Shown here: positions 1 to 64,000 of the stretch, one piece after another
Numbering within the stretch: the stretch's first letter is position 1
Layout: each line of letters opens with the position of its first letter
NCBI GenBank assembly: GCA_038503075.1
Contig: JBCAML010000007.1
Location: 1,550,001-1,614,000 of the forward strand
Length of the DNA: 64,000 nt
Reading direction: 5' to 3'
From: Gyromitra esculenta
Taxonomy: Eukaryota > Ascomycota > Pezizomycetes > Pezizales > Discinaceae
The notes under the pieces: generated by a model
The model's database searches: none
Told to the model about the DNA's origin: nothing
The model's input: only the letters and a program-made list of their open reading frames with translations
Made by a program: the position numbers and the translations under genes

Positions 1-1381
1 CTCGGTTTAATTACATGGTAGAGATGTTCTTGGGATAGAGATATTCTTGACATGATTTCTTAGCCAGTATACTTCAACTGTGCCCTAGGACTTAGGGAGG
101 CGGCTGATTTTTTTATGGTAAGACAATGGTTTTACTTTGGATGGGGGGTGTCTTTGGTGGTCGAGGGTATCCGAAAGTACTGCAGGAAAAGCGCGGGCAT
201 AGGAAAGGTTTTCTCATTACAAACATATGTCTGCCGGGCCGGGGTCCCATGACCAAATCCTACAAGCAGAAAAGTTCCAGAAAATTACCCTATGCGATTC
301 GTTTCTAACTTCATTCCCAGGTTATCCTTGCGTTGTTTATTTAGCCGATTTTAGCGCCTTTTTGATTCCTTTCTACTTGTGCGCGGTTCGTTGGTCCAAC
401 GATAGTTCACTCCCCGGCCCGTTAACGGATCGTGTTAAACGATTTTTCGAAAAAAATACCCCCCTTCTCGGATCCATCGACTCCTTACTTTCGGTAAACG
501 CTGTAGCGAATTTAGCGACGGCAGCTTCTTAGCATCGGCGTAGTCTTTTACTACTAAGCTTCCGTCAAGACTAAATGTATTTAGCTTAGTAGTTAGGCGC
601 TTGAGGCACACCAAGGTTTGAATTTATCTAGCACTAACTGGTTACATGTTTTAGCCCATGAACCATCAAGTATCACCAATTTTCGTTTCTTTTATCTCCA
701 TTTTCATTTATTTTTCTCTACTGGGGAACGAGGAATCCCATTAAATAAAATTATACACGTTTTTGTCCCCTTACATTGACGTTGGGTACCGCCGCATTCT
801 CCGCAAGAGGTGACACAACGTTGTTCGCGCGTAGGTACCGGTCACAATGATACCTGTACCACTTTTCGCGCGATTATTTACTTTTCATTACCAGGGCCCA
901 CTCCCTGCGATTCCGTCGCACCAGAAGACACATTCCTCAAGTCTTGCCCCTCACAGTTTAAAACGCGCGAGATAGCTATCGTGTCGCGTTTATTACTATC
1001 TGTTTCGTATCCCAAGACCAGTGGACAACTCCTTCAACAAGGAAATAAATAGTACTATTGTATTTCGACCCCACCAATGGCACCGTTATTATGGGGAATG
1101 GGGGAGATTTAACCTTCTGTGAGGACTTGTGGAGATCGTTCTTGACGAAAAATATGCCATGGCACACTGTTCCCAGGTACGGTAGGCGATTGATATAACC
1201 ATCCTGCACCAGGCACCAGGCCAGCCTCAACCTAACCCAAGCCAGCTCCTGGTACGAACCGTCTAAGGCAGATGTTAGGCGGAGCGATAGAGAAATATGG
1301 TTTGGGCGCGTTTTCTGGGCGGTTGTATTGACATAAAAAACTTAATCACCAGAACATATACAGTGAGTTTAGGGAGAAGGG
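1..1381. other. Intergenic DNA, no gene seen
   Basis: I see no coding signal, RNA gene or repeat here apart from the tRNA terminator at the right end. The short open frames have no family resemblance and no signal sequence. Confidence 0.5.
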
Positions 1382-1388
1382 AAAAAAA
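1382..1388 (-). terminator. Pol III terminator of the tRNA pair
   Basis: A run of seven T on the minus strand begins a few bases past the 3' end of the initiator tRNA. No such run lies between the two tRNAs, so it probably ends a shared Pol III transcript. Confidence 0.7.
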
Positions 1389-1391
1389 TAT

Positions 1392-1463
1392 TAGCAACAG
1401 CACGTTTCGATCGTGCGACCTCCGGGTTATGAGCCCGGCGCGCTTCCGCTGCGCCATGTTGCT
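1392..1463 (-). tRNA. Initiator tRNA-Met (CAU)
   Basis: This is a 72-nt cloverleaf read on the minus strand. The acceptor stem AGCAACA pairs with TGTTGCT, discriminator A. The anticodon loop is CTCATAA and its stem ends in three G:C pairs (GGG/CCC). The first pair is A1:U72, and the T loop reads ATCGAAAC instead of TTCGA. Together these are hallmarks of eukaryotic initiator, not elongator, tRNA-Met. It starts six bases downstream of the tRNA-Gly and is followed by a T7 tract, so the two are probably one transcription unit. Confidence 0.93.
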
Positions 1464-1469
1464 TAAGCG

Positions 1470-1551
1470 TGAATCAGCCGGGAATCGAACCCGGGTCGGG
1501 CGCAAATCATAAGAATGGCAAGCGCCCGTGATACCCCTACACCACTGAATC
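1470..1551 (-). tRNA. tRNA-Gly (GCC) with an 11-nt intron
   Basis: This is an 82-nt tRNA on the minus strand. D arm GTG/CAC, anticodon stem GGCGC/GCGCC and T arm CCGGG TTCGATT CCCGG are all clear. The anticodon GCC is followed by A37, and 11 extra bases (TTCTTATGATT) sit at the canonical intron position before base 38. The acceptor stem GATTCAG/CTGATTC has one T-T mismatch at pair 3:70. A and B boxes are intact. It is the upstream member of a tandem pair with the initiator tRNA-Met. The mismatch may mean slight decay, but the rest looks functional. Confidence 0.88.
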
Positions 1552-3719
1552 GGATGTTTACATTGGTCAAAGGTGCTCCATAAAATTATCACCCGTGATT
1601 GCTACTTGTTTAATTACCATCATATAATATCACTCAACAGCATCACAAAACTTTTTTGCACAATAGTCCTCGTACCCTTCCCAAACGCAATTCGGATAGA
1701 TATCAGGCTTGAATGAAACTACCTCCCGCTTTTCGTAAAATTAGTTCTCTGTCTAAACCGCATATGTTTCGTAGCCTCACGCTCTTACTCGGGCCTTGTT
1801 ACCTGTAATAGTGCACAGCGATCCCTTCCATTACGTGATTCTTGATATAAATGTGCTCTATGGATTTCTCATTGAATTAGATTGAGCTTATAATTTCGAC
1901 GTTCCTTAGACTGAACCGTCGTGGAGAGTCCCCACCATCCTGAGGAGATTATCCCTTGGTACAGGAAATAAAGTATGCATTGCTTACCACTCGGGTATTT
2001 CTGTTATGACTACGGATTCAGCGAACTTTTTCGCTTCCATAATCTCGCCAGTAGCTGTTTCAGACGAATCGTTTGGGAATTGTTTTTTGTATCACGTAAT
2101 ATAACATTGTTCAAATTCTGGCCGGGCTTGTAGGTGGGAGCTTTGGCTTAGGGAAGCATGGTAAAGCGCAACTTCAATAATCCTGTCAGGCTGCGGATGG
2201 GTGAGCACTATTTTCTGTCTTTATGCATTGCACCAATTTATATTAGCATACATGTAATTCCGTCTCTTCGGATTACGCTCACGTGCGCTAGTCATTTCAC
2301 GCTGAAGAAAGTTGAGTGTGAGATATATATAGCCCCCTTAGATTTATACACTCTCTTAGATATGCCTTTCCTGCTTATATATCTCTTGCTATAGAGGTAT
2401 AGATTACTATACCAGATTGTGTGGAGGGTTTCGCATCGGCCTACCACCCCTTCAGATCTTGCCACAACTTTTCCACTGAATACAATTGAGAGGACACTTG
2501 GGATCAAGTCTTAGATCAGACTTAATTCCCACCTTTGTAACAAATAAACCAAGCCACATGTGATAGGTGTCAGCGGAGGTCCACACGATGTAATTTGTAG
2601 CTTTTGCAAGTGGGACTGGAAGTTAAAAACTTGTATGCTATGCTATGCTATGAAGAAACTATATGTAACTCTTGACTCTAATGTATGGATATAGTATGTG
2701 AGAATATATGTGGTTATTGTAAGCATATTTACCTTTGATCGAATCAAATTAAACTGGCACATGTATTGACCGTATAACCCCAACTACATAGCTTTGCCCA
2801 TCGATCTATATACATGTGGTACATGTATATCCGCCAAAGTCTTTGGGTCTAAATATTATCAATTCGAGTATCTATAGAAAATACATGATTATAGTAAGAT
2901 ATTGGATGGAAGTAAGTTTTAGCTCCGGTTCTATCAACATTATGTTATTATTATATATATTCCTTTTTAATATTACCAGTTTGAGCTCGTCCTAGAATCC
3001 TACTGCATGATGCTAGCATTCTAAGCCGCTAGTTATCGCTATAGAGTTTAGTGAGCATAGTGTGGGGGAGGGTACGTTTCGAAGTTGAAAGGAAGAATGG
3101 AAGAAAAATTACGTTCTCTGAGACTCAGTAGTAAGCTACTAGTACCTGGGCCTGAGACTAATATTCTCTCAGGAGCGAATCAGTGGTTGTCATAAATGAA
3201 ACCGATGGAAGCTAAATCTAACATGATCAAGATCAGAAGAGTTCCGTATTTTGGCTTGTCTACATGTATATATGCTATAACCAAATTTGGCTCGATGCAG
3301 GACCTTGACGGTGTCATCTCATCTATTATTATATTTTAGTTCATTTAGTTCATAGTAAATCACTCGTCTGGAATAACATGACCTCAAGATATAGCCAGTA
3401 AACATGACGAAGAGCGGTGGATATTTGGCATACTTTGGGGGAATACAGGGACCTTAAAGTTTTATTGCTCATAGCTCACATGCGCACAGTTTGTGTGCAT
3501 GCGCAGTCGATTGTAAAATTAAATAGTCGGGAATATATCGATAGCAGTTATCGAAAGAGTGTTTTTCAAATAGAACTGTCTTAGCATTAGATCCTTTAAT
3601 GGACGGAAGTTCCTCACTCAGTCATTATGTAGTTTTTAGAAAGCTGCTTTTTTTTCTTTCTTTTCCTTTTTTGGAGACCTCCCAGCCGTGATGTTAAGTG
3701 TTGGTCGGGTGTGGGTATG
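1552..3719. other. Intergenic DNA, AT-rich, no gene seen
   Basis: No gene recognised. It holds a (TATGC)3 run near 2636-2651 and two copies of the palindrome TACATGTA (2820, 3261). Confidence 0.5.
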
Positions 3720-3804
3720 TACAGCCGTGTAAGAAAAGTCTTGACACCCCAGTGGCTGTCTCGCCAGTTAGGTGGGGTGTCAAGACTTTTCTTACACGAC
3801 TGTA
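3720..3804. mobile_element. Short Tc1/mariner-type MITE
   Basis: Two inverted arms of about 30 bp face each other. The left runs from 3722 and the right ends at 3802. They begin CAGYCGTGTAAGAAAAG and continue to GACACCCC, differing at one base near the end, with a loop of roughly 20 bp. TA lies immediately outside both ends (3720-3721 and 3803-3804), as expected for a Tc1/mariner/pogo target duplication. At 81 bp it has no coding capacity. Superfamily assignment is inferred from the TA target and the CAGT-like terminus. Confidence 0.75.
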
Positions 3805-4624
3805 CACTGGCAACATTATCACACTTTAACATGTAGGATTTCTATTTGGCAGCCCTTTGGCCCACTGTTTAGTCGTATTCTCGTGGGGATCTAGTGATCC
3901 AGAATCTCGATTACTTTTGTTCGGGGTTGAGCCTAGGAGAGTAATTTGCTGTTTATGTACCTGCTTTATATGGGGCGAGCTCCCTGTATGTGCATCAGGG
4001 ATGTTGCTTGGGCTGGCCGCGATGTTTTCGGCTTACCTTTCAGTTAGGGAAATTTGCAATATTAGTGATTGAGGGTGGCTGGAGGTCACGGAGGTCTATA
4101 CAACATACAAATAACTTCATCGCGAGATTTTGGTCTCGGCAACTCTAGTGGTGTATTTTTTTTACTTGGCGTGCCTGCGTCGGAATCGATTTTGATACAC
4201 AACAAGATTCTTTATCCCAAGTGAAGCCATTACTCCGTTATTACATGTAGGAACCACTGACAAGTACATTATAATATTATACATACACACTACATACATA
4301 AAGCAATTACGGCATTACTGCCAGAGCGGACTGCATGTATATACATAAATATAAAAAAAAAACACTTTTAGGACAAACACCTCCTCAATATGCATCCGAT
4401 CCCCTGTCCCCCGATTATTTTGCGCCGTACATAGTAATCCCCAGCTATGTCGAAAACTACCAGTAAATCTAAAAAAAAAAAACGAGAGTTGAGAGAGCAA
4501 TTATACCGAATATCATCCAACGCCTTAGACCCTTTTAATAGAAACCCCGCTATAAAGGAAAGGATAAGGAAGGAAAGGAAAGGAGGGGAAATAATGAACG
4601 AATTCATAAAGGTCAGCATCCAAA
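3805..4624. other. Intergenic DNA, no gene seen
   Basis: No gene or RNA recognised. One TACATGTA lies at 4242. The right end is the likely 3' untranslated region of the minus-strand gene that follows. Confidence 0.45.
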
Positions 4625-5496
4625 TCATAACTTCTCGTGCCCTTTTCCTTTCCCCTCTTCGCCTAGCCCTAGACCACTATCCGCCCTACTGCTTCCACCA
4701 GTAGACCCAACCTCCTGAATATTGTCCACTTTTTCCAGATCTTTCTCCTGAATCTCGTAGACGCCTTTTCCGGGACGAAAGCTGTACCGCTCGCTAAGCG
4801 CTCTGAACTTCTCTGTATGGCTATCACAACATGACCAACTCCCACCATCCCAGCAACTACTCCCAGTTTCGAGAACGACCTCCGGAGGCTTGATGACATC
4901 CATTTGATTCCAGTGACCTAACGCCGGTGTGGCTGGTGGCTGTGATGGTGCTTGTTGGGTCGCTTTCTCGTTTTGCTTTTGTCCTTTTTCCCAACCGACA
5001 CGGAAGGCATACATTAATGCACCAATGATAAGGAGAGTGCCAAATGTAGCACCCAACGCGATCCCGGCAATGATATTAGGATTTATTCCGTCGTGGGTTT
5101 CTCCGTCGTCGTCAGGCTCCGATTCATCCCTTTTTGGTAGTTGGTTCCCGCCTGTGATTTCCACATTCACCGAGGCGGCGACAACCTTTGGTGGCGTTGT
5201 TTCGTGAGACTCCGATTTGTGATCGTGAAGGATAGTTGGAATGAATGAAGATTCTTGCAGCTTGGCGCTACTAACAAAAAAAAGGTTAGATTTGTTCTCT
5301 AGCAGCCAAAAAGGCGCATGAGAGAAAGGAAAGAAAAGAAAAATAGTATGGGAGCACCAAAGACGAACCTCGGAATATGTGCTGAGACGTCACTCTGCGG
5401 TGCAGAGACAGGGTACGCCGATACTGGCAGCATTCCATCGAACACGGTGGAAACCAATAGTACCCAAAAGATTGTGAGAGCCATAGCTGATTGCAT
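4625..5496 (-). CDS. Secreted or single-pass membrane protein, unknown function
   Basis: Model: exon 1 5496-5369, intron 5368-5271 (98 nt, GTTCGT...TTAG), exon 2 5270-4625, giving 257 residues. A second acceptor (TAG) three bases on is also in frame, so one residue could be added or lost. Residues 1-27 form a signal peptide (hydrophobic core near 6-19, likely cleavage after VSA). A Thr/Ser- and acid-rich stretch follows. One membrane segment lies at about 109-132, with Gly-rich packing. After it comes a basic RVGWEKGQK junction and a hydrophilic tail of about 120 residues containing CCDSHTEKFRALSERYSF. This predicts an extracellular N-terminus and cytoplasmic tail, as in small fungal cell-surface proteins. 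I do not recognise the family. A TATATAA-like box lies about 250 bp upstream (near 5748). Confidence 0.72.
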
Positions 5497-8400
5497 TGTA
5501 TGATCTTTCTCGAGGATTATAGCCCTGAAGCCAGGTTTAGGCTCGAAGGATCGCTCTGTAGACTAAGATTCAATTATCGATGAATCCTTTGTGAAGTGAC
5601 TACGACTCCGGATGTGAAACTATAGTTAATAGGGCAATGAACCATTAGAATGAATCTTGGAAGTACGTTAGAGTAGTTGCGTTCACAAGCACAGATTGAC
5701 GACGGCAAGGTGGATGATGTAGTGAGGTCGAGGGTGGGGAACATTGAGTATATAAGTGCGCTAGCTTGGTATTAGTGGTTGATCTGATCTTCTTTGGCTT
5801 TGGGCTGTAAATCTTGAGAGCCCTCGATTTGGTTGTCCACTATGAGTCGGAGGGAAAAAAATACCGCGAAAATTTCCCAGCGGTTCCCAACAGGCATCAG
5901 ACAAAAAGCAAGACCTGCACTGCGATCTCTGATCAGGGATGGAGCAACAATAGAGATCCTTGCGGAGGCTTCATGCTGCCCTAGGGGTGTACTTTAGCTA
6001 CGGCACACACCCGAGCGGCGACCGCCTCTCAAACTCTCAGCGTTGGCAGCGCTTCTAGATGTTTGTTCTAGGGTTTGAAAGGAGTAACGCCACAAAGACC
6101 TCCAATAGCGGATACAGCAGGTCTTTACCGACTGAACAGGCATTGTGGCATGGTGACCTTGCTCATTAGAATTAGGTCCATATCGTTCTAGAGGTCACCA
6201 CATCAGCTTACGCTTGTGCTTTTCGCTTTGGAGGTCGTAAGCTAATTACCTAGTTCAATCCGTAGTCCTGGCTGCTGGGCCTACAAATCTATTTTCGCTT
6301 CTGGTCACTGCTAGGAAGCCTGAGTGTTAGTCTGGCGAGCGTATCATTGAAATATTCCGGCCTGCTCAGGATAACTCTGCTCTCTCTGGAGCTCTACGGC
6401 GTTCTAACAGAAATTTGATAGAGTTTGGGGTTGTCTGAGGTCCATCAGAGTCTTCGTCGAAAGGTCTCATCCAAAGCCACCAGCAAAATTCCCCCGAATC
6501 ACTGAGCCCAGAAAAATTTGGATAGTTGTTCCGGTTTGCTCCCGCAGGATGCATACGCGAGTCTGGGCTGGCTGCCTCTGTGACGAGCTACACCAACGTC
6601 AGGGATCCCGGAATCCAGAAAAAACACCGTGCGCTGTGCAACGACTAGACTTGGATTGGAAATGTGTCGCGTGCCTTCCTGCCTAACTTATTCCGAGAGG
6701 TAAGAAAGCTGACAATAAAAACAACGATTCAGAAAATTTTCGTTTGCAAGTTCGTCAACCACGACCAACACTCGCGGCACAGTCACGACTATCTAAGCGT
6801 GCTTTTCCCTGCGCCTGAGTAAATAAAGACCTCTCTGATTCTGCCCTCCTAAAATAAAACCTCTCCAGTTAATTAGAAGGAGAAAAAAGCCTCAGCTCTA
6901 AGGCTGAAAGTGACACCAACCTCCAACAGCGAATTCACAAGCTTGTGGCCAGCAATCATGTCTTGTGAGATGATTAATGTCATATCCGTGTGGTGCAGCT
7001 TATTCACTTTGATTCTACAAACTTCGTGAAATCAACCTAAGGAAATACCAATCATCAACTGATGCTTTGGTTGCTGCAGAGTAACACGTGAGGTTTGAGC
7101 AGGCGAAGACCAAAGCTCGAGCGATGACTAGTAATGGACAAGCAATAACCGGGTGTCAAAGGTCCACCAGCAGATACTAGCTTATCCAGGACCGGCCCAA
7201 ACCCGAAACTCAGCTCATTTGAACCCTCGGTACCACAGCCAGCTCCTTGCCAACAACGATTCGATACTCAGGATACGAACGAGAAATTACAAAGAAATCA
7301 ATATTACAATCAGCATGCGTTTTAAATTGCTTCTAGAATTTTTTTGTCCCATGAGCAATGAGAACAGGCATGAGTAATATTTGGTGGATGGATGCACATT
7401 ATTCTGCACCGTTTCGCCCATTTTAATTTGCCGTGTGCTAATTTTTTTTCTTCTTGCCCCTTTCCACCGGGACCACTTATGGTGGCCCTCGCGGAAATCG
7501 TGTTTCGATCATACATTGTGACCCATAGGCCAGGTCAATTCATAGGACCATCATTGATACATGTAGTTTTGATCGCTAACTAAATTCTAGCCTAGGGGAA
7601 CATTTGTAAGATGGGAAGACGTGATTTGGATGGCACCACAGTCAATTTTTTTTTAATAACCTGGTAAGATGTCTAGGGCTTGTGTATTTTGACTATAACT
7701 GTTACTGCATCCAATATTTAGTAAAGGAGTAATTTTTTTTCTCTTATCACACAGGGGTTCGGTTATGTAGATCATTTACGAACTCACTCCCAGCCCTTGG
7801 TCTCTCAAAACAAAAACATTAGCGTTCATGTGGCGATGACGTTCCCGTGTGAGACCATTGCGAGATATATGCTCAAGCTTTCCTCTTGGGCACTCGGTAG
7901 GGGAAACCTTTTCCAATGCCAGTCACTAGCCACAACACCAGGCATAGCCAGAGACACACGGAAACCCCCACCCACCACATAAACATCCCCGCCACTCTAG
8001 CCACACCTCGCTTAAAGCTAACAAAATCTAGCAAAATAATACACCTACCAAGGGAACCCCTATTGTTGAACGCGTTTAATTATTTGATTTACTGTATTTA
8101 CTTACTCTGTATCCTAAAAATACTAGGCTCTGGTAAGCAGAAGCAGTGTGGTAGTATGGTGTGTGAGTGCTTTAGACAGAGGTTTCCATGTGTCTCTGGT
8201 GGTTCTTGGTGTGAATGGTATTCTAAAGGTTGTGGCTAGTGATTAGCATGCGCATTAGAAAGGGTTCCCCTCATACCCCTACCCCTACATGTAGTACTCT
8301 ACCATGCGAAGGAGCCGATTGATGTTATATGCCGTGAGCTGATTGTTCTGAATTCATGTTCCAACCTATTTGAGAGTCTCCTCGCCAGTCGCAATATATT

Positions 8401-11400
8401 GTAACTCTAACTATCTAATGCAGTGTTCTGCTTCAGTTCTTGTCCACCTACCGGGAACTCTACATAGATAACAAGATATGCATATGCGATTTTAAAGTGT
8501 ATCTGGTCCATCTACGTATACTCGCGGTGTGCTGTCCCAACATAATCTTCTACCGTAAATCTCGGGAAAGGAGCTCGGGCTTATTTTGACGAATTTAATC
8601 TACTATTAGTATTGCAATTGATCAAGCCTACTTAGAGTTTTATAGTATTTGACTGATTATTATTCGTTCGCCTGTTTGTTGGGATGTCGATCAAAAAGCT
8701 TGTTCTTGCTGACAGAATGCTTGATATCACGATTCAAGCACATCAAATCACCTGACATAATTTTCCCAGATGGGAGAAAACCTCTTAATCACAACACCTT
8801 GACCAGACGCTTGCTATCCTTGGTCGCCAGTTTCTTTTTCTATTAGCCTCTCTCTCTTGTTGAATAGATTCTTCGTCACCCCACCTCTGGCTATTTTCCT
8901 TTCTTTCTCTCCCTTCGCATCTTGCTTTTTCTAGACGAATCTGTGCTCTCATGTTACACGGTTTCGCCAGGGCAGAAAATTATTAACGGCATACCGCATG
9001 TGCTAGTACATGTGCCGGATCCAGGAAGCCTATAGCCGCTTCCGACCCGGCGGAATAGATATATATATATGCGACGGCGAAATGCGACGGAGGAAATCTA
9101 CTCGGTAGAGTGTATACCTGGGGGATATTAAATCTTCGTCGCGTTTTATCATGCAGCATCCTGCCAACATCGCCAAGCAGGAGCACGGCGTTCCTCCCTG
9201 AGGGAGGAGAGTATGCTGAGCTGTTATACATATGCGGCCCGAGATATATATCCAGGCTGGTCGGGATCGTGTAAGCGTTATCGGGACTGAAGGGCTGTCC
9301 GCAAAAAGAAAGTACACCAGGTCACCGATTTTGACTTCATATTGGTACAGACGATGGTAGGTCAATCGCGCAATGCATTCCCCTTACGTCATATTCGTGG
9401 GGGCTATATATGTACTACATGTATTTTACCAACTTAAGAAAACTCAGCCAAGAGGTCTTGTTACGTTTCATTCTCAATTATACAACCTAGCCAAAGAGCC
9501 TCCCTTGCCCGGTTACGGGCGCATTATAGAAATGGTCTAATCCGATCGGGTTTTGACGTTTTTTCACAGGTTTAACATCCACAGGTGCACTAGTACTTAA
9601 CAGCTTATAGGTTTCCATACAAAGATCGGGAGATCGGCCTACTATTGATACTTTTGTGGTTATCATTAGTTCTAACTACCGTAAACGTTCGGAAACCTGT
9701 TCCGTGGATTTAAACAAGTTTATGATTCACGACCTCGATCACATGCATTGCGTGAGTTATATTATATTATAGAATGAACACCTGAGGTCCGTAACAGGGG
9801 GCTACGCTGATAGCCCTCATAATGATGTTATGCTTTCTTCCTTGATGGCCAAATGACTTTATCGAGGATCATTTGTATCGCCGGACTATTCGAGTTTTAT
9901 ACTATGACGAAAGCAAGTCCACCTCATGAATTGTTCCCTTGATGTTTGGGTAACTAACTAAATCTTCCAAGTGTTGGGCATGGCTTCTCAGTAGGTAAGG
10001 GCATTAGTGCTCGGTCGAAGGCCTGCGGGGGCTCTTGGGGGGTGAATCTTCGGAAAACTCTCGGCGGGTTCGGCACAGCTCGGGAATAGGAAAAGTACGG
10101 GTACCTCGTGGGTAAGAAGCGGTAGTACAGGTCGATTCTACGGCCGAGTGACGTATTATGGTTTGAATTGTTGAGATTTGCTTATTAGAGTTTTGGATCG
10201 ACATGATAAGCTAGAATATATTGGACCTGTTTCAAAGGAAGATATGGCAGTGGTTTATCTAGGACTACTTTCTGAGCCAGTAGCTATAGGACAAGTAACA
10301 GTTGTAAAATACATTTAATATTCTAACACCACAAAGTCTCGTTCTGGAACCTTCATTAGGGAGATAAGGGTTTTTTTTACCCCAGAGTTTGTGTGAGACG
10401 AGCGTAGCATCAATTAACCAAGCGAACAATGAATTCCTTAATTCGATTGTAAAATAACTAATTGAGTGGAAATCTACTAGTGCACGAGCACGTTTTTTCA
10501 ACTCATCACAGCCTTATCAGCTGGCAAGTTCCCGAGTGACCTATCCCCCGCCACTTGTCAGGTGATACTTCAGCACTGTGGTAGTGCGCGTCGTGTGCAC
10601 TAGTTAGATGCCCTAGGGGTTAAATCTTATGGAGTAGTTACGCATCAGAAAAATAAGGCTGGGGCATGAGACAGCTTAAATATACTTATGCGATAAAACG
10701 TACGGAGCTCATTCCCCAAAACCATTTAAAGAGTTTGATTGAATATAAGCCGGGGTTCGAGGGGGGGGTGGTATCATTAATTGGTCGAGCAGATGCCAAG
10801 ATGATAATATACAAGTACTTGATATCCAAAGGCACCAAGTAATTTTGTGTATTAATTTGAGATTATATAGCCAGAGCAATGCGGCAAGACGAAGGATTGA
10901 GTCAGGTTGAAGCTGATGTAGATATTATGGGCAAGGAGGCAAGGAGGAAGAGACTTAGCCTAGATCACGGGTTTTGGTATAAAACGGTGCAGTGAGCAGC
11001 GAGCAGATATCAGATTTCTGTGGAACAATTTAGGTGTAGTTTGAAGACTGGTGTTGAGATTGAACTTTAAAGGATAGAAACGGTTCATTCGATTCGATCG
11101 AGGGGGGGGGGGTTTATACTCCCAGGCTAGCGCCGGTAAATTCATAGCCATGTCCACTAACCTATAGTTCCTTGGCTACATGTACATATAGTTTCAAGCT
11201 CTAAACCTGATTATATCACATGTGCTGGGATCCTCTAGGCTTCTCGAATATCGTAACGGTTTAACAGTGGAGGTAAATTTCTTGATTTCTTGATTGATTA
11301 GTGTCAGACAGAACTGCATGTACATTCGCTCTGGATTTTTTATGGCTCACTTCAACATACTAAACCCACCCGTCCTCGATTAGGAAGCTCCGCGCTCAAA

Positions 11401-11784
11401 ACCGATCTTGAGTGGGATGTAGATCGAGTGACTATGTATGACGCAGATCTCAGGAACCAATGACACTACATTCCAATATTCGAAATCTCAAAATGTGATT
11501 TGCAGTGTAATTTGATAGCACGTCTCTTTATTGGGCATATTAATAGTGATGGGACAATGATTTTTAGGAAAAACACATTCCTGCATCTATTTGATAGCGG
11601 AACGTGCCTACGCGAGGTGCCAACAAACAAATCACATGCTGACAACCAACGTCGCGATACTGGCATCGCGTGCTGGCATTACCTAGCAACATCGCTATTT
11701 CCCCAATCCTAACCCTACCTCATTATTTTCCAAGGGAATTTTTATTTCATTTTCAGCACCACTCACCAGCGCAAATTGATCAGT
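5497..11784. other. Long intergenic region, no gene recognised
   Basis: About 6.3 kb with only short, unconvincing open frames on either strand. Four TACATGTA palindromes occur (7558, 8286, 9416, 11177). No terminal repeats or coding relics could be supported. Confidence 0.45.
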
Positions 11785-13682
11785 ATGGCCGAGACAGCAC
11801 CTTCACCAGGAATTGGTTATCCCGCTCCTATCGAAGCTCCCTCAGCTCCGTATACTAACCCCCCTGACTCGAATCCTGTGATGGCAGGATGGGCGTTGCA
11901 AGTGCTTAGTAGCGCGTAACTTCATCCCACTCACAGGTCACTCAGAAATATTATATCGTGGACTAACATTTAAGCTTAGTGTCGTCAACATCGGCCCCCT
12001 CCAAACTTTCCTCTGGAACAACGCTAATTTCGGCGCCTTACGAGCCCTCGAAGCCACTGGGGCTCTTGAATCCTATCTCCCCCGTTTCGATCCCACCGTC
12101 ATCCCTCACAGCCTTCCAGTACCTCCCCCTTCCTCCCCAGGCGCTCAGAAGTCAACCTTCCATTCTTGCACAACTTACACATCTGCCTACGCCTCCAAAA
12201 CACTCACACCCGCTGCGGTGGCATCCAAACTTTCGTATCTCCTCTCTCCACCTTCTAAACACGCATTATGCACAATCTTCCCGATGAAACCTTCCACCGA
12301 GGCCTCTGCCTCCGCATACGCATCGTCTACCCCCCGCACACCTCTCGATGGTGTACCCATCCTCGTTAAAGACGAGCTCGCAGTTGCTGGGTCTCACAAG
12401 ACCATCGGCCTCACACTTGCTGAAATGGAACGCAGAGGCGCCAACAAATCCGACGAAGGACAAACCTCTTGGTGCATACAGAAGCTAATCGACGCTGGCG
12501 CTCTCGTAGTCGGCAAGGGAAACATGCACGAAATCGGGTTCGACACTACTAACAACAACCCGAATTGGGGTACGCCTCGAAACCCCTATAACCATGATTA
12601 CTATACAGGCGGTAGTTCTGGTGGAAGCGCATATGCTGTTGCAGCTGGGTTGGTCCCGATTGCTATCGGCGCTGACGGTGGGGGTTCAATCCGACTCCCC
12701 GCGGGTTATTGTGGCATTTATGGTCTTAAACCAAGCCACGGCCGCGTATCACCCCGACCGACTCTCAGTATTGCTCCGTCAAATGGTGTAATCGGCCCAC
12801 TTGCAGCAACAATGGAGGATCTAGAACTCGCATACAGCATCATGGCGCAACCTGACCCGTCCGACACCACGTCCCGAGAATTTCCGCGCGAAGTCAAAAC
12901 GCCAGAGGACAGGCGAACAGGAAAGCGGGTGCTCGGTGTTTACGGTCCCTGGATCGAAGATTGTGACTCTAATGTTAAAGCCGCGACTCAAGCCGCAATC
13001 AAGTGGCTTCAAGATTCAGCCGGGTACGAAGTCGTGGAGATCGAACTCCCGTTGCTAAAGGAGGGTAGAATGGCGCATGCGCTCACGATTATGGCGGAGA
13101 TCGGGCAGGGATTTTGTAAAGGTGATGCGAAAGGGTTGACGCCAGCGAATAGAGTGCTTGTGGCGATTGGGAGTAGGACAGGCGCGAGAGACTTTGTGAT
13201 TGCACAGAAGATTAGAGCGCTATTGATGTCACATTTAAGCTATCTATTCCAGAAACATGGTGATGGACTGGTAGTTATAAGCCCAGTGACGCCACACGCG
13301 GGGGCGAAGATCGGGGCGGAAGAACATGTAAAGAAGGGAGGAGCGGGGGTTAGCGATACAAACTTGAGTTTGAAGAGCATGCAGCAAGTTCATCCCACCC
13401 ATCTATCCACTATGCTAGCTTCTCTAATCAGCCACGAGTTCTAGATATGTATTCCTTTCAAATTTCACTGGCTGTCCTAGTATCTCTCTGCCTTGCGGTT
13501 ATTCGGAGGAAGGGTTACCGATAGGATTAATGGGTATGGCAACGTGGGGTGCAGAAGAGACTTTATTCGAGATGGGAAGAGCTGGTGAACGGTATCTCGA
13601 GGAAGTTGTGGGGAGGAGGAAACCAAACGAAGAGGCATGGGTAGATATGATGAATGTCAGTGCTGCTCAGGATGAGAGTTAA
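11785..13682 (+). CDS. Amidase (amidase-signature family)
   Basis: Model: exons 11785-11915, 11980-13383, 13445-13682; 590 residues. Intron 1 is GTAACT...TTAG with branch CTAAC. Intron 2 (61 nt) starts with GC, not GT: it is the only in-frame join that links SMQ to YVFLSNFTGCP, which is conserved in the family. The catalytic Ser-cisSer-Lys triad is visible: Lys174 (VPILVKDE), Ser256 (GGSSGGS) and Ser280 (GADGGGSIR). GatA-like amidases hydrolyse carboxamides to acid and ammonia. The N-terminal 44 residues are Pro/Ala-rich with no obvious targeting signal. The C-terminus keeps LPIGLMGMATWGAEETLFE. The exact substrate cannot be told. No functional partner is adjacent. Confidence 0.9.
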
Positions 13683-14266
13683 GTGACAGAGATACCATAG
13701 CCGCATGATATGGGACAAAGCGAGATGTATTTTATGGACACATTACAATATATTGGTAATGAATAACTGTAAGAGATAAAAAATTGGTTTCTATTATTGT
13801 GAACACGTGAGTAGAGAATTGGTATGCAAGTAAATGCGATGAATAGAAAAGGTTATTTTTATTTCACTTTGTAATAGCCTCGGCGTCAAAGGATACAACA
13901 ACCAATACCACATATAGTATCACCTGCTAGAGGTACGTATCATTCATTTCCGGTCTTACTGGGAGAATGTAGAGCCTCTTCTTCAAGGTCACAGGTTTGA
14001 CGGGATCACAAACTCTGGTTTGCACAAAAGGTTTGTACGATATCTAAGTCACCATCAGTCACTCGCTAATGCACAGGCGCCCGACTCTGATCGCTTCATT
14101 TCCCTCGTTTAATCAGAAGTACATCACACGAAACCATAGTTCCCTTATTTTTAGAAAACAAATTACTAATTTTTTTCTAGCCCATTACGCTCGATCCTAT
14201 ACATCAGCTCCTTATCTGCACAACGTTCATAGGTACTTTCTTGCCTTAAGGAAACAGTCATCTCGC

Positions 14267-14273
14267 AAAAAAA
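14267..14273 (-). terminator. Pol III terminator of tRNA-Leu
   Basis: A T7 tract on the minus strand about 12 bases past the tRNA 3' end. Confidence 0.7.
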
Positions 14274-14285
14274 TAATGAATAAGT

Positions 14286-14366
14286 TGAATAGAGTGAGAC
14301 TCGAACTCACGCGGGTTGCCCCACTAGCACCTGAAGCTAGCGCCTTAACCGCTCGGCCATCTATCC
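14286..14366 (-). tRNA. tRNA-Leu (CAG)
   Basis: An 81-nt class II tRNA on the minus strand. Acceptor GGATAGA pairs with TCTATTC (one G-U), discriminator A. The A box TGGCCGAGCGG, anticodon stem-loop CTAGC-TTCAGGT-GCTAG, a long variable arm and T arm GTGAGTTCGAGTCTCAC are all present. No intron. A T7 tract follows. Overlapping open frames on both strands are shadows of it. Confidence 0.94.
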
Positions 14367-17300
14367 ATGAATGTTCAATGTATAAAATTATATTTGTTGG
14401 AAAAATCATAATCAATCACTCGTATTGCACAATTGGCCTCTCCGGTACTCTGAATATCTACGTTGTGCAACTAGCCTCTGAGAACCTCTAAGAAAGCAAC
14501 CTAATGTGGTGGTGAGATTTCTGGCTCTACACTTTCAAACTGCATTCGGCCTTTAGTAGCTCCATGTAAGCTAGATCGCACATAGTGGTTTTCTCTCGAC
14601 CTATATTTAGTCAGATATACACTTGAAATATTTATCTTGAGGTTCCAGTTTTCTATATAACCCCCGCAGAGGATGTTAAAAGGTTTCTAGATTTGAGAGA
14701 AAGGTCTGGTGAATTCAAAGTTCATACAACATCACTCGAAATTACTTTAAATAAACAAGGACCCGAGTGCACACTCCTTTACCTAACTCCTCAACAGGGT
14801 AGTATTTCTATGTATTCATAAGACCCCTCTATAGGCGCACATTGTATGTCAATACTACAAATAGCTAGAGTAATCATTTTCATCCTCAACAGCATATGCA
14901 TCCAATCTGATCGTTGCCAATAAAGCTATGGCTATAGGGCTTGGACACGTGCTCGTAGGCTTGAGGGCCGTGTTTCCAAAGCCGTTACCGCTCAGGTATG
15001 AGGTTAAAATACCACTCATATAGCAAACCTAATGTTAGGGCCTGTTTAAAAATTACCTAGGAGCTATCACTTCGAATCTAGACTGATGTGACCCCATAAT
15101 AGCCTCGAGTTTCATCTTCGTTAAATTCGATCTAAACCCTAACCCTAATTCATGGGGTCACAGCGAAGTCATTGAATATCAAGGATTGTCGTGGAATTGG
15201 AAGTGGGTAGGTTGCATATTTCTGATCTGGTATCTTCAACTTGAGCTTATTGGTTTTGCTTTTTGAGACTAAGCACTGAGAAATATATAAATGGCCAATG
15301 ATCTGTACGATACTGGTTAGAAACAAGATATTAACTACTCGAGCTCTATGGGTGATTATACTTGTATATGTAGTTATCATTTACTCACACTAAAGAAACG
15401 GTTGACAACAGGTCAAAAATCTTCATCGTCTCATTATACTAGCTAGGAGATGGCAAAAGCAGGTCTAGGTTTGAAATTACTAAACTTATTCAATGGTTCC
15501 ATTCATGATTAACGTGAAAGCCCGAGAACCTGGTATCTATGGCTAATGAACCCTTGTAAGTGGTTGCGACCCGAGTTCCTGGATCTCAGACTTCCTAGCC
15601 ATTTAAACCAATAGTTCGTATTTTATCCGCAAGTTGGACTGCAGGGGAAAAAAAAGCATAATAAGCACCTATTATATCGAACACAGTGCTGGGTATTGGC
15701 CAATTTGGTATAAGTATGATAACGCTACATGTGGGCTTTACCTTTCGACGGGATACGTCTTGACGAATAGATACATGTAGCTTTGCGAGAAATAGCCCTT
15801 GGGTTACCATCCTCATCTAGTTAAGACACTGTTATGGGAGATCTTTAAAAGCGATGCTATCGGTGAATTCCGCGATACGCGACAGCGTTGCCATAGTAGG
15901 GTTTATGGATATGAGCACGTGATTATAATCATCTTCATAAAATATCACTCGAGTAATGATTGGGGTCGGCTGAGTGATAACATTCGCGGGTATTAGTCCT
16001 AGCAATATTCTCTCCACAATCGATCAAAGAGAAAGTAATTAATTTCTGACACGTTTTTCTGGGTAAATCGCTTCCTTGTGCTAGCACGAAGTGAGCATGA
16101 GAGCAACTGCGGCAGATGCCTGGCAACATGCATCCAATTTCAATACGCTACGATATTGAAAGACCTAGTATCTAAACTCACGATTTACGTGACTCTATCG
16201 GCTGATTGGTTATGCAACTATGTTTCTATCATGTTTAGCGGATAGCATCGGTTCTAGAAGAGGGGAGATCGAACGTCTCTGCACATGTATCGCACGTGTC
16301 CGTTTGCATTTGAGATTTATGTAATGTAGGGCGCCCAGAAATCAAATCAGATGTCACTAAAGAACTCAACCTGATGTAATGGTGCGTTGGAAATTGATCG
16401 GCTTCAATCTTAAAATATGCGACTTCAGGGTTCAAATTTCGAGGAGCGGAGGTTTTTGCTTTTGCCCCGCCTCGAGCCCCTCAATTTTTATATCTATATT
16501 TCGAGAAAAAAGACCCCGCCTTTATGAAAACCAAAACAAGAAAACAGGAATCGTAGTGGACTACCCCACTCGGCTCTGCAGTATTTATTTGTTTAGGACA
16601 TACTTTTTTTAAGATAGGTTCTAGGAGGCCTAAGGTGGTTTCGGTGACCCCACTTTGTGACATGGCAAGGGTGGAGTGTGTGACGGCGAAACTGCCGATG
16701 AAGAGGACAGCAATAACTCCAAACAACACCCGAGTCACGCCTAGAAATAAACAAAAATTGTAACCCTCTGCGGACTGGTACCTACATATGTTTTTTTATT
16801 TATTTAACCCGTAGGGGATAGTTACAGGTATGCAGCGGGAGGTTTGACAGGTGTGTGTACAAAGGACCCCATACGATGATGTGGAAGTTGGTAGGTACGT
16901 GCATGTGCCGAAAGGTCCTGCCTTGTTGAATTTCTGCTAACATTACCACGGTATCCCGAACGCTCGCTTCGGCACAGCTTTAAACCCCCTCCGGCATCAT
17001 ACTTGCCGCTTTAACCTTGCATGAAATTGGTATGTGCGAGACTTAAACCGGTGTGTCGTGCCTTTCGGCAAACGAATTCCCACACACTCACGCGTGACCG
17101 AAAGTATCGTGTTTATGCTGTGTAAGCCTCGGTACCGATTCCTCGGGGAATCCCTAAGATTTACGTGCGGTGTAGTTCTTCGAATGCTAGTTTTCGAGTA
17201 GGACATCGAATTAAGCATGTGTACATACATGAAATATGGGTTCGTATCGTGGGGCTGGAACGCTTTCTTGTCCCAGAAATGCTGGAGCACTAGGGTTGAG

Positions 17301-20300
17301 AGCAATGGCCCACACCACAGACTCCCGTAGATCTTTTGTCATTTCTAAACTGTCGTCATCCGTTTTTCTTTTTCTTTTGTCACACCCCGTTAACGTTATG
17401 TAACGCCTGTGCTCGAGGAAACATTGCAGAATGATATGTCACTCGGAACAATAACTCACGGTGTTCTTCTCTGGTCTCGTGGCCTTTGAACTGGGCGTTG
17501 TTCCTGGAAATGGATGCAGTCTTTGGCGACATTCTCCTCAACCCCCCTTGGCCCCAGATCCTGGCAAGCCCTTGTCAAAAAACGTTCGCAAGTTTGGGAT
17601 TCGAATTCGTCCTGACTATGTCGGGCATCTCAACGCGATGGTAATTACAAAGGGAAAGGTACACGGAGACGGCGGCATCACAAGCAGTTTGGCCCCTAAA
17701 GCGGCATCTCCCGCCACGCCGTTCAACCCAAAGAGTATGTAGAGGCGGGATTAAAAAAGTAAAGAAGGCGATTTCGAGGGAGAACAATGTGTTAATTTGT
17801 GGTAAAGAAGGTAAATTAATGAATCCGACGGCATCGTGAATCTTGCATACCCATCAAAATTTGAAGGCACCTCTTTTCGTGATCAGCGAAATGGATAAAT
17901 AGGGTTTCCACTAGGTCCCAGGTATCGGCTTTGGGAATCGAAGCCATGTTTTATGCAAGGCCCAGGGAATTGCAAAGTACCGAATTATTCATGATGATCG
18001 TGACAGGTGTATCGACAGAACGAAGGTCACGCAATTTGTCTGGATAAGAAGGTCTGGGTAAAGGCGAGACATCGTGTTTCAAATGACCTAATGGAGACCG
18101 TGCGCCAACGAATGACGCCCAGCCTCGGGGACCCCCGTCACATGGGTTAGGGTAGCAATGATTGTTCTTGCTGGGCCAGCGATGTTGCCCATAGTCTACC
18201 TGAGTAATTGCTTTTTCCTCCTAACCCCTGCTTATGGTGCTCTTATGGTCACGATGTGTACTGGGGAATTGAGGATGGTGTTGATGTTTCAAGTTTAGAA
18301 TTAGCTTCCCGATCTGAATGATACATGTAATTAGACTTTGGATGAACTTTACACTGTGTATCTTGCTCGTTAGAGAGAAAATGGCACCAACATGTAATTT
18401 ACGATGCAGTAGCGACGGAGGCGAGAGATGAAACGGAAGTCGCAATATGCAGGGCTGGTTCCAGAAGAGTAGGCCTTTAGCACGAAGTCCGCAGTGAGGT
18501 TCGGACAGGCGGGATGGATTTGGGGAAGTGCCTTTTCTCAAAAGAATCCGACATGCACTAAACAACTTCAACAGATTTACGCACTCGTAGTTGATATACA
18601 TGTAGTCCAGGAGTCCCAGTGCATTTTCCCTAGATCTTGGTCACATTTTTCATGCTGATGATTAACCTTTTTGAGCCGCTACAACCGCTGCTTGAACTCT
18701 TATTGCCCGAAGACCTCCGCGGACCAGTATCACATGACTTATTCGCTGTCTTTATCAAGTTGTAGCAGTTGAAGATACAGCGATGATGCCGCGTATCGAG
18801 TTTCGATAACCACAAATCCACAAGATGCTTTTGGGGCGGCTTGAGGCTAGTAAATACCTCTAAATATGCAAGTGCTTCGGCGAATTTATTTAAGAATAAT
18901 TAATAATGCTTCTGGACTTCTCGGAGAACTCTCCTTCCAGTTGCAGGAAGCCCAAGCTTATTTGTGAATAGTCGCTGGTGCACGGAATTTAGATCGGATT
19001 AATGGTTGTCTTAGAAAGATCTTGGCTATGGTTCGCGGACGACGGACCGCCTTGGCGTGGCCACTGCCCGGGGTACGTACTTTATTATTTGCGCGGAAGT
19101 AGAGCAGCGATTTGTGGATACCTTTGGACTTAATCGGCCACTGTCGTTGACGTTATAGTCGACGCGTAACGTGCCGCAGCAGCGGCTATGGGATGGCAAT
19201 GGATCAGTAACCATGCTGCTAGAAGCCCCCTCAGGCATCTACATGTTTCTCTGCCTGGCATTGGTACACATAGTTATTGTCATGACTAGGGGGTGGGTAC
19301 GGAACTGCAGCCTTACAGTGATATCAAGCATCAAACTGGCGACGAGTTTGCGCAACCTCAAATCTCAGGCGATGAGCCAGGCCCTAATGCTTCTTTGTTC
19401 TACAGCGTTACACCTATACCTTTTCTGCGTAATATATGTATAATTTCCTGGGCAAACCTTTATGCGCACACTGTATGTACTTTACACGTACTTGTACATC
19501 GATACAGTGGCACATCATCTTTACTCTTCAACCCGGAATGTAAGCTATAGCTGATTGCCTCGGTTATTCAAATCGGACCGGACAGATGGGCTGTCGTCAG
19601 TCACCAGCCGATTGAGGGCTCGCGGAAACTTCATCGGCACAAAGAACATCCGGGTACAACTGCTTCAAGTGGTTTACAGAGGTTATCAGGGTTGGGGTAG
19701 ATACCTGCTTTACTACAGTCCTCCAACCAGTCGTTTCTCTCTCCAATCAGACTATTTAACAATGTCTGCATTTGTGTTAAATGTTACAAGCCAGCCAAGG
19801 TGAACGTCGGCATGTAGGTAGCCGATTCGGGAATAACGGGGGTGGTGAGGTATCCTGGTTTGTACCTGGGAGCAGATGGAAGCGAGCGGGGGTGATATTG
19901 CTTTTTAGAAAGGGATTGTTCTTGCGGAAGGAAAATCGAGGAAAATCGATAAACGATTCATGGACGAGGAGGGTAGGAGAGTCTGCCGAAGACTCCGGGT
20001 GATTCAAATGGTAAAGCTCTACTAGGAATTATACGTTTTCTCGATTGGGCTTGGAATTTTGCTGTGTTGAAGCTGTAGACGAGACTTGGCGGTTCTGCGT
20101 GCCAGAGCCATTGCTGTCATGAGACGACCCAAGACAGCTTGATGAGACCTCACTATTCATATCAAGCAAATGAGCTCACAGAAGTGCCTGGAGTTACCGT
20201 GGCTCTTCGAGGGGCGGGCCGGAATCACCGAAAATTATCACAGAGGTTATTATCACTCTGACGCTCTTAATGGTCCAAGTGAGATTGCTCAACGCGAAGC

Positions 20301-20589
20301 GCGAAGCGGAAATGAAATTTTCAAGCGCAGGCCTGACCATATATTAGTGTTTGACGCAGTATCTACATATATTTAGCTCTCCTCTCGTACAGTTTCCACC
20401 CTGGCTGACCTCGGGCTGGTCCGAAGTAATAAGAGCGGGTAAGTACAGACATGGAGTTTCTAGCAAGCAGGAAGGCAAATAATTCTTGAAGCAGCGCTTT
20501 CTCTTTACCTCCGGAGTGAACCCCTGCCATCCGGCTCCAGATGTAGCGCAGGATTTCGCCCAGTCACCCAGTCACCCGGTCACCTAGGC
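14367..20589. other. Long intergenic region, no gene recognised
   Basis: About 6.2 kb. A small inverted repeat around 15086-15163 (TGTGACCCCAT arms) spans a CCCTAACCCTAA stretch. Three TACATGTA palindromes lie at 15772, 18322 and 18597. At 16738-16610 on the minus strand a segment after a TTTCTAG acceptor could encode a signal-peptide-like exon, but no upstream exon with a start was found. Nothing else is supportable. Confidence 0.4.
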
Positions 20590-21555
20590 AGTCACTCGGT
20601 CGGTCACTCGTTGGCTCGCCTGCAACAACACCTCACTTTCCTTCCGTTCCCCTCCTGTTGATTGCTGGTGCTGCGGTGCTGCTGATGCTGCCTCCCTTCT
20701 ACAACCTCCACTCTTCGCTTGCCTTTTCCCCTCGTCACCATTATCGCTATCATCAGTAGATACCTACCGGCACCGTCATCTCCTTCGTTGCCGGCTTGAT
20801 CAAACACGCGCTTGTGTGTGCGACTCCGCTAACTAGTGCTCGAATACTCACATCGTCTAACGACGGGCTTGCGACAGGCAAGAAGATCCTCTGGCCGCCC
20901 CACCCCCACCCACGACGGCAACAACCATACCACCACCTCCACCACCACCCACCACCGCCCAACTTCTCACATTACCACCACCACCACCATCACCACCCCC
21001 TCCCCTCTACTATAGTATAATCCATTTGATTCCCCTCAGTTCAGCACGCTTCTCCGGCTGCCATCCCGCCTAGCGTCTTCTCCGGCGCTCCACCCTGGCT
21101 CTCCGCGCTAGTGGATTGGTTGCTAATAACGTCAACTGGACGTCCGCCTTCTTACAAACTTAGACAACAGTAGTAGCCTGGGATCCGCCACCACTCCTCT
21201 TTAATATTTGAATTCCCATCCAGTAGCACTTCTCATCCTCCATCCAACAATCCTCTTCCCAGTCGCTGCGAACCTTTATTTTATTCTTCGCTTTCCTCAA
21301 TCACAGCAACAGCCGCCACGCCATTTCATTCCACCACTATTCTCTGTCGAGCTCTAGCCAGATCAAATCCAGCTTTCAACGCTAATATACCCTCCAATAC
21401 CGCCCACCACGGATTTCTTCAGAACACCATCCTTGAGCCCGTCTCGCTCCAACGAGAGTTACCATACAACCCCTCTTGCCACGCCGCTGCCTTCCCACGA
21501 ACAACCAACACCACCGCGGACAAGCACATCAACACCAGATCCGACATTCGATAAA
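20590..21555 (+). promoter_or_regulatory. Long C/T- and CCA-rich leader of the Sfp1-like gene
   Basis: The kilobase before the start codon is strongly pyrimidine-rich, with CAC/CCA runs near 20930-21005 and many CTTCTC patches, unlike the AT-rich DNA further upstream. Such C/T-rich DNA is usual in promoters and long 5' untranslated regions of filamentous-fungal regulators. A frame open from 21433 joins the coding frame but has no ATG before 21556. Confidence 0.5.
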
Positions 21556-23368
21556 ATGCCAGCACCAATCGACATTACCTCGCGGCCCCGGACGCATCAG
21601 CCAAAATCAAACCTTACGAGCCAGCTCCGAGCTGCTGAAGGAAATGGTTACACTTTGGAACCTGTTGGGGGACGAAGCGGTAGCATATCCCAGAGCAATG
21701 CAATCTCCATGTCGAACAAGTATCGACGAGAGAGTATAGTAAATGGTGAGATGGCACGAAGTTTAATGGGTGGCGGGGGAATGAGCTGGGGAGGTGTGAG
21801 TGTTGGGAGCTGGATACGGGATGAGTGAGTAGATATCTCTCTTTTACAATTTGGTTGCATGTATGGTGGTTTTGGCTGCATTACGGCCGGGTAGTTTGAC
21901 GGTCCGTGCATTTGAGAATTCATCTCATCTTTAGCACTGCTTCATCAGCACCGTAGCTGCTCATCGCGATGCTCATCTTTCGAGATGTCTTCTCCCCTGA
22001 CGTTGACATGATTATTTCTGAAAACGCCTATTGTAGTGGCAACGTCTAACATTTTATCTGAGTAGTATTATAATGGCAGGAACATCACCGTTCACGTTTG
22101 GTTCACCATCTTTCCATTCATCATCATATCTTCCAAAACTTGAAGCCGATTTCTGCCGAGATTTTTCTTGTTGTGGCCTCCCGCTCCCCTCTCTCCATGA
22201 TCTTCTTAGGCACTACGAAGAGCACCACGCACAACAGACAGGAATGGTACGTCGAGATGAAAATGGACCCACAGGCAGTGACTTACCTCAACAGCAATCG
22301 CAGCACCCACGACCCCAACAGCAGAACGCCAGTGGAATGACCAGCCCCATTAGTGGGATGGGTGGAATTCAACTAGGCATGATGCGGCAGCGATTGAAGG
22401 TACAGCAAGAGAATGGCGGAGATATGAAGGAGGAGAATGAAGAGCAGGATGGGGAAGTTGCTGGTGATATGGAAATGGATGATGATGACATGACCCCACC
22501 ACCTGCTCCACTTACCCCTCAGAATCACAACCAGCATACATCATACCCTCCGACCCCCACTACGCATAGCCAGCCTTCATACCAGAGCACCCCAAATATA
22601 GCTCATGCTCAACCTTCGGGTCTTGGCCAAAAGCCTTCTCACTTTTCGCCGGAATCTTCCGTCCCTGGTACCCCGCACGCTATGGACCAGCTTGAATATG
22701 GGTTTCCTCAACAAAATTCACAGGGACTATCGAATCAACAAAACATTGCTGCATATGATTATGAAATGATTGCGGGAAACATTGATCTGTGCATCAATGA
22801 ACCCGCTAAAACTCTATTCAGCCCTGGTGGAATAGCAATGGGTGGTTACACTACACAGTATCAACATATGATCAGTGCAGGTGGGAATGGTAAGATACAC
22901 ACTTCTAACAAAGATTATAGTGGTGTGCTAATTAAGGTAGGCAATTTGTTACCACAAGAAGACAAGCCTTTTAAGTGTCCCGTAATTGGATGTGAGAAGG
23001 CCTATAAGAACCAGAATGGGTTGAAGTACCATAAATCGGTATGTAGTGATCTTCCTTCTAAGATGTGTTTGTGCTAATAATTTGCCTAGCATGGTCACGC
23101 CAACCAACAGTTGCATGATAATTCCGATGGGACATTCTCAATCCTTAACCCCGAAACTTCCACTCCTTATCCCGGCACCGTTGGCATGGAAAAGCAGAAA
23201 CCTTATCGATGCGAATTCTGTGGTAAGAGATACAAGAATTTGAATGGTCTCAAATACCATAGGTCTCATACCACCCATGGAGGTTTGTCACAGCCTGTGC
23301 CTCAACCAGGGGCTGTCGTCGCCGTCGCCGGTGTAATGGGCGGAGAGAATGGCATGGGTATGGTTTAA
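21556..23368 (+). CDS. C2H2 zinc-finger transcription factor, Sfp1-like
   Basis: Model: exons 21556-21824, 22066-23038, 23090-23368; 506 residues. Introns are GTGAGT...GTAG (241 nt) and GTATGT...CTAG (51 nt, branch CTAAT). An N-terminal motif near residues 93-125 ([20 protein letters not shown]) leads into an atypical first finger (C120...H143). A Gln/Pro/acidic middle follows ([21 protein letters not shown]). Two close fingers end the protein: [21 protein letters not shown] at about 392-411, cut by intron 2, and [19 protein letters not shown] near 453-471. This order matches fungal Sfp1-type split-finger regulators, which in yeast control ribosome biogenesis and cell size in response to nutrients. 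Nuclear location and target genes are inferred. ATG 21556 is the first in-frame ATG. Confidence 0.85.
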
Positions 23369-26300
23369 AAACAGAGATAAAAACTATGATTGGTTTTGTA
23401 GGGTTGAGGGGTGTCTTGGGTTACTTTTATTTCGCTTTTGTTTCAGGCCTCCATCCTCCTCCTCATTATAGAGCTGGATTAATGTCTTTTTCATGGGCGG
23501 TAACATTTCTTGGTTTAACGGTTCTCTTGAGTCTTTTCCTTTGGTTTTCGCGGGCTTATATCTTTTCTCTTCGGCTTTCTTTTTGGGAATTCTTGGTTTT
23601 GGCTTTCGATTTCTTTAGGTTCTACAAAAGAAGGTTATCTAACCTTCGATTGAAGTTCATTGATTTTTGGTTTCTTTTTTTTTTCACTTTCGTGTGGGTG
23701 GGATTTGTTTCATCTGATGGGAAATGACATCGCGGGACGGGCCAAAAAACCTCATAGTAAAAGGGATTCACAGGAAAAAGGGATTCACGATACCTTGGGA
23801 TTTTATACTTCTCATTTGCTTTATTTTTTTCTAGCTACGGTTTTTTTTTACTGCAGGAGGGGATATCGTTTCTTGGCGCCTTTTCGGTTTTCATCTAGTT
23901 CGTTTCAATTAAATATCGAAGGATGGCGGTGGGTTTACGTTGGATTACGGGGTTATGAGGTATGATGAGGGAAGCTGCTGGGTTTCTCGACTAAAAGTTA
24001 TTGTTTTTGAGTGGTTTCGTTTCTTTCCTTTTTGTATTATCTTTTAGTTTCAATTACTACGCATCTCAAATCTCTCACTTCTCTTTAACTAACCATCATT
24101 ATGTTTATAAACTACTGCTGCTTGACTAGGATTTTATTGTTTGATCTATTTTACTGGTTTGATTATTACTTTCTTATTGACGACCACGGAGAACTAGAGG
24201 CTGTGTTTCAATCCTTTTGATTTCGTGGATATTTGCCTCCTAATAGTTTTTTTGGTATGGTACAGTATGTGAATACCCCTCTCGATTGGATTTATGGACC
24301 ACTGGTACACAAACAATTCAATCATTTCTTATACTTGACCCTGATAGGTTACAGGCCACCAGCGAGATGTCGGCGTTGTGGCAAGTTGGTAAGGTACACA
24401 GTCTTTGTCGCCCTGTGCTCTAGAGTACGTGAGACTAATAGACGGGTATCTCTGTTCGTAGTTTACAATTGGTAATCGGAAGCATATCGCTACTTGTTAT
24501 GCGTGATGATGCGCGCTTCGATCCTCGATGTCCGGACCCCCTCGGAGTGCTACAGCGTTAAAAATATTGTCCTTTAAGGCCGTTTACCGGAGAACATAGT
24601 GTTTGGCCCATCCAAATCTCCGAAACTCGGGACTTCGGGGGATCAGCGAACCAGTAGATATGATATCCCTGGCATAAATGGTGCATGCGCCATGTCGGTA
24701 TTGCGTTAAGCAAATACGTGGTACTGCATCAAAAGTAGCTAAATTTTAGGACGGAACAGAGCGGGGGTGTCCAAGCTATACCAACCGGAAACAGCATTTG
24801 AATCACCTATGAACTACTTGGCCTATAGACCCATCGACGCTCGCTCGCTCCGATAGCCATTGCTATTAACGTCCAGAGGCGAGCGTGGCTAGGAGAAGTA
24901 GGACCACAAACCTTACTCGGACCACCGGTAACATCACGTACATGTGACTGCAATCACCTTGGTACTTTCTTTACGCTTTCCGACTAAACCGGAATACAAG
25001 TATCTACGTTGCTGAAACGCAGATCTGGTACATTGAAGTTAGATTTAAGATCGCTCCTTGGAACCCCCACTTTGATCGGCGGGTGGTGACGCTCGCACCT
25101 GTCATTTCGGGACGATCATCGGTTTCAAATAAAGGAGCCACTACATATCTCGAGTTCGGTCCCGGTGCTTATCTTCTATAACTTTAATTTCTTTGTAAGA
25201 CATGCGGTTCTCGGATTTTGTATTTGTTTTGTGGTGATGTGTTCAAAGTGTGGTCGATAGATCTGTGCGTCATCCATATGGGTAGATACCAAGAGATGGA
25301 AACATCCAGACTAACACTTACATCTCAATGAATCCTCTCAAGACCGAGATATAAAATTGGTTGGGTTGAAGTCATGGCTCGAACGTGATGAGTTTTGGGA
25401 TGAATTTCGCTAGGGCTACAGCTAGGTATCAGCACAACCTGGAAATCCAATCTCCATGATGGTGGAACATTGCCAAAAAAAACAACTGCTATACGCAACT
25501 TTCTAGCTTTTATGGCGAGGTCAATCGAATACTTAGGATATTGACCACATCGCGTTTCGAGGTTCAGGGCCTGTGACGTACAGATATAATTCGTTTCTAG
25601 AATTATTACGAGGACCCTTGAAGCCATCCTGGCAAGGATGCTCTTAGTCGTCGTCGAGACGCACGAGTGATACCTTGTGATATCGGCTCGCCACGATGCT
25701 TATATTTTAAAAATGCATGCACAAAAAAAGGTTCCAGCTTATCGGGTTTACCCGAAGCCCCCAAAACAGTACAACCTCTGCCTTTTTGCCTGGGAATACG
25801 AAAATCCCGCTCTGCTGTCTGCAGTACTATTTAAAACTGATTGATAGCGTATCGGTGGATTTTAAAACAGGTTTTTGTACTACCATTAAAGATAAGAGTT
25901 CTTATCTGCTTTTTATTGACCAAGAAGCCGCATATGTGGTTTTAGAGATAGCATATGCGGTTTAGGGTGCGTCCGTGTGACTTAACACTTAAAGTTACCG
26001 CAAGATTGAGATGGCTTGCGATATCCAAAGACTTTGCCTAAAGATTGAGTAGGTCGCGACTGTTACTGTTGACACTAGTTACATGGATTTACGGTCAATC
26101 AAATATTATTCACACTACATGTATTGAAAAATCTTCGAATGCATATGCCTAGCTCTGCGGGTTTCTGGAATCGCTATATGCATACACGATGAGTAAATTA
26201 AAGAATCTCATTGTTCGGGATACATCCGCTTATGGCCATGGGTGTATACATGATCCTTAGGCCTATAAAAGAAGTACGAAAGCCAAATGAAAATACAGTT

Positions 26301-26564
26301 ATTTTTTAATACTATGTATGTATGCTATGATAACTGCAAAATAATAATAATAAAATGCAAGAAAGAACCAAGAAAGCTGTGCTATGCATATATGCCCTGT
26401 CCCCTTTAAAATCGTCATTCTCTGATCTATAGTTATGAGATGCATGTTTTGTCTCGCAAAACCTATCGTGGCTAAATCCGCCTTTTCCATCAGCGTTTAT
26501 TTGATCGCATTGTTCACGATCTTGATCTAAACGAATGTCGTGGTGCCTATGTGGGATGTTTGTG
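23369..26564. other. Intergenic DNA after the Sfp1-like gene
   Basis: The first 700 bp are T/TTT-rich and probably hold the 3' untranslated region. The rest has no recognised gene or RNA. One TACATGTA lies at 26116. Confidence 0.45.
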
Positions 26565-26850
26565 TTACCCCTTAGCTTCTAACGGTTTAGCAACAGCGGT
26601 ACTGGCGGCGTTAGGGGCTATATTTGCTTTTGGCATATCTGCGGAGATTGCTGGAATTTCAATAACTAGTGTTTTGAGTTCGTCGATTTTGAAGGATTGC
26701 ATAGCGTGGGAAGCGTGATGTTTAGAAGTGTCCACTTTTATCTTTCTTTCGTAACCGCTAGAAACCCCTATGGCTGAAACTGAGTCTCTAGAGGATACCT
26801 CTCTAACAATAAATGGGCTTAACGTAACCTCTTTCTTGGGAGACAGCTAA
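26565..26850 (-). pseudogene. Decayed coding relic, unknown protein
   Basis: A minus-strand frame without an internal stop runs about 90 codons and ends at a TAA near 26567. It is hydrophilic and protein-like (segments KKEVTLSPFIVREVSS, KIDELKTLVIEIPAIS, SADMPKANIAPNAAS), unlike the random frames around it. Upstream it meets a TAG that a single C-to-T change could have produced. There is no start codon or clear domain. It may be the tail of a transposon gag/ORF1 or a lost host gene. I do not recognise it. Confidence 0.3.
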
Positions 26851-27233
26851 GAAAATTTTCGATAATACCAGTAGAGGCTACACAGGGACGATAATCCTGC
26901 TTCTGTACCAGTTAGGGTACGTGTGGAATTTTCCGTTCTGTGAGGTCACCAGAGAAATAGTATGAGGCCTATATCATCTTCATACCGCTACCCTAGTAAT
27001 ATTGGTGTCTCAACTACATGTATTGCTAGTTTTGACGCTCTTTTCGATTCCTGTTTCGAATCCCGTGTAGTCAAAATGTTGCTGATTGGACGAAAGTCAC
27101 GTTTTTTCCTTCTTCAATGGCGCTATCTCATTGTTAGCTATCAATAGCTTTGGTGGCTTATTCGTGGCTCGCTTATAAGAGTCACGGCCACTCTCCTGGG
27201 GAAATGACGTTTCTATCATTAATGATATTATCG

Positions 27234-27425
27234 CTAGGCTGACGGCCTTATCAAGGTTATCTTAGATTTACCGGGAGGGTTGAGACTGCGACGGAACTCC
27301 GGGAAGTCGTTTTGCAGCGTCTCACGAAAGACTCTCTCTTCAGTCTTCAAAATTTCAACAGTATCATTGTTTTGCGCTGTTGCCAGTGTTTTGGGGGAAT
27401 CCTGAGACTTGGTCATCTTAATCAC
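27234..27425 (-). pseudogene. Possible coding relic (63 codons)
   Basis: A minus-strand frame with protein-like composition (KTEERVFRETLQNDFPEFRR) begins after an in-frame TAA and stops at TAG. A neighbouring frame just upstream (about 27490-27610) is also hydrophilic. It may belong with the relic at 26565-26850 as pieces of one degraded element or gene. No family recognised. Confidence 0.22.
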
Positions 27426-27947
27426 TTCGGCAAGTTGTGCAGCTTATTAGAGAACAATTGAATCTCCCTGTTGCGAGTCAGACTTGGAGGATGTCAGAAC
27501 CTCGTTCGAGTTTACTACTGCTGCTACTATTTGTAGGATCAAGGTAATCGGAAAAGGACTTGCGTGAAGTAGGAGATGAAAGAACTGCTCTGAAAGACTC
27601 CTCTGGGGCATATATACCAATGGGGGATGGCCGTTTGATAGGTCGGGCCCTGAACGTTCATAGGGTCTTCGAGCACCGACCTATTCAGTACCAGCGATAG
27701 CTTCCAGCATTTCGGTTTTCTTTTCTATGCTATTTCTTATTACTTCAACATCAACAGTTTTGATCCTTGAAAATGTGCAAAGTTGGGCTGTCCCCTAACA
27801 TTGGTGATTCTCGTATAGCTCTCAGCCTTGAACTGATAGACTCAGTTTGGTGATGAAGATTGAAGTGAACCATTGGGACAAGCTTTAGAAATAATAGGGA
27901 TGATCTTGAAAGTACCATAGCGGAAGATACGAATACGGTTTTTGAGT

Positions 27948-27968
27948 GGGAGGGAGGGAGGGAGGGAA
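27948..27968. repeat. (GGGA)n microsatellite
   Basis: Five tandem GGGA units in intergenic DNA. Confidence 0.85.
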
Positions 27969-28350
27969 ATATGTACGAGAAAAAAGCTAGTGGTTTGTAT
28001 ATGGGTAGTAACTCTGAGACTTCAGACTTCGGAAGCAAAAGAAGTAAGTGAGCCTCAAGTATGAAGTTCGAGAGCTAGTTTGTTGAGAGGAACTCGTCCT
28101 CTACAGAAAATAAACAGTTAAAAAAATGTAGGTTAGTAGAACGAAAACTCTGCCTAGGTAATCAAACATAAAAAACGAAGGTAAAGGAAGAGGGTGCGTA
28201 AAGCGTACTTGATGGTCGAAAGAAAGAAGGTGAGGGCCGTGCTAATGAGAAATACTACTAATACACTATATAGTTCAACATACTTGCATTCATAGCAAGT
28301 TCTACTATGCTTTGCGTAACTGCCTCGCAAGTGACACCTATATGGGGCGC

Positions 28351-28943
28351 CAAATGGGTCAAAACCTAATTTACCACCGGTGGTAAATTCACGTATCGAT
28401 GCGCTAGATTTCAGCGCATATTCCTAGAATTTGTACTTAATTTAGTGCTAGGTGCTAAAATTGGACACCGGTGGTAAATTAGTTAACCACTAGTGGGTTA
28501 ATAGCAAATAATTTGCCACCGGTGGCTAAGGGAAAAATAAATATGCCACCAGTGGTAAATTTCAGCATATACGCTTAATTCTAGCGCATTGCACAAAAAT
28601 TCAACCTGCCGGCAGTCTCTGCTGACAATAATCTTAAGTAATTTGGCTGAAGCTGGAGGTTGATGGCAAATTTATACGGCAGGGTAGTATTATGGATTGA
28701 GAGATGAGATATTAGGCACAGTACAGACGCCTAAATCCAGTGTATATGCTAGGATTTACCACTGGTGGCATATTATATTCACTATTTGACCCACCAGTGG
28801 TGAATTATTTTCTATTAAGCCACCAGTGGCTAATTTTGGCACCTGGCACTGAATTAAGTACAAATTCTAGGAATATGCGCTGAAATCCAGCGCATCGGTA
28901 TGCGAATTTGCCACCGGTGGTAAATTAAGTTTTGACCCATTTG
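28351..28943. mobile_element. Foldback MITE with repeated CCACYRGTGG palindromes
   Basis: A 593-bp element whose two ends are inverted copies over about 240 bp each (starting CAAATGGGTCAAAAC) around a core of roughly 110 bp. Within the arms a 10-bp palindrome, CCACCGGTGG or close variants, recurs nine times (near 28373, 28468, 28489, 28514, 28541, 28751, 28787, 28817, 28906), often as a longer TTACCACCGGTGGTAA. There is no open reading frame of note. The target duplication is not clear, so the superfamily is unknown. Arm divergence of several percent implies moderate age. Confidence 0.82.
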
Positions 28944-29478
28944 CTCTTCCATACACTTAAGAACCGCAATATTATATAAAGTACATGTAGCTATAGGCAT
29001 TCTTAAGTAAAAAAAATTTGTCGTGGTTCCAACCTCTATCTATCTAATTCAAATGTCAACAAGGAACAAATCACGGTGACGATGGCATTTCACTGGGCCA
29101 TGAAAAGCTTCACTCCACCGGTACGATAGCTACGGGTCCAATAAGATAGGTCATTCTTCTCAAAGGATAACTAGAGTTGGCGTAAAATATTAATATCATC
29201 CTGACGGTATCTCGTAAACTTAGTTAGCCTAGCCAAGTAACTCTACCATTTAATAATATAGTCTCGCACTCAACCTTCTCACACATCTTGCTGCGAACCA
29301 TAGGAGCAACCAACAGCAGTAAAAATGAGAACAAGCCTACCCTTAATATATATGATGGCAATGGGCAATCACCATTTCGGGCTTTACTATAGTATGATTT
29401 TGATTCTTCCAAGCTGAGAAAAAAAATACTTATATGCTTATATACACCGGATTTTTCAGAACTTTGAAGTGGCAAGTC
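28944..29478. other. Intergenic DNA between two mobile elements
   Basis: No gene seen. One TACATGTA at 28982. It ends at the poly(A) tract of the retrotransposon. Confidence 0.45.
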
Positions 29479-31220
29479 TTTTTTTTTTTTGTTAAATCAT
29501 TGTTTCATTGTTTAATATAAATGGTACAAGAATGTCACATGCAACCGAAGTTATAGCATGAACAAAACCTTAAAAATCCTCAACCCTCCGAAAAAAACAA
29601 ACAACTTTTATAACTGAAAGATTTCCTAAACAGAGATTCCCTATTTGGCAAACAAGTGCCGTTAAAACAAATACTAGCATAGAGTAGATTAATCCTCCAT
29701 TAATTCAAAAAAATTTAAAAGAGATGAAAGAGATGATATAGAATGTAGAGAAACAGATGATAAAATATCTGATGAACCTGATGATGAAAGATCTGATAAA
29801 ACAATTTCTTTAATTGAAGGAAAATTTGTTCTTGTTTTTGAAATAAATTCAGCAAGAGCAATTAGGGATGAAATATTGTTCCAAATTGGAAAGTCTGCAT
29901 CTAGGGAATTTATAAAGGGAATAAATAAATTTCGTTCGGATGACAGCGCAAAACAATATAGAATAGCGTGAGAAAAATTTTGAAAAGCGTCACCACAAAG
30001 GAGACAAGTTGTAGGGCCATTGTGAGACCAAGAGGTATGAGCTTTGAGGTAGCTTTTGTGAGCCCTCATTTGGTGGATGCGTCTGGCCATGAATTTTGAA
30101 AATTTCATGAATGGGTGAAGTAGCATTGATGTGTGGTATGGGTAGTAATCGGGGCATGGTGCGTACGAGTCCTAATCTATGATAAGTTGGGATGTAATGA
30201 CCGCATTGCTAGCTTTGATTATCATTGCATGGTTTGGATTAAGTTTTTCCAGGATAGGACCAGAGGCACCCAGGTAGTAGTTGGCGGGGAGGAATTTCCA
30301 TGCTTCGTTTGCGAAGGAGTCAATTATAAAAGGTCAAACACGGCTTTTAGTGTTTGAGTTCCATAGTCTGGGTTTTCGGGCGCCGAGGCCTTGGAGATGT
30401 GTTCTGAGGAGAGGGAGAGGAGTGCCATCTGCTTGAAAGTTTGGGGAAAGGCATGCTGAAGCGGGGTTGAATAATACTGGTAGGGTGACTATGCGAATGG
30501 CATGGCGTCTCCTGAGGTATTGTGCAAACAGTAGCATAGGAGGGAGGGAGGATTCCCTTGTTAGGGCTCCAATATTGGTGGAAGAGAAACAATTTGTAAT
30601 CCACTTTAGGACATTATTCCAGAAGGGGTTTATTTTGTTGAGAATTGATGTAGATGGTGTGAATCCATTCATGCCATAGGAAAGAATGGGTCGGATTAGC
30701 CCCATAGCGAGTTAGCGTGCGTTATGACTAGTTAAACTGGAACCGGAAAGAGAGAGGGATTTAATAGCAAAAAAGACTTTTTGGGCCGAAGAGAGTCGTT
30801 TGAGAAAATGTGAATTAGTATTAAAATTGTAGGATAACTAGAATCCTAGCCATCTAACACATGTAAGGGGTAAAAAGTTGTGGCCATTAAGATTGATGGC
30901 AGCTCCTGGGGTAGGCGGGAGTTGATTGTGGATTGTTGTCCAATGAATAAGTTCCGTTTTGGGGATGGAGAAGCTAACTTTGATAGCATGACCAATTGGG
31001 TTAATATTGTGCACAGCTTTTTCAAGGAGCTAAGCATTCTTTCTGGATGAATGGGAAAAAACCGTGATTGCAAAATCATCAACATAAGAGAAAGTGAATT
31101 TGAAATCTTTTTGGAGATAAAGGGGAGCGACGTAGATGCAAAAAAGAAGAGGAGAAATTGGAGAGCCTTGTGGAACTCCAATGGAGATTGGTAAAAAGGT
31201 GCGAGGAGAACCTTTAAAAA

Positions 31221-32059
31221 TCTCACGGTTGAGTCCCTCATTTAAGCCCTTCAGTATCCCCAAAGGTGAGCAGTGCTACTTAAGCGGGGTAACAACACGT
31301 TCAAAGAGCGCAGTGTTTCTACAAGTTCTACTAGAGGTCTATCTCAAGGCGAGATAGAGATGACAAGGTGGACAGTGACAGCGAAGGTTCTAAGGTAGAA
31401 TCGTTTCACAGATGGAACCGGGTAATGGGTTAGGATAAAGTTGTTGGTATTTATGAAGGATTTTCTGGGGTATAATGGCTTTGTTGTTCGGTTACGTTTC
31501 GGTTGTTGTTGGATGGTTGGCTTGTGTTACCGAAAAGCGGGGTATTTAAGTGAAGAATTTTAGTTGTTTTTGTATTCTTTCTTCTTCTTTCCTTAAGCAA
31601 CGTTCTCGTTATTTTTTCCTGTATTATTGGAATACTATCACGGTTCTACCTCAGAACCCTCGCTGTCCCTGTTCACTTTGCTACTTGTATCTCGCCTTGA
31701 GATACAAACACCTTGTAGGACCTGTAGAAAACATTGCACTCTTTGAACGTGTTGTTCCCCTCGTCTAAGTAGCACTGCTCACCTTCAGGGATACTGAAGG
31801 GCTTAGTGAGGGACTCAACCATGAGAAACCGAGATAATATTCTAGCAGGTACAGCAGAAGATAACGAGAACATTGCTTAAGGAAAGAAGAAGAAGAAGAC
31901 AAAGAGCAGCCGAAATCCATAACTTAAATACCCCGCTTTTCCAACCAATGACCAAGAACCGACAACAACCGAAAACACAAAGACATTATATTAACACCCG
32001 TAACCCGTTGCAACCGCCAAGCATACTTCTAGCCCAATACTTCGTTCCGATCCATGAAA
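31221..32059 (-). mobile_element. Element E1 (type B), interrupted by E2
   Basis: Reads TCTCACGG...CCATGAAA on the plus strand, so its promoter points to the minus strand. It sits in LINE ORF2 between runs of A, so the duplication AAAA(A) is ambiguous in length. Removing it restores the LINE frame. The terminal hairpin pairs CCTTTGG with CTGAAGG by using two G-U pairs. E2 lies inside at 31404-31826. Confidence 0.85.
31404..31826 (+). mobile_element. Element E2 (type B), inside E1
   Basis: Starts TTTCACAG and ends CCATGAGA, 423 bp. The target duplication is AATCG/AACCG (one mismatch). It carries GGGGTATTTAAG as the TATA-like box, TTAAGCAACGTTCTCG, and a perfect terminal hairpin CCTTCAG-GGATA-CTGAAGG. 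Confidence 0.88.
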
Positions 32060-32482
32060 AAAAGGAGTGTGCATTCACGAGAATGTAGGAATGAAATAAT
32101 CCAAGAAGTCATATATTGGGGAATATTATGGCCGAGGAGTCTCTTTTTAAGGATGGATGGGTTGACATTGTCAAAACCCCCTTTAATATCAAGGAAGAGG
32201 GTTGAAACTTTTTTGTCAGCGGCTTGAAGAAGTTGGATGTCGTGTAAGAGTGCAGATACTGTATCACCAGTAGAAATAAGTGATAAGGATCTGCACTGAT
32301 TGGGGTGAATGAGCCCGTTTGACCAGGATTTCATGGATGGGTGTTTTGTTGGTTAGTTTGGAATATAAGTATATGGTTGCTGTGTTTTGTCGTTGTTCTT
32401 TGTGTTTCTTTGGGTTTTGGTTACAATGAGTCATATGTTGGTCAGCGAAAGATGAGATTATGGGTATATAAGCGAAGGGTGT

Positions 32483-33324
32483 TTTCACAGATAGAATCGG
32501 GTAATGGGTTAGGATGATTGTGGGTAGTTACGAAGGATTTTCTTTGGGTATAATGGCTTTGTTGTTCGGTTTCACGGATTAGGGATAAGGTCAGGATTCG
32601 GTACGACAGTTGTTATAGGTTTTGGGTTTTGTATTATAACTCTATTTTAGTTCGGTTACGTTTCGGTTGTTGTCGGGTTGTTGTCTGTGTTACGGGAAAG
32701 AGGGGTATTTAAGCGAAGGATTTCGATCATTCTTGTCTTTTCTCTTCTTCTTTCCTTAAGCAACGTTCTCGTTTACCTTCTCTTGTAATTGTTAAACACT
32801 ATCTCGGTTCTACCTCAGAACCCTCGCTGCCGCTGTCCACTTCGCTGCACTTATCTCGCCTTGAGATAGACCCCTCGTAGGACTTGTAGAAAACACTGCA
32901 CTCCTCGAACGTGTTAGTACCTCGCTTAAGTAGCACTGCTCACCTTCAGGGATACTGAAGGGCTTAACAAGGGACTGAACCGTGAGATTCGGTTATGTTT
33001 CGGTTGTTGTCGGATGGTTATTTGTGTTACGAGAAAGCGGGGTATTTAAACGGAGGATTTTGGTCGTTTCTGTTCTTTTTTCCTTTTTTCCTTGAGCAAC
33101 GTTCTCAGTTTACTTCTGTCATATCAGTTTAATACTATCTCGATTCTACCTCAGAATCCTCGCGGTCACTGTCGCTGTGAAATCCCCCTCACTGAACTCG
33201 CCTTGAGTTCGACCCCGTAGGACCTGTAGAAACATCGTATACCTTACCGCTTGACCTTTTCGTTTAAGTAGCTTTGCTCACCTTCAGGGATACTGAAGGG
33301 CTTAAACAAGGTCATACCGTGAGA
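32483..33324 (+). mobile_element. Element E4 (type B), inside E3, carrying E5
   Basis: Duplication GGTGT on both sides (32478-32482, 33325-33329). Starts TTTCACAG, ends CCGTGAGA. Outer stem GTTTAAG/CTTAAAC differs from other copies but still pairs. It reads TAGCTTTGCTCA where other copies have TAGCACTGCTCA, keeping AGC/GCT able to pair. Confidence 0.9.
32570..32987 (+). mobile_element. Element E5 (type B), inside E4
   Basis: An uninterrupted 418-bp copy, TTTCACGG...CCGTGAGA, duplication TTCGG on both sides. A good reference copy for type B: GGGGTATTTAAGCG box, GGTTC/GAACC hairpin, ATCTC/GAGAT hairpin, CCTTCAG/CTGAAGG hairpin. Confidence 0.92.
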
Positions 33325-33390
33325 GGTGTTCCCCTCTTGTTGTACTTTTTCTCCTTCTTCTCTTAAGCAACGTCTTCTATTGTCACTCTA

Positions 33391-33800
33391 TTTCATGGAT
33401 GAGTATTATTGTTGGTTGGTCTGTTAGGAGGATATGTGGCTGTTGTGTCAAGATATTGTTTGTTATGTTTCCTTTGGTTTCCATTGCAATGAGTCATACG
33501 TTTGTCATTAAAGAGATGGAATATGGGTATATAAGCGAAGGGGTGTCCCCTCTTGTTGTACTTTTTCTCTTTCTTTCTTTAAGCAACGTCTTCTATTGCT
33601 CACTCTTGTATTTCACAATACAAACCTCGGTTACACCTCGTAATCCTTCGCTGTCACTGCCTTCAAATCATCATAACTTGATCCATTCGTAGAGCCTGTA
33701 GAATCTTCGTACACACTCTCGCTGTTGGTTTCTCGTTCAAGTAGCACTGCTCATCTCGGGGGATACCTGAGAGCTTGATGAGAATCCCCGCTCTTTGAGA
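33391..33800 (+). mobile_element. Element E6 (type A), inside E3
   Basis: An uninterrupted 410-bp copy, duplication CTCTA on both sides. TATATAAGCGAAGG box near 33528. Terminal hairpin TCTCGGG-GGATA-CCTGAGA, outer stem TTCTCGTTCAAG/CTTGATGAGAA. A good reference copy for type A. Confidence 0.92.
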
Positions 33801-34302
33801 CTCTACTTGTATCTTACAAATACAAGCCAGGATTCCCACAAATCCTTCGTCGCTTTCGTGATACCTCTCGACTCATTACGCCACTACACCAATGTAGTCT
33901 CGCTGTCAGAGTCATCATAACTCCCCCTTTCCGTAGAGCCTGTGGAATTGTCGCTTAAACTCCTGTCGCTAGTTTCCGTTCAAGTAGCACTGCTCACCTT
34001 TGGGGATACCAAAGGGCTTGACGAGAACTCGCTCCTTGAGACAGGAGAGGAAACCTAGGCGTGTTGCGAAGATTCTTTCAAGAATTTTTGAGAGAGTTTC
34101 GAGTAATACAATTACTCTAAACAAAGACGGAGAGTCATACAATTCTTTATTGGGCTTTGGAAGAACAATACCGAAGGCTTTTTTAAGTTGAAGTGGATAG
34201 TATCCATAGCACACTAGTAGATTGAGTAGTTGGTGGATAATTTGCAAGTTGATGGAGTTAATTCTTTTCCAGATACTATATGGTATAGTATCAGACCCGG
34301 GC

Positions 34303-34752
34303 TCTCACGGTTGAGTCCCCCGTTAAGCCCTTCAGTATCCCTGAAGGTGAGCAGTGCTACTTAAAGGAGATATCAATGCGTTCAAAGAGTGCGGCGTTTT
34401 CTACAGGTTCTACGATGGGTTTATCTCAAGGCGAGATAAGTGCAGTGAAGTAAACAGCGACAGCGAGGATTCTGAGGTAGAATCAAGATAGTATTCCGAC
34501 AAGTACAGAAGAAGGTAAACGAGAACGTTGCTTAAGGAAAGAAGAGAAAGAGAAACAGGAACGACTGAAATCCTTCACTTAAATACCCCGCTTTTCCTGT
34601 AGTACCAACAACAACCCGACAACAACCGAAGCATAAAGACATTATCCCAATAACCAAAATATAACCGAACAACAAAGAGATTATACAACCATCCAAACAA
34701 CAATATAACCAGTAACCAGGCCACGATTCATTCCCTAATTCAATCCATGAAA
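34303..34752 (-). mobile_element. Element E7 (type B, long), uninterrupted
   Basis: A 450-bp copy in LINE ORF2 with exact duplication CGGGC (34298-34302, 34753-34757). Removing it restores the frame. Related to E15 by its start (TTTCATGGATTGA). The extra length lies in the promoter-proximal part, where an AACCGAACAACAAAG-like block is repeated. Confidence 0.92.
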
Positions 34753-36328
34753 CGGGCGCTGAGGAGCTGGAAGATGAGCTGAGAGCACTAGAGATTTCAT
34801 CGAAGTTTATCTCAATGAAGTTGCTATGAGGAAAATAGTTAGGTGCTGGCGGCGTTTCTTTCGGAGGAAAAAAATGCTCGATAAGGGTAGCAGCGAGTTG
34901 TGAAGGAGTATTCATATTGGAAAGGATAGGAAATGCTTCACTGTTGGAGGAGGTTTTGAGTCTCTTAGCTAACCATATGTCGGAAGAGGATGCTGATGCA
35001 AGAAAGGAGTTCCAGTGATTCTTTTTACATCGAGAGATCTCATGAAAATAGGCGTATTAGGCTTTTTTGACCTATTCTGACGGAGGGGCTTTAGAGCCGC
35101 AGAACCTAGATTTATGGCATCTATCGACTGAATGAAAGATTTTCCAAAGTTCAGAGAGAAGGGGTGTCCACCATTTCTTGGACCATATAGATGGTCTTTT
35201 CATGGGGGTGCATGACGTAAGCGGGAGAGTAACAAGATTTGGGGATTCAGTGAACCATTTATCGCGGTTTAGAAGAGGGATTGGGGGAGGAATTCTGAGA
35301 TTTTTAATGAGAGGGATGAGCTTTTTCTAGTCTGTTTTGGACCAGTCTGGAGAAAGGGTCAATACATAGGATTTAGGGGTGGAGAGGTGGATGGCAATGG
35401 GAATGTGATCCGAGCCAGTGGAAGGTAGGCTAGTGTTCCATTTTTTGATAAATGGAAGAATGAGTGAGTTGCCGAAGCTGAGATCGAGTACGCTTGGTCT
35501 TGAGTGGGAGTCATAGGGGAATCTTGTGAATATTCCTGGTGTGTTGAGGCATTTGAAGGATGATTGGTTTGCAGATGAATGATATTTTTCCCCTTCGTTA
35601 TATTCTTGAGGAGAAATGTTCCGGAGTGGATTGGTGGAAGGATGATTAATATTAAAATCTCCTACTATGAGAGTAGAGAGATTACGGGTAGTAAAGATTT
35701 TGGAGTGATGAATAAAATGTCCACCTGAATCGGGTCTTGATCAATTATAGATGTTTAGAATATTTATGCTGCAAGTTGATTCGTTAAAAATTGGTTTTTT
35801 GAAGGTGAGTTGGACGTTTAACATGTCATCTCTGGAGTAGTTTTCGACTAGGAAGCTAGTTTGGTAGGAGTTGCTGAAATGGATAGATATGTAAGTGCAT
35901 ACTCTGATTTTTTGGTTAGGAAGAGTAGAGGGAATAAGGAGGTGATATCTTGGTGCTTTGAGTGGTTTGCAGTTCCATAGGTATGGATCTTGGATGGAGA
36001 CAATTGAGGGAGTGGGTTTATGTGACGAAAATAAAGAATGAAAGATTTTTTAGCTTCTAGCACAGTTATGGTGTATAACGGTGAAGGGAGGGAGGCGATT
36101 GTTTTTTGTGGGAGAGAATCTAGGCATGATTATTTTGAGGACATGAAGGTATCAGCGGCTGGTATTGCTGATTTAATACTAGATTTGTCCAAGATTGTCT
36201 TGCAAGTAGGGCACTGAAGGTCGGTAGCAGTGTGATTACCGTTACAGTTAATGCAAACAGTTGGTGAGATGGGGTAGCAGTTAACGATAGGTTTATCATT
36301 GCCTCCTCCTGGGCATTTTAGGATAGAG

Positions 36329-37196
36329 TCTCACGGTTCAGTCCTTCGTTAAGCCCTTCATTATCCCTGAAGGTGAGCAGTGTTACTTAAACGAAGTTCT
36401 AACACGTTCGAAGAGTGCGATGTTTTCTACAAGTTCTACGTGGGGTCTAACTCAAAGTGAGTTAATTTCATGGATAGTTGTTTTGTTGGCTAGTTAAGTA
36501 CATAGGTATATGGTTGTTATGACTTGTTGTTGTTCTGTGTGTTTCCTTGGGTTTTCATTGCAATGAGTCATATGTCGGTCAGTGAAGGACAGGGTTATAG
36601 GTATATAAGCGAAGGGCGTTCCCCTCTTGTTGTACTTTTCCTTCTTCTTTCTTTAAGCAACGTCTTCTATTGCCACTCTACTTGTATCCTACAAATACAA
36701 GCCAGGATTCCTACATAATCCATCGTCGCCTTCGTGATATCTCTCTTTTTATCACCCCACTACATCAATGTAGTTTCGCTGTCGGAGTCATCATAATTCC
36801 TCATTATTGTAGAGCCTGTGAAATCATCGTCTAAACTCCTGTCACTAGTTTTCATTCAAGTAGCACTGCTCACCTTTGGGGATACCAAAGGGCTTGACGA
36901 AACCTCGCTCCTTGAGAGTTAAGTGCTGTGTGATTATGACAGCGATAGCAAGGGTTCTGAGGTAAAACCAAGATAGTATTCAAATAATACAGGAGAAGTT
37001 AAACGAGAATGTTACTTAAGAAAAGAAGAAGAAGAAGACAAAGAATGACTAAAATCCATCGCTTAAATACCCCACTTTTCTATACAAAGCCCAATACCCG
37101 ATAACAACCAAAAAGACAAAGACATTATCTATCATAGAGCCCATAACAACCTTCAAACAGAAACCTAACCCTGTACCTAATACTTCATCCATGAAA
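36329..37196 (-). mobile_element. Element E8 (type B), carrying E9
   Basis: In LINE ORF1, duplication TAGAG on both sides (36324-36328, 37197-37201). Own sequence 36329-36465 and 36918-37196. Outer stem CTTCGTT-TAAG / CTTAACGAAG pairs. The hairpin loop side has one decayed base. Confidence 0.9.
36466..36917 (+). mobile_element. Element E9 (type A variant), inside E8
   Basis: 452 bp, duplication GTTAA on both sides. Same variant as E3: middle hairpin ACTACATCAATGTAGT and terminal hairpin CCTTTGG-GGATA-CCAAAGG. The target lies inside the ATCTC/AACTC hairpin of E8. Confidence 0.9.
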
Positions 37197-37683
37197 TAGA
37201 GCAGCGTTGTTCGTGCCTTGGGTGATCAATGGAGCAAATAGGGCAAGTGTGGGTTAGAGCTTTACACCCAGCAGTAGCATGACCGAAACCCCAGCATTTT
37301 TTGCATTGAGTAGTAGAAAAGGCTGACCACATGATATTGGTCTTATGGGGGCAAGAAAAGAGTTTAATTGAAGAGCCAATTTTTTTGGCATCATTGGTGG
37401 AGCAGGTCTCACGGTTAGATCCTCGTTTAAGCCCTTTTGTATCCCAGAAGGTGAATGGAGCTACTTAGACGAGAATCATTGCGATAAGAGTAACGAAGTT
37501 TTCTACAGGTCCTACGTGGGTCTAACTCCAGGTGAGTTAAGTGTAAAGGTTTTCACAGCGACAGCGAGGATTCTGAGGTAGAATAGAGGTAGTATTAAAA
37601 CAATACAGTAGAAGTAAAGTAAGAACATTGCTTAAGGAAAGAAGAAGAAGAAGATACAAGCAAGCAAAACCCATCCTTTAAAT

Positions 37684-38509
37684 TTTCATGGATGGTCGTC
37701 GCGTTGTTTGGTTAATGGTATAAGCGTTTAGTCTTGTTGCCTTGTTGTTCTTTCGATATGTTTCCCTTGGCTTCCTTTACAATGAGTCATACGTTTGTCA
37801 TCAGAAAGGTGGATTATGAGTATATAAGCGAAGGGATTTCCCCTCTTGTTGTACTTTTTCTTCTTTTTTCTTTAAGCAACGTCTTCTATCGTACACTCTT
37901 GTATTTCACAATACAAACCTCGGTTATACCTCATAACCTCTCAAGGAGTGGGTTTCGCGTCAAGCTCTCAAGTATCCCTCGAGATGAGCAGTGCTACTTG
38001 AGCGAGAAACCAACAGCAAGAGTATGCACGAAGATTCTACAGGCTCTATGAATGGATCAAGTTGCGATAACTTGAAGACGGCGACAGCGAAGGATTAAGA
38101 GGTGTAATCGAGGTTTGTATTGTGAAATACAAGAGTGAACAATAGAAGACGTTTCTTAAAGAAAGAAGAAGAAAAAGTACAACAAGAGGGGAAATCCCTT
38201 CACTTATATACCAAAGTTCCAGCTCTTTCGATGACAAAGACATGACTCACTACAACGGAAACCCAAAGAAACACAAAGAACAAATAACAGAACACAACAA
38301 CCATGTACCCATGTACCTAACGAACCAACAAAGCAACCATCCATGAAATAACCTCACGCTGTCACCATCTTCAAGTCCTCTTTACTAGAACCACTCGTAG
38401 AGCCTGTGGAACCTCGTGAATACTCTCGTCACTCAAGTTTTCCATTCAAGTAGCACTGCTCATCTCGGGGGATACCTGAGAGCTTGCTGGAAAACCTCGC
38501 TCTTTGAGA
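37684..38509 (+). mobile_element. Element E11 (type A), inside E10, carrying E12
   Basis: Duplication TAAAT on both sides. TATATAAGCGAAGG is present. The outer stem TTTTCCA...TGGAAAA replaces the usual CTCG/CGAG pairing and remains fully paired. Its two halves and E12 lie in opposite orientation, so a transcript could fold into a long hairpin. Confidence 0.9.
37939..38348 (-). mobile_element. Element E12 (type A), inside E11
   Basis: 410 bp, uninterrupted, duplication TAACC on both sides. Starts TCTCAAGG and ends CCATGAAA on the plus strand. Terminal hairpin TCTCGAG-GGATA-CTTGAGA, outer stem GGTTTC...GAAACC. Confidence 0.9.
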
Positions 38510-38542
38510 TAAATACCCTGCTTTCCAACCACCTTGACTCAT

Positions 38543-38952
38543 TTTCATGGATGGATGTCTTGTTGGTTCGTTAAGTACATAGGTACATGGTTGTTGTGTT
38601 TTATTGTTGTTCTTTGTGTTTCCTTGGGTTTCCGTTACGATGAGTCATGCTTTTGTCATCGAAAGGGTTGGAACGTAGTATATAAGCGAAGGGCTTTCCC
38701 CTCTTGTTGCACCTTTCCTTCTTCTTTCTTTAAGTAACGTCTTCTATTGTTCACTCTTGTATTCTACAAATACAAAACCTCGGTTACACCTCGTAATCCT
38801 TCGCCGTCGCTGTCTTTAAGTCACCTCGACTTAAACCAATTGTAGAGCCTGTAGAATCTTCGTACGCTTTCTCATCGTTGGTTTCCCATTCAAGTAGCAC
38901 TGCTCATCTCGAGGGATACTCGAGAGCTTGACAAGAAACCAGCTCCCTGAGA
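38543..38952 (+). mobile_element. Element E13 (type A), inside E10
   Basis: 410 bp, uninterrupted, duplication CTCAT on both sides. Terminal hairpin TCTCGAG-GGATA-CTCGAGA is perfect and differs from E6 by paired changes. Middle hairpin AAGTC/GACTT. Confidence 0.92.
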
Positions 38953-38959
38953 CTCATAA

Positions 38960-39376
38960 TCTCACGGTCTTGTCTTTCGTTAAGCCCTTCAGTATCCCTG
39001 AAGCTGAGCAGTGCTACTTAAGCAAGAGATCAAGCCACAAGAGTCACAATGTTTCTACAGGTCCTACGTGGGTCTAACTCAAGGCAAGTTAAGTGTAAAG
39101 GTTTTTACAAAGACAGAGACCACGAGGATTCTGAGATAGAATCGAAGTAGTATTAAAACAATACAACAGAAGTAAAGTAAGAACGTTGCTTAAGGAAAGA
39201 AAGGGAAAACTACAAAATGATAACACCACCCTCCTTATATACCCCGCTTTTCCTTTTCGTATCCCATAACCGAACATAACCGAAAAACAAAGACATTATT
39301 ACCGAAAGAAAACCCATAACCTATGAACATTATTCTAACCAAACCCTAACCCATTATCCTTCTTCATCCGTGAAAA
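38960..39376 (-). mobile_element. Element E14 (type B), inside E10
   Basis: 417 bp, TCTCACGG...CCGTGAAA on the plus strand. The target duplication is imperfect (ACTCATA-like on both sides, with one or two extra bases), probably because E13 later landed in the left copy. It is followed by E10 sequence. Confidence 0.8.
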
Positions 39377-39579
39377 CTCATAGCCGAAATCTAACCGAAC
39401 AACAAAGACATTATAATTGAAATGTCATCCATGACAACCAATGATTCCATCCTAACTCATCACCTCATACTATCCGTGAAACATAACCAATAGCAACCAA
39501 AACACAAAGACATTATAATCCTAACCGAGATCCTATCACAACCCGTACAATATCCTTGACCCATTTACTCCATCATATC

Positions 39580-40353
39580 TGTAAGACCGGTACTTCTTAC
39601 CGCACAGGAAATCTCCAAGAAGCTTTAGATAACAATCTATATAACTTTCTTGATTCTATCCGCAACACAATCTGTGAGTCCTATCTGCTTCTTATGAACC
39701 TAAAAGATAACCGTAGGGTTCAAAGTAGGGATCAGCAAAGTTAAGTGAAGCTTCCAATAGTAAGGTTTTAATAACGCATTTGAAGAAAGCGCTAAGCGAG
39801 ATAAAAGTAATTCACAAGTAATAGAGTAAATTGCGGAAGTAATTTTCTTAGAAACAATATAATATTGATAAGGCTGTTCTTCGTCGCATTAATGATCGGA
39901 AGAAAGCCTACCAATGATAGAACATTGGATTACTTATAGTAGTCAAACGTCGAATACAAAGGCTATGTAATAACATGAACTAACGTGAAGAAATCGTAGG
40001 CGCGAGAACGCTTTCGCTTCGCTCTCTCCTCTCCGTTATCGTATGGCGTGATTGTCGGAATTAACCGTACGCATGACGTATAAGCGAATCGGGAAGTGTT
40101 GATCGAAAGAGTCGGCCATGATGACACAGGAAACCAAACATCCAATCCAGTCCATTAGTCTTTGTCTCTCCTCTACCCTTATTGCACTTCGTCGATAGGG
40201 TGAATCAAGAGCCAAGGCGACAGGTAATAGACTTAATAGTAATCAGCAAAGATTACTACTAACCGACCTGGTCGGGAATCGAACGCTAGTCCATATGTGT
40301 GCATCGTAAGCGAACTCAAGTCGTAACCAACTAAGCTACCAATAGGTATAACA
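39580..40353. mobile_element. Element R-a: solo LTR-like element inside E10
   Basis: 774 bp, starting TGTAAGACC and ending GGTATAACA, with exact duplication ATATC (39575-39579, 40354-40358). TG...CA ends, imperfect inverted termini and a 5-bp duplication are those of a solo LTR. The first 315 bp match element R-b at 40643-41845, and the rest differs. Near the right end it carries a tRNA-like segment with A and B boxes on the minus strand. No coding capacity. Confidence 0.78.
40266..40347 (-). pseudogene. tRNA-like sequence inside R-a
   Basis: On the minus strand it has A box TAGCTTAGTTGG, B box GTTCGATTCC at tRNA spacing, and ends that can pair (ACC..TGG with CCAGGT). Anticodon and T stems are poor, so it is not an ordinary working tRNA. 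It may be a captured, degraded tRNA, or an internal Pol III promoter as in SINEs. Confidence 0.5.
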
Positions 40354-40791
40354 ATATCCGTGAAAGCAGGAGATGACTACCAAGGTAGTCTTTTTTGTGG
40401 CGCAGATGGCAGCATCCGTTTTGAGGAATCTTGCACCAGTGATTTGGATATCGGCGATGTAGAGGATAACTTCTGAAAGGGTTGTTGTGTGTTTGCTGGG
40501 CTCATCCGGAAGGGCGAACGTGGAGATGTTGTGAATTGCGACGTTTAATTTGGTGGGTGCTGTACGAATAAGGTTGAATGGATTGTCTCCAATTGGGTAG
40601 CATTCATTGAGTGTTTTATGAATGGCTGAGAAATAGGGGATGTGTAAGACCGGTACTTCTTACTGCACAGGAAATCTACAAGAAGCTTTAGATAACAATT
40701 TAGACGCTATAACTTTCTTGGTTCTTTATCCATGACACAATCTGCAAGTCCTAACTGCTTCTTATGAACCGCTAAAAGATAACCGTATGGT

Positions 40792-41651
40792 TTTCATGGA
40801 TTGACTTAGAGAATGAATTGTGGTTTGGTTGTTGGTTATATTGTTGTTTGGATGGTTGTATAATTTCTTTGTTGTTCGGTTATGTTTTGGTTATTGGAAT
40901 AATGTCTTTGTGTTTCGGTTGTTGTCAGGTTGTTGTTGGTGTTACAGGAAAGCGGGATATTTAAGGAAGGATTTTAGTTTCATGGATGGATGTTATGTTG
41001 ATTGGTTAGGTACATGGGTACATGGTTGTCGCACTCTGTAGTTGTTCTTTGTGTTTCCATGGGTTTTCTGTTGCAATGAGTCATGTCTTTGTCATCAAAG
41101 AAGCTGGAACATGGTATATAAGCGAAGGGGTTTCCCCTCATATTGTACTTTTCCTTCTTCTTTCTTTAAGCAACGTCTTCTATTGTACACTTATTGTATT
41201 TTACAAATACATCCTCGGATTACACCTCGTAATCTTTCGCTGTCGCCATCTTCAAGCCATCCTAACTTGAACCGCTAGTAGAGCCTGTAGAACCTTCGTA
41301 TACACTCTTGTCGTTAGTTTCTCGTTCAGGTAGCACTGCTCATCTCGGGGAATACCTGAGAGCCTGACGAGAATCTCGCTCCTTGAGATTTAGTCGCTCT
41401 TGTTTCTCTTTCTCTTCTTTCCTTAAGCAACGTTCTCGTTTACCTTCTCCTGTACTTGTCGGAAATACTATCTCGGTTCTATCTTAGAATCATCATTGTC
41501 ATTGTTAACTGTGACTTATCTCGCCTTGAGATAGACCCATCGTAGAACCTGTAGAAAACGCTGCACTCTTTGAACGCGTTGATACCTCATTAAATAGCAC
41601 TGCTCACCTTCAGGGATACTGAAGGGCTTAACGAGGAACTCAATCGTGAGA
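40792..41651 (+). mobile_element. Element E15 (type B, long), carrying E16
   Basis: Inserted in R-b with exact duplication ATGGT (40787-40791, 41652-41656). Own sequence 40792-40977 and 41389-41651. Closest to E7. Confidence 0.9.
40978..41388 (+). mobile_element. Element E16 (type A), inside E15
   Basis: 411 bp, uninterrupted, duplication TTTAG on both sides. Outer stem TTCAGG/CCTGA instead of TTCAAG/CTTGA: both partners changed together, direct support for base pairing. Confidence 0.92.
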
Positions 41652-41851
41652 ATGGTTCAAAGTAGGGATTGAGCAAAGTTCTGTGAAGAACTTCCAATAG
41701 TAAGGTTTTAATAACTAACGCTGAAGGGCCAAGGCCTTGCTAAGCGAGATAAAGGTAATTCACAAGTAAAAGAGTAAATTGCACGGAAGTAATTTTGCTA
41801 GAAACAATATAATATTGATAAGGCTCGTTCTTCGTTGCTAATGATCTGACT

Positions 41852-43673
41852 CAGAGTTTACATCCACTGCGAAAGTATTTATAATGCCTCCTCTCTACTA
41901 TGTTTGGGTATAGTGTGGTGTAGAGGCACTAACTACTATGACAACATGAAACCACTTCGCCTTATCTCCATACCCAATACCCCATTGAGTTCCCTGGCCC
42001 CGATCCGCGATTCTCCAAGCAGTATGCATGTCAGTAACACAGGAGTTACGTATTCGTCTTCATTGTGTTCTTCTCTTCAAGGCGATCATTTCGCCTATCC
42101 GAATCCTCGTATAGCATTGCATTCCCTTATCTTTGTCAGTCTGTAACTCCGCCAGTTTTGATCCAATTCAAAATCCATTTGAACTACAGCGAAGCCAGAT
42201 GTAACGGGGGTAGTCCTACTGCTCTGTAGTGGGAATAGGTATAGGAATACGGCCGTTGCAAATACTAAATCAGGTTGAGATATTAAGAGTATTTTCGTGC
42301 AAGGTACTCAATAATCTTAAGATTTCTCTTCGGTAGTATTCTGTCTGATGAGGCCGGGAAGAAGAAGCAACAGGTGTCGGGGTCATGCACTATCTTTATA
42401 GTGCTTGTTGACTCGCCGTCCTCTTTACGTTACTACTCTGCTGGGGGCCGTCGAGGCGAGAACATGCAAGATATTGCGAGCGCACTCGAGATTCAGTAAT
42501 GATCGACTTCGGCGCTCTCCGACACTCGGTTGTTCTGTCCAGTTAGACCTTCTTGATCCGCCAGCTGCATGCCATGCCTATCTTGGATGTAGGAATCGGC
42601 GATCGATCTCTTGTTGCGTGTGAGGTGTCTGCACTTAATAGATTCCCTATTGCTGCAGTGGCTCAGGCGCTAGTATATGCGTAGATGAATTGGAAACGCC
42701 ACCACAGGAGCTTCCTGTGTTTGGTGTCAGAGATATATCGTTGGCTTGTCAGCAAATGTTATTCTCGTTGGTTATTCAATCGAACGAGGTAGCAGGTATC
42801 ATACAACGTGTGATATTTCACACCATGCTGATCCTTACTACCTCTCTGCTTGTCCGGTGCTATTATGCTTCACTGCAGGTAACGGTATTGTAGATCCGTT
42901 ACACCAGACACTTCCCCTACATACCCTCCGGGACAGGTTTTTTCTGGTGCTGTCCCCCCTTCTCCAAATACTATACCTACTGGAAGGATTGGAGGCAGGG
43001 TAACAGGCTCCAGTCCCGATCAGGAAGGTGCTAAAGTAGGGTAACCCCAAAGATAGGGTAACTCCAGGGCCAGGAACTCCTTCAAAAGGCACAGGTATAA
43101 CAGAAGAATCCAGCAAAATCAATAGGTATAGAAAATAATATTCTAATAAACATCAGCATCAAGGAAGGTATTGGTTTTCTCACTAAATAGTAGGACCTCT
43201 CTCACAAATATCATTCAGAAGTGGAAAGAAAAGAGAAACGGGGGTGAAGAAGTACATGTAGAGCTTATGATTATTATCGTCCTCTAAGATTCGAGGTGAG
43301 AAAATATCACTACCGAAACAAACTATAACTAGTATATCAAAACCATTCGGCTCCAGAAAAACAGAAAACAAAAACAGAAACTCCAAAATCCTGAATACTG
43401 ATACCGCAAAATTATCATACTATTCCCACATAATTTCGAGCAAAACTGACCACATGACATATATACCACAAGAGGAGAAGACCAAATCAGAGGGTATCGA
43501 AAATAGAAACTTTATAGCATCCTACCATTGCCTAAAAGACACCAACGAAAAAAAAAATTGAAGAAAGAACACCCTTGTTCCGGACGTTTCGAACAAACCT
43601 GAGAATCCAGAGCCCCGAGCGCACAGTCCTACCAAATAACAACCAGTGAAACTTAGCCTTCACCTCAGCAGCG
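41852..43673. other. Unassigned DNA next to the mobile-element cluster
   Basis: No gene recognised. On the minus strand a TATAAATAC box near 41878 could be the promoter part of R-b. A Pro/Gly-rich minus-strand frame at 42838-43122 has no known relatives that I can name. One TACATGTA at 43253. The last 100 bp are probably the 3' untranslated region of the next gene. Confidence 0.35.
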
Positions 43674-44460
43674 TTATCTTCCAAGCCCACTCCAAGCCCG
43701 CCGAACATTGATCCTGAACAATCCCTCCTGGCCAACCGCCCCACCTGCCGCAGAGCCAGAGGATGCCCGGGCCGGCCCCGGAACCTCCGCTGGAGCCTCA
43801 CTAACGACAACCACCGCCTCATCTCCTCTTTCATTTGTAATATTACTATTGTACCCCGGCGGTCCTGTGCGTGATGGCTCGCCCCGTTCCTCGCCCTCTC
43901 TAACTTGCGCTGCATCTCCGCGTTCTAGATCCTTGGCTATGGCATCATATCCCGGTGGCGGCGCTTCATAACGTGGGAGTTGGTCACGAGAATCAGAGTC
44001 TTGTGTGCGGGTGCGAGTTACCCCGGGGAATGTGGAAAGGTTTGTCACTTCTGGCTCTGGCCTATACTCTTTTGTTAGTTATTTTTCTCCACGGCTTACC
44101 GGCTTACACATAGTTTTCCCCACAGTCCCCCCCCCCCACAATCTCTCCACAGACATTTTCTAGACTTGCGCTAAACTGAAAAGGGGGAAGGTGCGAATGG
44201 GCAAACGGTACCTAACAACATCCATGCCGTGATCACCGCGGAACTGCCATGTCGATGGAGGAAACTGGAGGTTTGCAGCTTGCGCGGCTGCGAGACGCTG
44301 GCGACGGAGGAGGATAGAACGAAGGAAGAGCATAAGGAGAAGGATGGCGATTATGATCCCTATTCTTTTGGGCAAAGCTGTGAGCTAGAGCGCTCCACAC
44401 ATACTAGATAGAGACCGGGGGGGGGGAGGGGAAGTACGTGTATACGATATCTTGCGTCAT
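43674..44460 (-). CDS. Single-pass membrane protein with PPxY motifs
   Basis: Model: exons 44460-44446 (only 15 nt), 44384-44212, 44061-43674; 191 residues. Introns GTATAC...CTAG (61 nt) and GTACCG...ATAG (150 nt, branch CTAAC). One membrane helix at about residues 13-26 is followed by a basic LLRRQRL stretch, so the long C-terminal part should be cytosolic. That part carries LPRY (91-94), PPGY (98-101) and PPGY (130-133), motifs bound by WW domains of Rsp5/Nedd4 ubiquitin ligases, and is otherwise acidic and Ala/Gly-rich. The protein probably recruits such a ligase to a membrane, like fungal RCR-type or other PY adaptors, but it lacks enough similarity for a name. The tiny first exon is the weakest part of the model. 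Confidence 0.68.
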
Positions 44461-46538
44461 GTTTTCTCTTTGGCTTCTCTTGCGCTTATTCTCTTCTTCG
44501 GAAACTTTTTGCACTTTTTCTTTCGCCCGTCGTTCGTCGTCACTTTCGTTGCTCGTCACCTTCAATAATTTCTCTGTCGTCTAGAGAGAGAAAAACCAAG
44601 CCTTGATCAAAGATCCCAGTAATCGCTCATCGCCACTCACTTCGATCGAACAAGGGTTTCTGTCCGCCCGGGTTTCTGCGACCTGGATGAGACTAGTCGT
44701 GTGACAACCGAGTGACAGACACGCGGGGTTTGCGACATTTTGCAGAGCCTGTGGCGGTATGCTTCTGTGGCGGCAAAGCCATAGCCGTGGGTTAGGGCTG
44801 CACTAAATATCACTCGGATTCAGGGGTTGTTTTTCTTAATTATCGGTCCATTCGGCACATGCAAGTACACAAGGTTCAGAATGTTGTGCATGCTACATGT
44901 ATCAGCGGAGTTTTGATCTCTGTCCGCTGCGTGTGCAGAGTACCATGGGTACATGTACATAACCGTGATGTTTCCGGGGTTGAGGGCACTCAGACCAGAT
45001 GCTAGCTAGCTAGCTAGGGAGTTTATCCGCGAAGGTGCTCGCACTAATTCATTCCGTGTCGGGCTTCAGTAATACATGTATCTAAAATGAAGATTAGCCT
45101 TCAAACAGAAGAGGCATACACTTTACTTGATGGTGAAGTTTCCTGTAGACAGCATCCATACACTCTAGCTTCCGAAGCTAGTGGATTTAGGCATATACGG
45201 ATATGAGATTAAAATGGAAGCCAGCGACTTTCGAGAGTTTGATGATTGTCGTATACGCCGACAAACGTATGTAGGTCACTGTTCCGAGTGTAATTGATGT
45301 TGTTGGAAGTATAGGCCCCCCGTTTCTGGCTTCTGTATCAAGGAGAGATTTGGCTAAATACAAATACATCACTCGAGCTCACTCAGTCTCAGACAGAACA
45401 TCACGAGGCCATAATCAGATTTGGCATCCACAGCAAAGGACCAAATCTAGAGTTATGCAATGGCGGGCAACCGTGGCCACCAACATTTGCCGCGACTTGA
45501 TATCACGAGACATCTTGATACATGTATTTTCCGGTCGTTGGCCTGGATAAATTCAGCATTAAAGCTTACTCTGGTGTGAGGGGCTATCTCATCGGCCGCA
45601 TCGCATCGCATCTCATCGTCCTGGATAAACTCACAAGAAAATAACTAAATAAGAAAGCGTCCAGGGAAATCTACCGGCTGCATTTCAATCATTGCCCCCC
45701 GATCCATAGAAACCTCCGAATGCAGAAGTATGGGGAGAAATTACCCGGTAAGGCCTGCTCTTCAATTCAGCCGCCGCCGTTTCGCCGGCGATACTCAGGG
45801 TTTTGAGAATCCCGAGAGAAGACCTTGTCTCTATCGCTTCTTGAATGGCCGCTCTCGGTGCAGCTTCGGCAGGCTTCCCATTTAGCCTGATTACAAGGTT
45901 CCAACCCCCGCTTCCCCCCACAACGTGGGATTCCTTGCAGTGATAGAACATCTCGAGACGCGAACGGAGCGGATGGATGGGATTATTAGGGCATCGTGCG
46001 AATAATCTTCAACTTTACCGAATACCGTTTCCACGCTATTCCCAGGGACTCTTCTCCCCCCCCCAACCCTCGCTCTGTAAATCACGTCGGGAACATGGGA
46101 AAAAGATTTGCCGTCCGCGGGGCGTGACGGAGGAACGGATAGGAATAGACCGAAGATAAAAGGCAGCTTGCTTCCTGAAATCGAGAAGAGCATATCTTTG
46201 TAAAGCTACAGCTATATCAACCTTCGGAAGCTTAGTATTGAGAGCTATTCGTACACTCTATAACTGTCAATTTGTTTTGGCGACTAATTAAGTTGGCTTG
46301 CATATTGAAAACATTTTTGGACCTTGTGGTGAGTACATCTAGTTAATTGATATTGTATCTCACCATTGCCCCTCATTTTTAATTGTTTTTTTACTACTTC
46401 GGACCACGTGACAGCGACAATCACTACATCGGCATCACTAACTCTCAACTGCAGAACAAGTTTAAATCAAATCCATCTTCGAATAAACTCCTCACCTCTT
46501 CTGTGCCAACTGCTTCAGCTCCTGTAAAGCCAGACGCA
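44461..46538. promoter_or_regulatory. Divergent intergenic region before the dehydrogenase
   Basis: It separates the minus-strand PPxY gene and the plus-strand L-arabinitol dehydrogenase, so both promoters lie here. The part next to the PPxY start is pyrimidine-rich on the plus strand (44465-44580). It holds a (GCTA)4 run at 45001-45017 and four TACATGTA palindromes (44894, 44950, 45073, 45519). Confidence 0.45.
45685..45951 (-). CDS. Possible small protein, unsupported
   Basis: An 88-codon minus-strand frame starting with ATG has ordinary, non-repetitive composition (RAAIQEAIETRSSLGILKTL). An overlapping frame from 46193 begins with a hydrophobic, signal-like stretch. Neither has a recognisable domain, and splicing between them could not be shown. 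It may be chance. Confidence 0.18.
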   Translation of the reverse strand: MFYHCKESHVVGGSGGWNLVIRLNGKPAEAAPRAAIQEAIETRSSLGILKTLSIAGETAAAELKSRPYRVISPHTSAFGGFYGSGGND

Positions 46539-47792
46539 ATGACCACAGCAAGCGTAAAGTCGACTTTGAAATCCAATATCGGGGTATACACCGACCCTCA
46601 GCACAACCTCTACATTGCGGATGCATCGCCATCTGTAGAAGATGTACAGAACGGTGATGCCCTAGAGCATGGCGAAGTCACAATTCAAATCCGAAGCACA
46701 GGTATTTGCGGGTTAGTCGAAATCTGCTCTTATTAGCGGAAACTAGGTTTGTACTAATATCTTAAAAATAGCTCTGACGTTCACTTCTGGCACGCTGGGT
46801 GTATTGGTCCTATGATCGTCGAAGACAAGCACATTCTTGGTCACGAATCTGCTGGCGAGGTATATTACCATTTACTCTATAAGAGAGTACTCCCGAAGCC
46901 CATCCTACTAACCCACGCAACCCCATAGATTCTTGCCGTCCATCCCTCTGTTAAGCATCTCAAACCCGGCGACCGCGTCGCCGTCGAACCCAACATTCCT
47001 TGCCACTCCTGCGAACCTTGTTTGACCGGCCGCTACAACGGCTGCGAGCATGTTCTCTTCCTCTCCACTCCTCCAGTCCCCGGTCTCCTCCGTCGCTACG
47101 TCAACCATCCCGCCAAATGGTGCCACAAGCTCCCCCCCACTATGTCTTTCGAGGATGGCGCACTTCTTGAGCCGCTATCTGTTGCCCTCGCAGCTATCGA
47201 CCGTGCACAACTCAAGCTCGGAGATTCTGCGCTTATCTGTGGTGCTGGCCCGATTGGTCTCATCACTTTACTATGTGCCCGTGCCGCCGGAGCAGAGCCG
47301 ATAATAATCACGGATATTGATCAAGGACGCCTCGACTTTGCAAAGTCACTTGTAGCAGATAAACCTGGTGTGCTAAAAACTTACCTTGTCACCCGCGGGA
47401 AGACTGAAGAGGAGTTGGCAGTAGAAATCAAGGAGGCCCTCGGTGGCATCGAGCCTGATGTCGCATTAGAGTGCACCGGTGTCGAGTCGTCAATTGGCGC
47501 AGCAATTCATGCAGTACGGTTCGGAGGATCGGTGTTCGTAGTTGGTGTTGGGAAGAACGAGATGAAATTCCCCTTCATGAGGCTGTCAACTAGGGAGGTG
47601 GATCTAAAGTTTCAGTACCGGTATTGCAATACGTGGCCAAAGGCGATTAGGCTCGTTGATAGTGGAGTGTTATCGGGGATTAGGAAGTTGGTGACACATA
47701 GATTTGCGATTGAAGATGCAGTGGAAGCGTTTAAGACAAGTGCAGATATGAAGAGTGGGGCGATCAAGGTGCAGATCGTGAATAAGGATTAG
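46539..47792 (+). CDS. ladA: L-arabinitol 4-dehydrogenase
   Basis: Model: exons 46539-46711, 46772-46859, 46929-47792; 374 residues. It oxidises L-arabinitol to L-xylulose with NAD+ in the fungal L-arabinose pathway, in the cytosol. It is a zinc-type medium-chain dehydrogenase. Catalytic zinc ligands are Cys57, His82 and Glu83 ([20 protein letters not shown]). Structural zinc cysteines are 112, 115, 118 and 126. The Rossmann motif GAGPIG lies at 192-197, and Asp216-Ile217 fit NAD rather than NADP. The [13 protein letters not shown] segment and [17 protein letters not shown] are typical of arabinitol dehydrogenase and differ from xylitol dehydrogenase (HYWTHG-type). ATG 46539 is the only in-frame ATG before the conserved part. 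Length matches the family. The symbol follows Aspergillus usage. Confidence 0.92.
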
Positions 47793-50690
47793 GAGTGGTT
47801 GGACTATGTCCGATGGGTTGGATGATCATTTGATGTATCGTTAGAGTATCCAAGAGATAAAGGAGTTTTTCGATAAGCCAAGATACCAAACCGCGTTCCA
47901 GCCTATTTTTTCTCACGCCTAACTAAGTAGCATTGATCATACATTGTAGGAGGTGGGCTTTAAGTGAATCTGCGAGATCTGTAAATTCCTCTGATTTGTT
48001 ATTGGGGTGTGATAACTTCCTTAGGCGGGTGTACGAACAGAAACATCGTCCACCGAACAACCTTGAATGCCGCGGAATTTGGGAATGATGCAGAAAGGCC
48101 AACCACAAATATGCTTGGATCACCGTGTTCGCGGGTGTTTGGATCATTATCTATTTGCGTCCGGCACTAACCCGATTTTTCAACAGATGCACGTATCATT
48201 CCCAATGTATCCCTAATCTCCCAAATCGGGAAAGAGAGACTTGAATCCTGAATTGGAAAGATGAGACTCAAAGCGCCTAACCAAAAAAAAATTCGAGTGA
48301 TGCGCTGAGTCTATCGAGTGATAATCAATGATCAAAGAAACAGAAGGAGCATATTCCAATTCCAACGATCTAACGCAACCAAGACACGTTTTTGACCGCA
48401 TCCTGTCACATGCAGGTCCGGATGGGTGATTCTTTTAGGGCAACACGTGATATCGCGGCTTAGCCCAGTCAACAACGTATCGTTCGGTTGCACAGTTTTG
48501 TTGGTGGCTTTCGGAAGTTCCCAAAGTTCAACGTATCGTAGAAAGGTATTTCGATTTGTTGCGTGAGAGGTCACAGCCGCGTGTTGTATGGTGTCTTTGG
48601 AGTGATGGAATCCCGTGATCAAGGGAGTGGGATATGTTGAGTACCAACTGAGACATGGTAAAAAGCGCGCTTGCCGAGTGACACGTAAACGGTCGTGCTC
48701 CAGGGAGGGGAAAAAGAAGGGCAAGCCTGTATGGCAGTGCTTTGGCAATTTCAGTTAGGGGCAAAATATCATAAATTAGACGATTTGGGTTGGAATAACT
48801 CTATGAGTACGACGCCTGGTGAGGCTGGAGTTTTGCGTACGTCAGTTAGCATCAGGAGGCAAACATCATGTTTGGAGCACATAACCCATGTCTCAAAATT
48901 CGGCAAGCAAGGTATTGGTCCGTGCATCTCGTTTGCGTGTTAGGCTTGGCTGTGAGGCTTAATAGGGATGTGTGTGTTGATGATGTCTGCTCGCTGTCTC
49001 AAAGTTACACCCGTGGAATTAATATAGTCACTTCTAGGACCGCGATGAAACTAGAGCTTTAGCGAAATGTAACCTGTAAAGCCACATTTTGGATGTAGAG
49101 TAACGAGGAATGGAGCTTGGAACTAAAAATTTCAAAGCATCAGTTTTGTCGTGACCTCAGGAGCGACTGTAGGTAACAGGCGGAAATGGTGTGGGTACCC
49201 ATAGTTTTCATCAGAGATTATGAGAGATTGTATGATAAAGAGGCCAGAGATGAGATAATGAACTGTAGAAAGCATGTTACTATCAAAGAAGGCCTGGGTT
49301 TCGGTAGGCTTCTCTAATTGCAACGATATCGCTTTCACAGTGTTGGTAAGTGACCGGATAAGTACATAATCTAACGAATTGCGGTCTTCCTCCTTGATAA
49401 CCTCGCAAATGTTCCCCCTGTCGCGCGTCCTATGAGATTGTCCATGGGTAATTTGGATCCCTTCGCACTGGCGTTAAGGAAAAAAACGGTCCTGGAAGAG
49501 AGGCTGTATCTGCCCGCCAAGATATCAACATTTTGGGCGAGGATGGTGAGATACGTGTGGCTTTAATGCTAAAGGCACCAGGCACGGTTCTATAACATAC
49601 AAAGCCACACACACCCTGTTTCCAGGTTCTTCTCCTGGTAGGCAAATAATTGTAGGTTGAGTCGGAAATATAGGGTAGGGTGACACAAACGCGTGGTGGT
49701 GATGTTGGAATCGGCGACTCTTGCGTGGTTAGGAACTTAAAACTGGGGAGTTCCACTAGTTCCTTGGCGATGCGGCTCCTATCGATCGCCCTGAAGTAAA
49801 ACACGCATTTCTAAAAATAAGTTAAAGATCGCACATGCATGCGATGTTCCACACGCAAACGCACGCGAACTGATTCGGCTAGTAGATTTGTTTTTTTAGT
49901 GTTCCGCTTCTGGGTTTTATTGCCCGTCTTGGTAGCTCGGGCGTGTCTTGTAAGCTGTCAATCAACATCGGATGAGCGTCAGGGTCCAGACACCTTTTCA
50001 TCTATCCTGCTCCAGAGTTACGAGAACAGAGGTTTTGTTATCACGATGAAACGCACATCTAGCGAAGTGCAAAACTGAGAGTTTAAGATGACTGTATTGG
50101 TATGTGTTGAAAATTTCTGTCGTTTCGCTTCGCGGGAAGAGCAGAAACGATTGCCAGGAAATCGATGACAGCCAGATCGGGGAGGATGCTCAATTTAGCC
50201 AATGGGTGAGCAGGGAGTACGGAGGCCCGGGACTGGACGCGCTCGCGCCAGGCACATCGCAACCCCTCACCTGGCTGCTGCCAGCCAACCATTGTGAGAG
50301 AAAGCACAAACCGACTAGCGCCCCCCGAGACACGGGGGATTTCTATGTATATTTCTGGGTGCTATATGCCTACTGCCTACATATATACACACAAATGCCA
50401 ACGCCAACCGCTAGATAGAGTTCAGGTACGAAGTTGGATATCGGCTGGTAATCCATACCGCGGATCATCCAGCGTATGCTAAATTTAAGAAACGAGCAGA
50501 CAAAGAGACGGGGCAGGAGCAAAGTAAATTGAGCACACGAGACATACAACATCAAACCTATTTCTCCAGCAAGGGCGGTGTACATATAACCCCATGAGGG
50601 CCTCCGTGGCAAGAGAAGTACATACTTATCTCTTGCACCTACGAGTTTCGAGTTCAGGTTTCTGGACGAACACACAATAGACTGGATACT
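47793..50690. other. Intergenic DNA, no gene recognised
   Basis: About 2.9 kb, including the 3' region of the dehydrogenase gene. Open frames such as 49430-49804 (minus) have no recognisable features. No repeats noted. Confidence 0.4.
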
Positions 50691-51394
50691 AGGATTGATT
50701 CCTTTGGTCCTTGCTGCAGCGTCGGGTTACCTGCTATTCAATCGTTACACTGCACTGGTGCTAGGGTTTTCTTTGCTGCTGTGCTGTCGTCGTCGGTCTG
50801 CCAGTCAGACTTCACTCTTTGGCCACCGGATCCCTTGCCGTCTTTTACCTTATCCTTCCTTCCCTTCGAATATCTACGACCTACGTGCCCCAGGGCAGTG
50901 TCGCCTTTTCTGTTCTCGTTGTTCTCTTACTGGCGTTGAATCGTCCCTGTACAGTTTCCCTGGCCACTGAGAGAGAGCCCTTCTTTATTCCCTCCGCCAC
51001 CCTCACATCCCTTGTGTGTTTCTGTCTTTCTATTTGTTCCGCGTGCATTTGCATATGCGCGACATCTGAATCCTTAACCACATCCCGTTTGTTCAGTTTG
51101 GTCAACCAATCCTCTGAGTGCATATTCCCCATTTGCACCACCACAACCCACTGCCTCCACTGCTGTGCTGTGCTGTTTTGTCTCGTTCGGGCGATAACTT
51201 CTAATTGCTCCTTGATCGCCTGCTCGCTTGCCACCAATTTACATATTATTCACCACCATCGTTGCATTGATTATTGAATCGTCCTTAACGTACGCCGGTT
51301 CCGGTCCCGTTCTCCGCTCTTTCTACACATGCTGATTTACTTTCTTTCTTCCTTCTCCCAGGCTTCTCTCTCGTAGAAGTATCCGTCAGCTGCA
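50691..51394 (+). promoter_or_regulatory. Pyrimidine-rich leader of the following gene
   Basis: Strongly C/T-rich on the plus strand (for example 51300-51365), as in filamentous-fungal promoters and long leaders. Open frames here are by-products of that composition. Confidence 0.45.
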
Positions 51395-53919
51395 ATGCCT
51401 TCTCTTATGCCTCTCTTGTCTTCAAGTTCGAACACGGTTTCTTCGACTCCGGCTAGCTCGAAAAGGGCTCCGAAGAAGCTCCGTCGCAAGAACCCCCCAC
51501 CTTCGTTAAGCACGAGCCATCAGAAACTCCCATCTTCTGCAGGTTCCTCCACATATGACCTTCCAAAATCAAGACCTTCTTCGAGCAAGTCTTCCCGTAG
51601 TCTCAATAACGGAAATAGCTGGTTTGCTTCTCCTCCAACTCCACACCCAACTACTAGCACAAACGGAAGGAGAAAGAGTGAACCTCAGGTTGATTGGTCG
51701 CCGGAAGAATTCCCTTTCAGACCACCACCCTTGCCAGTATCAGGAAACGGAATGATGACACCCCCAGGGTCTGGTTCCCCAGACTTGGGGCATCGGAATC
51801 CACAGGGGTTGCAAGAACAGCACCACAATCTATCTCCATCGGGATCCACTGCGTATAACTCACCACTTGCGCTATCGAAGCAAGCAAGCTCCCCGATAAA
51901 ACAAACATTGATATCGCCACCTCCCCAGATGGTCAGAGGGAAGGGTAAAGATGCGTTCAAGGCATTCTCATACGATTCATACAATAATATGCCCGTCTCC
52001 CCACCACCGCAATCCCCACCACCCAATTCTATTCCACCGACATATCTCGGGACCGCCCAATACCCCAACAACTTGATCCAGCAACCACCAACACCGAAAA
52101 GAGGGCAAACTTTCCCTACGCCGTTAAATACGAACTTAGCACCACCGACTGCCACACAGCTGAACTTGATGGGCCGCACACCGAATGGTTCGCCCATTCT
52201 TCCGCCTCTACCTTCGTTTCAATCTGGCGGGTTCGGTTTTGATTTACCGAATACTAATACTAATGATCAATTTGCAAAACCTAAAGTTTCACCAACGTAT
52301 CCGGGCCGTCAACGCTATAAGCCAATATCACCGCCGCTTCCGTCTCCAGAGGCACCTCCAGTTCCGCAAAGACGTAGACCGACGGTGTTCATGGAGCCGG
52401 AAACGCAATCGCCTGTGTTAGATTCGCCCTTGATGGAGTCACCTTTGGTGCAATCGCCAGGTGATTACATATTCCACGCTCTGACTGCTGAGGAACCAAT
52501 CGCCCTCCCGTCATCTGCCGAACAAACACCTGAGCCATCTCCTCCTACGGTCAGTGCAGAATTCACGCAAGCACCAACAAAAGGTCGTGCCCGTAGGAAG
52601 TCTGATGTAGTAAGCTCCTTCCTTGGTGGATGGAAGCTAGCAATGATGGGCGGCAGCAATTTAAGTGCAAACGCAACTGCGAACAATGATAAAGTGACCG
52701 GCAGCAGCGAGAGCGATGCGCCACCGGTCGGTGTTGGTGATGGCGGCGGATGGATTCACAGACGCAAAGGAAGCTTTTCGAGTACTCGTCCACCCAGTAG
52801 GGAGAAATCGAAGCAAAGCGCATATGCACAAGAATACAAGGAGTTTCGAGCGCAGAAGCAGGCGGAAAGTGTGTCGTCATCGAAGACATCAAAGAGGTCA
52901 TCAGCGGCAACATCGAAAGAGGGCAGTCCGGCCACTAGTCCTGTTGATGGGACGGGCGTTAGTGCGATATTAGGGAACTTGTCTACGAGGGAACGGTTTG
53001 GGGAGAAGATGAAAGCGGTTGAGTTACGGCACACGAAGCGAGATAGTGAAGATAGTATCAAAGCTAAAATCCAACCGGTAAATGTTCATCCGGCGGGTGT
53101 TGAACCGGCGGAGATCGATGGGAGTGAGGTTGTAAGCTTAGATGTAGCTGTGAGGCAGATGAATCTGTTAGAGGAGCAGCTGAAAACAAGAAGACCTCTC
53201 AGTCCGCCAGATTCAAGGGATGGAGAAAAACCTGCCCCTGTTGGAGCCGGTGAGAGTGATAAAGGGTATCACGCAGGTTCGGAATATAGTCTTACAAACA
53301 CGACTACAAGTACCCCACAAAACTCACGACATAATTCGGCTCAGAATTCAAGCACTTCTTCTCCTGCAGGCAGCATAAATCAGAAATTTCAGCCTCCCCG
53401 CCCACCACTAGCGAAACGGGGAACTACTGAGTCCATGGGCAAGGGGAAATCTCGTTCTCCACTACGAAACGAAATCGACTCTGATAGTGTTTCTTCTGGT
53501 TCCGAGGATAAGAAACGAGAACGTTCCAAAAGCTCATCAAGACATTCTGCAAACTCAGTGCAGGCACCGCCTTCGGAGTACTTGGGTAGACCGAAAAGCT
53601 CAGGTACAGGATTGGAGAGCACACTAGAGTCAGGATCACGGCCACCGACGCCACCAAAGCCGATTGCAAAACTGTTTGTAATCTGCTGTAGGTGTAAGTA
53701 CTGGCATGATTTGCCAAGTGTCATGTATCGTGGGATGGTGGAGAATGGAGGTGCGACCAGGTGCCCGTATTGTTTGCACGGGATGGAGACATCGTGTTGT
53801 TCAGGGTACTTTTCCCCTTCTCACTCCAAATTACTAGAACACAAAGCTAATTATGGGATTCTAGTTATACATGTGTGGTTTATATGCACCAGAAACATCA
53901 TGGGCCTCCACTAGCTTAA
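51395..53919 (+). CDS. Long disordered protein with a C-terminal Cys-rich zinc-like motif
   Basis: Model: exon 1 51395-53805, intron 53806-53864 (59 nt, GTACTT...CTAG, branch GCTAAT), exon 2 53865-53919; 821 residues. Reading through the intron gives a slightly shorter, unrelated tail. Splicing gives CCSGYTCVVYMHQKHHG, which matches the conserved GYxxVVYxxEK-like ending of this fungal family. The first 750 residues are Ser/Pro-rich, low-complexity and basic near the start (RAPKKLRRKN), with many SP and PPxP sites and no membrane segment. A short conserved patch lies near 410-425 (VVSSFLGGWKLAMMGG). The C-terminus has Cys764, 765, 767, then Cys790, 793, 801, 802, probably a zinc-binding treble. 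The family is conserved but uncharacterised in ascomycetes as far as I know. No function is claimed. Confidence 0.8.
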
Positions 53920-56900
53920 TTTCGTAACTACAATTTTTTTAATGGATTTTATAATCGGAGTTTTTGAGTGTGGCGGGGGTATATTTTAATTAGCTTTGTT
54001 TTATTTAACTGATACCTTCTTCTGCCCTCCCCCCCTTTTTTTCTTGTTGCAGCGGGCGAGTTGCATGCATAACATTTGGAGCATATGCGACAGCATCAGT
54101 ACATATAATTTTACGACTACATGTAGTTAGTAACGAGGGCATGGATAAATGTGATTATCATTTTGATTTATTTTTTCTTCTTGTTCGTACATTTTTTTTA
54201 GTCTGGTTTGTACGTTTTTGAGTGAATGCGGCAGATGATAATGGTGGTGTTTGGAGATGATAGGGAAAATGAAGCAATGGAGGGGGATATGAAAGTATGT
54301 TTATGTATCTCTGTAGCTGATTTGATTTCATGGGGTTAAAACTATGGGTGAATTTTTTTATGCCTGTGAAGGTTGATCTCGGAGGGTGTCTAAAAACTTA
54401 AGCTTGGAGAGATTATTTATTACACAGTTTGCTCATATTTAGCCTCGGCTTAATAGAGAAAAACCGCACACTGGGATGGTTAACAGGTTAAGCACGTGAC
54501 GTGACGAGTGACTTTTTATGATATGCAGAAGGGTTAACCCGACAGGCTGAACAGTTTGCTTCTATTGCTATGCTGGTAATAGTGAACCCATCCGATGGGG
54601 AAATTTACCTCTAGTTTTCTATGGAAGTTTCATATCATAGTATTTATCCTTAGGGTGTCTATTATAGGAAAAGAAATACCGTATAACGAGTTGCACCTTC
54701 AGGCATGAAAAGTGCGCCTAGGTGCCCCAAGGCCTCGGACTTTTTCGTGAACAGCCCAGTCGCTTCCAAATTACAGAACCTACGTACATAACAATGGGCT
54801 GGCCAAGAGTTTAGGGCTTACTATATATAGACACACTCCATCATTATATCCATCGTTTGTGCCTGAATTTCACAGTAATTTAGTGTTAGATTACCACATA
54901 ATATAGTCAGGTGGCAGCAACAGTCCTTCCCCATCAATTAAATAGCCGTCACGCAAGAAAATCAAGGTGGCTCTTAAATAGTCTGCCCCACGCTAATCAT
55001 GTACCTTGAATACGAACGATGGGATTGGCATGTGCCCCATTAGTTTACGAAGCGCATTACTATTTTGATCCTTAGGAGACAGTGTCGTTAACCACTAGTC
55101 CACCTTGACAAAGTCTTCGTGAGCCTGTAACGAATAATTTATATTTCATAAAATTAGCTATTGTGCTGAACGTATTTTTAAAATACTAAACTACTGCGGA
55201 TATGTCCCTGCCTTCGAGTAGGAAAGGACTAGGACGGTGGGGTGCATAAGTATCCCCTACGCCGGTAACAAATGCTGACCCCCTATATGGCGGTGGCCCA
55301 ACGTAGAGTAGTAGCCTAGTCAATTTCAAAGTGGCCAATGAGCAAGTGTAAACCTTGGCTCCCACTTGAGAGGGTCAGCTTTGCCGGTGTATGGGATACG
55401 AGTATAAAGTGCTCTAAGGGACCTTCATATTCGTAGCTAAATGAACTGTTTTGTGCTCTTCGCGTCCAGCGCCCCGGAACCCTAGGTAGTAGTCACCCTA
55501 GTCAAGAGAGAAATTATATAGCCCTTTATCACGCAGCGATTTCCTAGTAATGAGTACTGCGAGGTACCTCATCGACGCAGGATGTTTCATTATGACCTCA
55601 GGCTCAAAATACCGCGAGCTTTGGGGCATGTCCACCTTGAAGGCTACTCTAAAAATCGGGAGTTATCGTAGGTGTTCCACTCTTCTAGAAAATTTGTTAG
55701 TAATACTGAAAATTAAGATTAATCAGGGTTACTCTACTAAGGTAACCTAATAACATATTTTGGGGAACTTTTGGCATATCTTTGAACTTCGAGCTTGGAC
55801 GCGTGTCATGTTCAAACGCCGTCAGCAGTCGCAAAATTATCCTAGACATCCAAATAATCGAGGGTTGAACGAAGGAATAATTCAGGCTAGCTTTTAGGAT
55901 AGTATGACAATAAATAAAAGACTTATATTCGCCTGGTTTAGGCAACCTATTTGGCTTGGGTTCCCCAATGGCCCGGCAGTAGACACAAAAGTTCGGATAT
56001 ACCCTATACGTAATAGATATGGAGTGAATATCGGTGGCCTAATTAGAAATGGAAGGATACCCCTCAAGTCGGCCACAGATGGGGGTGGCAAATCATAGAT
56101 CGTGATGTACGCGTTGGTCCTGCAGATTCAAATATATCGGCCTAATTCAATAACACGGGGCCCTGACCAATTGGAAGTCCTAGGGTAACACCACTTCTCT
56201 TCAGGCTACCCAATAGCTGTCAGCACCACACTTCCTAGAGTCCACTCTCGCTCAAAGCTCTAGCAGATACCTATGAGTACATGCAACTGTTCTTGAGTCT
56301 GGAATTCGAGAGAGTATCTTTGATCGCTAGCTTCTTTGTAGTGGTTTAATATATCGGTTGTCCAGCCTTCTCACGTAAATTCTGTCTATGTCAGCTCGGC
56401 CGCGTAGGGGGTGGTGATATCAAGACTCAATAAAACGGGTCGAACAGTGCCCACTCCAAGCGTAGTAAATATAAGCCCACCTAATACCAAATGTCAGCAT
56501 TTACTACCACGATTACAACATCACACCCAAGTCTCCTCCAAAATGAATATTGAATGGCTTGGTGTTACATCTATCCTAATTTATAATTAGGATAGACAAC
56601 AAGGAAAAACACGATACAGGAGCAAACCCATATCTGGCCACAGCAACCCAACTTAGATACATATCTTTGAATATGAACCCTTGGTGTTAGATTAATGCTC
56701 ACGAGGCAAACCGAAGGTTAAATAACTAGGTGCTGGATAAGTTATCGACCGTATGCTTTGTGCATCCGTGCTGATGCACCACCGATATCACCTGCCTAAA
56801 AACCTTGTCTATGATGGTATTCAACCAAAGCAATGCTCTACCTTTCTCCCTAGACCACTAGTTAATAAGCTGCAATATGGCCGGAGCGTAATATGACCAA

Positions 56901-57482
56901 TAACTATTTTAGAAATAGAATGATGGTGATGGTTATGATGGGCGCCCGCTAGCATACCCAACGCGCCTTTTGTTTCTGACTGCTGTCTGTTTGTAGACAT
57001 GTGATGAATATCATGGGTGTGACTATTCTCCAACGAAGATTCAGTCCTCACAACTCATCGCCTGATTTGTTGAGCTGATGTAAAACCGAATATAGTGGGC
57101 TAGGTTATACGATTAGCGAAGTTTGGGGGTGGTTGAAGAGGTAAGTGGGATGATGGGATGGAGGAGTGATGGATCAGAGTTAAGGTAGCGTTGCCATTAT
57201 CGAGGGATACGGCCTGCCGAGTGATCAGATATGCTTGCACGCGGTTTACCACTAGCCCCCCCACAAGCGACCAGCACCAAACCAACTATGCAATTGACAC
57301 GATACGATATTGTGCTCTTGTGTTCAATATTGACAAATCGAACAAAAGCCCCGGATCAGGGAATCAGCTACAATAAAAAAAGGGAAGCAAAAAATAACTC
57401 CCACAATAATAAACTACAACGATATGTAAGAGCACGGATCTATGCCTATCGTATAACAGCTCTACGTTCCCTCTTCTAGCAT
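53920..57482. other. Intergenic DNA between convergent genes
   Basis: No gene recognised in 3.6 kb. The left part holds the 3' untranslated region of the upstream gene. One TACATGTA at 54118. Confidence 0.4.
56571..56595. repeat. Perfect 11-bp inverted repeat
   Basis: CTATCCTAATT and its inverse complement are separated by three bases, forming a hairpin in otherwise featureless DNA. Confidence 0.7.
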
Positions 57483-59378
57483 CTACAGCTTCATTCCCAA
57501 AGCTTTGTGTACCCTCATCGCCTGCCTAATACTCAAGTCCAACATAATCTCCTCGCTCCCCCCAGGGATTGCATACCCTCTAACATCTCTATACAGCCTC
57601 TCTGCCTTTGCGCCCTGACCTCCCTTCGTATAACCAATACCACCAAAAATCTGCACCGCCTCCCTTGCGCAGAACTCGAATGTGACTGTTGCCTGTGCCT
57701 TAAGACCAGCAATTGCGCCTCCAAGCTTCAACATTGCCTCGGTCTCGCCCATCTGACTGCACTGGTATATGATATTCTCCAGCCAATTATGGGTCGCCTC
57801 AACCTGACGCGCCATGTTCGCGAGCTTCATGCGGATGACTGGGTGCTCAATGAGCTTCTTGCCGAATGTGCGTCGCTTATTGGCGTACTTCATCGCCTCC
57901 TCATAGCAGACACGAGCGAATCGAGTGCATTGGATAATGATACCAACACGTTCGTGGTTGAAATTGGTCATGATGACTTTGAAGCCAGCGTTCTCCTTGC
58001 CGATTAGGTTCTCGACGGGGACTTTAACATCCTCGAAGGTGACGTAGGTGGTTCCGGAGCCGTGGACACCTTGGCAATCCATCTCGCGGGTTGTGACACC
58101 CTCGCTGCGCTCGATGAGAAGGACGGAGATACCGCCCATACCAGGCCCACCGGTGCGGACAGCAACAGTGAAGTAGTCAGACCAAACACCGTTGGTGATC
58201 CATTTCTCTGGTGAGCTGGTTAGTACCGCAGGCTAGGAGCAAAACTATAAGATGTAGAAGACTTACTTTCGCCGTTGACGATGTAGTGCTTGCCGTCAGG
58301 GGTCTTCTTCGCCTCGCAGGTCAAGTTGGCTACGTCTGAACCAGCGTCGGGTTCGGTGATACACAAGCAGATTCGCTTCTCTCCGGTAACAATTCCAGGA
58401 ACGATACGATCCTTGAGTTCCTTTTTTCCGAACTTGAGCACTGGTGGTAAACCAATAGCATAACCACCAATCATATTCCATACAAAGCCTCCGGAGCCGG
58501 TACGTGAGATCTCATCTGTTACGATAAATTCGTGAAACAGATCCCATTTCTCTGGCGGAACGGCAGCAACTGTGTATGGGGTGTATTCCTTAGGGTAGTG
58601 GAGGCCGAGCAGACTATAATCACGCTATTAGTAAGGGTTTTTAGAATACAAGCCTGCAAAAAATTACCCAGGTAGATAACCGCGCGTGCCCATTTCCCGA
58701 TAGATCTCTTCTGGAACGAACTTGGCCTTCTCCCAGTCGTTCAAATGTGGCTCAATCTTCTCCTCGACCCACGCCCTCACTTCTTGTCGCAGGGCAGCAT
58801 GAGATTCATTGTAGTAAGGTGAATGATAGCCCTGGTACCAAGCCGGATCGCCATATGGGATCATATCACCCCATGGCTCCAGTGCCTCCTTTACCGTCTC
58901 TTCCGCCGGCGCCGGCGCGGCCGGGCCAGCTCGCAGAGGCACAACTTTCTGTTCCTCAACCTTGTTAGGCTCCTCTTTCTTGGGCTCCTCTTTCTTTGGT
59001 TCTTCTTTCTTGGGCTCTTCCTTCTTAGGCTCCACAGCTTTGCCCTCCAAGGATCCGATCTGGAGCTGGGCTTTGTATTTCTTCAGGATACCTTCATTGT
59101 GGTATTTCCAGAATTGAGCTGTGGCATCTTTTCCGCCAACTCTTTGCAGAATCTTCTTACCGCCAGGGTGTTCATCTGCGAACTGTAGACAGGCACGTTA
59201 GTTTTCCTATATCTTCACTTACTCTAGTTTTTTTCACCGACGCGACTTTCTTTCCGGGAGGGGGGTGGATTAGCAAACGAACCTTGGAAACATCGTAGAC
59301 GTCACCCTCGATGATAATCCACAGTGAATCAGGCTTCTTGTGCTCAGCTACTTCGGACACCTTGAATGACTTTGACAT
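57483..59378 (-). CDS. Cytochrome b5 - acyl-CoA dehydrogenase fusion
   Basis: Model: exons 59378-59283, 59182-58668, 58613-58267, 58207-57483; 560 residues, introns of 100, 54 and 59 nt. Residues 1-78 are a cytochrome b5 domain with heme ligands His37 (HPGG) and His60 (YHNEG). A linker near 84-110 has four KKEEP repeats. The rest is an acyl-CoA dehydrogenase: N-terminal helices, the flavin/substrate strand CITEPDAGSDVANL, KWITNG, and QIFGGIGYTKGGQG. The usual medium-chain catalytic Glu (YEGTS) is replaced (IPGGSEE), while Glu405 in NHER matches the site used by long-chain and isovaleryl-CoA enzymes. It should oxidise an acyl-CoA, perhaps passing electrons via the b5 domain. The chain length is not known. 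A TTG 15 codons upstream is in frame, but ATG 59378 begins the conserved b5 part. The C-terminus GMKL is not a clear peroxisomal signal. Confidence 0.92.
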
Positions 59379-60472
59379 CTTTGCTAGTGATTCCCACGAT
59401 GATTTCTCGAGATGGGGTACCAAGGAAGGTAAAGTGAAGGATAGGAAGAAGGGGAGGAGAGGGCTTGCTGGAATAAGAGAAGGTGGGCAACCAGGGACAG
59501 CATGTGAAAGGCTTCTCCTCCGGCCCGGGGGTGTTCTGCTCTACATAGCGCATGCACACGGAAACCCCGGTTCCAGTCGGAGAGTCAGGTGGTAGTATTA
59601 TGTCATCCCTGGGGCTGCTTTCGATTTCGGGTTTAGTTTCACATGTTCTCTCTTCCCCGCAGGAGCTCACGGCTCTGGCTCTGCAAATAGGTCTCGGTCA
59701 TTGGTTGTTTGATAGGAACCACGCTATCAAAGTCCTCGGTACCTCGGCAGTAACCTAGAGCTTTGTTAGTTGCTACCACACAAGTGTCTGAACTCAAAAC
59801 AATCGGAAACGTCATGGACATTCCAGAATCGCTATGGATAAATCACAACAGTTTCTTCATGAGTTTTTATACTTCTAATCGGATATCAAAAAGTGTGAAT
59901 CGACATCTTGTATGCACGTGTACTGTATGAACGAGACCAAGATGCCCCTGAAACTCATGCACCCTGCGGATGTTTGCCCGACGGCACCTGCTCCTCAATC
60001 ACTCGCACGGTTCTAGACTTCACGAGGTTGCCGATTTCCCTTTCACCGAGAGCCGATGTGCTCATGTCGCCGGTTTCCGAGTCCGCCACGTGACATATTG
60101 AGCTGCCACTAACATGTCACGTGACTGGACTGGAAAAGGTGACGTGAGTAAGCCAGTATTCGGTGTCTGTGCCTTCAAAGCACATTTGCGTATCGCGATA
60201 GTTTACATGCTCTAGGTTTCCCGGGCTAACCACTCACATGTGCGGAAAAACTCTAACTTTATGGGAGGATCGTTTATGTATTTACTCTCTAGATCTTCCA
60301 GATCCCTGAAATCCTCCATATCCTCCAAGTCGCCGAATACCACCACGCACACTAAGCCGAGCTACCATCCTTTGCGCTATATAACTACCAAAAAAAAGGT
60401 TCAAAAACACTCATTATTTGGCAGAATAAATTTACAAGAAGTGCAAAAGAGTATTAGCCAAAAGCCCCAGCT
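59379..60472. promoter_or_regulatory. Upstream region of the acyl-CoA dehydrogenase gene
   Basis: It lies between two minus-strand genes and should contain the promoter of the dehydrogenase and the terminator of the membrane-protein gene. CACGTGAC-like E-box sites occur near 60087-60124 (two GTCACGTGA-type copies). No further gene seen. Confidence 0.4.
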
Positions 60473-61741
60473 CTACATAACAAACGAGATCGAGAACGAT
60501 TCACTGATCTCCTTCTTTGGTGCTCCAGCCATAACCCAGACCATCTCCAACCCAACAATACCCACACACACAACTGCCAAAGCCGCCGTAATCGCAAAGA
60601 TCTTAACCGCAACCTTATAAATCCTCTTCCATCCAGCACACCCAACACTTTTCAAAGCACCCTTGAACGAGACAGCCGCCATGCTATCCGACTTGCCAAA
60701 ACTCCTATCAAAGGATACAATAGCCTCCTGGCTATCCGGGAGAAGCGACGCCTGCACACGGACTAAAGCGACCATAGCAGGGAAGGAGATGAATATACTC
60801 ACAAACAGCCCGAAGATAAAGAAGACGGACTTGGCGGCGGCGTTCACGTTGAGTCTAACACCGTAGATGCAGAGCTCCGAGGCAATGGTATTGATGAGTG
60901 CGAAGTGGGCCATAGCAGGGAGAGAGCGACGGGCGGTAGACCAAGGGGTGGAGAAGAGGCGGGAGAACCAGGTCTTACCAGGTTGAGGAGCCGAGATGAT
61001 GATGCTGTTCCCGTTAGCACAGATCACCATCAGCACTACCAGCGTATTAGAGGAAGACTTACTGAGTGCATGTCATAGAAAACCTGGTCAACGCCACAAA
61101 ACCCAAGATTGCCGCAACAGGCCTCGCAATTCCCGTAGGCAAGAAGCTCCCAAAAACACCAGTCAAGATACCCCTCACAATCGCAAGTGCAATAACATAA
61201 GCCAAATTCGCGCACCACCCTCTCCACAACGCAAACGGACCAGCTTGAGTACGAAGGTGCTTGATTGCCCCACGGATCGAGTCGGTGACATAGGTCCTGG
61301 GTGTATCAACACCCAACACAGCGGCCGGCTTCCGGTTCCTCTCGTTAAGATCCTCAGACCCGATCGGGAGGAAGACGGCTGGGGGCGACTCGACGATGGC
61401 AAGTGTAAGGATGATCTTAAACGTGTATTGAACCTATCGTCCACTAAATCAGTATCATCATCCTTACACTTCTTCCAGAAAATACATACCAAGACAAGTC
61501 CCAAGAATGCAATCAGCCCCGTCACAAACGCAACTGCGAATCTGCCATTAGGAGCCCCCTTTGGCTCTCCAGGGAACCCATTCTGGGTCCCCATGGGCTC
61601 GCTGAACGCGCGGCGGAAGAGTCCATTGGTACTCTTGATGGTGGGCTCATCTATGTATCCGCTGACAACAGCGACGATTGAGCCCGTGAGGTCACGGAAC
61701 CCAGAAACGAATTCATACGCTTGAACAGCGAGCAAGCTCAT
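60473..61741 (-). CDS. Multi-spanning membrane protein, unknown function
   Basis: Model: exons 61741-61490, 61433-61063, 61004-60473; 384 residues, introns GTATGT...ATAG (56 nt) and GTAAGT...ACAG (58 nt). A short N-terminal amphipathic part is followed by several hydrophobic helices: near residues 68-90, one to three within 130-205, and four in the last exon (for example SVFFIFGLFVSIFISFPAMV and the C-terminal AITAALAVVCVGIVGLEMVW). The segment GAIKHLRTQAGPFALWRGW weakly resembles the matrix-side motif of mitochondrial carriers, but the full threefold carrier pattern is not visible. I think it is a conserved fungal membrane protein without known function. It is tandem to the acyl-CoA dehydrogenase, about 1.1 kb apart. 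Confidence 0.78.
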
Positions 61742-64000
61742 GTTGGATGGAGGTGATAATATTCGAAGAAAAGAAGAAAAAACAATAGTAGTGGCAGTAG
61801 ATAGAATATCAAGTTGGTAGAAAGAAAGAAAGAAGCGAATGTCGGATACAAGGCAGAAAAAAGGAGCATGACATTGGACGCTTTATAGCAACAACCACTT
61901 TACATGGTCCTGTCACGTTTTGCCCCCTCCTTAAACGCGTACTCCCAGCGATACGAACACGCCCCACATGAAAGGATTGGACCCCACGGCAGCCCTGACT
62001 CACTCGCTATGGATCCTGGCGTTTGTAGCCCATGGGTTTAACCGATGTTCTGGTCGACAAGCGACTTTAGCCTGCACTTGGCAATCGATTAGTTCGGTAC
62101 TCCAGGTAGGAGGCTGTGCCAGATAACTTAAAATTAGGTTGGATAGTGATGGTAGAGGAAAGTGGTGTTGGCCTTCTTATTCTATTCTATTCTATTTTAT
62201 TTTGAGTGTGGGGCCTTTTAGTATCTTCGTATCCAAATGCCAGTCAAAAAATTAAAGGCTCTTTCGACGGCTTCCCGTGAATAAAATAGCGGGTCTATTG
62301 ATCTCGTGCTAGTTACTTCTAGGTGCTGCCTTTTCTAGGCAAACACCGGGAGACCAACAGAGTATTAACACGGCGTCAACACCTTCCTTCAATTCGTGAG
62401 AACTTAGAATTTGCCATTTACAGCCCGATTCCATTGGGTCGTGATGTTGGTTTTAGGACGAACCAGGGCTCGAATCTATGTAGTATTTAAGCACTCCGAT
62501 GGGGCCAAGGTGGACACTAATAGTATCGTAGGGCATCCTAAGCCCATAGCAGCCTTAGAAAACCAGACTTACAGCGACCAAAATGCGCCTAACTACACAC
62601 GAGATATAATAGGTCTTCTACATATATAATTGACGAGGCAGTGCGTCAGAGCGCTTCGAAACGCATTCTAGATATGTTCAGGTTTAATAGCTGCAGCTTC
62701 ATCTTTCTTTCAAAAGGGCACAAAAGCAGGGGCAACTGTCGAAACCGACACTCAACAAGATGAATTTAGTAGTTGCCTACATGACGCCAAACTGCGCAAT
62801 GTATTAGGGTAGCAGCCTTCTGAATGTAACTTATGATTACTAGCGGTTACAGTACCGGTTCTTTAGTTAGCCGACGCGACGGATTGCAATTGCAATTACA
62901 GAATATGTGAAATTTCTTAGAGGTTTTGCACGACTGTCCTTTTCTAAACTTCTGGTTTTAATGGCTTTAGATTTACAGTACATACTAAATCTCTCTTGCT
63001 TTTGCACCAGGCTAGTGCGGCTGTGCATGTGCTCTATCGACTGGAGCTCGAAGCTTCACCATACTATCGGCTGCAATCGATCTGCGCTTCAGCCTTAATA
63101 ATATCAGCCAATACTAAATAAACACAAAATATATATGGTGGGTTATAATTATGTGTAGAGAATTACCACTTTGGGCAGAGAAAGTGGACGTCCAACATTA
63201 CGGAAATGTCGGTCATGTCAAATTAATGTGTGTTTTGTTTTTGTTTTTTGTTTGTGTTTTCGTTACTAGTTACTTGTTCGATCGCCATAACCCAAGGGTT
63301 GGATGCGTAAATGAATTACTACTACTACTACTACTATGTGTAGAGAAGATCACACAAAGTCACTCGTGATTCTTAGAATTTGATGCTGAAGTAGGTTACC
63401 CGTAACTCGGTAAAAAAAGAAAAAATTGGCCCATAAGGCAGTGGTGGCTTAGTCTCTATGTAAGTAAATCGCTAATGAAAGGGTAAAATTGGGGGAGAGC
63501 AACTTTACCGAACGGTGGGATAGATTGTATTTCAGGAGCAGAGCAGCCTCGCAATCAACTTGTCACGTGACAATACTCTCCTATATTGGGTGTTGACAAA
63601 TTAAGCTCCGCCAAAAACCCTAACTTTAGCGAATGAGCGTCTGATTGCGAGACTAAGTAGAGCACATGTATGCTGGATTTAGTGATTTAAGGGGGGAAAA
63701 TCTAACCTTAACTTATTAGGTCAAAAAGCTGGGTCTTTGGCCATTTGCGCCATAGTCTCTTTGATGTGTTGATGATTTTTTTTTGTGTTGTCGATTAACT
63801 GCAGCTGCATGCGTAAGATACATACGGGTCTTAATATTGTATATAGTCATGCTCGTAAAGTACAACCTGTTGATAGCTTATGATAACGCCAAATAGTGAT
63901 AGATCGCGCTAGGGAGCAGTAAATTGAGAGAAGAACTATGGAAGCACTGAGATGTTAAATAACACCTAACAGTCTTATATAATTACCTTCTACAGAAACT
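61742..64000. other. Intergenic DNA with two microsatellites, no gene recognised
   Basis: Holds a (TATTC)n run at about 62178-62203 and a (TAC)n run at about 63318-63336. The first 100 bp upstream of the membrane gene are purine-rich on the plus strand (pyrimidine-rich in the sense of the gene). No coding or RNA gene could be supported. Confidence 0.4.

Follow-up and report, generated by a model that had tools for sequence, protein, structure and literature searches.

Element E in the window

The window, a 64,000-nucleotide stretch of the Gyromitra esculenta genome, contains a repeat, element E, in the form of solo, nested or truncated long terminal repeats (LTRs). The first-pass annotation had counted 16 copies between 31221 and 41651, and 16 U5 arms are indeed present, 15 with the block GTAGCACTGCTCA at no more than two mismatches and the sixteenth (minus strand, 37407-37479) more diverged, yet still alignable. 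Several copies are truncated or interrupted by others. The block also occurs, with one or two mismatches, at 21223 and 47927, without the remainder of the element. Target-site duplications (TSDs) were read in 11 window copies, partly by eye in four cases.

E1 (minus strand, 31221..32059, with LTR similarity at 31221-31403 and 31850-31939 and the far end placed by eye) has its U5 arm at 31221-31290 and an A-rich, ambiguous duplication. It is split by E2 (plus strand, 31404..31826), which begins TTTCACAGAT, has the putative primer motif AAGCAACGT at 31595, and is flanked by AATCG/AACCG, with one mismatch, the second flank having been taken from the sequence. E3 (plus strand, 32570..32987; TSD TTCGG) serves as the example copy: its primer motif (32758..32766) lies 52 nt past the start of the TATA box and has its partner, in full-length copies, in the primer-binding site (PBS), while its U5 arm (32913..32987) comprises an outer stem, the block GTAGCACTGCTCA, a hairpin with the loop GGATA, and the LTR end CCGTGAGA. 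E4 (plus strand, 33021..33324) is part of an LTR, recognised by similarity, with its 5' end not defined. E6, the 5'-truncated R-U5 part of a B-type LTR (plus strand, 33329..34041), is interrupted by a second B-type LTR, E5 (plus strand, 33391..33800; TSD CTCTA, the second flank read from the sequence; primer motif at 33581). E7 occupies 34303..34752 on the minus strand (TSD GCCCG; primer motif at 34533).

Further along, E8 (minus strand, 36329..37196; TSD CTCTA, the far end by eye) is interrupted by E9 (plus strand, 36466..36917; TSD GTTAA). The diverged E10 (minus strand, 37407..37683 for the part before E11) is interrupted by E11 (plus strand, 37684..38509; TSD TAAAT, by eye), itself interrupted by E12 (minus strand, 37939..38348; TSD GGTTA). 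E13 (plus strand, 38543..38952; TSD CTCAT) is followed by E14 (minus strand, 38960..39481; TSD TTATG; primer motif at 39191), and E16 (plus strand, 40792..41651; TSD ATGGT; primer motif at 41425) is interrupted by E15 (plus strand, 40978..41388; TSD TTTAG; primer motif at 41168).

Identity of the element

Element E represents the LTR of a Ty3/gypsy retrotransposon with a chromodomain. At seven paired loci (L009-L015) it forms a direct repeat of 409-447 bp with copies 5.4-5.5 kb apart, the longest direct repeats at these loci extending past the LTR, and 5-bp target duplications were read at the junctions in all seven. L009 matches the Pfam families Retrotrans_gag, RVT_1, RT_RNaseH, Integrase_H2C2, rve, SH3_Tf2-1 and Chromo, and among PDB sequences its reverse transcriptase (RT) is matched best by two, 4ol8 (labelled RT/RNase H) and 7q5b (Ty3-G Gag-Pol). 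The LTR starts with TTTCAYGG and finishes with TGAGA; its last bases are GA, a boundary fixed by the 5-bp duplications. RT homologues were also considered as a means of placing the element; the closest named relative among the 120 matches listed was from Podosphaera aphanis (67%), and no placement was obtained from these matches. The host itself was placed near Morchella and Tuber through one amidase, 72% to Morchella sextelata and 69% to Tuber magnatum, behind a top match of 88%.

The U5 arm has 2,555 matches in the genome, and the LTR end followed by ten free bases and the leader motif has 349, with none in the control; searched in viral contigs, the U5 pattern gave no match. In each of three families, A, B and C, the leader begins TT|ACGTTGCTT, and ACGTTGCTT is kept in 96 of the 100 listed LTR-leader junctions (349 in the genome).

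RNA fold and covariation

A common fold had been claimed for the last 60 bases of each copy. The U5 arm does fold in this way, but it is only the U5 end of a structure of approximately 230-240 nt, which extends from within the LTR into the leader that follows the 5' LTR and is in part located outside the element. Besides the U5 arm, this larger fold has two hairpins (P2 and P3) and a pair of long-range helices. The annotation had identified neither the element as an LTR nor the pairing of its RNA with its own leader. It had also described GTAGCACTGCTCA as single-stranded, which is uncertain, most minimum free energy (MFE) models placing a 3-bp mini-hairpin, AGC/GCT, within the block.

The reported paired variation of the stems is borne out: the stems quoted are in the sequence, and in an alignment of the 16 window copies (A1), both-side changes occur at 13 of 19 pairs. 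Here 88.7% of cells are paired (slid controls, 27-64%), and the covariation score is 0.443, against 0.236 ± 0.021 in shuffles; none of 500 shuffles reached the observed pairing, both-side changes or covariation score. The inner hairpin is 97.3% paired and the outer stem 83.6%, with unpaired cells in several middle pairs. The number of further pair types in A1 was at the level of the shuffles (24 versus 23.6, reached by 265 of 500).

A broader sample was provided by 75 full-length 5' ends. From 67 PBS-like matches, 60 distinct rows had sufficient upstream sequence; three of these were left out of the second alignment (L022, a chance match; L073, with a damaged primer; and L077, truncated), and the remaining 57 were joined by 18 of 20 family C loci, L096 and L111 being omitted for want of an intact primer end. 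The rows were retrieved by similarity to LTR-end and leader queries, and damaged copies are therefore under-represented. Across 56 pairs, 94.7% of cells form (slid controls, 35-46%), including 84.9% in the outer U5 stem, 97.1% in P2 and 94.4% in P3. The upstream hairpins covary as well, as had been remarked earlier. Further pair types again did not rise above the shuffles (55 versus 54.1, reached by 213 of 500). MFE folds are closed by the primer:PBS helix, with z-scores of -3.2 and -3.5; the antisense gives -1.7 and U3 gives +0.1.

Could the paired changes be explained by common descent within a handful of subfamilies, with no selective pressure on the RNA? Many double changes do split family B from A and C in one step (for instance, 49 versus 26, and 48 versus 25, sequences). 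This was addressed with a branch-change test, a stand-in of our own for R-scape whose null background preserves how the copies are related. Both partners are altered in 33 branch changes, against 6.0 ± 2.2 expected and a null maximum of 13 in 1000 draws, and in 27 of the 33 a standard pair stands both before and after. Concerted changes also recur, five times at pair 113-127 and three times at pair 147-289, and between single copies of A and B, identity is 49% in U3 but 63% in R-U5. An origin in ancestry alone is thus highly improbable, and since 33 concerted branch changes were found where 6.0 were expected with relatedness kept, selection on the RNA fold, as originally proposed, is supported.

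Long-range helices and the putative primer-binding site

The longer of the two long-range helices joins GTAGRR-NN-TGTAGA in the LTR to TCTACA-NN-YYCTAC in the leader, just past the PBS, forming 12 bp that are 99.2% paired in the 75 sequences. Double changes occur at three of its pairs, none of which shows a one-sided change; at one pair, the tree shows three replacements of A-U by G-C, each on both sides, and on the family C leader background both forms are found. RNAalifold recovers this helix unaided. Both long-range motifs are present in 56 of 60 rows and match in all 56, the other four being without one or both. It is the two long-range helices that hint at what the fold does.

The second joins AAGCAACGT in the LTR to the complementary ACGTTGCTT, the PBS, which starts 2 nt behind the LTR. 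This 9-nt match is perfectly Watson-Crick in 61 of the 75 sequences, has one G-U pair in seven, one mismatch in six and two mismatches in one. By our own arithmetic, a 9-bp match of the LTR with a leader of 40 nt would arise by chance with a probability of about 5% at any position, and of about 0.15% at the exact place. The helix shows no double changes on the tree and no covariation, and RNAalifold places a 3-bp hairpin there in its stead; the arguments for it are complementarity, position and precedent. In the MFE fold of L046, a mutation in the PBS leaves 6 bp of it. Beside the primer, a duplex upstream of the PBS, UCUC/GAGA, is weak, with 4 bp only and no covariation, and its first pair is absent in 26 of the 75, mostly in family B.

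Among 85 copies examined, 80 have a TATA box, which in 76 starts 50-53 nt upstream of the primer (five have none), and the 24 nt immediately upstream of the primer are a median 92% pyrimidine. A distance of 50-53 nt is long if the transcript start lies 25-30 nt from the TATA box.

A self-priming model and its alternatives

It is very probable that the fold is the 5' UTR of the element, and that reverse transcription is primed by the element's RNA itself. This RNA would begin at or just upstream of AAGCAACGT, after the TATA box and pyrimidine tract, and the fold would lay this 5' end onto the PBS, ACGTTGCTT, with the LTR:leader helix acting as a pseudoknot that locks the complex. By analogy with Tf1, the RNase H of the element would then cut after the primer, and RT would extend it into U5.

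A tRNA or tRNA fragment might instead prime, with the fold serving packaging, dimerisation or translation. Retroelement leaders are known for such signals, and within the nearly invariant block AGCA-C-TGCT, as judged by eye, is almost palindromic and could pair two RNAs. However, the leader sequence following the LTR lacks the initial TGG that would be complementary to a tRNA's terminal CCA. Compared with the PBS complement, the three tRNAs in the window share stretches of 6, 3 and 5, as against 9 for the LTR. A related gypsy family used as a negative control (L115) has no match of at least 8 between the first 40 leader nt and its LTR of 479 nt, which starts right at the locus boundary and is possibly 5'-incomplete; at a second locus (L116), an LTR pair was looked for and not found. 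With three tRNAs compared, this alternative is considered improbable.

The first-pass annotation had also hinted at self-cleavage, and nearly invariant loops within covarying stems do resemble a catalytic core, such that the U5 arm or the entire fold could be an unrecognised ribozyme, comparable with those of retrozymes or Penelope elements. In the whole window, the Rfam search returned only three tRNAs at gathering score, and a relaxed search of 30800-42200, up to an E-value of 5, returned only a microRNA family (30.5 bits, where the cut-off is 100). Within these searches no Rfam ribozyme model, those of hammerhead, HDV and twister included, was matched, which leaves self-cleavage unsupported. 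In addition, one covarying helix lies outside the LTR, beside the PBS, which a self-contained ribozyme would not need, and we give this explanation very little credence.

Within the self-priming model, a more speculative and rather doubtful proposal gives the U5 arm, with its GTAGCACTGCTCA block and GGATA loop, the role of a dedicated module: Gag or RT would read it and so convert the RNA from a messenger into a template for self-primed copying, with the LTR:leader pseudoknot as the lock. The structure would then be a protein-sensed priming switch and not a passive scaffold. No such U5 module is among the features given in the portions of the Tf1/sushi descriptions considered here.

Comparison with known systems

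The self-priming layout is already known from Tf1/sushi elements, and element E would be a further member of that kind; in its case, many natural copies reveal the fold through matched changes. In the available portions of the sources, the Tf1/sushi group (Tf1, Tf2, Tj1, Tosmo1-3 and Tcry1) has a PBS that can pair with a segment of the LTR further upstream (PMC10085805, PMC4600332), and is described as forming a "pretzel", in which the primer:PBS duplex is accompanied by two further duplexes, each joining a sequence next to the PBS with one in the LTR, found through visual inspection of predicted folds (PMC10085805). Element E shares the Ty3/gypsy Pol with a chromodomain, the PBS complementary to the LTR, and the pretzel duplexes, that downstream of the PBS being the covarying 12-bp helix and that upstream having only 4 bp. 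Its structures rest on covariation, whereas those of the Tf1/sushi elements, as far as these portions describe them, rest on inspected predicted folds. Element E is further set apart by its covarying P2, P3 and U5 arm, in the last of which GTAGCACTGCTCA and GGATA hardly vary. The LTRs of the fission-yeast elements are stated always to end in CA (PMC10085805), unlike the GA of element E.

Complementarity between the PBS and the element's own LTR is likewise shared with Tcn1-clade plant chromoviruses and TAR copia elements, for which it was predicted, with no tRNA, from matches of 10 bp or more, a conserved fold not being mentioned in the part of the source available (PMC6317226). As to other systems, element E has a U5 stem-loop upstream of the PBS, a likeness in position to the U5-IR stem-loop that Lin and Levin reportedly described in 1998 for retroviruses and Tf1. 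Its primer match is 9 nt, and that of Tf1 is 11 nt. Retrozymes, and Penelope-like elements with hammerhead ribozymes, also carry structured RNA in their terminal repeats, but element E has no ribozyme match. The literature titles and abstracts listed, from a collection with a minority of the subscription papers, do not name the fold of element E.

Significance

Element E of the window is explained without a new kind of RNA. Self-priming has been worked out on Tf1, and in the available portions of the literature is elsewhere inferred from complementarity and predicted folds. The 2,555 U5 arms and 349 junctions in one genome amount to a natural mutation experiment, in which the 75 junctions analysed reveal which contacts of the priming complex persist through paired changes, and highlight a nearly invariant U5 block. 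The resulting model, backed by covariation, could serve in searches of other genomes for self-priming elements.

Element E is the LTR of a chromodomain retrotransposon

Searching the genome (47.1 Mb in 23 contigs, the window being 1550001–1614000 of contig C7) with one copy of element E returned further copies in pairs, spaced by about 5.45 kb. At seven paired loci (L009–L015) the direct repeat measures 409–447 bp, and the sequence between the L009 repeats encodes gag, RT, RNase H, an integrase that carries an SH3_Tf2-1 domain, and a chromodomain; given these domains and the paired repeats enclosing them, element E is an LTR. Its ends are placed at TTTCAYGG...TGAGA in most copies by the 5-bp duplications that sit there, present at all seven loci (GTATC, CCACG, AAGGC, CTACG, ACAAC, CGAGA and CTACC, from L009 to L015). 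Within the window, such duplications were found directly for seven copies and partly by eye for four more: 33391–33800 and 36329–37196 (both CTCTA), 37684–38509 (TAAAT) and 40792–41651 (ATGGT), an interrupting copy being skipped in the last three. Comparison with the internal regions of two copies found no internal element sequence in the window, and the window copies are therefore solo, nested or truncated LTRs. A pattern for the U5 arm, the fold at the LTR end, matched the genome 2,555 times at up to two mismatches, and its reversed control not at all.

Between 31221 and 41651 the LTRs lie inside one another (E2 in E1, E5 in E6, E9 in E8, E12 in E11 in E10, and E15 in E16), most of them flanked by 5-bp duplications. 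The family may preferentially target its own LTRs or the local chromatin. In L009, L010 and L051 (a family B copy), (C)TAC separates a purine tract, GGGGGG or AGGGGG, from the 3' LTR; the plus-strand primer site seems to be offset by 3–4 nt, and TAC appears to be retained at the 5' junction of the L051 copy.

Pieces of a second retrotransposon, resembling locus L115 at 86–98% identity, lie between or beside the E copies (39572–39775, 39854–40148, 40232–40359, 40643–40792, 41654–41728 and 41804–41846); the LTR of this second family ends in TACA. One piece includes a tRNA-like stretch at about 40260–40350 on the minus strand, with sequence that on visual inspection resembles boxes A and B, in which neither ARAGORN nor Rfam called a tRNA. 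Elsewhere in the window are two long open frames, at 22073–23077 (334 codons) and 51395–53914 (839 codons), with no Pfam match at E 0.001, and an amidase gene (12218–13444) whose nearest named proteins, by protein similarity of this one gene, are from Morchella sextelata (72%) and Tuber (68–69%), making a member of the Pezizales the probable host.

The proposed priming site

Directly behind the 5' LTR in families A (L009–L013), B (L051) and C (L053, among others) stands TT followed by the predicted PBS, ACGTTGCTT, and its complement, the predicted self-primer AAGCAACGT, sits within the LTR. Of 85 distinct primers examined, 80 have a TATA box, and in 76 of these the self-primer begins 50–53 nt after the start of that box; the tract just upstream of the primer is a median 92% pyrimidine. 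A junction pattern leaving ten bases at the PBS free matched the genome 349 times, and its control never; ACGTTGCTT is kept in 96 of the 100 matches listed among these 349. Across 75 full-length 5' ends, the pairing of primer with PBS is perfect in 61, with one G-U in seven, one mismatch in six and two mismatches in one. L115, of a different family with an RT ~54% identical to that of E elements, gave no match of at least 8 nt when the opening 40 nt of its leader were compared with 479 nt of its LTR, which starts at the locus edge and may be incomplete. The tRNA-Met at 1392–1463 starts with AGCAAC, six letters also found in AAGCAACGT, probably by chance.

A covarying fold of LTR and leader

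The first-pass annotation had proposed paired stem changes among the 16 window copies; all 16 U5 arms were located and aligned, and the stems do covary. The wider alignment comprised the 75 5' ends (57 + 18, after 3 + 2 rows were dropped), with 56 pairs named on a family A reference: the primer:PBS helix and a 4-bp extension, the upstream hairpins P2 and P3, the U5 arm (outer stem and GGAUA hairpin), and a long-range LTR:leader helix. Overall, 94.7% of cells pair, against 34.6–45.5% with partners slid by one to three columns. By helix, this was 96.2% for primer:PBS with its extension, 97.1% for P2, 94.4% for P3, 99.2% for LTR:leader, 98.9% for the GGAUA hairpin and 84.9% for the outer U5 stem, where one middle pair is unpaired in up to 32 of 75. 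Double changes occur in 25 pairs, and the covariation score was 0.259, against 0.124 shuffled and no more than 0.080 with slid partners; further pair types (55) were not above the shuffles (54.1).

Unguided, RNAalifold recovers P2 and P3 as well as the LTR:leader helix and the GGAUA hairpin, but not primer:PBS, in place of which it draws a 3-bp hairpin; primer:PBS and LTR:leader are mutually exclusive within a nested fold. The 9-bp primer:PBS helix closes single-sequence folds in five of six copies; the remaining copy, L046, has a mutated PBS and retains 6 bp of the helix. The U5 block GTAGCACTGCTCA and the GGAUA loop are strongly conserved; Gag or RT may recognise them, or they may act in dimerisation.

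Since the copies share history, joint changes of the two partners were counted along the branches of a tree. There were 33 such branch changes across 30 variable pairs, where 6.0 are expected (sd 2.2, maximum 13, 1000 draws) when a partner is swapped for a column that changes about as often. Standard pairs stand before and after in 27 of the 33, which comprise P2 7, P3 10, GGAUA hairpin 6, outer stem 6 and LTR:leader 4; primer:PBS has none. With the LTR:leader columns excluded from the tree, pair 147–289 passes from A-U to G-C three times, on both sides each time. Within one leader background of family C, GTAGGA occurs with TCCTAC and GTAGAA with TTCTAC; damaged LTR:leader states among the 75 are GTAGAG with CTGACC, GTAGGA with TCCTAT, ATAGGA and CTAGAA (one each). 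Primer and PBS are complementary, LTR and leader share this fold, and the fold is under selection.

Comparison with Tf1/sushi elements

The Tf1/sushi 5' UTR, as described in a 2023 paper (PMC10085805), forms a three-duplex 'pretzel' of self-primer with PBS and two PBS-adjacent:LTR duplexes, and Tj1 is described as following the same priming logic (PMC4600332). Measured against that description, the E element likewise has a primer:PBS helix and two flanking duplexes, of which the one downstream of the PBS covaries and the upstream one is short; its LTRs end in GA, whereas those of the fission-yeast elements end in CA. We infer the transcript start, cutting and priming as follows: most likely, the fold keeps the PBS paired with the 5' end of the same RNA, after which RNase H would cut and RT would extend the primer. 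As the primer:PBS helix is without covariation, its role is argued from position, conservation and precedent. That the E element works like a Tf1/sushi leader is held with more confidence than its membership in the Tf1/sushi clade.
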